Assembly: GCF_002234675.1 (NCBI RefSeq)
Contig: NC_019862.2
Location: 18,065,514-18,129,513, forward strand
Length of the DNA: 64,000 bases
From: Oryzias latipes
Taxonomy: Eukaryota > Chordata > Actinopteri > Beloniformes > Adrianichthyidae
Reading direction: 5' to 3'
This document shows positions 1 through 64,000 of this stretch, piece by piece (the stretch's first letter is position 1; every line of letters begins with the position of its first letter). A model generated the notes under the pieces. That model saw nothing but the letters and a program-made list of their open reading frames with translations, was not told the DNA's origin and did not search any database. The translations under genes and the position numbers were made by a program.

Positions 1-249
1 TATGTTACATCTGTAGAACTGTACTGAGAGTTGGGTTTTGTTTTGGAGCACATTCATATGTTTTGTTTGTAAAAAAAAAAAGATAAAATATTAAGTTAAT
101 TGCATTTTACATGACTAGAAAAGCAATGATTATTCATAAAAATCTATGAAAGACATACAAAACAAATGAAAAAGCAGTCTGCCCTCCCTCTTGTGTCTAA
201 ACTATTGTCACCTCACTTCTGGGTTAGTTAGCATATGAACAGGCAGCTG

Positions 250-280
<31 letters not shown>

Positions 281-870
281 GGGTGAAATTGGACTCCAGC
301 AACAGGGCATATTGAGGTGCAGGCTGCAGCATGAGGAAAAGACTGAAGCATGTAAGAGGAAATGACATCCTACAGTTGACCAGTTCATTTTATATCTGTA
401 AAGAATATTCAAGAAGCATTTAGACATGTTTAGCTATATGCGTGTGAAACTTGGTGTGGATATTTGAAGCATAAGTAATTTTAAAACACACTTGTTTGGA
501 GTCCAGACGGAAAAAGCACAGGTTTTGGGATGAATCAGGATTTTTTTTAAATCATCTGTTTCACCTGGACTTCTGAAAAAAATATGGAAGGCAGCAAACA
601 CAGATCCCTACATTTAAAAAAATAAATGGTGTTGATATATGATGATTAAGTTATGAAAAAAAATAGGTGTTTGTAGTTTTCCTAAAAAGACGTTTTCGGA
701 CCTTTTTGGATGAAATGTTGTCTAAAAGTTCACCTGTAACTTCAATCATTCTGAATTTTTTTAGGAAGCAGTAGCACATAAATGCCTATGAAAGTTGAAT
801 TCTTGGTGCTGATAACCTAAACAGAATTTATGCTAAAAATCTTTGTTCAGTCCAAAATTTCATTAAAAAA
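1..870. other. AT-rich sequence without a recognised gene
   Basis: No coding exon, RNA gene or clear mobile-element end could be recognised. A (TG)n tract running into about 20 G residues lies at 251-283. The rest is AT-rich with several short A runs. Confidence 0.5.
251..283. repeat. (TG)n plus poly-G microsatellite
   Basis: Alternating TG (251-263) is followed directly by an uninterrupted G run (264-283). Poly-G of this length is prone to polymerase slippage, so its exact length in the assembly is unreliable. Confidence 0.9.
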
Positions 871-2127
871 ATCAAGTGATGAAGTTTCTCGTAGACCCTA
901 TAGTGTTACATATCAAAGCTGGAGGTTATTAAAGGCATCTAATTCTGATATCTCAGCTTCCTGAGACAAACGGCTGATTTATAATAAATTTCTATTATTT
1001 GGGTGCACATAATCGACCACTTCCTGTTACGCAGGCACCGTCAGGTGTACACCCATGAAACTTTACATGATGAGAGAGGACCCTTCTGAGTATCACCAGT
1101 TTTAATTTCATGCACATCGGACAAAGCAAAGAGAAAATACAGGGCAGAATGTGCCCAATGCAATAACTAGGTGGCGCTATAGAGCTCGTCCAAGATTGTC
1201 ATATCCATGGGTTCAGAATAGAAGCTTCATCATATCCATTGAATTTCAGTGAGATTGGACAAGGAATGTGCACGTGAGAGCAACTTTTGTGTGCATAGCG
1301 AGATGCCCAACTTTGCCGCTCTGTCACGACCACACCCCCGCATTGAAAGTTATGGTTTTTTGTCAGAGTAAACTTCAATGGCTTTTCAACAGGTGGACGT
1401 CATTTTCAGGTGTGTCGGCTCATCCTACTCGGAGTAGTGATGCTCCAAGTAAAACATGTCATTTCCTCTTGCCAACAGGTGGCGCTACACTTTTTCCAGA
1501 TTTTTTCACTGCAGATGTGTTCAGAGTCAGACTACAATCATGCACATCAATTTTGGATCAGATTGGATTATGCATGGCTGAGTAATGGCCATTTTTCTTT
1601 TCATGGCGTGTTTTCGAAACGACCTCCAATTTTGACGCGCCGCCACGGTCACAAACTTCTGTAAAAACTTAAAAGCTTTGCAATTTAACATCGGACATGT
1701 GTGTAGTTTACAAAACCAAAGTTTGGAGTCATTACTCTCAAATCTCTAGGAGGAGTTCGTTCTAGAGCGAGGCCTGCAAATGACCAAAATACAGCAAAAA
1801 TGACATATTGTCATCAAAATATCAGACTTCCTGTGCGACTGACAGCTTGGTCCCAAGAGACTTTTTTGTAGGTTTCTATCCGATGAACATGCCCTGTTAA
1901 AATCAGGTTTGTACTATAAAGCATATGGAGGTGCTCGCGAAAACAAATTTTGCAGGTGGCGCTATCGAGCCATTTTTGTTTACCTATGCCGTTCTCCTAT
2001 AAAATATGAAATTTTTCGCGACTCCTGATGTGTATACAAAATTTGGTGAGTTTTGGGGTATGTTAAAGGCCTCAAAAAGGCGACGGAAAAGTCGGAAGAA
2101 TAATAATAATAATAAACCTAACAGATA
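870..2127 (+). repeat. Interspersed repeat body with recurring AGGTGGCGCTA motif
   Basis: The motif AGGTGGCGCTA, or GTGGCGCTA with slight variation, recurs near 1171, 1480 and 1955. It is surrounded by text resembling a common, poorly classified teleost interspersed repeat. The right side passes through a short TAA/ATA-rich tail into the tandem array that starts at 2128. No intact protein is encoded. The left boundary is a guess. Confidence 0.5.
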
Positions 2128-2583
2128 CAATAGGGTCCTTGCACTCCGTGCTCGGGCCCTAATAACTCTTACAGATACAATAGGGTCCTTGCACTCCGTG
2201 CTCGGGCCCTAATAATAAACCTAACAGATACAATAGGGTCCTTGCACTCCGTGCTCGGGCCCTAATAAACATTCGAATTACAATAGGGTCCTTGCACTCC
2301 GTGCTCGGGCCCTAATAAACCTAACAGATACAATAGGGTCCTTGCACTCCGTGCTCGGGCCCTAATAATAAACCTAACAGATACAATAGGGTCCTTGCAC
2401 TCCGTGCTCGGGCCCTAATAATAATAAACCTAACAGATACAATAGGGTCCTTGCACTCCGTGCTCGGGCCCTAATAATAATAATAAACATTCGAATTACA
2501 ATAGGGTCCTTGCACTCCGTGCTCGGGCCCTAATAAACATTCGAATTACAATAGGGTCCTTGCACTCCGTGCTCGGGCCCTAA
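2128..2583 (+). repeat. Nine-copy tandem array of a GC-rich hairpin unit
   Basis: Nine nearly identical copies of a unit of about 36 bp start at 2128, 2178, 2231, 2281, 2331, 2384, 2440, 2499 and 2549. Each can fold: AGGGTCC near its start pairs approximately with GGGCCCT at its end, and GCAC/GTGC pair inside. Spacers are short TAA/ATAAAC runs carrying either of two lead-ins (CTAACAGATA or CATTCGAATTA). It follows the 870-2127 repeat and looks like repeated copies of that element's terminus. Confidence 0.8.
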
Positions 2584-3692
2584 TAAAAAAAATGTTTAGG
2601 ATTTTAATAAATTGATGTATGATCACCCTGTTTTTTCCCTGTGTTATTATTGTAATAAACCATTCATTAACAAAATACATTTTATTTTTTCTGATAGGAA
2701 CATTTACTAAAAGTAGTAAAACTTTGGATGAAAAAACTACTAAAGCTTCATAAATTGAATTGCCTTCTGCTACTTTTTAGAGGGTGAAAGATAAATTAAG
2801 AAACTTGAGCTATCCCATTTAAAAGGAACAAAATTAATTTTTGGAATCCTCAACCTTGTTGGTTTGAAAGTCAACTTGAAACTTGATGCCTGCATATCAG
2901 TTGTGGGTGTATCTAAAGCTCCAGGAATTGGTCAGGGCAGCTCAGTATCTTTGTGAAGATGGAGATTTTAGTGGAAAAATGCTGCTGCACCCTTCACGGA
3001 TGTCTACAGTTTCTTCTTCTTTTGAGGTGTCCTAGCTTAAAGTTATACTAACAACCACATTTTCAGGATAAAATGTTTAATGGCAATAAAAGAATTAAAT
3101 AGTTCAAACACATTAACTTTTAAAATGAAATAAAAGCAACTTGAGATATTAGGATGTATCATATCTAGAAATGCAATAAATTCTTAGTAATTGTTTATCT
3201 CTTTCAAATGAAAACACTTTCATGTTTGAATGATTCACAGACAAGTTGTAAGAGGCTTCAAAAATAAAAAAGAATTTCAAAATTAATAACACATAGCCAC
3301 CTCTTTGCAGACAAAAAGTCAGAAGGTGAACTAAAATGTGACAAACCAAGACCCTTAACACAATAAAAAAGGTGGACACGCAACCTCAAAGAAGGGTAAA
3401 CAAGAGGATCTGGTTTAACTTAAAATAAATACTCTTTAGATATCTGAGGAAGGAGAAAAATAAAGTAAAATGAAGACTGTTTCCATTATTACAAACGCTT
3501 TTGTATGGGCATCAACAGTTTCCACTTCTGTCCTCAAATGTAAAGACTTTCTGCAGCAAACTGACAACAACCTAAACCAGAGATAGCACATAAAAAGTCT
3601 GGTGCAGCGCCAAAATGTATAAGATGGAAATATTTTTTTGTGAATCTTTTGCCAATTAGTGGTACATTTTAGAATTATATAGACTTTTTTTC
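2584..3692. other. AT-rich sequence without a recognised gene
   Basis: No exon, RNA gene or repeat end was recognised on either strand. Several open frames of 60-76 codons occur, but none resembles a known domain. Confidence 0.45.
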
Positions 3693-3875
3693 TCAGTTAC
3701 AATAGCAGCAGAGTACCCTTTTCTGTTCTTCCACATGTTCCTCAAGCAGGACTTGTAAGGAGTTGCTCATATATCCAAATGTGCTCAGGTGAGGAAATGA
3801 GATGCTGTTCTTCTTGGCCTCCTCGGTGACAAACAAGGCTGTTTTGTTGATCGGAACGCTATGCTGCCCAGCCTT
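3693..3875 (-). other. Unidentified coding-like segment (possible exon or pseudogene)
   Basis: An open frame of about 60 codons on the minus strand has an amino-acid composition unlike the AT-rich noise around it (motifs VPINKTALFVTEEAKKN, FPHLSTFGYMSNSLQVL, LEEHVEEQKR). A possible acceptor (GGGCAG) precedes the HSVPIN codons near 3858. A possible donor (GTACTC) follows the QKR codons near 3714. I do not recognise the protein family. It could be an exon of an unrelated gene, a processed pseudogene fragment or chance. Confidence 0.25.
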
Positions 3876-4152
3876 TCAGAACTGGGCTCATAATTATGCA
3901 GTGCTAGGGAAATCCAATCGTCCTCGGTGGAGGAGCGAATAATCTAGATCAGGCTCTGTAGTTTATTTTCCCCGAAGAACAGAATCCTGTGAAAAGATGA
4001 CCTGGAAGGCAGAGAATCCTCCCAGACCTGCTCACAAAAGTCTAATCCAAATTCGTCCCCTACCCCTACGGCTTCTCTCTATCCCTACATTTAGTCCTCC
4101 AAACGGAGAGTTATGGGAAAATGGTGTCTTTAAATTTGGATGTTACTCTCAT

Positions 4153-4384
4153 TTGATAATAATAATAATGGATTGGATTTATCTGCGCTTTTCAAGACAT
4201 TCAAAGCGCTTACATTGTGTCCACTGACAGAGGCGTGGCTGCCAGTTCGCGCCTACGGCCCCTCTGACCATCACCGGGATCATTCATGCACATTCACACA
4301 CCAGTGGAGCCACACTGGAGGCAAGGAGGGTGAAGTGTCTTGGCTGGTGGGAGCGAGGATCGAACCGCCAACCCTTCGATCAGC
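4153..4384 (-). repeat. SINE-like fish repeat
   Basis: The left end is ATAATAATGG followed by a GCGCTTTTCAAG...AAAGCGCTTAC motif. The right part has a tRNA-B-box-like GGTTCGATCC on the minus strand (forward GGATCGAACCGCC near 4360). This layout is typical of widespread teleost SINE-like repeats. The boundaries are approximate. Confidence 0.6.
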
Positions 4385-4974
4385 CACTGTCGCCTCTATT
4401 GATGATGACATCAATAGTCGCGGGACAGCTACGTTAACTCGTAGCTCCTAGCATGAAAACATTGGTTTTATAACTTTAAAAAGGTCATGCTAAAACTGTG
4501 CGTCCGAGCACATCCACGTAACTAAAAGTGCTTCTTCCATGTGTTACAGCGCAACGCAGAACACCTCGCGGTAGAGGGCTCGGCCGCAAGGGTTAACCCT
4601 TAAAAAGACTATTTCAGACAACCCTAGTCCTCCTAATGCGCCTACAATTGGAGGGATTTGGCTAAAGACTCATCAGTTCACATTCAACTGATTTACTCAC
4701 ACACAAAAGCAACATCTTTAAAAGAAGGCTACCAGCAAAGGACATATGTCAACATGCGTGTAAATGTTTGTTTTCCATAGTGCTGCTGGTGCTTTGGACT
4801 CATTGCATTCAAATGTCTATTTGAATGCAATGAGTGAATTTGTATAACTTTTATTTCTGTTTAAACCAATCAGACTGCTGTGTTTTTATCTTCTTTCTGT
4901 CGGGATTGCACCTTTCTTATTTCTAAAGGACTGTGAAAGTAAACAGTTTTTTTCTTTGTTTTGTTTCCTTTCAG
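4385..4974. other. Intergenic or intronic sequence upstream of the discoidin exon
   Basis: No exon is recognised here. A short inverted repeat (TTGCATTCAAATG / CATTTGAATGCAA region at about 4800-4835) is present. If the Caspr-like gene is intact, this would be its intron. Confidence 0.4.
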
Positions 4975-5122
4975 GCTTTCCAAGGTAACATTAACGCTGA
5001 CTTTGTTGTCCAGTATAAGCTGGAGCAACCCGTCATTGCTCGTTATCTACGTTTGACACCACTGGATTGGAATCCAACCGGAAGAATTGGACTCAGAATA
5101 GAAATATATGGCTGTGAATACA
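4975..5122 (+). CDS. Caspr-like gene, exon encoding the end of the F5/8C (discoidin) domain
   Basis: The acceptor TTTCAG is followed by 148 nt encoding the last strands of a coagulation-factor-5/8 type C (discoidin) domain. Motifs include GNINAD, the [14 protein letters not shown] block and the closing [14 protein letters not shown], then donor GTGAGT. The block closely matches the contactin-associated proteins (CNTNAP/Caspr, neurexin IV), neuronal type I membrane proteins that bind contactins and organise axonal and synaptic domains. The codon split (TAC A|CT) joins in frame to the exon at 6118. Earlier exons, including the signal peptide, are not visible here, so the gene must begin upstream of the window or be incomplete. 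The subfamily (CNTNAP3/4/5-like rather than 1 or 2) is a best guess. Confidence 0.85.
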
Positions 5123-6117
5123 GTGAGTCAACTGTTTATTATCCGTCCGTCCGTCCGTCCATCCATCCATTAATCCATCCATTATTTTTTTTCTGCTGAT
5201 CCATGACTAGGTAGGAGAAGCAGCAGTCTAAGCGAAGACATTCAGATTTTCTTCTCCACTGCCATTTCCTCCAGCTCCTCTTGGGGAATCAGAGGTGTTT
5301 CCAGGCCCGTTTAGAGATGTCTTGCAGCGTGTCCCACTTACCACCTAGATGAAAACAATGCCCCCCCTCAGTGAAGCTTTTGGCTTGATGTGAATGATGC
5401 ATTAAATCTTCCCTTACAAGATCATATGAAAGCACCTGTCTGTTAGGGATGTACACCAATTGCTATTTTCATCCATACCACATTTCTGTGTTTATGTATA
5501 AAATACAGAGTGATTTATTTATATTTTCTCCTATTTTGCCTCTTTATGAAGAATAATTATTAAATAGCACACTTTCTTTCTAGACTTTGTTCACTCATGT
5601 AAGTATGCTTACGGTGCTTACAACAAATCCAGATAGTTATTTTCAGCAGACTCCTGGCAAGATAAAAAACATCCCTCCAGCAAGAAGCAGCTTTAAATAA
5701 ATTTCACCTATACAAAGATGTCCTCTGTACAGTAAGACGCACATCTTGATAAATCTAAGAAGTAGTATTTTTACTCATTACAGCAGCACAGCGAGAAACT
5801 ATTGAGAAACCACTAAGGGAATAAACCTACCTCTGGGAGGGAGGAGAGAATCTCTTTTAAGTTTTACCTTAAAGCCTTTTTTGTAAATGTATAATAGTCC
5901 AGTGACCTACTTTCCCAAATAAAAATGTGGCAATCACAATAGGCCTTCTTAGTAAAAACCAAACAATTAAATAATTACTAATAAGGAGGAAAAGATCCTT
6001 GATTTCATTTCAGTCGGTTTGTTTTACTTTTGCTGTGTTTTGGGTGTGAAGAGAAATAAGTGAAATGTCAACAGAATTTCATAGAAGCACTTCCTCTTCT
6101 TTGATTCTGTTTTGTAG
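5123..6117. other. Intron of the Caspr-like gene
   Basis: An intron of 995 bp with GTGAGT donor and TTTGTAG acceptor. It carries a short CCGT/CCAT microsatellite at about 5143-5172. No other feature was seen. Confidence 0.7.
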
Positions 6118-6321
6118 CTTCTGAAGTGGTAAGCTTTGACGGGAGCAGCAGCCTCATCTATAGACTGAGTCTCAGACCAAGCTGGATGTCCACGGAGGTC
6201 ATCTCCCTGAACTTCAAAACCCTGAAGAATTCGGGGACTTTGCTCCATGCAAAGGGACCTGGAGATCACAGCCTGAATCTGGTGCTGGAGAAAGGAAAGC
6301 TGCTTCTTTACCACCAACAAG
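6118..6321 (+). CDS. Caspr-like gene, exon encoding the start of laminin-G domain 1
   Basis: This 204-nt exon (acceptor TTTTGTAG, donor GTATGT) continues the frame of the preceding exon. It encodes the start of the first laminin-G domain: SEVVSFDGSSSLIYRL, then VISLNFKTLKNSGTLLHAKGP, then a GDHSLNLVLEKGKLLLY strand. The order discoidin then laminin-G is the N-terminal arrangement of contactin-associated proteins. The reading frame is undamaged, so at least this part looks functional. The next exon, which should complete laminin-G 1, is not present in the roughly 2.2 kb before the assembly gap. Confidence 0.85.
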
Positions 6322-8524
6322 GTATGTCTGACGTGTAAATTGTGTCATTTATTAATTAAATTATTTATTTATTTTAGTATGTAAAGAAGTTCATCCATGA
6401 TTTTCCACTTGGATTTTTTTTATACCTTGAGACTGGTTGGAGTAAATGTGTAAAAGAAATTGTGTATAATTGTTGGAAGCCAGGTCAACTCAACAAGTAA
6501 TTACTTGGTGGCTTGTTACCCAGACAAATCTGCCACCAAATGGGTTGTGTGGTGTTACACACCTACTGTGTTTTCCATATGTTGAATCCCTGATACGCCC
6601 CAGAAGCAATCGTCCTGTTCTGAATGTCTGTACAGAATGCTGTTTATTCATTTCTGCAGATTAAAAAAAAATAAACATAAAAATTAACTTCAACACTTTC
6701 TTTCGATACTTTAACAAAAAAACAGTGAGTCAAATCCACATATAAAAAGCTTGTGAAAAGCTGTCTGTCTGGTGGAATCATAGGCAATAACTTTGTTTAG
6801 AGGCACGATAGTATTTACGTTTTGATCCTGAAAAGAGGTGTTTGCCTGATCAGCTCAGCAGCCTCACAAGTCATATTTGAAATGTCATATTCTAGACAAG
6901 ACATCAGAAATCTGCTGATTTTATTCAGACTGTTCTTGGCATTCAAATGACCTTCTTACAATATAAAGTCAAAGAAAACTGTAAAAAAAACGATCTGGGC
7001 AAAATGGACTCAATGATGGACTGCCACACGTTGTTAGCTCTGTTTGCAGAATAACTAAAAGTTATCCAGAAAAAAAAAATCTTGAAAATTCTTAAAATGG
7101 AAGATGGCGAACAGTTAGCAGAGGAAAATATGACACTACATTTTGTTCAGCAACATTGGTCAGGTCGGTTTCTCTAATGTGACAAACCTGGACAGAAAAG
7201 AACACTCATCGGGAAAAAAACATCTCAAAATATGAAATGAATTTGATTTGATGGATACGAGTTTTTTGCTGGTATTGGAAGCAATAAAGTGTGCACTTAT
7301 GGCATACAATATGTTTGTTTTTTTTCTAGAATATCTACTTTCTTTAATTTAATATCACTTTAACACAAATGAAAGAGCTTTCAATTGACATGAAAATAGC
7401 ATTTAAAAACAATCAGGTATTTTTTAATTCGGACAAGGTTTTCGTCAGGAGATGCATAAAGCATTTCTCAGTTGGACCACGTTTGTGCACACATTGCATA
7501 TCGGAAATGTCACGGTTCTTTATTAAAATGAAGGTCAAGTTTTGAATGGGCTGTATTTCATTTTTCCTCTGAAGACTTATTTCCCTTCACGAAAAAAGTG
7601 AGTATTTATCTCATGGCTTTGTCCTTTGAGTATGTTGTTTCACATGTTGAGCAATTTTCATCTGTAAACAACAGTCTAATACCTGTCACCTTTTACTTTG
7701 ATATTCAGGAAAGACATTTTTTTTTTTTCCCCATAAAAATGTTGATTTACTCATTAAAAATGTAGCAAAACAAAACTGAAGGCAATATAATATTAATAGC
7801 AATAACAAATCACCTGTGGCCCAATAATTACAGTTATCGCTCATTACACCTCCCTTGTGTTTGCAGCGCCTTTTCATTTACAGAGACAATTTTTTTGTGT
7901 CTGAATGGGGCAGTCCTTTGTCTTTTCTTGCTGCTCATAACCCGTTCTGTGCTCCTCCTGACCCTTCCTTGAGTTCATGCTCTGCAGACAATGTAATTTA
8001 GATCAGTGGTTTGGATCATCCAGTCTGAGCCAGTCGGCCATCAGGAGAAAAAGATGGAAAAGGAGTGCAAAAGCTGAGAAGAGATCAAACCAACAGAGCA
8101 AAGAAAATAGCAGGGCGCTTTAAAGGTATTATCTTCATAAAAGAGTATGAGATATTATCTGAGGTGCCCCTTTTTTTTTATTTCTTCCATTGGAGGGTGA
8201 TTTTGTCTGCAACTTTTTAATGTGAGGCATTATGAGGACTAAAAACTGGCTGTGGCAGAGAGAACCTAAAGATGGCACAGCATCAGGAACTCGGCCAGAG
8301 AAGTCATTGAAAAACACCCAGACAGACCAACACACACACACAGAGCGAGCAGTCAGACAGGCATGCAAACAAATAAATAGTAAGACAGTTAGACCCCCTC
8401 TGTCAGGCCATGGCTGTCAAAGCAGGAATAAATTGACTAGCTCGTTAAGATTTATGCCTGCTTTCCAAAACCAGCTCATTTCCTTTATGCTTTACATTTA
8501 TCAAAATGTCAGCCCACTGTAATG
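6322..8524. other. Probable intron before the assembly gap
   Basis: AT-rich sequence with several A/T homopolymers. No further laminin-G, EGF or fibrinogen-like exon was recognised in any frame on the plus strand. Confidence 0.5.
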
Positions 8525-9524
8525 NNNNNNNNNNNNNNNNNNNNNNNNNNNNNNNNNNNNNNNNNNNNNNNNNNNNNNNNNNNNNNNNNNNNNNNNNNNN
8601 NNNNNNNNNNNNNNNNNNNNNNNNNNNNNNNNNNNNNNNNNNNNNNNNNNNNNNNNNNNNNNNNNNNNNNNNNNNNNNNNNNNNNNNNNNNNNNNNNNNN
8701 NNNNNNNNNNNNNNNNNNNNNNNNNNNNNNNNNNNNNNNNNNNNNNNNNNNNNNNNNNNNNNNNNNNNNNNNNNNNNNNNNNNNNNNNNNNNNNNNNNNN
8801 NNNNNNNNNNNNNNNNNNNNNNNNNNNNNNNNNNNNNNNNNNNNNNNNNNNNNNNNNNNNNNNNNNNNNNNNNNNNNNNNNNNNNNNNNNNNNNNNNNNN
8901 NNNNNNNNNNNNNNNNNNNNNNNNNNNNNNNNNNNNNNNNNNNNNNNNNNNNNNNNNNNNNNNNNNNNNNNNNNNNNNNNNNNNNNNNNNNNNNNNNNNN
9001 NNNNNNNNNNNNNNNNNNNNNNNNNNNNNNNNNNNNNNNNNNNNNNNNNNNNNNNNNNNNNNNNNNNNNNNNNNNNNNNNNNNNNNNNNNNNNNNNNNNN
9101 NNNNNNNNNNNNNNNNNNNNNNNNNNNNNNNNNNNNNNNNNNNNNNNNNNNNNNNNNNNNNNNNNNNNNNNNNNNNNNNNNNNNNNNNNNNNNNNNNNNN
9201 NNNNNNNNNNNNNNNNNNNNNNNNNNNNNNNNNNNNNNNNNNNNNNNNNNNNNNNNNNNNNNNNNNNNNNNNNNNNNNNNNNNNNNNNNNNNNNNNNNNN
9301 NNNNNNNNNNNNNNNNNNNNNNNNNNNNNNNNNNNNNNNNNNNNNNNNNNNNNNNNNNNNNNNNNNNNNNNNNNNNNNNNNNNNNNNNNNNNNNNNNNNN
9401 NNNNNNNNNNNNNNNNNNNNNNNNNNNNNNNNNNNNNNNNNNNNNNNNNNNNNNNNNNNNNNNNNNNNNNNNNNNNNNNNNNNNNNNNNNNNNNNNNNNN
9501 NNNNNNNNNNNNNNNNNNNNNNNN
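8525..9524. other. Assembly gap, exactly 1000 N
   Basis: The run of N is exactly 1000 bases, a conventional placeholder length. The true distance between the flanking contigs is therefore probably unknown. The missing middle exons of the Caspr-like gene may belong here. Confidence 0.95.
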
Positions 9525-10533
9525 TCACGGCTATGTCCGGATAGCTTTCGAACTGTGCGATGGAAACTTACAAAAACAAAAACATTCCGACTTACAAAAA
9601 TAAAAAAATGCCGTTTAGACTGGAGAGAGAGAAGCCGCTGCGTCCGTACGCACCGCTATCTTAAGAAAAAAAAAAATAGTATAACCACATTAAAATTGCA
9701 TGTCACACTTTTATTTGTCTAAGTTTGTCAACAAACATCTCAAAATGTCAAGAAGAATCTTAGATAACTGCAGAATATGCTATCAAACCAATAAATGAGG
9801 AAACACTGTTTTTCAGTGATATAACACTAAATCTAAGCCATGCATAAGCCAGTAAAGCAGCTGACAAAGATTACAACATTAAACCGTGCTGTATTTCCTT
9901 TTGATAATTTTAGCTGTAAATGTATATTCAAGCTAAAAGAATGGCTACAAAGTCAACAAGGGATTCCTCTGAGGATTTTGTCACCAAAGTGCAGCTAACA
10001 TGGTTTCTGCTGACTTCATCAGTGATAAATGGGACAATCCTCCCATCTCTCTTGTTAGTTAGCCAGTTACAGCTTGATTCCATTTGTAAGAATTAAATTA
10101 TTGTCAAGTCTCTTTTAATAACATAGAATAATTACATGTTTTTCTTTTTGTTGCTTATTTTCTTGCTTGCGCTGCAGGTTGAGCTGAATTAGCAACTTCC
10201 TCTGATTTATGTTCAGGTGCTTTTTTTTAGGATGTGCTTAATCTGTGCTCAGCAGAATAGCGTCCAATGTTTCCTTTCATCTTGTTAATTCAGATTTCCA
10301 GGTACAGAATTTGATGATGCGTACCGAACTGTGGTGGCTTTGATTATAGTAAGCAGCGACAGGAGGCTGCAGGTATACTGAGCTGTCACTGCACTGACCA
10401 TGAGCCAGGAAAATAATGCTGCAGTCCTGCAGGATTCTGAACATCTGCACCAACAAACATGTGATGAACATATATCAATGTGTTTTGTGGATGTATTTTG
10501 TTCAGTAAATGTATCCATATCTGTGGTTTACAG
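9525..10533. other. Sequence between the gap and the Caspr tail exon
   Basis: The first 130 bp after the gap are GC-richer and look like a repeat fragment. The rest is AT-rich and intron-like. No exon was recognised until the acceptor TTTACAG before 10534. Confidence 0.5.
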
Positions 10534-10727
10534 GTGTGATTGCAGTGGGCATTTTTGCAACTGTGTCTGCTTTGGCGATCATGGTGAGATTTCTCTGCAG
10601 CAGAAGAGAAACGTACCAGAACCGAGAAGATAAAGCAGCACAGGGGGAAGACTGCCATGAGTTCCCATTCAGCAGTCAAACAGACTCTCCAAGCATTCCC
10701 AGCAAAAGCCAGGAGTTTTTTATTTAG
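10534..10727 (+). CDS. Caspr-like gene, terminal exon: membrane span and cytoplasmic tail
   Basis: After acceptor TTTACAG the frame encodes a hydrophobic membrane span (GVIAVGIFATVSALAIMV), a basic stop-transfer segment (RFLCSRRE) and a short cytoplasmic tail ending SQEFFI, then TAG. The segment after the span (RRETYQNRE) corresponds to the protein-4.1-binding juxtamembrane motif of contactin-associated proteins. The last residues (EFFI) fit the C-terminal PDZ-binding ending of this family. About 64 residues are encoded. Laminin-G 2-4, the EGF-like repeats and the fibrinogen-like region that should precede it are missing from the visible sequence, so either they lie in the gap or the locus is deleted. 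Confidence 0.8.
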
Positions 10728-11865
10728 TTGGAAGCTTGACTGACAGAATGATCAAATATTTCTTTACAAAACATAACTGCTGACTTCATCTCTTGTTTTA
10801 TTATTACTTTGTTGTATATAATGTAGATTTGAAAGACAAACCTGTCAGATTTGTGTGACTCTATATGATCCAGATTGGACATTGGGGCTGGTTTTATCTT
10901 TCAAGATGTAAAAATGTACAGCGAGTTGTCCTTTGCAAGATTTTAAAGTCACTTTAGTAACTTGTCTACAGAAAATACGTTTAAAAAAATTGAAAATAAT
11001 AACCAATAATATCTATTTGGATTGAATCTAAAAAAAAAAGTAATTTTTGGAGGAAAAATCTGTAAAATGTAAGATGCCAGAGCCATATGAGAACAGAATG
11101 GAAAAGACTTGAGTATCAGTATTAGCCTCACAGCCTCACAATCAGAAATTCCTTTTTTTCCTAAATGACAATTTCTCTGACTACATCTGCCCTTGTTACG
11201 CGGTTGGTCCGATAACTTGTAGTGCTACACCACGTTCTTTCCCTCTGTATTTTACATGTTGAAATGAAAATAAAATGCTTTACACTGAATCCATTCTTTT
11301 TTAACTCTGCAGATTTATTTTGCTCAGGTACTGATCTGTCTCTGCGTAGTTTGATAAAATCAAATCTCTGTCCCCGAAAACTTAAAATTATGTCAAATGT
11401 GCTGATAAAAACTGTAAGAGAAGCATTATAAAACATATGTGCATGTTTTTCATTTCTTGTAACTCATTTAATTGTTTTTATTATTAAACCCAAGATAATT
11501 TAGCTTCAAACCTGAAGTCAACATTTACTTATTTTGAGGTGACTGAAACCATATGAGAGGTATATAGACAATCTGTTTCTTCAGACGAATCCTGTCCACA
11601 AAGGTCCATAGCTAGAGTTTTGCACGTGACTCAGTAAAGATGTATCTTAACTGTCCTTGACTACAATCTGTGGATCAAGCTGGCTTCATCTTTTTGTGTG
11701 AGCAAAATTTTTGTGAATGATTGAAGATGCCGAGTGCTGCAAGCTCTCATAAAAAAGTGAGATGTTTACCAGTAAAACTGCATGAGATCTGGACACAGCC
11801 AAGACGTTGAACTAATTGCCTCAGCATCTGTGGTAGTTTACTTTACCAACTCACACTAAGCTTAA
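10728..11865. other. 3' flank of the Caspr-like gene and intergenic DNA
   Basis: AT-rich sequence. It may hold the 3' untranslated region, but no polyadenylation signal close to the stop stands out. No gene or repeat was recognised. Confidence 0.45.
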
Positions 11866-12962
11866 CCCTTGTGCTATCCTAGGCACTTTAACATTGGGAG
11901 TTGGGTCATCTAGACCAGTGTTTTTCAACGTTTTTTGAGCCAAGGCACACTTTAACCTTGACAAAAATCCCGCGGCACACCAGCATTCAAAAATAAAAAC
12001 AAAAAAAGAGGAGAAACTCATAGTCTTTACTGATCTACAGTCCCTCCACAATCTCACCTGCATTTTTGTGATAATTGTGGCAGAAAAAGCTGGATGCTGC
12101 AGCTGTTTTTTTCTAAAAGATGTAATAAAAGTTGAGTTAGAAGATGTAAAAACTGTTTGATTTGTGTTCGTTGTGGTTTCAAGACGTTAAGAGAGACTCG
12201 TTGTGCGCCGAGACGCTCACGCTGTCACTTTTAACCCAATGCATTATGGGAGATGTAGTTCAATAATCCGCCGACCGCAAAAAGACTAGCGTCTCTGAGC
12301 TTCATTGTTTTGTTCACTTGTTCCACGGTCTGACACAGGATTCTGTGGAAAGCTGCACTGCTAAAGACGAGCTTTAGCTGGTATTTTTGTTAGAACTGAG
12401 CGACTTTATTAGCAAAATTAAGAACAAAGAAGTGAGGACTTTAACCACTTCTGATTGGTCAGACTGATGACATGTGATTAAGAATCCAAGAATGATTGGT
12501 GGAGACATTTAAAGTTGCAGGGCTTTTCCTAAAACAGCTGAAGTTGCGGCTAAATCGCGGTACCGTCATTCTTATCAAATCATGTCTTTAATAGAATCAA
12601 ATACACACAAAGAAAAAAAGTATTTTACGATCTTTCATATTCCTAATTTCTAAGTGTTTTATCAGGATTTGTAAGGATGAACAAAGAGCTGAAATCCTGG
12701 AGATGGAAAATGTTTTTAGATCAGTTAATGAGGGCAATTTCCCACGGCACACTTGACCATCTCCCACGGCACATTAGTGTGCCGCGGCACACTGGTTGAA
12801 AAACACTGATCTAGACCCACTAGACAGTGCGCTGAACTTTTTCTTCAATGATTTGTGATCTTCACTGGTGTCTATGAATTACATGAAATCCTCTCCACCT
12901 TTATCCACCTTTGTCGGGAGAACACGGCAATGTAAGGGTGGGGTCATAGGATAGCACAAGGG
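11866..12962. mobile_element. TTAA-flanked MITE (piggyBac-type), copy 1, split by a hAT element
   Basis: The left end reads CCCTTGTGCTATCCTAGG and the right end GGATAGCACAAGGG, each flanked by TTAA (11862-11865, 12963-12966). TTAA duplications and CCC-starting inverted ends are the hallmark of piggyBac-type elements. The internal text (TTGGGTCATCTAGAC, CAATGATTTGTGATCTTCACTGGTGTC) recurs in the other copies of this window. The element is non-autonomous and is interrupted at 11916-12808. Confidence 0.85.
11916..12808. mobile_element. hAT-type non-autonomous element nested in the MITE
   Basis: The terminal inverted repeats are CAGTGTTTTTCAAC and GTTGAAAAACACTG. It is flanked by a perfect 8-bp target duplication ATCTAGAC (11908-11915 and 12809-12816). 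Eight-base duplications and CAGTG...CACTG ends identify the hAT superfamily. No transposase frame is present, so it needs a transposase in trans. The internal GCATTATGGGAGATGTAGTTC segment is typical of fish hAT-like MITEs. Confidence 0.9.
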
Positions 12963-12966
12963 TTAA

Positions 12967-13679
12967 ACAATTAGTTTTGCAGATTAAGTTTCCTTGGAAA
13001 ACTCCTCTACTTAAAGGAACATGATTCCATCTTCTCAGATCACATGTCGGCATTTTCTTGAAAACGATCATAGGAGCAATGATCATTTATATATAAACAC
13101 AAAGATATATCTTTGTGTTGAGCAGATAATTTTTCTTCAAAGGTCATCAAAACAATTTTTATTGAAATGCTTCTGTTTGTAACTTTACCCCGCTCCAACA
13201 CAAAATGTTTTGTAAGGGTAGATATAATGTGATTTTAAAAATGTTTTACCTCATTGAATGGTAAAAAGCAAGAACTGTTAAACTTTTTTCAGTCCAAATT
13301 AATCCAAAAAGGTCAGATTTTAAAAGTCTATACTGGCAGGTTATTGGTGTAATCCTTGTGCATTGTAGTTGTTCCGATCAAAGGAAAAAAAATGGCTTAA
13401 TCGTCTAAATCAAAAAACTAATTATAAATTTGCATTTCCAAGTCAATTCCATGATCTGAAAATGCTTTTTCCTCTGGTAACATGGCACATTAAAGAAATA
13501 AGGGTAGTTGGCAAACCTTTTTTTTTTCAAACCTTTACCAGGCTTGTTTTTACCAAAATAAGTAAGAAAGCTAAAAACTGAAAATCTATTCGTGTCCACA
13601 AATATGAACAAATAATTTCAGCCATTTTACACATCAAACAAGGTAGGACTATAAATGTGTTATTTAATTTCTTCTTTAA
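12967..13679. other. Intergenic AT-rich DNA
   Basis: Nothing recognised on either strand between the two MITE copies. Confidence 0.45.
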
Positions 13680-13870
13680 CCCTTGTGCTATCTTAGATGA
13701 CCCCACCCTTACATTGACGTGTTCTCCCTACCATGATAAAGGTGGAAAGATTTCATGTAATCCATGGACACCAGTGAAGATCACAAATCATTGAAGAAAA
13801 AAGGTTCAGCGCACTGTCTAGTGGGTCTAGATGACCCAAATCCCAATTTTAAAGGGCCTAAGATAGATAT
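13680..13870. mobile_element. piggyBac-type MITE, copy 2, right end decayed
   Basis: It starts after TTAA with CCCTTGTGCTATCTTAG and carries the family core (AGTGAAGATCACAAATCATTG, CTAGTGGGTCTAGATGACCC). The right end is eroded (GGGCCTAAGATAG), so its terminus and TTAA are lost. Confidence 0.8.
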
Positions 13871-16467
13871 ATAAACTGTTTAAAATTCTTAACATTTATA
13901 TTTTTTGCTGATAATTAGCCATTGTATGCATATTTTTACCTCTAGTATTTTTTTGTTTTAGTCAGCTCAGGAACAAACTAGAAGCAATAGCTGTTCAATC
14001 TGTTTTGCTGTGACATGAGAAGACGAGGGTTAATGGAAGAATGTTTTTTGGGGAGGGGTTCAAAGAGGACAAAAAGGAGGAGCTGACTGGAGGTCAGATG
14101 TCCCGGTGACTTTCTGCAAAGTGGTCTAACTTTGGGGCCGGAGGTGAAGATGAAACGTGGGTCCAAAGTGAAAACAGCCAAGTGTGGCTGCAGTTTGAGT
14201 AAAGATGAGGTTGATTGAATTTAGAGCCAAAGGCAAAGCATGGAAACATTTCACAGTAGGTGTTTATGCCTGGAGAGAATAAGGTGCCGTATTTAGGTCA
14301 GGATCTGGAGCTGGGGTTGGTGTGATACCAAAGCAGGACTGAAAGTGAGCTGTCAAGACTGTCAGGATAACTTTTTTTTTTTTATTCAACACAGCTTTCA
14401 TAGAGGTGCGGCACACTCAGGTAAGCTGCAAGATTTGCACAAAATACAGTTTTTTAAGGTTATATGTCTTTGTCACTATTTATAGAGTAAAGTAGCGTAA
14501 TGCATTATTTGTTTGCATTCACACTTTAGTTTAAACAAGAAAAATAGTAGATATTAAAGTCAGTAAACAATGAAGTATTGTTGATTGTTCATAACAGATT
14601 AGGTCTAAACCTCTTCAAGAAGAAAGACAGAGAAGGTCGCTCCGGCACTGAGATCGTTTTAGTACAGATTACATCCTTGTGTTCCCGTGTGGAACAGAAT
14701 GTTCATCTTAATGATTGAGTTTAAACAGATTAATGCAATTCCAGATAAGACTGTGCAGAGCAGCAGAGAAGATTTCAGATGAGCCACAGATAGCTGGGAG
14801 ACACTGATGACTTATGGAGCAACGTGAGACAAGATGTTTCCGGTACAATCCAGGATTGCAACCTGAATCCACTTCAGCTACTGGATTCTCAAGCAAATTA
14901 TCAGCTATTGCAGATTGATTTTATCACAGTTTTTTATTATTGGCTTATTGTATGGCTTTTGTTATTGTATTAAGCAACTCAGTGCTTCCCACCCTTGTTG
15001 CTATCTGTGGTTGGTGAAAAAGCAAACGTACTAAATAATTAATTCAGAATTGACAAAGCCTCTTGGATAAGAGGTGAAACGTCTTCTAACTTTAAAACCA
15101 AGTCCAGATGACATCCCCTAAACCTACTACAATGGAACCAACCTGGATGAATGAGAGTCTTCATAGAAACGTACTAAATAATATATCGGGTCTCAGATTT
15201 TGTATGTGGAAACATTTTAAGCCAAAATAAGGGATAAAGCTTGTGTAGTTCTAGAAAAGATAAATACATTTCAAGAAGGACAGATCTTGAAAGTGTAATC
15301 AAAAGATTTAACAGTGAAACAGTGAATGGAATAGTCCGAAGTATTTTGGCAATTAGGCACTGGGCCGGAGACATCTTGCATGCTTGGAATGACCTTGGAA
15401 CGTGTAAAGAGACCCCAGAGCTTAGACGCTGCTGGTGGCTGAGGCCAGACTGCGCCGGAGCAAAAAGCCAGGAGGAGAACGGGGCAGATGTGAGCCAGCA
15501 AAAATGTCTGGAGTGCGGATAAACAAACTTCTATAAATTTAAAGCCAGGGATTTGACTGTGATTTGCTATGAGGAAAGTGAGCACTTTAGTATTAGCTCA
15601 GAGGGAGGAGGACTAATTGATGAGTGACGTGTGGAGTGAAGAACCAGCAACCCAGCATACCTGAAGATGAGGAAGATCTTACTGAAATTGAAATTGGGTC
15701 TCGGCTTCACCACCACAAATTTTGCTACTTCAGTTTCTTAGGTTCTTTGCTGAGTATTTTTCTAGTTGTCACTTGTTCCAAAGCAATAAACTAAAGCAAC
15801 AAGCACATTTCAGAAGTCCATCGAAAGGATCACTCTGACTGGAAAAATATGTCTGGATCCTATGGATAATCCACTGGGATGTGGGAAAAGCTGCTTGGAC
15901 CAGATATATTTAGTCAAAAACTAAGCCTTATTCATAAACATGACACCTGGAAAGGTGACAGACTGGGCTGACTGATGGCAAACAAAGAAACAAATGAACA
16001 GGTACGCTCACAGACAGCTGGAAAAATGTACATGCACATGGAGTCATAAATAAACATGGAAAGACGTACCATTCTATAAGATGTACGTCGCTGTCAGCAC
16101 TGCAGACTTGGCCTTTAAACCCACTGCCTGCAAGAGTAATGACCAGGATTACTGGACTTCCCTTATGTGTAACTTATCCACATGCAGTTATGCACCATTC
16201 AGTCCTTTTTCTTCTGCCGTGGGATGTAATAAAGCCTGGATAAAAAAAGGAAAATATTTTATCTGCATAAATTAGTAAAAGTAAATACGAAATGTAGGTC
16301 TGTTAGTTTGTAAATTGTGACAACTATTTTTAAAACTGTGATATTTAAACTGAGTGACGTCTTTGTTTTTACTAAAACATTACGTTTCTAGTTTAATTCC
16401 AAAATCTTTTGGGATCTGCACTGGATTTAGTTATAGAACAAGAAATTAAAGTTATTCTATCAATTAA
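13871..16467. other. Intergenic DNA with one repeat fragment
   Basis: No gene recognised. Near 15045-15175 lies an interspersed-repeat fragment (AAGCCTCTTGGATAAGAGGTGAAACGTC ... GGATGAATGAGAGTCTTCATAG) of a type common in fish and probably retroelement-derived. Confidence 0.4.
15045..15175 (+). repeat. Interspersed repeat fragment (retroelement-tail type)
   Basis: The GACAAAGCCTCTTGGATAAG block, GAGGTGAAACGTCTTC and TGAATGAGAGTCTTCATAG are recurrent fish repeat motifs. The exact class could not be determined from this fragment. Confidence 0.45.
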
Positions 16468-17443
16468 AGCCGCTCCAATCCTCGTTTGATCTATTTTGAA
16501 AGCATTCTCAGTGGTCTTTCAATTATGATTATGCCATTTTTAGCTGTCACAATGTGATGTGACAAGAGTGGCCTGGTGTACATAGGAGGCAGATGACTCT
16601 TAAGTTCAGGAACAGGTTTTATTCTCTGGTCTCACACTCTGGCTGCACAGCTCACACACTCACTCAGACAAACATTTCAAATAATAACAAAAGATAGAAA
16701 TTTCCTGTAAATAATACAGTTAAAGTCCTGCAAATAAAGACATACATAAATAAACAAACAACTGAAATCATTACAACAAAATGTATATACAAAGAAATCC
16801 AAATTCTTTCCACTTCCTGTGCCCAACTATTAAACAGGAAGTAAAGGCCTTGGCCACCATTTTGTTCCTTGGGCAACAGGAAGAGAAGGTGAGAAACATT
16901 ACAAAAATCAAAGAAGTCTTAAACATTTGGTGATTATGCACAATGTGTCTAAAGGTGATCAGTTATGACAGACCGGTGACAAGTAGAAAACTACTTTGTC
17001 ACATTAGCCTCAATCAAAAAACCTGTGTTGTTTTCTAGTGAACTATAAATTTACCGCTGAGTTGGGGGCAGGACTGTCAGTGTGGAGTAAGCCTGCCTCC
17101 TTTCTCATCATCCACCTGTTAACACTCTCTCCCACTAGCTTACAGCCCCTTACAACCCCAGCCTAACATTATGGACGCAACAAAACTGGTGAGCAATGTC
17201 GGAGCTATCCAGCCGTACAGTTTGAGCCAGATACCAGCTCCAACGAGAAAAATTAAGAGGTACTGTACACGTTAGTCGTCTATAAGCAGATGCATGAGAA
17301 TAGAGCGGAGCAGGGAGCTGCCTTGGAAACGTGTACATCACACTTACAAACTTTTTCCAATATATCCTCCTTCATAAGAAAAATTCCAATGTCAAAAACA
17401 TGTAGAAAAAACACCAAAACATATTTTTCATCGGAGTGGGTCT
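16468..17443. mobile_element. Second TTAA-flanked MITE family, copy A, split by a solo LTR
   Basis: The left end AGCCGCTCCAATC and right end CATCGGAGTGGGTCT are imperfect inverted ends, each next to TTAA (16464-16467, 17444-17447). Its interior (TCAGTGGTCTTTCAATTATGATTATG, GAGTTGGGGGCAGGACTGTC, CCCACTAGCTTACAGCC) is shared with copies at 42546 and 59859. It is non-autonomous and interrupted by the LTR at 16545-17003. Confidence 0.7.
16545..17003. mobile_element. Solo LTR of an LTR retrotransposon
   Basis: The 459-bp insert begins TGTCACAATG, ends CTTTGTCACA (TG...CA) and is flanked by the 5-bp duplication TTAGC (16540-16544 and 17004-17008). The same site is uninterrupted in the related MITE copy at 42546. 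A CAAATAAAG polyadenylation-like signal lies at about 16731. No internal coding region is present, as expected after recombination between two LTRs. The retroelement family cannot be named from the LTR alone. Confidence 0.75.
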
Positions 17444-20249
17444 TTAATGCTTGTTGGTCTTTAACTTCAGGTTGAGCACCATTCAGCTCAGGCTTTCATG
17501 GCTTGAGAAGTTTTTTGACAAATTGTGACTTTTGCTAAAATCAATACAGGAAAGCATGAAGAGCCTGTGCTGAACAAACTGCAGCTCTTGATTCTGTGAC
17601 AAAAGGGAGACTGCAGAAACAGAGTTTCCACTTCCATTCCAGTTTTAATAACAGCGGGAAACTCAGTCTGGGGAACAAAAAGATATATATATATATAACA
17701 CATGGCCCACAGCAGGTGGCTGCCATCTAATCTTCCAACAGTGTTCCCTGTGGAGATACAAGTCAAGTCTTCATTTGTGGTTTGTTCCACAGTGCAAAGG
17801 TGAGACTACCAAATCAAATTTTAGTGTGCAGCTCAGAACACCAGTCATCAAAATAGTTTTGCAGTGGAAAAGCAATCATTTGGAAGCAACAAACTAAGCT
17901 GTTATTCTTTTGATCAGTTATTGTTGATATGCATTTGTCATTGTTAATATTATTATTATTATTCCTATTACATATAGACATATTTTATACCAAAAATAAA
18001 ATTCAGGTGCAGAAAATAAACACAACAGTTAAGTGGCAGCCAGGACAGGTAAAGTGCAGATGAAGATAAGTAATTAATTAACCGTGTAAAAAAGAAAAGT
18101 ATATGCACTCACAGAGAGATTGCCAAGTAATTCCAAACCTAATAATTGTGCCAAATTACATAATTTCTGTAGTTGTTGGCAAATACAAGATTTCTAAGTC
18201 AGTTCTTTTTTTAATGGTTTAATCCAACCCTGGAAGCTACATATCAACTCATAAGAACGTGATGGGACTGGGGGGTCATTTGTGACCGGGACAACAGAAA
18301 TAGTCTTGTCCTGCATACACAATTAGGGGATTGTGCTCACTAAATATTTAAACAAGATCTCCAAGGAATACGTTTTTACTTTCTTATAAATGGCTGTGAG
18401 ACACTGATGCCAGTCCCTAATGCTTCATGAGCAGTTTCTGTACCCTATGATCGGTCCTGCAGCATCTACAGAACACTTCTGCATGGCATTAGGGCCAGAG
18501 GCAGCTAGCTGATTGGGAAGTCTGGAGGGCATCTGAACATCTAAACTAATTATGATTTATGCCTCAGAGTCAGGCAGATCACAAACTGCAGATGCGTGAA
18601 ATTAACTTTAATTACTTAGTTTGTGCAGTTGAGCTGTTTTTTTGTTTTGTTTTGCTCTGATAGAAACTGACTGAGATACTGTGAGACCAACATAACACTA
18701 TAGAGATGAAAATATATACTTTTATGGTTGATAACATCTGGACACAGAAATTATATGACTTTGTAACATCAAATATTTCATAAAAATGTCTGTCAAGAGC
18801 TGAAAAACAGTATGTGTCTCAATGTTTCATCCAAACCTATAAATTTCATTTTTTAAAGTGCAAAAAATAAAATAAAAACTCCCTCTGCTGGTTTATATCC
18901 ATGGAAAAAAGTCCCTCTGTGTGGTTGTCTATCTTTTAACAGCTCCAGCTTTCAGTCACACTTGCTGGTATGAACATGATAAATACTCCTTTAAGCCGCA
19001 TTAAGCTGCATTATTTCATGCTTCTTGAGTCAAAGTTGCATACATTACACTTAATGGAGTCATGGAATCCCATGTAATATTCATGAGCTCCTCTCGCTTT
19101 CAGTCAATGTTATCAAAACACACTGAGCAACTTCCCTCAACTTTTTACATGTCTGCCTTCTGTGCGTGAAAATTTGATGCTATCTGACCCTTCAAGCAAT
19201 ACGTTAACCTTAACAAAATGGCAATCAAACTATAAAGACTTTGTATCCTGTAGTCAACATGATTCGTGCTGCGGTATTGCTAAAAAAAACAGCATTTTGT
19301 TTGCAGATTTAAGTTGCTCCTGTAGCTGCTTAGGATGGAAGTATAAACTCTTTTAGAAAGGTAACTTGATACATCACAGTGGGGTCACTGTAATTTCTCT
19401 AACCTATTTCAATGTATTTATCACACATGCATATGAGAAGCTGAGAGTAGAGGTGAAGTTCTGCCGGAGATCAGCTGATGAGCGAGGCGCAAAATAAAAA
19501 TACAGTTTGCACCTTGAAGTGTAAAGGAAATAACGTGGAAGAAGTCAACATTAGAAATCTTTGGCTGTATGTGATTTTTTTCAAACGCTTACAGCAGAAG
19601 TATTTTGTATCAGGTGGCTCTCTTGTTATATTGTGCATATTTTACCTTTTACAGATACATTTGCCTGTTGATGCTCATGCAATCGTTTTTGCTCTGCAAA
19701 CAGCACTTCTTAAAGCATGTCAACTTCTTCTTTTTGTCCATCCAGACTCGTGACATCAAGAGTTTACCTGGACTGTGCACATGGACTCTGAAAATGAGGT
19801 GGATTTCCTTAATACCCTCTGTCCACCTCCCTCTTTTAGCATAACTTCCTATCTTCCTATTTTCCTATCCTACCTTTCTTTTCAGGAAAATAGAAGTATT
19901 TCAACCACTGAGTAGCTAAAAAGACCCAATACATAAAAGTAGTGCAACAGACTGTGGCTCCACATGTTTGTTGCCTCAGAAATGGGACAGTGTAAATATA
20001 AACTAATTGATTAAAATACATTTTTCTCCACATATTCCTATGCTCTGACTACCTTAGGGACAAAGTTCTCTTTAATTTTTGGTGCCTGACTTGTTAAATA
20101 CTACAGCAAAATGCTGTTCAGAAACCACAAATGAATTGACTTTCAGATACAAAAAAATAATAGCATTAAAAGTTTATTAATGCTGTGATAGATGCTGCTA
20201 ATAGTTTTTATTAAAATTGAATAAAAGTCCATGAAAAAGTCAAGAAAGT
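17444..20249. other. Intergenic DNA
   Basis: No gene or clear element end recognised. Short ATATAT and TTATTATTATT tracts lie at about 17682-17696 and 17948-17962. Confidence 0.45.
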
Positions 20250-20597
20250 TTTAAAGGGGCTTCACGAAAACCATTTGCCACAAAGACAGCTTCTTCCCCC
20301 GAGCCGTCACTCTGATGAACTCCTGACTCCTGACCACTCAAGAACACGGAAGAACACGGAACATAACCATAGAAACTACCACATTGGAACTGCTGTTGCA
20401 TTTTATTTTAGTCATCTTTATTTAGTTATGTTTCTTTTTTCCTATATCTACTTTATGTTATTTTTCTTTTTGTATTATTTATCCTTTTTGTGCTTCAAAC
20501 ATTTTTATACCTTGCTGGTTTGCACGGGAGCACAAGACACCGAAAACCAAATTCCTTGTACAAGCACTGTACTTGGCCAATAAAGCTGTTTCTGAAC
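20250..20597 (+). mobile_element. LINE 3' end fragment
   Basis: Frame text resembling the last residues of a fish LINE reverse transcriptase (CHKDSFFPRAVTLMNS then stop) is followed by a 3' tail. That tail ends AAATTCCTTGTAC ... GTACTTGGCCAATAAAGC, a characteristic LINE 3' terminus with its own AATAAA. It is 5'-truncated, as most LINE copies are. Confidence 0.75.
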
Positions 20598-22815
20598 AGA
20601 GGGTTCAGAAACAGAAGCTACAGATAGTGAAAAAAAAGAAAGCAAATCACACGTATCATAATTTGATTGTCAGTCATTTATATTCTCAGCATGGATTTGT
20701 TTATTTTATCGATGTTTTACCAGCTTTTCAAAAATGATATTATTTGTTATGAGCAAGCCAAACTGAATTTAAAAAGAAAAGACTTGTGGCTAATTATCTT
20801 AGTCTGACATTTGCTGACATCAGGGGTTCAGCATGGGTTTTGGAAGAAACGTGCCAAATTAAAGTATCATTTCAGGGGGTGGGGAAAACAGAATTGGAAT
20901 CACAGAACATTTGTATTTTAATCATTACACCCTGTTTGCCCCAAATATTTAACTTTACTTATTCTGGTTTTAAAAATCCCCGATGTTTTCTGCTTGAACC
21001 AAATGAAACAGAAAAGTTGCACACGGCCTTTGATTTAGTAAAGTATAATACTTAGAATGGTAAATGTATTGTACTGTTTTGTCAGATTCACAAGCTCCAT
21101 TGCACAAATTAAAAGCCTCAGCTTGATTTCACTGTTCATCAATAAGACAATGAAAGAGAAGCAAGTGTAAGAAGAAGAAAAAACATTTTTTTAAAAATTC
21201 ATAAAAGACATTGCTTGAGGACCAACATTTATTTGTCAAACGGAATTAATAACTAAACGAATCGCCTTTGGTGCTCACAAAACAATCAACAAAAGTGTTG
21301 CGCAAGTTACTCCCAAATGATTTGACAGATTACTTATTATTATTAACAAATGTAATCTTGTTACTTATCATAATGCGTTACATAGGTATATTACGTTTAA
21401 TATAGAATTCTGTAATACTTAAGCCCCCCCACAACACCAAAACCCCCAGAAAAGGAGGAGCCAAAGCATATGCAGAGATTGAGCCAAGAGGCTAGCCAAA
21501 ATATTCACATCCGGTTCTATTCACTCAGAAATCAGACAAGGGGGATTTGATACTTGCCCTCCCAGGACTTTTAGCTGCCAGGTAAAACTGTGCTTCATCT
21601 CCACTCTTCATCAAAGGCAGAAATTCAGCACCAAAGGAACACAGTGACTCCCTGTTAAATGAGGGTTTGAATCTAATGCAAGAACAGTGTTTGAATCAGC
21701 AACAAACACTGCAGCTTGGGAAATAATTTCCTCACGGTGCAAAACATCCCCATTTTTCATGCCATTAGGAAAGCAACAAACAGAATGGAAAAAAAATCCT
21801 AGATGGCTTAAAGGTCATTTTTAATGGACATTTATTATTGAACATTTTATAAATACTCAGTTTGTTATGAGATCTCTAGTTTATCACGGATCTTTTATCC
21901 AGTTTTTTGGGTCACTAGGGGCAATAAAGTCACTGAAATAAGGCTTAAAGATGCCTTTTCCTCACACCATCAGTATATCAAAAACCCTGGTGCATTAATA
22001 AACCTTTACACTAAGTTGTACAGTTCAGACAGGCTTTAAAAGAAGTGTTCTGTCTTCGTCCAACAAAAAACATGCACAGCAGGGCATGCGTGACTCCATT
22101 GCATAAAAGGAGTTGCCACACAACACTTTTAAGACATTTTCTTTCTGCAGAAATTCTAGGATATTATCATTGACTTGTTCTATTTGGGGTGATCTGTTAT
22201 CTTCCTGAACTCCACCAGTGAAAGTTGCAATGAAACAGTACATCCAAACATGGCTTCCTACAGGGTAAGAGTCATGAACACATTATAAATGTGGCGTCAC
22301 AGTGACTCCTGCCCTTTTGCATCAATTTACACTGTTCTAATGAGGAGAAAAGAGCAGCAGTAAAGCAGAAAGATGAGAGGCAACACCGAAAGGTTTTCAT
22401 TAGTCAGTTTTGTTAAGAAACTATTTTTAATCCTCCTGAGACCATCCACCTGACCATTCATGAAATGAGGATGCATATGAACTAAATGTACAGTATATAC
22501 ATCAAGTTCCTCTCAAGCACAGAGAGCAGATGTGAATGTTCAATCACAAATTACACAAAAATGTATTTTTTTTTTCCAGATATTTTTAAATGTAGTTTAT
22601 TTTAATAGATTGCGAAGGAACACATTCAGGTGACATCTTCAAAACATTGCTGGTTATTTCAGGTAAACAAAAAATGCACATGTTTAAGCATTTGTGTTTT
22701 CTATTTTATTTTTTACTTACAAGCTTACAGTGATTTCTTCTTATTTTCTTTTGGTCTACACTGGACTGTTTTACAAGTCTACATATGGATGTAACCCAGA
22801 TTTCTACATGTTTAA
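20598..22815. other. Intergenic DNA
   Basis: No gene recognised. The sequence is AT-rich with scattered short open frames lacking domain similarity. Confidence 0.45.
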
Positions 22816-23020
22816 CCCTTGTGCTATCTTAGATGACCCCACCCTTGCATTGACGTGTTATTCCTACCATGACAAAGGTGGATAAAGGCGGAAAGATTTC
22901 ATGTAATCCATGGACACCAGTGAAGATCACAAATCATTGAAGAAAAAAGGTTCAGAGCACTGTCTAGTGGGTCTAGATGACCCAACTCCCAATGTTAAAG
23001 TGCCTAGGATAGCACAAGGG
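22816..23020. mobile_element. piggyBac-type MITE, copy 3 (complete)
   Basis: CCCTTGTGCTATCTTAG ... CTAGGATAGCACAAGGG with TTAA on both sides (22812-22815, 23021-23024). It is 205 bp, the standard length of the family here. It abuts a copy of the second MITE family. Confidence 0.9.
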
Positions 23021-23024
23021 TTAA

Positions 23025-23150
23025 AAACCCACTCCAATCATCATTTGATCTATTGTAAAAGTATTCCAAGTGGTTTTTTAACTACAATTATGCTGTTTAT
23101 AGCCAAAATAAAGTGTGGGATGTTGTGTTTTAACATGATAAATCACAAAA
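23025..23150. mobile_element. Second MITE family, left-end fragment (copy D)
   Basis: The text AAACCCACTCCAATCATCATTTGATC and AAGTGGTTTTTTAACTACAATTATG matches the left end of the family seen at 16468, 42546 and 59859. Its outer TTAA (23021-23024) is shared with MITE copy 3. The right side is lost. Confidence 0.6.
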
Positions 23151-24037
23151 AAGAAAGTTAAGTTGAAAGATTACTTAAGAAATTATTACTGAGTTTGAAT
23201 CCAACACAAATAAAAGTAGTTTAAATTATCAGAAGGTCAGATGAGATAACATAGCTGTAAAACAGAGATAAAATATATTCAAGCTGAAAAAAAGTGCCAA
23301 AAGCAAAAGCAAAGATTAGCGGAGAGAAACTCTGGTTTCATGTGGAGTGCCTGCAGCTCCACAGATCAACTTGATCTTACTTCTTTGAAATCTAAGTTTG
23401 CTTACGTCAGATTTACCTTGTACCAGAAACCTTGTTTGTTGAACGATCTTTGTCTTGGTCGTGTTTGCCTCCTCCTCATCCTTTTTGTAAGACTTGATAG
23501 CATTTTAGTTTAGCACTATAAAGTTTAATTGAAATATAAAGTGCATTAAAAATAAAATGTATTATGGTTATCATTATGTGAGGTAGAAATGCTCCCCAAA
23601 CTGAATGTGTACAGACACTGGAAATGTGAGAGGTTGACGGGACCAAAATGATCCTTGTCAACATACAACAGAGAGAGATGGCAGACTGATGAAACCATGA
23701 AGTCCATCTCTGTGTAGACATAAACAGAGGCTCACAACAGCGAGGGGAGAAGCTGTAGTTCCAGTAGAACTTAAAATGGGCTCATTCATCACAAAGACAG
23801 TTAAACTCTGGACAGCTTTTAAGATGATTGTGGACCAAGTTTTTTCTTTGTACTGTCTTGCCAAAGGTAACAGATTATGATAAATAGACTGTCTATGCAG
23901 TAAAAATTACCTTTTTTATTATTTAAACTTCATTGCTGTTTTTGTATTTTTGTTCTGTAGGTGCCTGAAAACATGTTCATGATGAAAGGACTACTATATG
24001 TTTATTTGACATGCTGACAGATGGACATTCCTTTTAA
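23151..24037. other. Intergenic DNA
   Basis: Nothing recognised on either strand. Confidence 0.45.
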
Positions 24038-24243
24038 CCCTTGTGCTATCTTAGATGACCCCATCCTTGCATTGACGTGTTATTCCTACAATGACAAAGG
24101 TGGATTAAGATGGAAAGATTTCATGTAATCCATGGACACCAGTGAAGATCACAAATCATTGAAGAAAAAAGGTTCAGCGCACTGTCTAGTGGGTCTAGAT
24201 GACCCAACTCACAATGTTACACTTTAACAGGATAGCACAAGGG
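24038..24243. mobile_element. piggyBac-type MITE, copy 4 (complete)
   Basis: Inverted ends CCCTTGTGCTATC / GGATAGCACAAGGG flanked by TTAA (24034-24037 and 24244-24247). The length is 206 bp and the core is the same as in copy 3. Confidence 0.9.
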
Positions 24244-24628
24244 TTAACTGTTATGCTGTGAAATGTGTATCTTGTCGTTGTACCAAATTATTGTACCAAA
24301 TTGGACTCTGTTCACATGGTGTGGGGATACATGTGTGCAAATGTCTAAAAATTGAGAAAAAAAACAGATTTTGAATGTCACACATGTATACACAGTTTTT
24401 GTTTCACCTCACAAAGTTTCCGAATAGAAAGAAAATGTAATTGAGGTGACAGACACACCTCATTTTGGGTTTTCCACACAATGGTCTCGTTGTGTACAGT
24501 GTGCCTCACATAGCCAAAAAGATTCTACAAGAAAAAATTTTTTAATGTGGCATCAGAATTCTGTATGTATCAAAAGCTGATATTTCCATTCATCATTCAA
24601 ACAGCCATGAACACACAACATTGCTTAA

Positions 24629-24833
24629 CCCTTGTGCTATCCTAGGCACTTTAGCATTGGGAGTTGGGTCATCTACACCCCACAAGACAGTGGGCTGAAC
24701 CCTTTTTCTTCAATGATTTGTGATCTTCACTGGTGTCCATGGATTACATGAAATCCTCCACATCTTTATCCACCTCTGTTGTGTTAGGGATAACACATCA
24801 ATGTAAGGGTGGGGTCATTGGATAGCACAACGG
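24629..24833. mobile_element. piggyBac-type MITE, copy 5
   Basis: The left end is CCCTTGTGCTATCCTAGG after TTAA (24625-24628). The right end is GGATAGCACAACGG followed by TTGA, so the right terminus and its target duplication carry point changes. Orientation is opposite to copies 3 and 4. Confidence 0.85.
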
Positions 24834-24849
24834 TTGAGGAGCTCCACAT

Positions 24850-25275
24850 GGCCATAGTCCACCTTCGCTAGTAGGAAGTCAGGTTTTACAGGTGAATTTG
24901 GTGAGTCTCAAAGTGGCATCAGCAGACTTGCATCAAAACATAGAACTACTGGCAGAGTTTGTGACGGACTCAGGAGTGGAGGCCCACGGGTGACAGACCC
25001 CAGCCATGACCAGGCATGCTTTTGCCAACACCACACAGCTGAAGGCCCATTTGCCATATGAGAGGGGTACCGGGGTTTCCATTTGAAACTAACTACTCTG
25101 CTCTGACATGATGCAAGACGACCATTGCAAGTGACTCCACTGCTACCAAGACACAGATGTGAAAGTATGTAGAGGGCACAAGACCATGTAACCTGGACAA
25201 TGCAGCAATGGTCTACAGTCATCTTCACTGATGAGTGTTGGGTAACCATGCAAAGAGACTATCATCATCAGCTTT
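24850..25275 (+). pseudogene. Tc1/mariner transposase remnant
   Basis: Broken plus-strand frames show Tc1-family transposase landmarks in the expected order. The first is a TTGRVCDGLRSGGPRVTD segment, matching the AT-hook-like GRPR motif between the two helix-turn-helix regions. The second is WTMQQWSTVIFTDECW, matching the W-W-V-F-DE region that carries the second catalytic aspartate. Stops and frameshifts separate the pieces, so no active protein can be made. No flanking inverted repeats were recognised. Confidence 0.65.
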
Positions 25276-25299
25276 GCTTGAGAAGGCAATTGGTGTGTT

Positions 25300-25790
25300 T
25301 TTTGACCTTTATTTTTGAAGCAACGTTGAGGCTCAATCATACTTTCAGAGGTCTGAGCCCCGAGTGCTCCAATTACCACAGGTACCACTGTCACCTTCAC
25401 TTTAAATGCTTTCTCCAGTTCTTCTCTGAGTCCCTGGTATTTCTCCAGTTTCTCATGTTCTTTCTTCCTGATGTTCCCATCGCTTGGCACTGCCACATCC
25501 ACCACAACGTCTTTCCTTTGTTCTGTATCCACTCATTCTAGACCACCTTCAGAGTTGTTTCCCATTTTGATTTTGGGCTTTCCAGTACACATTATGCACA
25601 CGTGTTTCTGTATATTATTCCAGCCCATTGGTTTGTGGCGCTCCATGTATGCTTTCCCTGCCAGCACCTTAAACCCTGCAGTTATGTGCTGGATTGTTTC
25701 ACAACTGGCCTTACCGGTGGATGTGGAATGTCTGCAGGTGAAAAATGGGCAAACCTGTGCAGGGCACACAGGTGGCCCACATGAAATATC
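25300..25790 (-). pseudogene. Non-LTR retroelement C-terminal fragment
   Basis: The minus strand encodes, in two overlapping frames, pieces typical of the C-terminal region of a widespread fish retroelement protein. They are ISHITAGFKVLAGKAYMERH (25675-25735) then DVAVPSDGNIRKKEHEKLEK and EELEKAFKVKVTVVPVVIGAL. A frameshift and truncation make it a dead copy. It lies head-to-head against the Tc1 remnant, which suggests successive insertions. Confidence 0.65.
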
Positions 25791-25799
25791 AACTTTGTT

Positions 25800-26677
25800 G
25801 ACCGCTCAGTGAGCCCATGGACCAAAAATGTATCTGCTCATTTTTTTAAAAGGATGCTGTAAAGAATGGATCATGTTGCGAACACTTATAAAGGGTAAAG
25901 TAAGAATGAATCCCCCCACATGCTGCAATGTGCACAAGAAGCCAATGTTGTTTACGGGATTTAGGCATGTTTCTTGCATGCTCCTTTTAGCCTTGCTCAT
26001 TTTCAGTTGCAGACAGCCAATATTCAGTTGTATAGGCAATTTTGACTAATGTATTACTAATAACTACACTGTGATGTAAAGGCATTCTACAACAGCATTA
26101 ACCGTCATGAGTGCAACTTACATTACACTAACAAATGCTTTATAGTGCTACACAATACACTTAAAGAGCCTCAAGGGAACTGTAAGACACACCTGTGCTC
26201 TCCTCAAGATGCACCTTAAACTGATCCTCCAAAGGCCTGGACAACCAAAAAACTCACAGCATTGGTGCTAGTCAATCCCCCGCTCAGGTGCATTTGGCCC
26301 ATAATTTTTTTGTATAGAGTACATATGATTGTTAAGCACATTTACCAATGGTTTTCAAATGAAGCAAACCAAAAACATTTTTTAATGTTCTTCCACCATC
26401 CTGTTTGTTTTTCCCAACTTTCTTAGTAATAATGTAAGTTCCATCCACACCTTTGTAAGGGAGTCAATTTGGCCTTTATCCCCTAAGCATAAGGTTGATT
26501 TGATGCTTTTGTGTTTACCCAAATTTTTGTGTTAATTGACCCATCCCATATTTATGGGCATTAGCCTTATATAAATGAAATGTTGAAAGTTCTTCTTTTA
26601 CCATTTTAAATTATTTTATCTATCTTAATTATCTTCAAAAAAGAAAACACGGGTTCAAAAGCATTTAGAGTAGTTTA
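25800..26677. other. Intergenic DNA
   Basis: No gene recognised. It lies between retroelement debris and a tetranucleotide repeat. Confidence 0.45.
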
Positions 26678-26817
<140 letters not shown>

Positions 26818-27066
26818 CTTTATTTATCCATTTGGGAGGTTCCCGCATGGAAATTGACATCTCCATCGCATACAGCACTGGTTGACATACATATAGGAAA
26901 AAGGAAAAAGCAGCACAGTGACTAGAAAATTAGAAAGATTAGAACAGTAGGAAACAATTTAAATATCTGAAAAACAGCATATACAAAAACAAAAAAAATA
27001 ATAAAAAAAGGTCATTCAGGCCCTTTCCCTTTCCTTTTCCGAATATATTGATTGAACATTATATTT

Positions 27067-27070
<4 letters not shown>

Positions 27071-27131
<61 letters not shown>
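27071..27131. repeat. (TA)n microsatellite
   Basis: About 30 TA dinucleotides downstream of the cpB stop codon. Open frames across it are artefacts of the repeat. Confidence 0.95.
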
Positions 27132-27132
<1 letters not shown>

Positions 27133-27363
27133 CTTCACTTATGAAATTAAACAAGAGTGAAAACTTTGTCACAATGTGTTTTGCAGTTAAAATAAAAAAA
27201 CAAATCGAAGTAGGTACATGTACGTGTGTATTTAAGGACATGTTACGAAACACTTTGGGCCTTCAAAGCAGAAAGTAAAGCACTATATAAGTATAAGCAG
27301 TTTACTAGATGTAAAAGAGAAAAAAAAGATGGGTTTGGCTTCACATCATTTTTAGTTGTCATC

Positions 27364-28159
27364 TCAGTATTTTGGTGGACCCTTGCGTTTTTCAAGGACG
27401 GTATATATGGCTTCCATTCCAGCTTTAATGTGGTCGTGGACGTGACAGTGGAACAGCCAAGAACCGGGATACACAGGATGCATCTTCGTCGTCTGCACCA
27501 AAAGATTAGATCCATGAACACATTATATTAACTTTATTTTTGATCAATCTGTCATGCCCATTTTATTTTAATGTCTAATAAACACGTGAAATTGATTGAA
27601 AAATCAAAGTAGCCAACATTAAACTTTTTTCACTTTTACCTGAAACGTGGCTGGAACCAGCTCATAGACATCAGTGCGGTAGTGATTTCCTCCCAACTGC
27701 AGAATGTTAACATATTTTATTTAAACAAATTATTTTTTCTCTTTTCATAAAAAATATGTTTACATGGTGTAAAATTACTGTGATTTACCTTATATTCAAC
27801 ACTGTGGCCATGCCAGTGTACTGTGTGTATGTCCACTATGTTGCCCATTGCCATGATATGCCAGTAAACCTCATCACCAACTTCCATGCACAAGTGAAGG
27901 TTACCGTAAACATAACCATTGATGGCTACACAAAGACAAACATAAAAGGTACATTATTATTAAGGACAACTTCATTGTTCTGTATGAAACAGAAAGAGCA
28001 ATCACTTCACTTACTTCACAATCAAGGACATCAAAATCATTTAAGTTTGTGAGTATGAAATCAAGATTAGTTGTGCTTTAAATCTACTAAATATGTAAAT
28101 CTATGTCAAAGAATAAACTTTTAAAGAGAGAAATCAAGATCTAAATTTGATTTAAAAAA

Positions 28160-28232
<73 letters not shown>

Positions 28233-31200
28233 TATAACATAACAAAGTATACATATACAAACTATAACAAAAGAAAGACAGTTTTTGGATGGACAGTTGC
28301 TTTTTAAAAGACGTATATGGCAATTTTAAAAACACTGGGTTTTTTCTTCAATTATAGAATTTAGTCAGAATAAATGTTATAGGTGTGAGGATTAGGAACT
28401 TTTGTTTGCTTTGTTCAGTTGCTGCCATGCTTTCTTCATTTCTGTCATGTCTTTTGTTTTATCTGCACAGTGTCATCTGGTGTCATTTGTTAATTAATCA
28501 CAGCTGTCTTAATTTAAGTAATTATCCCAGGTGTATATAAGGGTCTGATTTTCCTGTCATCTGTTTTACCACACTTTTTGTTTCTCTTGTATCTCAGTTG
28601 TATCTTCACCAAGGTGAAACAAGTGCCGGAGCATCCGTGTCAAACGGGCCATCCCTAAGTTTTGGTAAACATTTGAGTTTCCTGCATTTTGGGTCCTTTG
28701 CCACCAATTCCTGACGAAAACTTGGATGATTAATCTGGAAAGGTTTTGAAATTGAGTTAATCTCACCATGCATTTTGTTGCTTTCCAAAAAGTTTGCATC
28801 ACTTTTTAAGTTTGGTTGAGGGTTTCTGATGTAGATTCTGATGTTATCATCCAGATACCTATAAGTGAAACAAGCAACACTTTTTTAGAAAAAAGCTTTA
28901 AATAGCCTCAAGGGTTTGATTAAAGCATTTTAGCACAACAACTTTATTTTTAAAGCCTGTGGAATTAAAAGAAACATTTTATATTTGATTTCAAACTTAA
29001 GATTCTTTTACCAGCATTCCACTTACCAGCTGTCGTTCTCATCAAAGATGAAGAACAGTGTTGCAAACTCTTTCACGTCTTTCTTTAGTCGAAAAATCCT
29101 GAAACAACATGATTTGTAAAATGATGCTTCTTTTAAAAAAAATCCTTACATTTTAACATGGCAAGCACATAATTCCATAATCTTTTAAGAAAAGCTGCTA
29201 CATAATCCCTGACACATGTAGATGCTGAAACACTCACCTATTCCAGCCACGGCAGATAACCAGTGGACCAATCAGTCCACTGTTGAGGTCCTAAAAGGCA
29301 GAGAGGATAACTGATTAGAAAGTTTAGAAGTTTTTGAGTGTAACCTCCTAATAGAATCACTATACCTTTGTGACATCAACAGTGGAGTAGTACGCTGAAG
29401 CAATGCATGGCTCCTGTTTAGGGGTCGGTCCTGTATTTTTGGTAATGTACCAGGTGTATGAATGAATTTCACCTGCAATGGAGTTTTAGGAGAAGCTTTA
29501 AACTTTGACTTTCCTGTCATTCCTGTCAATTTATCCTCATTTTGTGCATGTACCTGGTTTTGTTTCATATACATGGGGGTAATCTGTCTTGACTCCATGT
29601 GCATGGATAGAATATGGTCTGGATGCCATATTCTTAAAAACAATTTCAACTTTTTCACCAACAAAAGCATTAATTATTGGACCTAAATGGAAGAGAAATG
29701 TTTTAATATTTAAACAACAACAATATGTCTTGAAAATGTACATGTGGTAGATTTTGGTGTCATGATCAAAAGAATGCTAAAGTCTCGAAATATTACTTCT
29801 ATTCTCCCAGCTTACCCATGATGCCAAGATGCTTCATATCATCTCCTCGTTTCACTTCTTTAGTAAACGTGCAATCGGTAAACTGCCGGTAAACAACCTT
29901 TTTGTAACGGGATCCTATGAATCCAGTTTGTCGATCCACAAAGATTATGGCAGGACTATAAAAAAAAAAGATTTGTTAACATCAAGCTTTTTAAAATGGT
30001 ATACTTCCATTAACAAATCATGGAGTTATACTACAGACAAATATTTTCCTGGTATAAACATTTGAAGTCAAGTGAAGGTAATAAATATTTTGGGTAAAAT
30101 AATGCTGAGTCAAAAGCTAAATGCAAATAATATATATGTTAACTATAAGTGTAAATTTCAATTTAAAAATGCATCGAAATGTTAAATTTAGGTGTAAATA
30201 CAGAAATATATTTGTAAACATACACTTAATGTCATAACTACATTTCTATTTAAACAATAAATATCAACAATAAATGTAATTACAAAAGTTTGTCTAGGTG
30301 TTATTATTGATGTAAATGCATAGCAATAAATTTAAATAGACGTTTCATGTAAAGCTAAATAACATTAATATTAAATGAAAGTTATAAAAGTAACATAATG
30401 AAAAATAAAATAGTAAAATAAAGTTAAAATGGCTCATTTGAATAATAAAATCTGAAATATTTCAAGCCAAATCTTTTTCTTTATTAGCAAATACATCCCC
30501 ATTTATCAGTAGATTTTAATTTATATAACTTTCTTGTTCGCATTTGCTATTTCTGGCAACAAATATGGTTTAGGCTTCTGATTCAACACTTACAAATTTT
30601 ACTGACTAACATTAGTTCAATAAAAACTCAAAGCTGTATTTTCACTAGTTTTAAAAGTCATACTTATTTGCACCCTTGTACATTTCTGCTTCAAAGGCAC
30701 GGCTTGGAGAGAAGTCCCATTCTGTTTCTACAGCAGCAATGAAGTATTTTCTTGAGTGAATTATCCCATTGTTGTGGCGCCGATACGAATGACTCCCCTC
30801 CACAATGTAGTTGGCTCGCATCCCATAGCGATAGTGGTCCAATGTGGCAGACACCACTTCAAACTGGCCTGAGACACAGAAAAGCAAATGTCTGTAATTA
30901 TCTGGGTGAGTTGCACTTTAACCACTCTGAGTTTATGAAATCTCATAATCAACATGTCTAAAGAATCCTAAACCTTTTTTTGAATGTTTGACCATTTGAA
31001 GACAAAGTTGGTTATTGGCTCTATAAGTCAACCTAGCTAGTTTAAATCTGAATAATTAATACAAGAAAGTCTTTTATTAGCTTGATTATAATGCAATTAA
31101 ACATCAAGCAAACCTGGGAGAAAATAGTGTCTTTGTAAACTGAATTTATTTTCCAAGTTTAATCTCAGAAAACATGTTAAAACAAAACAAAAATGAAAGA

Positions 31201-34200
31201 GTTTTGTTAAATTTCACATTAAAAGATAAATCATGTAATAAAATGGTTATGGTAGAACTGGGATGGGATTATATAAGTTTGGTTCCTTCCACTCCCTTTC
31301 AAGCAATATTTATAAATATGTCTAATTATCCTAAGTTTGATTCACCATTGTATGAACGTATAACTGATGATTGTATTGTTTTTGTGTATTATTCTTATTT
31401 GATTGCTTGAAATAAACCATTTCAAACCAAAAAAACCCAAACCAAATTAATGAAATTTCATTAAATATAAGTCTCTATATGTCTATTTTGTCTTTTTCTT
31501 CATTTACTTATACTATTTTTGTTGAATATTATTTTTGTGTGTAGTCTATTTGTAAAAAAAAGAAATTTGATTTTTGTAAGTTTTTAGATCTATTTGGTGA
31601 ATATCCCTTGCTTTTTTGTATGCTGTCTCTTATATTTAATTCCACTGACAAACCCTGCTAGGATCTTATTTTTTTAGTTTTTCTTTTACTTCCGCCAGAT
31701 CCTTGTCTCATCTGTCATATTTTTTATTGGATTTAGTTTGTAATTCATCCTGATTTTTATTTTTTGTTGTTTTCTTTTTAATATTATTCTTGTTCTTTTT
31801 TTGTTTGTTTTGGTTTTAGTACCGGTAAGCAGTTTTTCCTTCCTCTACCCTTAAATTGGGTTTTTGGTTCTCCAGCTAATAAAACTGTTATTTCATTATA
31901 TAAAACAGCTTTTTACACTTTTTTTTTCTTTCTTTCTAGCAGCCCTGAGGTGGTCTTGGTGAAATAATAGCCTAAAATTGTACAATAAATAAACTGACCT
32001 GATGTATTTTCTTGACAAAAGGTAGGAGTAGCATTACCAAATTCTGTTTCTGTTCTTTGTTATGATAACACTAAGATAAAGAGTCAGATCCATACCTATG
32101 CTGTCCGGCTCCATGGTGACGGTGTGTGAGATGTGAGGGAAAACGCTGATGGTGTCTTGTCTGTTCTGCCGGTAGATGAAACGGTTGCCCTGGAAATAAA
32201 GGCTGATGATGTCCGTCTCTGATCCCAGCGCCGACAGGTGCCAAGAGACTTTGTCCCCTTTACACATCCTTAGGCCAGGTAAGTTGTTAAACACAAACCC
32301 ATTGATTGCTAAAAGAAAAGACAAAGATGTGAAAAGAAATTGGATTCATGTTTAATCTGATTGAAATATTGGGTCAAAAAGAATATTTGAAAAAGATTGT
32401 TTGATGAATGAGAGACTGCACACACCGTGCATCTTATTGCTCATCATGAAACTTTCATCTTCCTTGTTAACTGTCCGAGGAGATGTGGTGAAAGTCTGAA
32501 TGTTGTCATCAAGATACCAGCTGAGGTTCTCATCAAACACTGTGGCCATGAGGTGAAACTCTTTGTTATATTTTTTCTGTAGGACAGAGGAGATGAAACA
32601 GGAGGTAATATGTTAATATATCTTTGTGCGACTCAGCTAATTTTTGACTGGCTATATCAGAGAGATCCAAAAAAGGATCTCACATGTATTTACATGTAAT
32701 ATAGCATTAACTTTTATAAAAAAAAATGTTTTGTTGCCATCTTGTGGACCTCTATATTCATTACATGTTACCACATTTGCTCCAATCTTCCAGCCACAAT
32801 TTGCAAGAGAATTTCTCAGATCACAGATTTCATTAACATAAAACTTTAACAAATGTCTAATCATCATTTTATTCAAATAATATGCAATAAGGCAATAAAG
32901 AAACCCTATTAAATGTGGATAAAATTTGTAATGTTAAAAATAGCATAAAAAGACAAACTGTTTTTCACATCTTAGTGAATTACTTCTTTTACCTGCATCC
33001 CTCTTTCCAGAGATCCAGGCCGACAGATAAGAAGAGGTCCCACCAGACCGGAGCTGGTGTCCTTAACTGAGTCGACAGCAGAGTAGTACAGGTATGTCAG
33101 ACAGTCAGATTCTCCCTTCACAGGTCCTGCACCGTGTGGCACCGTCCACTCGTAGGTGTGCACTGTCCTAGGTCTGACAAAAGAAGCTGGCATTGGAGTC
33201 CCGTTCCCTGAAATCAAAAGTTTAGACAAGTACAGTTTCAACACTGTACATTGTGATGGTTCCATTTAAATTTCTGCAGATAACGGTTGTCTAAAGCTTA
33301 GTCCCTGCATTGTGTGATGGTAAAAGTCTTTTGGAGAATGTTTTTCCTGCTTCTGAAAATGCGCTTGTTGCGGGTGGGATGGGTTTTTTCCGTGATTTTT
33401 CAGTCTTTGCTGTCTCCAGTCTGTCCAGTGGAAGTCCAATTAATTGTTCAGTCTCATGGATGATTTTGTTCATTTTGTTTGCATTCCTGGCATTATTGCT
33501 GCCTCCCTACACTGCACTGGAAATTGCACCCACCATCACAGACTGATAAAAAAGTTCTAGCATCTCTCTGCAGTAAAGGATCTGAGTTTCTTCAGAAAAC
33601 AAAGCCTTCTCAGCCCTGTTTTTACACAGCATTGGTGTTAGATAGTCCATCCCACTGTTCAAGTGTTTCCTCGAGTATCTGTAGTGGTAAGCAACCTCTA
33701 TGTGCACACCCATGATGGTAATGGGAAGCATTTGAGCCAGTTAGTTTTTGTAGTGTTTGAATTGAAATGCTTGTCTGTGCTTCTATTTACAAACCTGGAA
33801 AGTTGGCTAACTGACTCACACAAATTTCAACCTCATTCTCTTTTTCTTCCTTAACCTCTACAATTGGCTTGCTGTGTGTGAGCACAAAAAGAAAAAACAG
33901 AATAACTGAGGGAGGAAGTTGCTGAATTTAGAACAAAACCCTGTTCTCTCTGGTGTGCTTGAAGTATTACAAACCTTTATATCTGTTGTTGTAGAGTGTT
34001 CCGTCCTGATCTATTGTGTACTGCACCCCATGGGCCTGAATCGAGTACGGCCGGCTGGCTTTGTTTTTGAACACAACCCTGATGATGTCTCCCTCCTCAG
34101 CTCGCAGAACAGGACCTTAAGAGGTCCAAGAAAAAGAGGAAAAAATGAGACAGGATCATGAAAATCCTAAAAATGAAAGATATGAAACCCATGAGATGAA

Positions 34201-37200
34201 AAGAGAAAATGTCTAAATTGTTTGTGAAGAATTAGAGCAGGTTAAAATAGATTAGTCATTAGCTCATATTCCTGGATCAAGCTTAGATTAATGAAGTTGT
34301 GCAGTTTTGAATAAAGTAACATTAAATATCAAAATACTGTTTGTTGATCCTGCCACTAGATAATAATTTTTCTGATTAAAAATAATGTAAAACTTGGATG
34401 TTAGCATTTTTATTGTTTTATTTTTTCACATCTAAAAGCTACAGAAACAAATGAATTAAAAAAACTAAAATCAGTTTGGCCACTGTGCTGCAAATTTGCC
34501 TTATATAAGCTCTTCTTTTATCGTGGGGCTCTTGTATAGGTTGCAATGTTTTTTTAAACTAAAAGATTCTTCTATTCAGGGGTAGACCCTCTTGGTTGGT
34601 TGGTTTACCATTAGAAGTAGTGTAATTCTAACAATTCAAAACTTTCAAAAAATCATTGGGTCAAGAGAAAACAAAAACCCTGTTTTATAAGGAACAGTTT
34701 GAGCAGTTACTGAAGATCAACAAATGCAATTACACGTAGAAAGGAAGGGAATATCTGAGGGTGCAAGTAGGTAAACTAAGCTTGAGGTAGTGAAAGTAGA
34801 TGGAAGGAACATGGAAAACAAAATTACAGAACAGTTCTGACAAACGCATGACATGAGTCATTGTGGAAGCAGGTGCGAAGAAGATGAATGTTTGTAGCAC
34901 TTTAGCTAAATTAGAATTACCCAAAATTCCTAGGTGTTCCTGTTCCGAGCTCCATTGCATCTTCTTTCTAAAGCTGCTGTCGGTGTATTCCACATAGCGA
35001 ACCTTCTTGTAGCTGCTTCCTATGCGGTCTGGACCGTTGCTCACAAATGTCTGTGCCTCACTGTCCGCACAAAAATCACACAGTCACCAAGGAGAAACAT
35101 GAGCATTTTTCCTAACAGAAAAGTGTGATTTGTTTTTCCTTTTTTTCTTTTTTTTCTTGAACGAACCTTTCCTTTGGAAAATTAGGAGCATAGTTCCAGA
35201 CTTGCTCCTGAGCAGCGATGAAGTATTCTCTCAGTTTGTAGGCTGGCTTTGTCTCATGAACATTAGGATAACAATTGAAGATCTTAAAGAAAGCCTGCAT
35301 TCCAGCTATTGAAAAGTAAAAAAACAAAAAAACAAATAGGAGTTAACACATCATTTGATATTTTGGACTGAGCAGTCTCATCTTAAAACAGGAGTAAACA
35401 CTCTCACCTACGAAATGATCATTGACGTTGCAGGCCAGCAGCCAGAGTCCAGGGCTTTGTGCAACCATTTTGGCTGTGACGCTATAGGCCGGGAACAGAC
35501 TGATCGTGTCTGTGTGGTGGTTCAGAGCAGTCAGGATCTGACCGTGGAAATGAACTGAATGCATGTCCACCTGTAGACGAAAATATTACCAATTCAATCA
35601 TCATGATAGACGATGTTAATACTTTTTTTGCTGCCATGTACATGTGAAATAAACATAGGTAAGCCCTTGGTAAAAATTTCGATTTTCTTTTATTTTTACA
35701 AAAAATAATTGAGTTGTTACTTTTTATCGTTTCATAAAAATAAGAAGTTACCTCATTGCCGAAGCCAATAGTGTACCAGTTTACCCTGTTGCCTTGGCAC
35801 ATGTTTAGTCCGGGTAGGTTACCATACATAAAACCATTGATAGCTGTAATTAATAAATAAAACACTATTAGTCAATCAAAGACTATAATACAACAATAAA
35901 AGTCATGTTTTCCTTCCAAACTCACCGTGCATTTTATTACTCTCGATAAAATTCGGATCGTCTTTCAAGCCCTCAGTAGGATCTGAGACAAATTTTTTTA
36001 TGTTGTCGTCAATGTACCAGCTCATGTTTTCATCTGACACCAGGAACATCACAGTGAAGGCTTGGTTTGCATATTTGTCACCACATGCATCCAGAGTTCC
36101 TGCAAAGGGCAGAAAATGACATCTTTATCACAATTGTAAAACCATTGTAGTAAATAACAGTACTTTGAAATCTCTTTTGGCTTTGGCAACATTTGTTTTA
36201 TATATTTTTTCCCTTGTGCTATCTTAGATGACCCCACCCTTACATTGACGTGTTCTCCCTACCATAATAAAGTGCCTAGGATAGCACAAGGGTTACGGCA
36301 ATTTTCCTTATAGCAGAGCATTTCTTCTTCCAAAGGTACAGATTTTTTTAAGCTTGTTGTTTTTTTAAAACTCATGATAAACAAACAAAAAATGCTTTCT
36401 TCTGTTTTGTTGTGTTTTTATTTGAAACAGCACGGCATTAAACTTGTTTTATGATAAAAAAAAAACTGCAAAAAACATGATTTTTCATAGTCTGAATTCA
36501 GGAATAAACACTGTTAATCTACAATGTTAATCTTTAGAATAAGGTTTACAAAAAAAAAAAAAAAAATCTAAAAATGCATTGGTATATGATAGGGTTGAAA
36601 ATGTACCTTTTTTACAGATAATGAGAGGTCCAACTAATCCTGAGTTGATGTCCTTTACTGTGTTCAAATGAGAGTGATAAAGCCTGGTCACACAGTTACT
36701 GTCATCACTTGTTGGACTGTGGGTTTTTGTAAGGATCCACTCGTAGCTAAAGACTTTTCCAGGAGGCACTGCATCATCCTCCTTCAGCATCGGGCCGGTT
36801 CCATCTGGATACAAGGCTCCTGCAGGGGTTCAAACAAAACAATAGCATGTTTCTATCCTCCTTTTAAACATGTCCTGACGTTGATATAATTTGTTCAAGT
36901 CTCACCCTCTTTGCCTTTGGTGTAAGCCAGTCCATGCGGGTGGACAGTGTAAGGTCTGGATGCTAAATTTTTCAGATGGATTACAACTGTGTCTCCCTCC
37001 TCAGCCATCAACAATGGGCCCATGTAACCAAGCCAATCAGGCTTTAACATCTCTTTACAGTAGGTGGCGTCAGTGTACTCCTTGTAGATAGCTTTCTTGT
37101 AGACCGCACCAATTCTTTGGGGACCTCTTTTCAGAAAAATTGAGGCCTCTCTGTAAGAAAACCCCAGCAGACACAAACAAGTAGTAAGTGTTTTGTTGTG

Positions 37201-38787
37201 TTTTCGTGGTCACCGCTATTCTGAATGAGAATACAAATTTGATTTAACATCCATCCATTTAACTTCTAAAGATAAAAGGATGAAAGTTGGCTGCTGCTGG
37301 AGCCAACCCAGCTACTGTTGGGTGAACGTGTGCTACACCCTGGAAAGGTCACCAGTCTTTTGCAGAGTAACATACTCACACACATGCACACCTAGGGGCA
37401 ATTTGAAGACACCAATTAACCTATGAAGGAAGTTTTTGGAGTGTGGAAGGAAGCTGGAGTGCCCCGGAGAAAACCCCTGGTGAGCGGGTACGGCATGCAA
37501 ACTCCACACATAAAAGGTTCCAGCTGAGATCTAAGCCAGGTCCTTGTTAGTGCTAACCACTACTCCAGCGTGCAACAATTAAAAATTATGAATAAAATAA
37601 AGTTTCATGAGCAAATCAGTCTGTTGAAAGAGTGAGATCTGATATCAAATATGTGGAGATTGCAAGATATCTAATAAAAACTAGCATGCGTAAAGCAACA
37701 GATATATGTATTAACAGAATGAAGGAGTTTATATTTTCCCTTAAACAGATTCGGTTGAAACACATCTTAAAATGCCAATACTAATTATCATATTTTCACA
37801 AGTAATGTTAAGTATGCAGGCCGGTAGACAACCAAATCATGTCACAATCGAGAGCGTAACATTAAATCAACTCATGCAACTAAATGTAGATGAAAAACTG
37901 AGCTGAAATCTACACATCAGGCACATACAAACTTTCAAAATACATCTCAATTACGATCTAAGTATATACTAAAATAAAATTGTAAATTACTTGTTAATTT
38001 TACCGGGCTTGACTTACTGCATTGACATTTGAGATACGAATGATAAGAGCTGACTACATTCTCTCTTCAATTTCAAAAATATGCCATCACAATCATACAT
38101 GAAGTCGAACATCTTGATCATATAAACACTTCTTTTATATGGAAACAGACTTTCACCCTTAACCTTATTGATTTTACACTACACAACTAATATGTCCTAT
38201 TACGGTAAATGCCTGCTCAACCAAAGGGTAGAGCACATATTTAAATTGTTTTTTCAAAAACATTGTGTATAACTCACCAAAGGAGAATTCATTCATTTGT
38301 TTTTCTTTCTTGATCGGATCGTTTAAGGAATATAGGACTAGTAGAAAATCATTACCATGCAATATTAAAAAACGGATTTTACAAAGTAAAGTAACTGAGT
38401 GGATGCGTGAACTTCAAAGCCAAATTGGTGAAGAGTTTGTGTCTGAAGTGGGTTAAGTACTGGGAAAGTATAGGAAAGGGTTTTTTAAATTAAAAGTTTG
38501 GTCAATATTAGAAATTGTTCTTTAAAATTGTAAAAACACAAAAGACTGCAAAGAATGCACACACACAAATTTAAAACCACCTTGCTTTTTTCAGATGATG
38601 TGTTAAATTTCAAAATCTGTACTTACTCATCCTCATCGATGGTTCGATTTTGAATAAGATTCATCCCACTGGGTGCGTAGTTCCAGTGCACCTCTTCTAT
38701 CTGTATAAAATGCTCTCTTTTTATGGCAGGAACACAGATGGTTGAGGAAAGGAACAATAACACAGTTCTCACACAGAACCTGTGCAT
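27364..38787 (-). CDS. cp: Ceruloplasmin-like multicopper ferroxidase, tandem copy B
   Basis: Secreted copper oxidase predicted to oxidise Fe(II) for loading onto transferrin. There are 23 exons (minus strand, 5' to 3'): 38627-38787, 36906-37150, 36607-36819, 35926-36099, 35752-35843, 35408-35570, 35167-35305, 34921-35060, 33975-34115, 33822-33857, 32993-33207, 32426-32576, 32096-32308, 30664-30868, 29816-29955, 29554-29682, 29366-29472, 29238-29290, 29027-29098, 28767-28858, 27789-27925, 27640-27696, 27364-27492. They join in frame to 1067 aa (human ceruloplasmin 1065). The start [15 protein letters not shown] is a signal peptide. Six cupredoxin-like domains follow. Domain 1 has HPHG and YHSH, and domain 6 has HTVHWHG and [13 protein letters not shown], giving all trinuclear and domain 6 type-1 copper ligands (H994, C1041, H1046, M1051). 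Domain 2 has H299, C342, H347, M352. Domain 4 has Ile658 and Ser701 where His and Cys are needed, so that copper site is lost, and Met618 replaces a conserved iron-binding Glu. The C-terminus is EKRKGPPKY with no further exon and no membrane span. The 36-nt exon 10 is the least certain. Confidence 0.9.
28164..28231. repeat. (AT)n microsatellite in cpB intron
   Basis: About 33 AT dinucleotides in the intron between cpB exons at 27925 and 28767. Confidence 0.95.
30869..32095. other. cpB intron, AT-rich
   Basis: Intron between the two domain 4 exons. It is AT-rich with T-runs, and no element end was recognised. It is of the same order of length as the corresponding cpA intron (44508-45176). Confidence 0.6.
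33822..33857 (-). other. cpB candidate 36-nt microexon (linker)
   Basis: Acceptor TTGTAG and donor GTGTGA enclose 36 nt that keep the frame (phase 1 in, phase 1 out). They encode a charged linker ([11 protein letters not shown]). The position matches the 45-nt cpA exon at 46871-46915 ([14 protein letters not shown]). A better-consensus donor two bases on (GTGAGT) would break the frame, so expression data are needed to fix the junction. Confidence 0.5.
36211..36292. mobile_element. piggyBac-type MITE, copy 6, internally deleted
   Basis: Both ends are intact (CCCTTGTGCTATCTTAG ... CTAGGATAGCACAAGGG), but only 82 bp remain. The usual 120-bp core is gone. It lies in the cpB intron between exons 3 and 4. 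The flanks are TTTT and TTAC rather than TTAA. Confidence 0.8.
37255..37575 (-). repeat. tRNA-like fish SINE in cpB intron 1
   Basis: On the minus strand it reads GTGGTTAGCACTAACAAGG, then GCATGCCGTACCCGCTCACC, AACTTCCTTCATAGGTTAATTGG, CCTAGGTGTGCATGTG and CTTTCCAGGGTGTA. These are blocks of the abundant teleost SINE whose head resembles a tRNA with A and B boxes. The same family, in opposite orientation, lies at 53717. Confidence 0.75.
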
Positions 38788-38926
38788 TTTGAAAAAATCT
38801 GGGCAGTTGCTTATTAAGTCTGAGAAAAGTGATGCAAAAGAGCATATGTTTTTCTTTTCTTCTTTTACTTCTCCTCAACTGATCATCAAGATTATGGTAG
38901 CAATGCAGCCTCAACCTCAGTCAATT

Positions 38927-38936
38927 TTTATATATA
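38927..38936 (-). promoter_or_regulatory. Candidate TATA box of cpB
   Basis: The minus strand reads TATATATAAA 140-149 bp upstream of the cpB start codon. A GTTAAC palindrome, the half-site of liver HNF1 sites, lies just upstream at 38941-38946. cpA has a TATA-like box at almost the same distance. Confidence 0.45.
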
Positions 38937-40652
38937 CCCAGTTAACAGACCGCACGCAGGAATTAAATATGCCTCTGACTACAAAAGTATGTGCCAAATA
39001 GACAGTTTACTGATAAGTATGCTGAATTAGCACAATAACAGAACATCTTCAAGCATTTGTAAATTGTTGGCATTTTGAACTGAACAATCTAACAACTTTG
39101 TAAAGGGAATGATTACCTTCACTGAGCAACCTTCTTTAAAATAATTAAACAGCAAGAAAAAAAGTTAGAGGTAAATTCACTGGTCAAAGCTGAGAAACTT
39201 CCTAAATCCAATAAAAAACTCCCAGTTACAGGCATACAGTAAATTTTAATTGTTATTTAGAAGATTTGTAGATATTTTAATAAAATTATTGAAAACCTTT
39301 ATCTTTATTATCTACTGTATGTATTATTCATTGATTTCAGTGATGTCTGACCTGTAAAAATTGCAACTTTACTTAGCTTTTGCAAAAAGCTTAAATATAT
39401 ATATGTGAATGATTCTCGAGGTGACCTGTCTATAGTGAACCCTGCCTTTGCCCTATACCACTCAGGATGAAGCAGGTATATAAGTTAAACTTTTATCTAA
39501 AAAAAATGACAGTCAAGAATCAAAGTAATGAAAAAACACTTTTCTAAAGAAGACCTGAACCTTAGACCTTGAAATGATATGTTCTTTGTGTTCAAAATAT
39601 AAACACAAAACCTCCAAAATACAACAACACTGATTTTTGAAGGACAGAATTCCTTATAAGAATGAATGTTTTCCAGATTTTCTCTCTGAGTAGCAAAAGG
39701 TACCTACAAGTAATAGATAAATAATTAAAACAATAGTGTACGTTTGCCGCAATAACATTAGACAGCACTAAGAGCAGAGTGTTGCTTTTGGTAACTGCAG
39801 TGTTACTTAAAGACTCAAACAGCAGTATTTAAAAAGAAGGGATATAAAATTATTTGTTGTAAGGTTTTTTTTTTCCTCTTTAATTTTGTCAGAAGACTTT
39901 TGAGCTATTTTTATTTGTTAATTTGTTCCTCAAAGAACAAAACATTCAAACGTCAGCACAGCATAAAAGCAAGAGGAGAGAACAGAAACGTCTTGTTCTA
40001 GATACAAAAAAAGAACACAAGAGGCAGGGGGAAAAAAACTGCTGGACTCATCCTCGTCACACACTACAGAGCAGTCATCCTCAGCTGCATTACTGCCACT
40101 TGAGCTGCAGCCACAGATGTTAACTTATCTTCTGTGTGTGCACGTTCTATCAGCAAAGAATTGGACACCAAAACACACATTTATCTGCTAATAGCTGTTG
40201 GGGCTTGGTGCTAGGACCTAAAGAGGAAACAGTAGTTTCAGGAAAAAAATCTACAAAAAAAGAAACACTTTATTACACCGCAAAATCCATACATATTGAT
40301 CAAATACTGTACCTTTAACTTGTTGCAATTTGAAAGCATTCATACCTATCCAAGCAAAGCAGACTATCAGAAAAAAAAACACAGTTATCTCAAAAATCTA
40401 ATCTTACAAATTCCTGAAAGAATTTATTACTTCTTTTAGGTAAAAATATAATCACGTCTCTAAAAGACACGATTTCTTTTAACTTCTTCCTATTCCATTT
40501 CAAACTATATATTGGTGTAATTTATTTTCGTTTCTAATTTAAAATGTTCTGTTGTTTTCTTTTGTTGCTTTTATTGTTTTCTATGTACTGTCCAAAATAC
40601 ATTTACAAACAGACAAACAAAACAATCTACAAATTCAGAAGGAAACAAAATC

Positions 40653-40658
40653 TTTATT
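40653..40658 (-). terminator. Candidate polyadenylation signal of cpA
   Basis: AATAAA on the minus strand, about 205 nt downstream of the cpA TGA. The call rests on position and motif only. Confidence 0.35.
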
Positions 40659-40862
40659 TGTAAATTCAACATACATGAACAAATTGCAAAGATTTTACAG
40701 GTTAACATTTCAATGTATTTTTTTTATGTGCTCTGAAAACATACTTGTAGATATTAAAAAATATCAATTACCTTTGAATTTTGATAATTTTGAGTCTAGT
40801 TTTCCACTTTCTTATGAGTAAAGACAAGGGCAATATTTTTGTCTTCTGCCTTGATCGTTGAT

Positions 40863-43800
40863 TCAGCCAAACATTCCACTTCGTTGTGCTGTTAAAGAGA
40901 AATAGGAAGGCGGTTATTTCAGTTGTTTTTCTATTTCAGTGTAACTTCCTCCACAATTCTGACCTTTTTCAGTGACAGTGTACAGGGCTTCCATTCCAGC
41001 TTTAATGTGGTCGGTAACATGGCAGTGGACCAGCCAGGTACCAGGATACTGAGGTCGCATTTTTACCGTCTGCACCACAAAAAGATGACAAACATCACTT
41101 CTTACTTCTTGACTTTCATTTATTTTTGAGACACAACCTACTTTTAGCTGATTTTAAGTAAACATTTGAACCAAAATGTAAGTTATATACGTTTTGTTTT
41201 CACCTGAAATGTGGCTGGAAACAATTCGTATGAATCAATACGATGGCGGTTTCCTCCAAGCTGCGGAAATAGGCAAAATATTTGAGTAGTTTTTGCAAAA
41301 TTGTGTTTTTTTTCTACTATGTTTAATGAGCTCAACCATCCATGAGCTGGAAATCAATTTTAAAATAGTTTACCTTATATTCCACACTGTGACCATGCCA
41401 ATGAACAGTGTGCAAGTCCACCTCATTGCCCATTGCCATCAGGTACCAATACACTTTGTCACCAGCCTCCATGTACAAATGCAGGTTGCCATACACATAA
41501 CCATTAATGGCTACACAAACACACAGAAACACAAAATGTGAATTTAGCAATTGGCAACTATTTTTGGCATTAAACTTCAGCCTTTGGACAGAAACATCAG
41601 TAAAGAATCCATTTTCAAAAACCCAAATATGATGTCTGGGTCACAGAGTTTCAAGGAAATATCCATGTGCTCAAAATGGTGTGTGAGCTCATCTCACCGT
41701 GCATCTTATTGCTCTCAATAAAGTCCTCATTGTCCTTTATATTTGGTCGAGGGTTTCTGATGAATCTTCTAATGTTTTCATCAAGATACCTAATAATAAT
41801 ACAACAGTTATTGAGTTGTTGTTTTCTAAATTGTTGAACAGAAACACATTTATGTGAAAATAGCAAGCAAATTCAGTGAATAAAGTTTTTGTGAATGACG
41901 ATGCTTGACGTGAAAACAATATCATGATGAAGCCTGATAAAGTCTAGACAACAATCATTCTTTTAAATACGTTATTGTATTTTACCTACCAACTTTCATT
42001 TTCATCAAAAACTAAGAAAAGCAGTGCTAACTCCTCCACTTCCTTCTTTAGTCCGAAGGACCTAGAAAGATCATAGTTCTGTTAAAGGTATGGAGGCAAA
42101 AGATTTTTAAAACCTGTAAGTTGATCACCTTGGGACAAAAATCCAAGCACAACATGGAACTTTGAATATGCTTGTTACTACTCACCTGGCCCAGCTTCGA
42201 CGGCAGATCACCAGTGGACCAATCAGCCCACTGTAAAGGTCCTATCAAACAGGGAGAGGATTGTTGGTCAGGAGGTAACTGCGTTTATTGGTTTATCCCT
42301 AAAAAATAATCATTGTACCTTTGTGACATCTACAGTGGAGTAGTACGCTGACACAGAACACTCTTCCTGCTCTGTGGTTGGTCCTGTGTTCTTGTTGATG
42401 TACCATGTATATGTGTTGGTTTCACCTGTGGCATAAAGAGTTTTATGATGACTCTAGTGGCAAAGAATACAGTACATCCACACAACAATGTGTTCTCAAA
42501 GCATTTCATGCTTTTAGTTGTTTGTAGCATCTCTTTAGTCTTTAAAGTCTCACTCTTTTGATCTATTTTCTAAGCATTTCCAGTGGTCTTTTATTCATAA
42601 TTATGTCACTTTCAGCCAAAATCAAAAAACCTGGGTCGTTTTTCTAGAACAGAGTTTCTGCAGAGCAGCAGAGGTTCATTAGAAATTTGACTCTGATTTG
42701 CGGGCAGGACTGTTCACCTGAAGCAAGCCTGCACTCATTTCCCATCATCCTTGTTGTTTACCCACTCTGCCACTAGCTTACAGCCACTCACAACCGCTAC
42801 GTAACATCAGCGGTGCAACAAAAGTTGGAGCACTTTGAGCCAAACAAACAAAAATTGGAGCACTTTGAGCCAGATGCCAGCTCAGACGAGGAAAACAAAG
42901 ACAACGGTGGATCCAGTCGTCTACAAGTGGATGCATCAGAAGGGGGCAGAGAAGGGAGCTTGTGGCCTACTGCTTGTCCCTTGTATGTAACAACAACAAG
43001 CTTTTTTAAACTGTATATTTTTGTCTGCTACTGATTTACCATGATTTGAACAAAGCAACACTCAGAAATGCAGTTTTAATCCTAAATTCTTGTACTTCCT
43101 CCATCGGGAGAATAATGCTACAATATCATGTTAAAAACACCAAAAGCATCTTTCAGTGGAGTACATTTTTTATTTCATGAGGTTGTGACCTCTTGTAAAG
43201 CTCATATTAAGTCCAAAGGGACATGTTGCCTAGTGATGTTAATTTCAAAAAAACAAATTTTAATTTTAAAAGAAATTCTTGTCACTCTTGTTCTACCGTC
43301 TTCATGTACCTGCTTTTGTTTCTTGGACACTGGGCGACTCTGTCTTGATTCCATGGGCGTGGATGGAATAAGGTCTGGATGCCATATTCTTAAAAACTAT
43401 TTTCACTTTGTCCCCAATATTAGCATGAATCATCGGACCTAAGTGAAGGAGTTGCAAGTATTTCAGTGAACAGTGACATCAGAATAGAACAACTAAAGCA
43501 CAACAATGTTTTTCATGTTCATGTAAATTTCTGATTATATTTGAATTTCAGTTTACCCATGATGCCGAGGTGCTCCATATCAGGTGTTCTTTCCACTGGT
43601 TTTGTGAACTTCTCGTTGGTGTACTGTCGGTATACAACCTTTTTGTAACGGGAACCTATGAGTCCTCCTTGTGGATCAACGAAAGCGGGGGCGGGACTAA
43701 AATGAAGAAAACATTTGACTAAATGAAAGTTTACACATTTTCTACTGTGTACAGTAATACTGACATTCGATGCAATTATTACTCTGAGAAAGAAACTTTG

Positions 43801-46800
43801 AGGACAAACACATCTCCACACGGACTATTATTGTGAAGCTTGTGGATTGGATCGATTGGATTATCCCTTGTACTATCCTAGGCACTTTGACATTGGGAGT
43901 GAGGTCATCTAAACCCCACAAGACAGTGCGCTGAGCCTTTTATCTTCAATGATATGTGATCTTCACTGGTTTTCATGGATTACATGAAATCCTCTCCACC
44001 TTTATCCACCTTTGTCATGGTAGGGAGAACACGTCAAGGGTGGGGTCATAGGATAGCACAAGGGTTACAGATGACAACATTTCAGAGGATTAAATTGAAA
44101 TCCATGTTGCACTTCTGGAAGCATGACTGTTTGGATTAACCTGAGTTTTGAAAAAATATCGTTTAAAATAATTCATATGCAATGTTCAAAGATGTGGGCA
44201 ATTTTGACATCTGGCATTTTTACAATTTTTATTCATGAACAGGAAAAAATAAAGACATCAGAGCTGTATTTTCACAATATTTGTTTTGATGTTTCATACT
44301 TCATTCCTTGATCCCTGAACATCTCTGCCTCCCAGGTGCGGTTTGGAGAGTAGTCCCAGTCGATCTCCACAGCAGCGATGTAGTACGTTTTTGAATGGAG
44401 CATCACCTCACTCTGGCGCTGAAACAGACTACATTTCTCCACAGTGTAGTTGGCTCGCATACCATTCCGATAATGGTCCAGTGTGGCGGACACCACTTCA
44501 AACTGACCTGAAACACACAAAAAAATTGCCTTGAAGGGAGCTGCTGTGAATGAGCTGCTGCCCATGTGAACCTGTGTGGTAAACCCACAAACTCTGTCAC
44601 AGGCTACTCCACCTGTTTTAACACCTATGTACATAAACTAATCAGTTTGAATGAACCAAGTCACTGATTAGAAAACGTTTAAACACTCACAAGTACTGTA
44701 AAGAGTGGAAGTAAATAAATGGTTCAAATTTGCTGGAAAAAAATATTTCTAATACAACTGTTAAATTAGAAAACTAAAATAATATCTAGTCATCCATGTT
44801 CTAAACCTGCTGAATTCCCATGTTGAGCTACAGGACAGTGTAGAATCACCCATCACTACAGTACCTACCTACAGTAAAACTGTTTCTTTTGATTGTGGTT
44901 ATTATTTTCTATTGAAATCTCTGAGTTCAGGTGGAAAGTAGAGCCTTCCATATTTGACAATAGATAAAATATTTCTAATTATAATTTTTGAAATAGTAAA
45001 AGATGGCTGTTGTTCATGTTGTAAAGTGAATGAAATTTGTATTTATTATTCTAAATCAATGAAAAGCTTGTATTCTTATTTCGGATTTAGTTTGTCAATT
45101 TTTTTTCTTTATATATACACATACTTTACTGGTCCTGGGATTTTGACCTGGTAGAACGTTAGAGGCAAATCCATACCCATGCTGTCTGGCTCCATAGTGA
45201 CGGTGTGTGAGATGTGAGGGAAAACGCTGATGGTGTCTCGTCTGTTCTGCCGGTAGATGAAACGGTTGCCCTGGAAATAAAGGCTGATGATGTCCGTCTC
45301 TGATCCCAGCGCCGACAGGTGCCAAGAGACTTTGTCCCCTTTACACATTGTCAGGCCAGGTAAGTTTTTAAACACAAACCCATTGATTGCTAAAAGAAAA
45401 GACAAAGGAGTATAAAACAAGTAAATTTGATATCAATTAAGGCTGAATAATTCAGAGGGGATGTTCAGTAGACATGTGCATAAAAGTGAATTTTGCTGTG
45501 ACGTTAAAACACTGCAACTGTTTTCATTTCTGTAAAACTTTTCTTATGTTATCATTTTTAATTCAAAAGCTTTCATCTTCTCTAAACATAGAATTCATTG
45601 ATTTAGACTTTTTTTCTTAATGAGTATGCTAACGTGACTTCTCCTGAAGCCGACTAAATCACAGCAGATCTATTGATCTTACTTATTATGTTCAGTCAAA
45701 CACATAAATACACTTCAACTAAAAAGAAAAGCCTTAGGTTAAAACTGTGGCTCTTAGTGGATCAAGATAGAGAAGGCAAAACTGTTTACATAAGGTTTAA
45801 ATGAACTGAATTAAAGCAGAGGTGTCTGAGGAACACAAGGCTGGACACACCGTGCATCTTATTGCTCTCCATGAAGCCATCATCCTCTTTTTTGACAGTC
45901 TTGGGAGCAGTGGTAAAAGTCTGAATGTTGTCATCAAGATACCAGCTGAGGTTCTCATCAAACACTGTGGCCATGAGGTGAAACTCTTTGTTGAAGTTTT
46001 TCTGTGTGACATTTAAAAGAGAAAACAAAACGTTTCCTTTTATTCTGAGAATTGCTTTGAGCTGTTTTCTTATCTTGGTTTTAAAGGCTGAAAAGAGGTT
46101 TCAAAAGTGTACTATGATTATCAGATAACAGAAAAAGAAACAGCTGCTAAAGTTTATGCAGTTTTTTTCATTGGGCTTTTCTAATTCAATTTGCACTTTC
46201 CCTTGGCCCTGAAGACTGTTCATGGTCCAATTTTCTACTATGCCTGAAAAACGTGTTCCTATCTTGTAAAATTGCATCTTAAAGGTCAGAGTGACCTTGT
46301 AATTGTAATATATTTTTGAAAAAACACAAGTAGAAGATAGGCAGATGTCAGCCAAAAACAGTATACTTTCTGAGTAAACATAATTTTGCTTGAACCCAGG
46401 TTGGGCCTAGTTTTTTAACTCCAGTTGAAATAAAAAAAAAACTCCTTGAAAAACAGTGAAGCAATTCTAAAACTCATTAAACCTCGATGGAGAAGGATTA
46501 AAAGGGAAACGCTTTCTCTTTTTCTCTAAAAAGCTATAGGAAAATTATATTGACTGCATCTTTTTTCACCTGTATTCCTTTCTTCAGAGATTTTGGTCGA
46601 CAGATGAGAAGAGGTCCCACCAGACCGGAGCTGGTGTCTTTGACCGGGTCGACAGCAGAGTAGTACAGGTATGTCAGACAGTCAGATTCTCCCTCCACAG
46701 GTCCCGCACCCTCAGGCACCGTCCACTCGTAGGTATACACTGTCCCAGGTCTGACCAAAGCCGCTGGTGGAGGAGTCACCACCCCTGCAGATGCAATGGT

Positions 46801-49800
46801 ATGACTAGTTGCATTAAAACTTTTTTAGATAGAATCTCAGTAACAGTATTATAGCCAGACTTAAACTCACTTGGTTGTTTTTTCAGCTCCCTCAGTTTCT
46901 TTTCTGTGTACGACTCTGATAAGAACAATTTAAAGTTAAAACAAGATGCTGAGAAAAGGACTAGAATGTTCTACTTTAATAACAGTTTTTTGAAATAAAT
47001 GAACCTTCAAGCTCATTGAAGTAGCGAGTCCCGTCCTGTTCTATGCTGTACTGCACTCCGTGGGGCTGTATTGAATACGGCCGGCTGGCTTTGTTCTTAA
47101 AAACAACGCGGATGGTGTCTTTTTCTTCAGCGCGCAGAACTGGACCTGGTTGAGTTCAAGAGGAGAAGAAGTGACCCAAAAGCAAACAGATTTTTAAAGG
47201 TTTGGTTCATAGGCAAAAACGTGTTGCCAAAAAGAACAAGTCATGAAGATTTCAATTATAAATGTTATTAAATTACTCCAACACTTTACATAATAATTTT
47301 GCTCATCTTTTTCAAGAAAATGTCTATTTAACATCAGTGTTTATGAAAAAGTTTGTAGACAGCTTTAGTCCTTCTAAAATACAATCCAGTGCAGTGAAAA
47401 AAATCTTGTGGTCACCAAAATTTTCTTTTAGATAAATACTATTTCTATGATTCTTTTGAACAATATTTTGGTGTTTGTTCTAGTTCTTTTTGTATTGAGC
47501 CTGTATTTTTTAGCTTTGTCTTGGTTAGAAGTAGTAGATCAGAGTTAGATGCCGAAGCAAGCCAGATTAAAAAACTAAAAAACGTTAAAATAACTAAAAA
47601 AGTTATTCTTTGGAAGAAGCGGTGAGTCGGGAGCTTAAAATAGAAAGAGATGCAGTCAAGTTCGATGACTTTGATGTAATGAATGATAGTTTATATGCTT
47701 AATGTTCAGCTTGGATTACCCAAAATTCCCAGATGTTGCTCCTCTGGGCTGCGTAGCATCTTTGTCATGAAGCTGTTGTCAGTGTATTCCACATAGCGAA
47801 CCTTCTTGTAGCGGCTTCCAATGCGGTTTTGACCTTTGGTCACAAATGTCTGTGCCTCACTGAGGGGAATAAAAGGGCAAATAAGTGTGTGGGTGTCAAG
47901 AGAAACATGACCTTTATTTTTTGTGTGTGTAAAGTAACCCACCCGTCACTTGGCACTGTAGGAGCGTAGTCCCAGACCTCCTCTTCAGCAGCAATAAAGA
48001 ACTGTCTGAGCTCACCGTGAGGCCTTGGCTTATGGACATTGGGAAAGCACTTCTTGATCTCAAATAGAGCCTGCATTCCAGCTGTTGCACAAAATAAAAC
48101 AATTAAAGAAAGACATCCCCAGTTATTTTAAAGTAGAGGCATGACATCTACATGCATAACTAACTTTTTTGTTTGTGTGTTTGTTGAGAAACAACATGTA
48201 ATCCCTCTCACCCATTAGATGGTCATTGACGTTGCAAGCCAGCAGCCAGTGTCCTGGATTGTCTGCAACCATTTCCGCTGTAAAACTAGAGGCCGGGAAC
48301 AGGCTGACCGAGTCTGTGTGGTGTTTCAGGACCGTCAGGATCTGACCATGGAAATGAACTGAATGCATGTCCACCTGTAACATTGGTAACATTACTTTTT
48401 ATTACAGCTGTTACAACAGTTTGTGAACTATAAATTCAACCAATATTGTGTTATTAATCATGTTACCTCATTGCCTAAACCTATCATGTGCCATTGAATC
48501 TTGTTACCTTGGCACATGCTCAGTCCAGGCAGATTGCCATACAGAAAACCATTTATTCCTGCAATAAATAGAAATATATATACACAAAGTTATCAGTGCA
48601 TCTGGGTGTTGATAAAAAATAAAAGATGTTCTTCCTCTACAAACCGTGCATCTTATTGCTCTCGATGAAATCTTCATCTTGCTTCAGGTTCCCAACAGGG
48701 TTGGTGATGTGTGTCCTGATGTTTTCATCGAGATACCAGCTGAAGTTTTCATCTGTCACCATGAACAGTAAAGCGTAGGTGTAGTCTGCAGATCTGTCTC
48801 CATGTACATCCAGAGTTCCTACACAGAACAAGAAAATACTCTTTTTATTTTGTTGTATTTATTTCTTAAAACAGATAAACTGGTTTGCATGACGTACAAC
48901 TACCATAACCAGACTTTGTATTTTGGTCATTTGAATATTTTTTCCAAGATTTATTCTCTTTTAAGTAAAATGTGATATTTTTTAAAGAATGGTTGGATTA
49001 TTTTTACTTTCATTCATTTAAAAAGTCAAGCATATGCTACATGTGCTGCCTCCAACAAAAAATGCATAGATTTCTGAGCTGTTTCTTTTTCACGTTGTGT
49101 ATTAGTATTTTGTGCTATACTTATTGTGGTGGAGCCTCTTTTTCTCTGCTGTTGTTCACCAATTGAATGTAATATAAAGGATATCCAGTGTTTGCGCTTC
49201 TTTGTGGACAAAAGAAATACCTCTTTTACAGATGAGAAGGGGTCCTATGAGTCCCGAGCTGATGTCGTTTACTGCGTTCACATGTGAGTGGTAGAACCGG
49301 GTCATGCAGTTATTGTCATCAGCTGTTGGACTGTGAGATTCTGGGAGGGTCCACTCATAGATCACAGTTCTACCAGGGGGCACAGAGTCGTCTTGTTTCA
49401 GTAGATGACTTGTTCCATCTGGATATAGGGCTCCTGCAGATGTCCACACAAACAAAGGGATGTATACCAGTGTCTACACCCTGCCCAGACCCTGATGTGT
49501 TTGAGTCTCACCCTCGCTGCCTTTACTGTAGTTCAGTCCGTGTGGGTGAATACTGTAAGGTCTGGATGCTGAGTTTTTGAGATTGACAATCACTGTGTCC
49601 CCCTCCTCGGCCATCAGCACTGGGCCTAGGTAGCCCAACCAGTTTGGTTTTACCACCTCTGTTCTGTAGGTGGCGTCACTGTACTGTTTGTAAACTGCTT
49701 TCTTGTAGGTGGAGCCGATTCGCTGAGGGCCCTTTTTCAAAAAGACTGCCGCTTCTCTATAAAAAAAAGGAAAACAAGTTTGACATAAGAATTTTCAAAT

Positions 49801-51182
49801 CTTGTTTCGTTTTTTTATTTTTATTTTTGAGGATTTTTTTTAATAGAGGGATTTATGCTAAACTTGACACAAAAATATTTAAACAATTTTGATTTTATTG
49901 TCAAAGTTAAAATATGGATCAGAAAAGAGGTCTGCTTTCAGACCAGGTGCTGCAGAAAATGCTTCTTTAAGGTTACTACTGATTGGACATCCAGCTTAAA
50001 TTTCAGTTTCGGAATTATTTTCTTGTTACATACATTTAAGTATCTATACACCCTTTAAATATGTGGAAAACTTTATGTTAAAACGTTAACTTTATATTAT
50101 TTTTAAGTTACATCTTTTGTAATCTAAAAACAGACCATAAAAAACAGTTATGCAGAGGTAGAGTGGTGGACCTCTGATCTGAAGGTTCAGTTCCCGCCTT
50201 GCCCCACCCATGTGTTGAGGAGTCTTTGGGCAAGACACTGAACCCCACATGGCTTGTGGTGGTTATAGGTTGGCACCAGTTTTTCGCAGCAGAGCTGCCA
50301 TCATTGTGTGTATACGTATGTAAATAGGACTCTGACTGTAAAGCACTTTGGGCCTCCTAAGAAGGTATTAAAGCTCTATCTAAGCATATACCATTTACCA
50401 TTTTGGCCTCCTGTTTATCCATACATCAGGCTGCTATGTTTTAAGAAAAAAGAAAATAACGATTTGCAGACTTTTTCACTTTAAAAATTATAACATGTCT
50501 ATATTTTTGGCAAACATTAATATTCTAGAAGGCAATCTTTTTCCAAAAAAGTATTTTGTAGTAAAAGTCCTTTTTCATCATAACTCGGTATTTCTTTCTT
50601 GAAAAAGCTATAACTGACTTTCAGCATGTTTCTAGTATTGGGTGCATTGATGCGATGTATCTGACACGCTTTACAGTACGTAAGTATTTTACACTCTTTT
50701 CTTGACTCACTTTCACTAAATATAAATATTTTTTAAAACCAAGATGCTGAAAATCTTTTCCAGTTAAACTTAAATGTCAAGACTTCTAGAACTAGTGTTC
50801 TTTAGTTACAAAAGACTTTATGATACAGACTAGTGTATCTGCACTTCGTCAATAGAAGGACAGGAAACAGATGTTTTTGTTAGATCTAACAGAGAAAAAA
50901 ATGAGTTTAAGAAGACACTACAATCTTTATCCTTAAGACAAATCTTAAACTCCTTGCATTTAACTTGTAGTGCTGTTCAACTTCATTCAAGTCCAGGTAC
51001 CCAAGTGTGATGTGTACTCACTCATCCTCCTGGAGTGTTTGGTTCTGAATAAGGTTCATCCCGCTCGGTGCATAGTTCCAAGTTACCTCTTCTATCCTGA
51101 GAAAATACTCTCTTCTCATACCAGAAACACACATTGCAGTGCAGCAAAAGAGCAATGCAGTTCTTATGACAAATCGATGCAT
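40863..51182 (-). CDS. cp: Ceruloplasmin-like multicopper ferroxidase, tandem copy A
   Basis: There are 24 exons (minus strand, 5' to 3'): 51022-51182, 49512-49756, 49221-49433, 48645-48818, 48467-48558, 48212-48374, 47943-48081, 47720-47859, 47005-47145, 46871-46915, 46570-46784, 45851-46001, 45177-45389, 44300-44507, 43557-43696, 43310-43438, 42319-42425, 42186-42241, 41990-42061, 41698-41789, 41374-41510, 41204-41260, 40964-41069, 40863-40888. Total 3222 nt, 1073 aa, no frame break. Residues 1-21 form a signal peptide ([21 protein letters not shown]). Six cupredoxin-like domains follow. Trinuclear copper histidines: H124, H126, H184, H186, H1002, H1004, H1045, H1047. Domain 6 type-1 copper: H999, C1046, H1051, M1056. 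Domain 2 type-1 site: H299, C342, H347 and M352, where human ceruloplasmin has Leu. Domain 4: Ile661 and Ser704 replace the His and Cys ligands (H709 and M714 remain), so that copper is predicted absent. Iron-site residues E621, H626, D708 (domain 4) and E960, H965, D1050 (domain 6) are kept. The end is [11 protein letters not shown] with no membrane span, which favours ceruloplasmin over hephaestin. TM4SF synteny agrees. Confidence 0.93.
42546..43163. mobile_element. Second MITE family, copy B, in cpA intron
   Basis: The left end AGTCTCACTC follows TTAA (42542-42545). The interior (CCAGTGGTCTTTTATTCATAATTATG, GCAGAGCAGCAG, CCACTAGCTTACAGCCACTC) matches copies A and C. The right terminus is eroded near CAGTGGAGTA. 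This copy lacks the LTR found in copy A and so shows the empty site. Confidence 0.65.
43865..44064. mobile_element. piggyBac-type MITE, copy 7, in cpA intron
   Basis: CCCTTGTACTATCCTAGG ... GGATAGCACAAGGG, 200 bp. The flanks TTAT and TTAC are one change each from TTAA. It lies between the cpA exons ending at 43696 and starting at 44300. Confidence 0.8.
45177..45389 (-). other. cpA domain 4 exon inside a near-identical block shared with cpB
   Basis: This 213-nt exon differs from its cpB partner (32096-32308) at only 8 positions by eye. The identity continues about 19 nt into the upstream intron (GCTAAAAGAAAAGACAAAG on the plus strand). The neighbouring exons for domains 3-4 are also unusually similar, unlike those for domains 1 and 5-6. 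Confidence 0.85.
50155..50405 (+). repeat. tRNA-like SINE in cpA intron 1
   Basis: The head carries a B-box-like GGTTCAGTTCCCGCC. The body has GGGCAAGACACTGAACCCC and CTGTAAAGCACTTTGGGCC, and the tail ATATACCATTTACC. This is a common teleost SINE arrangement. Confidence 0.7.
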
Positions 51183-52856
51183 TTTGAGAATTCTTTTTCT
51201 TCAGTCAAAAGTAATGAAATGATTTTTTTTAAAAGACTTTCTAAGATAATAAAGAGGATGAGTCGGGTCAAACTTTTGACAGATGGCCATTCAGCCTCTC
51301 TAAACCTCAGACCTTCTCTGTACTTTGTCTTTATACTGACACAGTCAACGCTTAGGACTGATGAAATAAAAAGGTCACTGACCGTCAGACTGGGAGGCAA
51401 ACATGTAGCTGCCTGATAAGCAGGCTGAACTTAAAATGAACAGAATGGTTTTTTTTGTGACAAACCAAACATTTGTCCTGAAACTCATCCTCCATCTGTA
51501 AATGTTTCCAATTTTTTTTAAAACTTTAGCTAGCTTTAATTCATAATTAGCCACAGCGTTTGCAGCCTAATTAATTGTTCATAATCATTAACACAGAACT
51601 CATTTCATTCAGCCTGTGCTGAAAATGGCTTCATTTCTGATCTAGTCATTGTTGTAAAACTCATTAACAATTAAGATGTGCCTTCCTAAGGACAGAGTGG
51701 TCCAAATCATAAAAAAATACGTTTCTAGTATTTTAGTAGGTGGCTTTGACTCTCTTGTCAGTTTAAAATGTGGTCAATCTCAGTATTTGGAAAGATGTTA
51801 AAAATAAGTATTTCTAATAGATTCATAGATATCTGGAAAAGTTTCTGGTGATTTTGCTCACAGGCATGAATTACTTAATGCAGTATAAATCAATGGACAA
51901 TTCTGGAAATTCCAGTGCACAAAATTTTCCAACTTGCCCAACGAGCATTTGCAGCACACAGTTACCAAAGGGCATCTGTTTTTTGACCAACATACAGATT
52001 TTTATACAACAAATTAAAAAAGAAGTTGGTTTCAGATTTATGAAGTTCAACATAAAATAAAAAAGGGAATCAAATTATATACAATTCAATTTAATGTTGT
52101 AAAGAAAGAAAACACACACTAAACATAAGTCCTTTTATCTTAAAGTAATGCGTTCTCTAAAAACATGAACATGTACAAAGTAGGAACACTAAATGTATAT
52201 ATATATATATTTATATGATGTTGGTTTACAATGAACTATTATCGCAAATAAATCTAAAAAAACATCATTTTACATTTTCTTGTTACATCAACATCAAAAG
52301 CACACATTCAAACTTCAAAGATAGGAAACTTCAGTGTTCGCTCAGATATGCAAAAAAGCACACAAAAACTGTAAAATCAATTTTGACAATCCTGAATCTC
52401 AAATTCTAACAATCTCATGGAGAATGACCACAAATTCCTTCATTTGTTGCCAAAGTCTGTTTTTGCAACAGACACATGATTTCTTAGGTATACAAACAAC
52501 GCATATATAAAAATAAGACCCATTTAATGTTTATTACAGTAATAGGAATTTTTTTGCCAAAACTTCAGACGGAATGTACCACCTATTCTATTAAAAAAAA
52601 AGTATTGCAAATGATCAAAAACCCCACGTTTCTGTTTTATCATTCCTGTAGAACTTCCCTAAACTGCAGTACAAACTTACATTTGTAGCCTTAGTTTCTT
52701 TTTACCCCTGACTGCATGACAGTTTTAATCCTTAAACATGAAAACAACACCATACATCTGATGTTTGTTTAAAAATGGTGCGTGTGAGTTTCAGTGAAAA
52801 ACCAGTGCTGTTGTGTGTACTCTGGACGTACAAGTGCCGACACATGAGTGACAATT
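51183..52856. other. Spacer between cpA and the TM4SF gene
   Basis: It holds the cpA promoter region (right of 51183) and the 3' flank of the TM4SF gene (left of 52857). TTTATT at 52530-52535 is AATAAA on the minus strand and a possible TM4SF polyadenylation signal. No other gene was recognised. Confidence 0.5.
51329..51335 (-). promoter_or_regulatory. Candidate TATA box of cpA
   Basis: The minus strand reads TATAAAG about 147 bp upstream of the cpA start codon. That is within a few bases of the spacing of the cpB TATA-like box to its own start codon. Confidence 0.45.
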
Positions 52857-55800
52857 CTAAGCATTTAGGCTGTACTGCTGCTTGTAGCAGCAAGGTCGAC
52901 AGATGGCGTTGACTAGACCGTTGCCCAACTGTAAGAGACAGATGACGAACTCCAGCACAGCCAGACCCAGTAACACACACAGCAAGGTTATGTTCCATTC
53001 CACAATATGAACGGGTTGGTGGCACTTGGACCACGACTCTGGCTCTAGCAGATAGCTGAAACACAAAGTTACAGACATGTTTATGACTTATGACAGAATT
53101 ATTAGGAAAGAATTTGCCATTATAATTTTAAACAGCTGTATACATTCCTCTCATTTCAGAGAACATTCTTCGACCAGCTCAATCAACTTTCAGGACAGCC
53201 AGAGAAGGAAACTGACATTTTAGCAACTTTTAAATATGTTTTTAAGCAACTGAAGATTGCATGAAAGTTAAACTCGTAAATGACTGTGTTGTCTCATAAT
53301 ACTTTAAACACTATTTTCTCAAAGCCTAAATGTGCAAAATCATGGCTAGTTTAAGCAAAACTGTAGCTTTTTCAAGTCTAAACTTGTGTAAGTGTAGCAC
53401 AGTGTTATCAGGGTTCACATTTTTTGCTTCAAAAATGTCAAAGGTCAAACATTTCAAAAGATAAATGGAAGTTTAGTTAAGCTTTAAGCTTTAGTTTCAT
53501 GAAAATGTAATGTTGGGAAAACAGCAGACATTTTTGTATTTAGATGCAAACTTAACTGGTATACTTTTAACTAAATACATTTATAGCAGCTTTTAAATAA
53601 TGTTATGACAAGCTTATCCATTGAAAAACAAAATACTAAAAGAAAGGTTACTCACACAAATTCTAACAGTTGATCTAACTGAATGTATTGTTTTTTGGAA
53701 GGAAATGCTAATCATTGAGCTGCACAGTGGTGTAGTGGCTGGCACTCTAGTCTCACAGCATGAAAATCTTGGCTCATTCATGCAAAGACTTTTTTCTGGG
53801 CACTCTAGCTTTCTCCTACAAACCAAAAGCATGCTTCATAGGTTGATTGATGACTCTGTTATCCCTAGGTGTGAGTGTGTTTAGTAGTGAGGCCCTGCAA
53901 AAGACTGGTAAACTGTTTAGGGGTTTAGGGTTTCTCCCGCCTATACCCAACAATGGCTGGAATAGACCCCAAAAAAGAGAGTTTAGAAAGAAAGAATAAA
54001 GTTGATATGATGTCTTTCCTCATGGCTGATCTCTATCTGTGATGCAGGATTTCAGCCATATACTTTCTTTTTTCAGTTATGTTTTAATTTGTCTTTTTTC
54101 TAGTTGAGACTTTCTTAACAGGCTTAGGTCTACAGCATCTAAAATGAGATTAAAATCCTGAAGCAATAGATAAGTGTTATATGAAAAATCCTTGTTGTCT
54201 GTACACTTTATGCTTTTCTCTGGCAAGATATACATTACCTCTGACAGGTAGAGGGTTTGGCAGTCACCGATTCTGCTATCTTCTTACCTCCACTCATTAC
54301 GTGTATTTATGTCATTTGTTTGAACTGGTTATCTGTGCAAAGGACACGTGTCCACACCCTTAAGCAGTGAGACTGCAACCTCTCCACCGTGACTAAGACC
54401 AAAGAGCTGTCTAAGAACACCAGGGACAGGATTGTATACCCAAACAAGACTGAGATGAACCAAAGTACAATAAACAAGCAGCTTGTAAGACAATAGATTG
54501 AGTGTTATAGTACGAGTGAGTTCTGGTACATCGCCTGTCCGTCCTGGGGAGGATCTCTCCTTCACATGGACATCCCTGAGGTTTCTTCTTATTTTTTCCG
54601 GAATAGTTTCTTTTAGGAGTTGTTCCTTACTCATAAGGAGGGTCTAAGGGCAGGGATGCCTAGTTTAGCTTAGTCTGTTTAGTTTAGCCAATACCTATTC
54701 AATTTTATGACTTCATGTTCATTATGACTTCATGTTCTTATACAATAAGGAAGCCCAGTGAGAAAGCTATTGTTGTAAAATTGGGCTATATAAATAGAAT
54801 TGAATTGGATTGAATTTATTAATACAAATGAAAGAAATATAAGGTGACTGGCAAGCCAAGTGAGCCATTTCTACCTCATGGGGTAAACACAATCTTGAGA
54901 ACAGTGAGGAAATAGTCCAGAACTACACAGAGGAAATGATAACTGACCTGAAGAGAGCTGGGATCACAATAACAAAGGTTACTAACATAGGGATAACTTG
55001 CAGAATCTGTGACAGTCATATATGTTTTTACCCAAATATCTAAATATATTTAAATACTTTCTTTCTCAAAGCACAGAGTAAAGTCTCTTTAGAACATGAT
55101 TTTTTTTAATTATCTTGTTAAAATTATAATTAAGACTCATGAAAATACAAAACTATTAAATAAAACAATTAAATAATTAATGAAATACTGGAAAAGAACA
55201 TCTTAAGTCATTATCGCTATTTTGTGTTGCATTTTATCACTATAATTTCATAAAATATGTTTATGTGACTTTATTTTTGACTAAAGGATAACTCAGAGTA
55301 CATTTTCGTGTTGTTGTTGTGAACATAAATGAAAATCATAACTTGATAAAGAAGTTTAACTGAAAAAGTTTCAAATTTTGTTAGATTGCTTTATAAACTT
55401 TTTAGTGTGCCTCACCTGCCACCTAGCTCTGAAAAGGGGTATCTCCACCCAAGTGAAGTGAAGCAGTAAGGACCCTGCAGCAAGGCAAGCCCCGATATGA
55501 TGAAGCAATATCCAGAACCCACGAGGCCAATGACAGCTGCGAAAACCGACCCACACATCTGTGGAACAACACAACGGCACACAGCTATTTTTTAACAGAA
55601 CAAGCACATGTTTGGCTGCTTGTGTAAGGGTATAGTATTGTGGCTCTGTGGCTGTATGAATCAATGCTGGCTGTTCCTCTTATCCTGTTCATGTTGGAGA
55701 GATAGAGGCAGCTGCTAGGCACGCACATATCACACACAAGTGCAGCTGTGTCAGTTGCCTGAATAAGTTTCAGTCGGGCTCACATTGTGATGTCTTACTC

Positions 55801-58800
55801 AACAATGGGACCCTTGTTGAATAATCCTAGCTGTATTAGTACTGTTGTCTAATAAGGAAGAAGAGCTGATTTGGTTCTCTAATTGGCTATTAGTGTTATT
55901 GTCCAAATAGTGAACATAAAGTGATGGAAAAAAACTGTGCAATCTGGATCAACATTTCAATAAGATACTCGTGCATCAAAACAGCAGCTAAAACAAGCAG
56001 AGAATGAGGGTTTGTGTGTGTAGCAACAGCAAAATGTTCTGGCTGTATACTGTCAAGAATGTGCTTCCGGTGCTTTTTGAACACAGTTCTTACCATTAGG
56101 CTCTCATTCCAGCAACAGCTGCATTTCCCCAGAGTGATAAAGACCACAGCTGGAATCAGCATCTGGAATGACAGAAACATTCATTAAGCCTTTGAATAAA
56201 AGTTCCATGTTTTTGACATTAGACATTTTTTTATCATTGGGATCTGAAAGAGTCATGTTTACGTATTGTAATTCTGCTTTATTTTTGTCGGTTTTTACTG
56301 AAAGATTACTGAAATAATCCAGTAACGTACATCATTGTTTGGATTGTAGAAATAATGTGCTAACAGTGACAATGTTTATTTCTACTGTGTGCACGTTGAA
56401 TGTTGTACTTTGATGTAAAAAAAAAAACGAAAAACATTTATAAAATGGAAAATTATATCTGGATAAAACTTAAGTGAAGATTTGACTGTCTTTATAGATA
56501 AATAGATCTTTAACTTGTAAAGCCACGTTTACACCGCCCTTCGCAACGTGCGTTTACGCGACCACTTTTAATGAAAAGTCTATGGAAACAAGTGTATATG
56601 CACATTTCAGGCTTCCGCTTTCATAGCTCTCATGTTCACATGTGAAGTTATCAAATCCAATTTCAGCCCCTAAATACAAAACGCACAATAATTGAATAAG
56701 TGTTGAACGTTAAGCCAGTTGAACTTTGATCAATTAGGGACTTGGATTTGGTAGTTGGTAGCATCATTTTCACTTACGGAAATAAGTGATTTTGAACATA
56801 AGGAAAGTGTTCAACAAACTTTCTGATCCATAAGCCTAAATAAAATAGCCCATATATCATCTTCTTAATTAAATTTTTTTAAGTTAAGCTCAATGTAAAA
56901 TCATTTTTGGTTGAAATAAATATTTACTCCAAAGTCATAAAGGCAAACGTTTGTAGATTAAAAGTTTTAAAGGTGACATACAATGACATTTTTTTTTAAA
57001 AGAGAATATAACAATACCTAAAACTACACAAGTTTGTCTAGAACAAAATGTGATTTACTAAGGGAATAAAAGAAGAACAATAATCACTATGGCCTCATCC
57101 TTTGTTCCCGGTTGTGCGGACAAATCTGTCTTTCCTGTGTTGCATATCTTCGTGTCTCAAAAACAATAAATTACATCCTCCTATAAGGAACAAGTTCCCA
57201 AGGTTTTACATGGCCTCACAGAAACATCTGCTCAGATGTTCACATCCGGGATGTCACCCCAAAGCTCAGGCTAAAGGAAAAACTGATGACACAGAAAGAA
57301 AAGAAGACAGTGGGAAAAAGGAAGGAAGGAAGCAGAAGAAAGAGGAAGGGTGGCAACTAAAGATAGATTTGTTTCTAAAGGGTCTCAGTTTGCTTTTTGT
57401 TTCTTTGGCATTTGGTCATTTCCACACAAAAACGGCCAACGACAAATTAACCTTATGCATTCTGCTCATTATAGAAAGAAACATGAAACGTTTCTGTTCT
57501 GAAATAGTACTTTAACCCTTGTGCTATCCTATGACCCCACCCTTACTTTGACGTGTTATTCCTACCATTGAAAAAGGTGGATAAAGGTGGAAAGATTTCA
57601 TGTAATCCATGGACACAAGTGAAGATCACAAATCATTGAAGAAACAAGGTTCAGAGCACTGTCTAGTGGGTCTAGATGACCCAACTCCCAATGTTAAAGT
57701 GCCAAGGATAGCACAAGGGTTAAGCTGACACTCATAATGGAAGCAACAGAGTGTGAATAAAACACAAGTCTATGTTTTTTGCTTTTAAGTTTCGTGTGAA
57801 TGTCAAAGGACACTTTAAATGATAAGTCCTGGACTTTTTGTAGTTCTTGTGATTTTTTTTCTTCCATAGAGTGATTCCTCTAGAATAGGAAGAGTGTCCT
57901 GCCTCTGATACCAAAGCTGTTGTTCAAAACTTCATCTTGACACAAACTTCTAAACCCACCCTGTTGAAATGGAAAAAGCCAATTTAGTGAGTCTTCATGT
58001 ATTACTGTAATCTAGATCTAGATGACATACAGGCTATCCTGTGCTCCAGCATAGAAATACATAAAAAGAAAAGCTCCTTTCTGCTCAGGAACCACATAAA
58101 CCCACCCAATCAGCGGCAGGCAGAGCCGACAGATTAACTGTTATTCACACAAAACACTATTGTTCAGAGTTTAAAATCCGTCAGTCTGGTGCTGAAAAGA
58201 AAACCACAACAAGCTATTTTTTTATTTTGAAGACATAAAATAACTGATGAGAAGAACAAGTTAAAAAATGACATAAACTAAAAATAATAAATCGATGAGT
58301 ACAAAAATGTTCGCAAAAAAATGGGGCTGACTGTATTAAACAGCAACAAACTCTACTGAGCAAGCCAAGAAAATCATGTTTCAATCACTGCAAAAAATGT
58401 GCACAGCAAGTAAAAAAGTGGAGATTTCCAGAGTCACGTGGCTCAAATCCTTTTCAAAGAAGCTCTTTCTTTTCTTTTTTTCCCCCCCTCTTTTTTTCAG
58501 TTTAGTTTCTAGACCCAGGCTGAACATCTCTTAGGTCCCTTTCAGTGACTCTCTTTCTTCACTGTGTTGTGGCTTTTCCCAGACATCATCATCGTCTTTC
58601 TTAACCCTTGTGCTATCTTAGATGACCCCACCCTTACCATGACAAAGGTGGATTAAGATGGAAAGATTTCATATAGTCCATGGACACCAGTGAGGTTCAC
58701 AAATCATTGAAGAAAAAAGGTTCAGCGCACTGTCTAGTGGGGTCTAGATGGCCCAACTCCCAAGGTTAAAGTGCCTAGGATAGCACAAGGGTTAAGGATT

Positions 58801-59305
58801 ACTTTAAGTTATGAGGAGGTTTTCCTAGAAAGGGAAGTCGTGTAACTTGATTAAATGCAAATTCAAGTATTTCCTGGTTTTAAAACAATGTCTATTGAAC
58901 GATTTCAAGCCAAAGCTTAAAAGTTGACTTTTGATAGGACTCAAATAAAACAATTATCAGGTTAGAAATTTAACCTACTCTTTAGGTTATAAACTATATT
59001 TCCCCAGCACATCCAGCTGGAAGTGTTTAGTAAAACCCTAAACATTACAAATCCTAATCTAATCTTTTCTTAAATTTTATTTTCCAGTTAAACCTAAATG
59101 TAGTCCCAATTGACATTTTACTTACCAGGAGTCCGCCACCTCCTAGTCCACCAAAGTACCAGATGTATCTTGATAGATGATCCTGCTCTATGTAGGTAGT
59201 TTCTCCCATTGGAAACAGCAGCAGCAGGTTGGCCACAATACAGCAGAGGGCAAGTGGCAACAGTGCCAGTCCCAAGGAACGGGCAAAGCCCACTGAACAA
59301 CACAT
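52857..59305 (-). CDS. Transmembrane 4 L6 family protein (TM4SF1/TM4SF18-like)
   Basis: Four exons (minus strand, 5' to 3'): 59126-59305, 56094-56162, 55416-55558, 52857-53055. They join in frame to 196 aa (human TM4SF1 202). The start ATG at 59305 gives MCCSVGFARSLG, aligning with the MCxGxCARCLG start of the family. Four hydrophobic spans are visible: residues about 10-30 (LALLPLALCCIVANLLLLF), about 50-72 (GGLGGGGLL then MLIPAVVFITL), about 84-108 (MCGSVFAAVIGLVGSGYC) and about 158-180 (ITLLCVLLGLAVLEFVICLL). Family marks are HLSRYIWYFGG, GPYC, a YLLEPESWSKC...HIVEWN loop and a final Cys-rich RPCCYKQQ tail. These L6 proteins are plasma-membrane scaffolds linked to adhesion and migration. 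The intracellular CCGCCG loop of relatives is reduced to CSCCW. Its place next to ceruloplasmin matches mammalian gene order. I cannot choose between TM4SF1 and TM4SF18. Confidence 0.88.
53717..54000 (+). repeat. tRNA-like fish SINE in the TM4SF intron
   Basis: The head TGGTGTAGTGGCTGGCACTC resembles a tRNA A box. It is followed by CTCACAGCATGAAAATCTTGG, AAGCATGCTTCATAGGTTGATTG, CCTAGGTGTGAGTGTG and CCCAACAATGGCTGGAATAG. It is the same family as 37255-37575. Confidence 0.75.
54392..54990 (+). pseudogene. Tc1 transposase remnant interrupted by another repeat
   Basis: The plus strand encodes TKTKELSKNTRDRIVYPNK and INKQL (54392-54486), the N-terminal DNA-binding start of Tc1-family transposases. 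After an insertion, DLKRAGITITKVTN resumes the family at about 54943-54990. The rest of the transposase, including the catalytic region, is missing. Confidence 0.65.
54487..54830 (+). mobile_element. Non-autonomous repeat nested in the Tc1 remnant
   Basis: The text CCTGTCCGTCCTGGGGAGGATC, CCTGAGGTTTCTTCTTATTTTTTCCG, GAGTTGTTCCTTACTC and the tail GGGCTATATAAATAGAATTGAATTGG matches a very common fish repeat ending in GAATTGAATTG. It splits the Tc1 reading frame, so it inserted later. Confidence 0.65.
57516..57719. mobile_element. piggyBac-type MITE, copy 8 (complete)
   Basis: CCCTTGTGCTATCCTATG ... AAGGATAGCACAAGGG with TTAA on both sides (57512-57515, 57720-57723). It lies in the first intron of the TM4SF gene. 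Confidence 0.9.
58605..58791. mobile_element. piggyBac-type MITE, copy 9 (complete)
   Basis: CCCTTGTGCTATCTTAG ... CTAGGATAGCACAAGGG with TTAA on both sides (58601-58604, 58792-58795). It is 187 bp and carries a small internal deletion relative to copy 3. It is in the same intron as copy 8. Confidence 0.9.
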
Positions 59306-59858
59306 TTCTCCTTCAAAAACCAAACTACAAGGAGAAGTGGAGAAAGCTGCAGCTGGCTGAGGCGAGAGGGAAAAAGAACGCTCAGAGGGAAGGGTCTTAG
59401 CAGCTGGGGAGCCAGAAATTGTTAAAAAAAAAAAAAAAGGAGCGAAGTGGAAGAGGCTTGCTTAGGGTTAGTGTGTAGGAGTGGGACAGACTTCTTCTCT
59501 TTGGGGGGTGGGGGTTGGAGCTTTCATGACAGAATGAGCATAAGGAAACTCTCACAGGAAGGAGATTGCCGATTGGCTATGAGTGTTTTTTTTTGTTTTT
59601 GTTTCACACACAGCAGGACAAAACAACATTTTAAAGTTCAATTTCCTCTGAATGACTCACTCACAAAAGCTGGTTGACATGTAAAAATGCACAGTCAGTA
59701 CCAGTGCCCTATGTCTACGTTATGAACACTAATGGTTGATAATCCCCTCTAAACCATCAATCTCAAATTTGATGTTAACCCTCTTTTCAGAAATGTGCTA
59801 CGATAAAAAAGGATAATTAACAATAATAATTATAATAATATAGTTTAAAGTCCCACTC
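59306..59858. other. Upstream region of the TM4SF gene
   Basis: 5' flank of the TM4SF gene, probably including its 5' untranslated region (purine-rich GAGGCGAGAGGGAAAAAG) and promoter. No clear TATA box or CpG-rich stretch was seen. Confidence 0.45.
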
Positions 59859-60243
59859 ATCTTTTGATATATTAAAGGCGTTCCCAGTGGTCTTTTAATT
59901 ATGATTATGTCGATTTTACTTAAGGTATTTAAAGAAAAAGAGAACGTTTCTGCAGAGCAGCAGGAGTTCAATAGAAATTCACCCCTGAGTTGTGGGCGGG
60001 ACTGTTGTGGGATCTATTTGTCTGCAAATGGATCCATCAGGATGGAGCGGAGCAGGGAACTACAAGATTTTTTAAACTGCATTTTTGCATATGCTCCTGA
60101 TGCACCACAACTTGAAACAAAAAATACTCAGAAATGCAATTTTAATCTTAATTTTCTTTTTGTATATTCTTCATCATGAGAAAAAATCTACAAGAACATG
60201 TTAAAAGCATCAAAAACACATTTTTTTAAATTGTAGTGGGTCT
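59859..60243. mobile_element. Second MITE family, copy C (complete ends)
   Basis: The left end AGTCCCACTC and right end GTAGTGGGTCT are inverted, each beside TTAA (59855-59858, 60244-60247). The interior has CCCAGTGGTCTTTTAATTATGATTATG and GAGTTGTGGGCGGGACTGT, as in copies A and B. It encodes no transposase. Confidence 0.75.
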
Positions 60244-60999
60244 TTAAGAAAATAAATCTGACATATTGTTTAGCAGGCAAAAGAAAAACAGCATGTCGAA
60301 ACACAAATAAGAAATAAAAGTTACAATAAAGTCTACACATTTTTCCAGACCTAACTAATTTTGAAAAGCACGCACATTTAAACTGGTTTCAGTTAATTTT
60401 GCTGAAAGGCATAGGCATCAGCTGCTTGACCACTGTGTTTGACTTGGGATTGACTCTTATGATCCCAGGATATGTTATTGTACCTCATTCTGTCTGCAAT
60501 GCAGTTGCATAAAGGGCAAACTAAAGCTGCTGAGCAACTTCTACCTAACCTTTATAAAGTGTGCATAGCTTTCAATGCATATGGGCTGGTGGTTCTTTTA
60601 CAACTTGATCGATCTCTTTTTTGCCATTTTTGCCTTTCCCATTTTTGCTTTCTAGCTTTGCAATTTCTCAGAAATGTTTCCCATTTTGCTTAAACACTAT
60701 TGTTTTACAGTTTTTCAACCATTTTGTAGGGTGGCCCTGAAGTCGAAATCACATCAACAAATCACTCAAAGCAAAAATGTATTTAAAAAAAAAAAACAAT
60801 TAAAAGAGCAAAAAAGTATTAAACAAATAAGGGTCCATTATCATAAAACTTCTATAAGTATGTGGACATTAGAAAGTCATTAAAAAAAACCTCAAACATC
60901 AAAAATCAAACGTCATCATCCAATCAGCGATGTCCCATGAGTCCAACCTTTTCCGGTTTATTATTGTGTTTCATTTTGAATTCTGGAAATTCTGAATCC
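60244..60999. other. Intergenic DNA
   Basis: No gene recognised. It lies between a MITE and the start of LINE-related text. Confidence 0.45.
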
Positions 61000-62275
61000 C
61001 ACATACTCCAGGAGGCTTAAAGCAGATCCAGTCCCAACCAGGACTGTAATGACATGGACTGACAAGGCTGTGGAAGAACTCAAAGGCTGCTTAGAGGCCA
61101 CAGATATGAGCATTTTCAAAGCAGCTTCCCCTAACATTGATGAATACGGGGACACAGTAAGCAGCTACATAGACTGGTGCACCTCCATTTGCATTCCAAC
61201 TCGGACCGTCCGCATCTTCCCTAACCAAAAACCCTGGTTCAACACAGACATACGCATAAAAATCAACAAACGGCGTGCAGCCTTCAAATCAGGAGACATG
61301 CTCACTATGACCTCCAGAAGTCCATCAAGGCTGCCAAAAGAAGCTACAGCCAGAAAATTGAGAGCTGCCACGGGGAAACCAACACAAGAGGCCTGTGGCA
61401 GGGGATCAAATCGATCACCAACTACAGGACAAACACCAGTAGATCAGAACATTCCGCCAGACACCCTTAGCTTCTATGCAAGATTCGACCAGAACAACAA
61501 AGAGGTCCCCCAAAAGACCTCCTGGGCCCCAGAAGAGGTTGCACTGCAGGTGTCTCACACAGGTCCTCAGGGCCCTGAAACAGGTGAACCCCGCACAAGG
61601 CAACGGGACCGGACCACGTTTCACCAAGGGTTCTGAAAGCCTGCGCAGAGCAGCTAGCAGAGGTATACACAGACATCTTCAACCTCTCGCTATCGCAGGA
61701 ATCTTCAAGTCCTCAATGATCGTGCCGGTCCCGAAGAAAAGACACGACACAACAGTGAAAAAGCTGGTTCTGTCACACATCAACTCCTTGGACGACGAAT
61801 CAGTAGACCCCCACCAGTTTGCCTACCGCCGCAACAGATCAGCAGAAGATGTGATGGCACTGGCACTTCACTCCACCCTGCAACATCTGGACACCAAGAA
61901 CACGTACGCCCGGTTACTGTTCCTGGACTACAGCTCTGCCTTCAACACCATCAGGCCCTGAAGCTGACTGCAAAACTTGCAGAACTGGGAATACCAACAA
62001 CCACCAGAAACAGGACTCCGGATTTTCTCACTGACCGACCACAGGTGGTGAGGATGGGAAAGAAGGTTTCTGCTGAGCTTACAGTCAGCACCAGAACACC
62101 ACAGGGGTGCTGTCGCAGTCCAAAGCTTTTCTCACTCTACACCTACGACTGCACCTCCCCCGACCCCAACAACATCCAGACATCACAACCGTCCCTGGCC
62201 TCATCAGAGGAGGGGACGAGTCTGCATACAGACACCTGGTGCACCTTGGTTTCTGAAATTTCTAAAATGTAATGT
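61000..62275 (+). pseudogene. Decayed LINE reverse transcriptase (CR1/L2-like)
   Basis: Broken plus-strand frames carry non-LTR landmarks in order. First is a linker (WTDKAVEELKGCLEATD) with PWFNTDIR. Next is HQFAYRRNRSAEDV (61815-61856), then the reverse-transcriptase palm signature FLDYSSAFNTI (61920-61952). Last is a degraded stretch ending TWCTLVSEISKM. The catalytic ADD box is not recognisable and several frameshifts and stops separate the parts. The copy is 5'-truncated and inactive. Confidence 0.8.

Positions 62276-64000
<1,725 letters not shown>

Follow-up and report, generated by a model that had tools for sequence, protein, structure and literature searches.

The window, a stretch of 64,000 nucleotides of medaka DNA, carries two ceruloplasmin genes in tandem, cpA and cpB, whose products lack two ligands of the type-1 copper site in domain 4 and keep a complete copper and iron site in domain 2. 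The ligands present and absent in this one fish genome suggest, with a probability of roughly 0.7, that the fish enzymes carry five coppers and that both domain 6 and domain 2 are sites of iron oxidation. Domain 4 would retain its framework without a type-1 copper, which would leave five coppers instead of six, and fish may use domains 2 and 6 where mammals use domains 4 and 6. The loss of the domain-4 site in fish ceruloplasmin is already in print and is not a discovery of this work: Vasin et al. (2013, PMC3600357) describe the site in ceruloplasmins "except fish Cp", with Tetraodon and Chionodraco as the fish named. This was the sole paper on the fish domain-4 site found in the literature searched, and no paper found there treats the contrast between domains 2 and 4. 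The present analysis adds the complete domain-2 copper and iron site, a conversion tract, the decay of domain 4 in cpB and a gene on another contig with three full type-1 sites.

The exons were set by open frames that match between cpA and cpB and by splice-site scoring with phase control. Neither gene model contains an internal stop, and the two proteins are 72% identical. Over 1055 codons, dN was 0.173 and dS was 0.75, and the pair is thus under purifying selection. A pseudogene reading is unlikely, with the frames open throughout and a dN/dS of about 0.23. Both models stop soon past domain 6, the end of the last cpA exon (open frame to a stop near 40916) being the least certain part of the model, and the products would be six-domain ceruloplasmins of the secreted type. 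A 45-base cpA exon in the domain-3 linker (46871-46915) has no partner in the present cpB model. The statement in PMC3600357 that vertebrate ceruloplasmin is present in one copy fails for this genome, where the medaka window holds a tandem pair that shares a conversion tract. The features are collected in Table 1.

Table 1. Coordinates of the ceruloplasmin genes, their metal sites and other features, as positions in the window.
Feature	Position	Strand	Details
cpA, ceruloplasmin gene	51182-40916	minus	23 exons, 1081 aa; shared open frames, splice scoring, phmmer
cpA domain 1	49756-49221	minus	trinuclear His124, 126, 184, 186
cpA domain 2, exons 4-7	48818-47943	minus	type-1 His299, Cys342, His347, Met352; iron Glu259, His264, Asp346
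cpA half of conversion block	45407-45161	minus	247 bases, 96% identical to cpB half
cpA exon 13	45389-45177	minus	Ile661 (ATC, 45288-45286) replacing first type-1 His
cpA exon 14	44507-44300	minus	Ser704 (TCC, 44490-44488) replacing type-1 Cys
cpA domain 6	41789-40964	minus	type-1 His999, Cys1046, His1051, Met1056; trinuclear His1002, 1004, 1045, 1047
cpB, tandem ceruloplasmin gene	38787-27367	minus	22 exons, 1055 aa
cpB domain 2, exons 4-7	36099-35167	minus	copper and iron ligands as in cpA
cpB half of conversion block	32326-32080	minus	partner of cpA 45407-45161
cpB exon 12	32308-32096	minus	Ile646 (32207-32205), partner of cpA exon 13
cpB exon 13	30868-30664	minus	Ser689 (30851-30849), partner of cpA exon 14
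cpB domain-4 losses (two iron ligands, one Cys)	27789-27925, 30664-30868, 32426-32576	minus	
Interspersed repeat starting aacccttgtgctatc.., among the matches listed	about 11837-13871, 22688-23158, 24018-24878, 36158-36310, 43788-44136, 57527-57769, 58545-58842		

The family assignment was considered from several sides. Six cupredoxin domains match known ceruloplasmin along the length of cpA when it is searched in segments with phmmer, and for the segments spanning domains 1-6 the top matches were ceruloplasmin chains, in a library without a hephaestin structure. The trinuclear-cluster His residues of domains 1 and 6 are all present (8 of 8 in cpA and 8 of 8 in cpB). Three full type-1 sites, a hephaestin trait, are absent from both proteins, whose domain 4 is without the His and Cys; a type-1 site in domain 4, the trait of mammalian ceruloplasmin, is likewise missing, with Ile and Ser in place of these residues. 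The missing site does not exclude an identity as fish ceruloplasmin because published fish ceruloplasmins are also without it. In the three copper-site segments, cpA is 51-65% identical to human ceruloplasmin and 52-66% identical to a hephaestin-type gene on contig C14 of the same genome, and a five-sequence tree, having one hephaestin-type gene and no outgroup, cannot separate ceruloplasmin from hephaestin for cpA and cpB. Upstream of cpA lies a gene for an L6 membrane protein of the TM4SF type (52860-59310, minus strand), two exons of which were tested and matched PF05805 with E values of 4e-19 and 1.6e-15; the L6 family presumably sits beside human CP as well. The orthology of cpA to ceruloplasmin rests on this neighbouring gene, on the published fish ceruloplasmins and on the top phmmer matches in the library lacking hephaestin.

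In the phmmer alignments, cpA runs gap-free with residues 623-756 of human ceruloplasmin (4enz) and with residues 617-750 of 5n0k, which we take to be the rat chain. Ile661 falls opposite the His of human ADVHGIYF and Ser704 opposite the Cys of NVECLTTDH, ligands that are presumably His637 and Cys680 in human numbering. The sequence-only reading had placed Ile and Ser at codons 661 and 704 of cpA, and these numbers proved exact; it had also held that the second His and the Met of the site are kept, as is the case for His709 and Met714. For cpB, it had named the same residues at codons 658 and 701. The residues are confirmed, but the numbers are 646 and 689 here, owing to a difference of 12 residues between the models upstream. 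The numbering 12 codons higher suggests that another linker model was used there. With the Cys gone, a blue copper is not to be expected in domain 4 of either protein, which supports the original proposal that a normal type-1 copper is missing there through a change common to both copies.

That the exon was mispredicted, and that the transcript carries the domain-4 ligands after all, is scarcely credible. The human match is gap-free across the exon junction and GT-AG sites are found in both copies. When the whole window was searched by tblastn with the human domain-4 segment, no other exon with the domain-4 ligands was found, and a ligand motif scan of five introns around the domain-4 exons, in three frames, revealed no alternative exon. 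Sequencing error is an unlikely cause, as two copies diverged at dS 0.75 agree.

The exon carrying the His-to-Ile change is nearly the same in the two genes. The 247-base block that contains it extends beyond the exon into the flanking introns, by 18 and 16 bases, after which the similarity drops. Between cpA exon 13 and its partner dS was 0.09, with differences at about 4 of 46 synonymous sites; elsewhere in the genes 315 of 625 such sites differ (p 7e-9 by Fisher's test with rounded counts). The block is read as a recent conversion tract, and the shared Ile therefore counts once. By comparison, cpA exon 14, which carries the Ser, shows no sign of conversion from its cpB partner (dS 0.66, dN 0.25), so that the loss of the domain-4 site most likely predates the tandem duplication. 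The loss in Tetraodon and Chionodraco, as published in PMC3600357, agrees with this age. The sequence-only reading had left the choice between a loss before the duplication and a spread by conversion; both processes are seen, with conversion at the His-to-Ile exon and not at the Cys-to-Ser exon. If the loss had instead begun in a single copy of the duplicated pair and been passed to the other by gene conversion, this would account for the clear tract over the His-to-Ile exon, and an older conversion of exon 14, blurred since, is conceivable. However, exon 14 is unconverted and the other fish named in PMC3600357 also lack the site, which makes such a late origin very improbable. Somewhat low dS values were also seen for exons 11 and 12 (0.31 and 0.53). 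They may reflect an older conversion, but exons 6, 8, 16 and 18 are similarly low at 0.44-0.51.

Domain 2 has retained both of its sites, the fourth iron ligand of cpA, Glu657, being contributed by domain 4. In the ligand table, the trinuclear, domain-2 and domain-6 ligands are invariant between cpA and cpB, and the domain-6 type-1 site consists of His, Cys, His and Met in both copies. The axial ligand of domain 2, which is Met in cpA and cpB, is Leu in human ceruloplasmin. Furthermore, human ceruloplasmin has Tyr and Asn at two domain-2 iron positions where the fish proteins have His and Asp; PMC11817551 gives the four human positions as E236, Y241, N323 and E633 and does not expect them to bind iron. 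Asp is listed among the human domain-2 residues in PMC3738974 at the position where PMC11817551 has N323, and the printed human sequence has Asn there. The human domain-2 copper is described as redox-inactive in both papers. Judged from the residues, fish domain 2 has the same ligand set as human domains 4 and 6. With its copper and iron site complete, the enzyme need not find the other route for domain-4 electrons that the sequence-only reading had called for.

In the proposed mechanism, domain 6 would oxidise iron and be wired to the trinuclear cluster. Domain 2 would also oxidise iron and hand electrons on from its copper to that of domain 6, the part played by domain 4 in mammals. The possibility was considered that domain 4 decayed because it was dispensable, that domain 6 alone oxidises iron, and that the domain-2 ligands serve folding or copper loading and are not a replacement. 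Mutagenesis of hephaestin, in which domain 6 was critical and domains 2 and 4 were dispensable for high-affinity oxidation (PMC11817551), suggests that domain 6 alone may suffice. Moreover, a mutation of the ceruloplasmin domain-2 site blocks copper incorporation (PMC6534290), indicating that this site can matter for loading. However, fish domain 2 has every ligand of its iron site, even the His and Asp lost in human ceruloplasmin, and the site is unchanged between two copies whose proteins differ by 28%. A domain 2 confined to folding or copper loading is considered rather unlikely, and iron oxidation at both domains 2 and 6 remains the preferred reading. In human ceruloplasmin, the changes G631R and Q692K close to the domain-4 site leave the protein free of copper (PMC11817551); fish ceruloplasmin must therefore acquire its copper by some means that copes with the absence of this site.

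The domain-4 iron site has fared differently in the two copies. In cpA all four ligands are present (Glu621, His626, Asp708 and Glu995). In cpB two of the four remain, Glu being replaced by Met in FMMSNKMH and by Ile in GNIVDIH of domain 6. Additionally, cpB has Ser at the Cys of cpA position 722, presumably one half of the domain-4 disulphide. By these residues, domain 4 of cpB is decayed beyond that of cpA. The full iron ligand set of cpA, with no copper adjacent, is not what one would expect if domain 4 had simply decayed, and domain 4 could instead have become another metal site, for example one holding iron without copper. Besides the four iron ligands, cpA keeps two ligands of the former copper site, His709 and Met714. 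The loss of two of these ligands in cpB speaks against such a site, as does the occurrence of Glu995, Glu621 and His626 in motifs repeated in other domains, and it is regarded as improbable. The course of events favoured here is that the copper site would have been lost on the fish ceruloplasmin line before the tandem duplication, that the His-to-Ile exon would then have been homogenised by conversion and that cpB would have lost more of domain 4.

The whole genome (734,051,031 bases in 25 contigs) was searched with cpA. At least 53 scored matches were obtained, on contigs C4 (the window), C14, C21 and C10, a lower bound with 43 of the 73 first-look candidates scored. The genes on C21 and C10 look like coagulation factors. 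The domain 4 of the hephaestin-type gene on C14 reads TDIHGVYF and FEVSCRTTDHYSAGM, and His, Cys, His and Met are present in domains 2, 4 and 6. These three full sites mark it as a gene of the hephaestin/HEPHL1 kind. Together with the axial Met in domain 2 of human hephaestin and HEPHL1, they make three full sites the likely starting point. There is about an even chance that ancestral ceruloplasmin had three working iron/type-1 sites, of which mammals silenced domain 2 and fish domain 4, leaving two sites each, one of them different. If so, fish ceruloplasmin would naturally hold five coppers, including two blue coppers that can be oxidised and none that is permanently reduced, and its copper loading would dispense with the domain-4 site, close to which human mutations give a copper-free protein.

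Other features of the window were also recorded. Plus-strand frames at 4927-6335 matched the F5/8 type C family (PF00754) slightly over its cut-off and Laminin G under its own, and are perhaps a contactin-associated-protein gene. A tandem-repeat stretch with self-matching frames lies at 2003-2612, and a long GATA-type repeat at about 26680-26815. The interspersed repeat of Table 1 has many copies, two of which, among the matches listed, lie inside ceruloplasmin introns. By eye, the plus-strand frames at 60980-62288 resemble a broken remnant of a LINE reverse transcriptase.

The result points to a possible swap of working sites between the fish and mammalian enzymes, which can be tested. If domains 2 and 6 of fish are the equivalent of domains 4 and 6 of mammals, the fish enzymes would serve as a natural experiment to find which type-1 copper supplies the trinuclear cluster and what keeps human domain 2 reduced. 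They would also test the need for domain 4 in copper loading, a question that touches on G631R and Q692K as described in PMC11817551. Human site assignments should not be transferred to fish models of iron disease.

Among the known systems, coagulation factor VIII gives a weaker sequence match to cpA. It is a clotting cofactor and is not known as an oxidase. As in cpA and cpB, its type-1 sites are in domains 2 and 6 only, according to PMC3600357. That paper also describes the ceruloplasmins of Tetraodon nigroviridis and Chionodraco rastrospinosus, like those of medaka, as being without the domain-4 blue copper site. Human hephaestin and HEPHL1 share the axial Met of domain 2 with cpA and cpB but keep the domain-4 type-1 site and are membrane-anchored. 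Human ceruloplasmin (1kcw, 4enz) resembles the medaka proteins in its six domains, its trinuclear ligands, its domain-6 type-1 and iron site and its domain-4 framework, and differs from them in the full type-1 site of domain 4. It would represent the opposite arrangement to the fish enzymes, with a working domain 4 and a redox-inactive domain 2.
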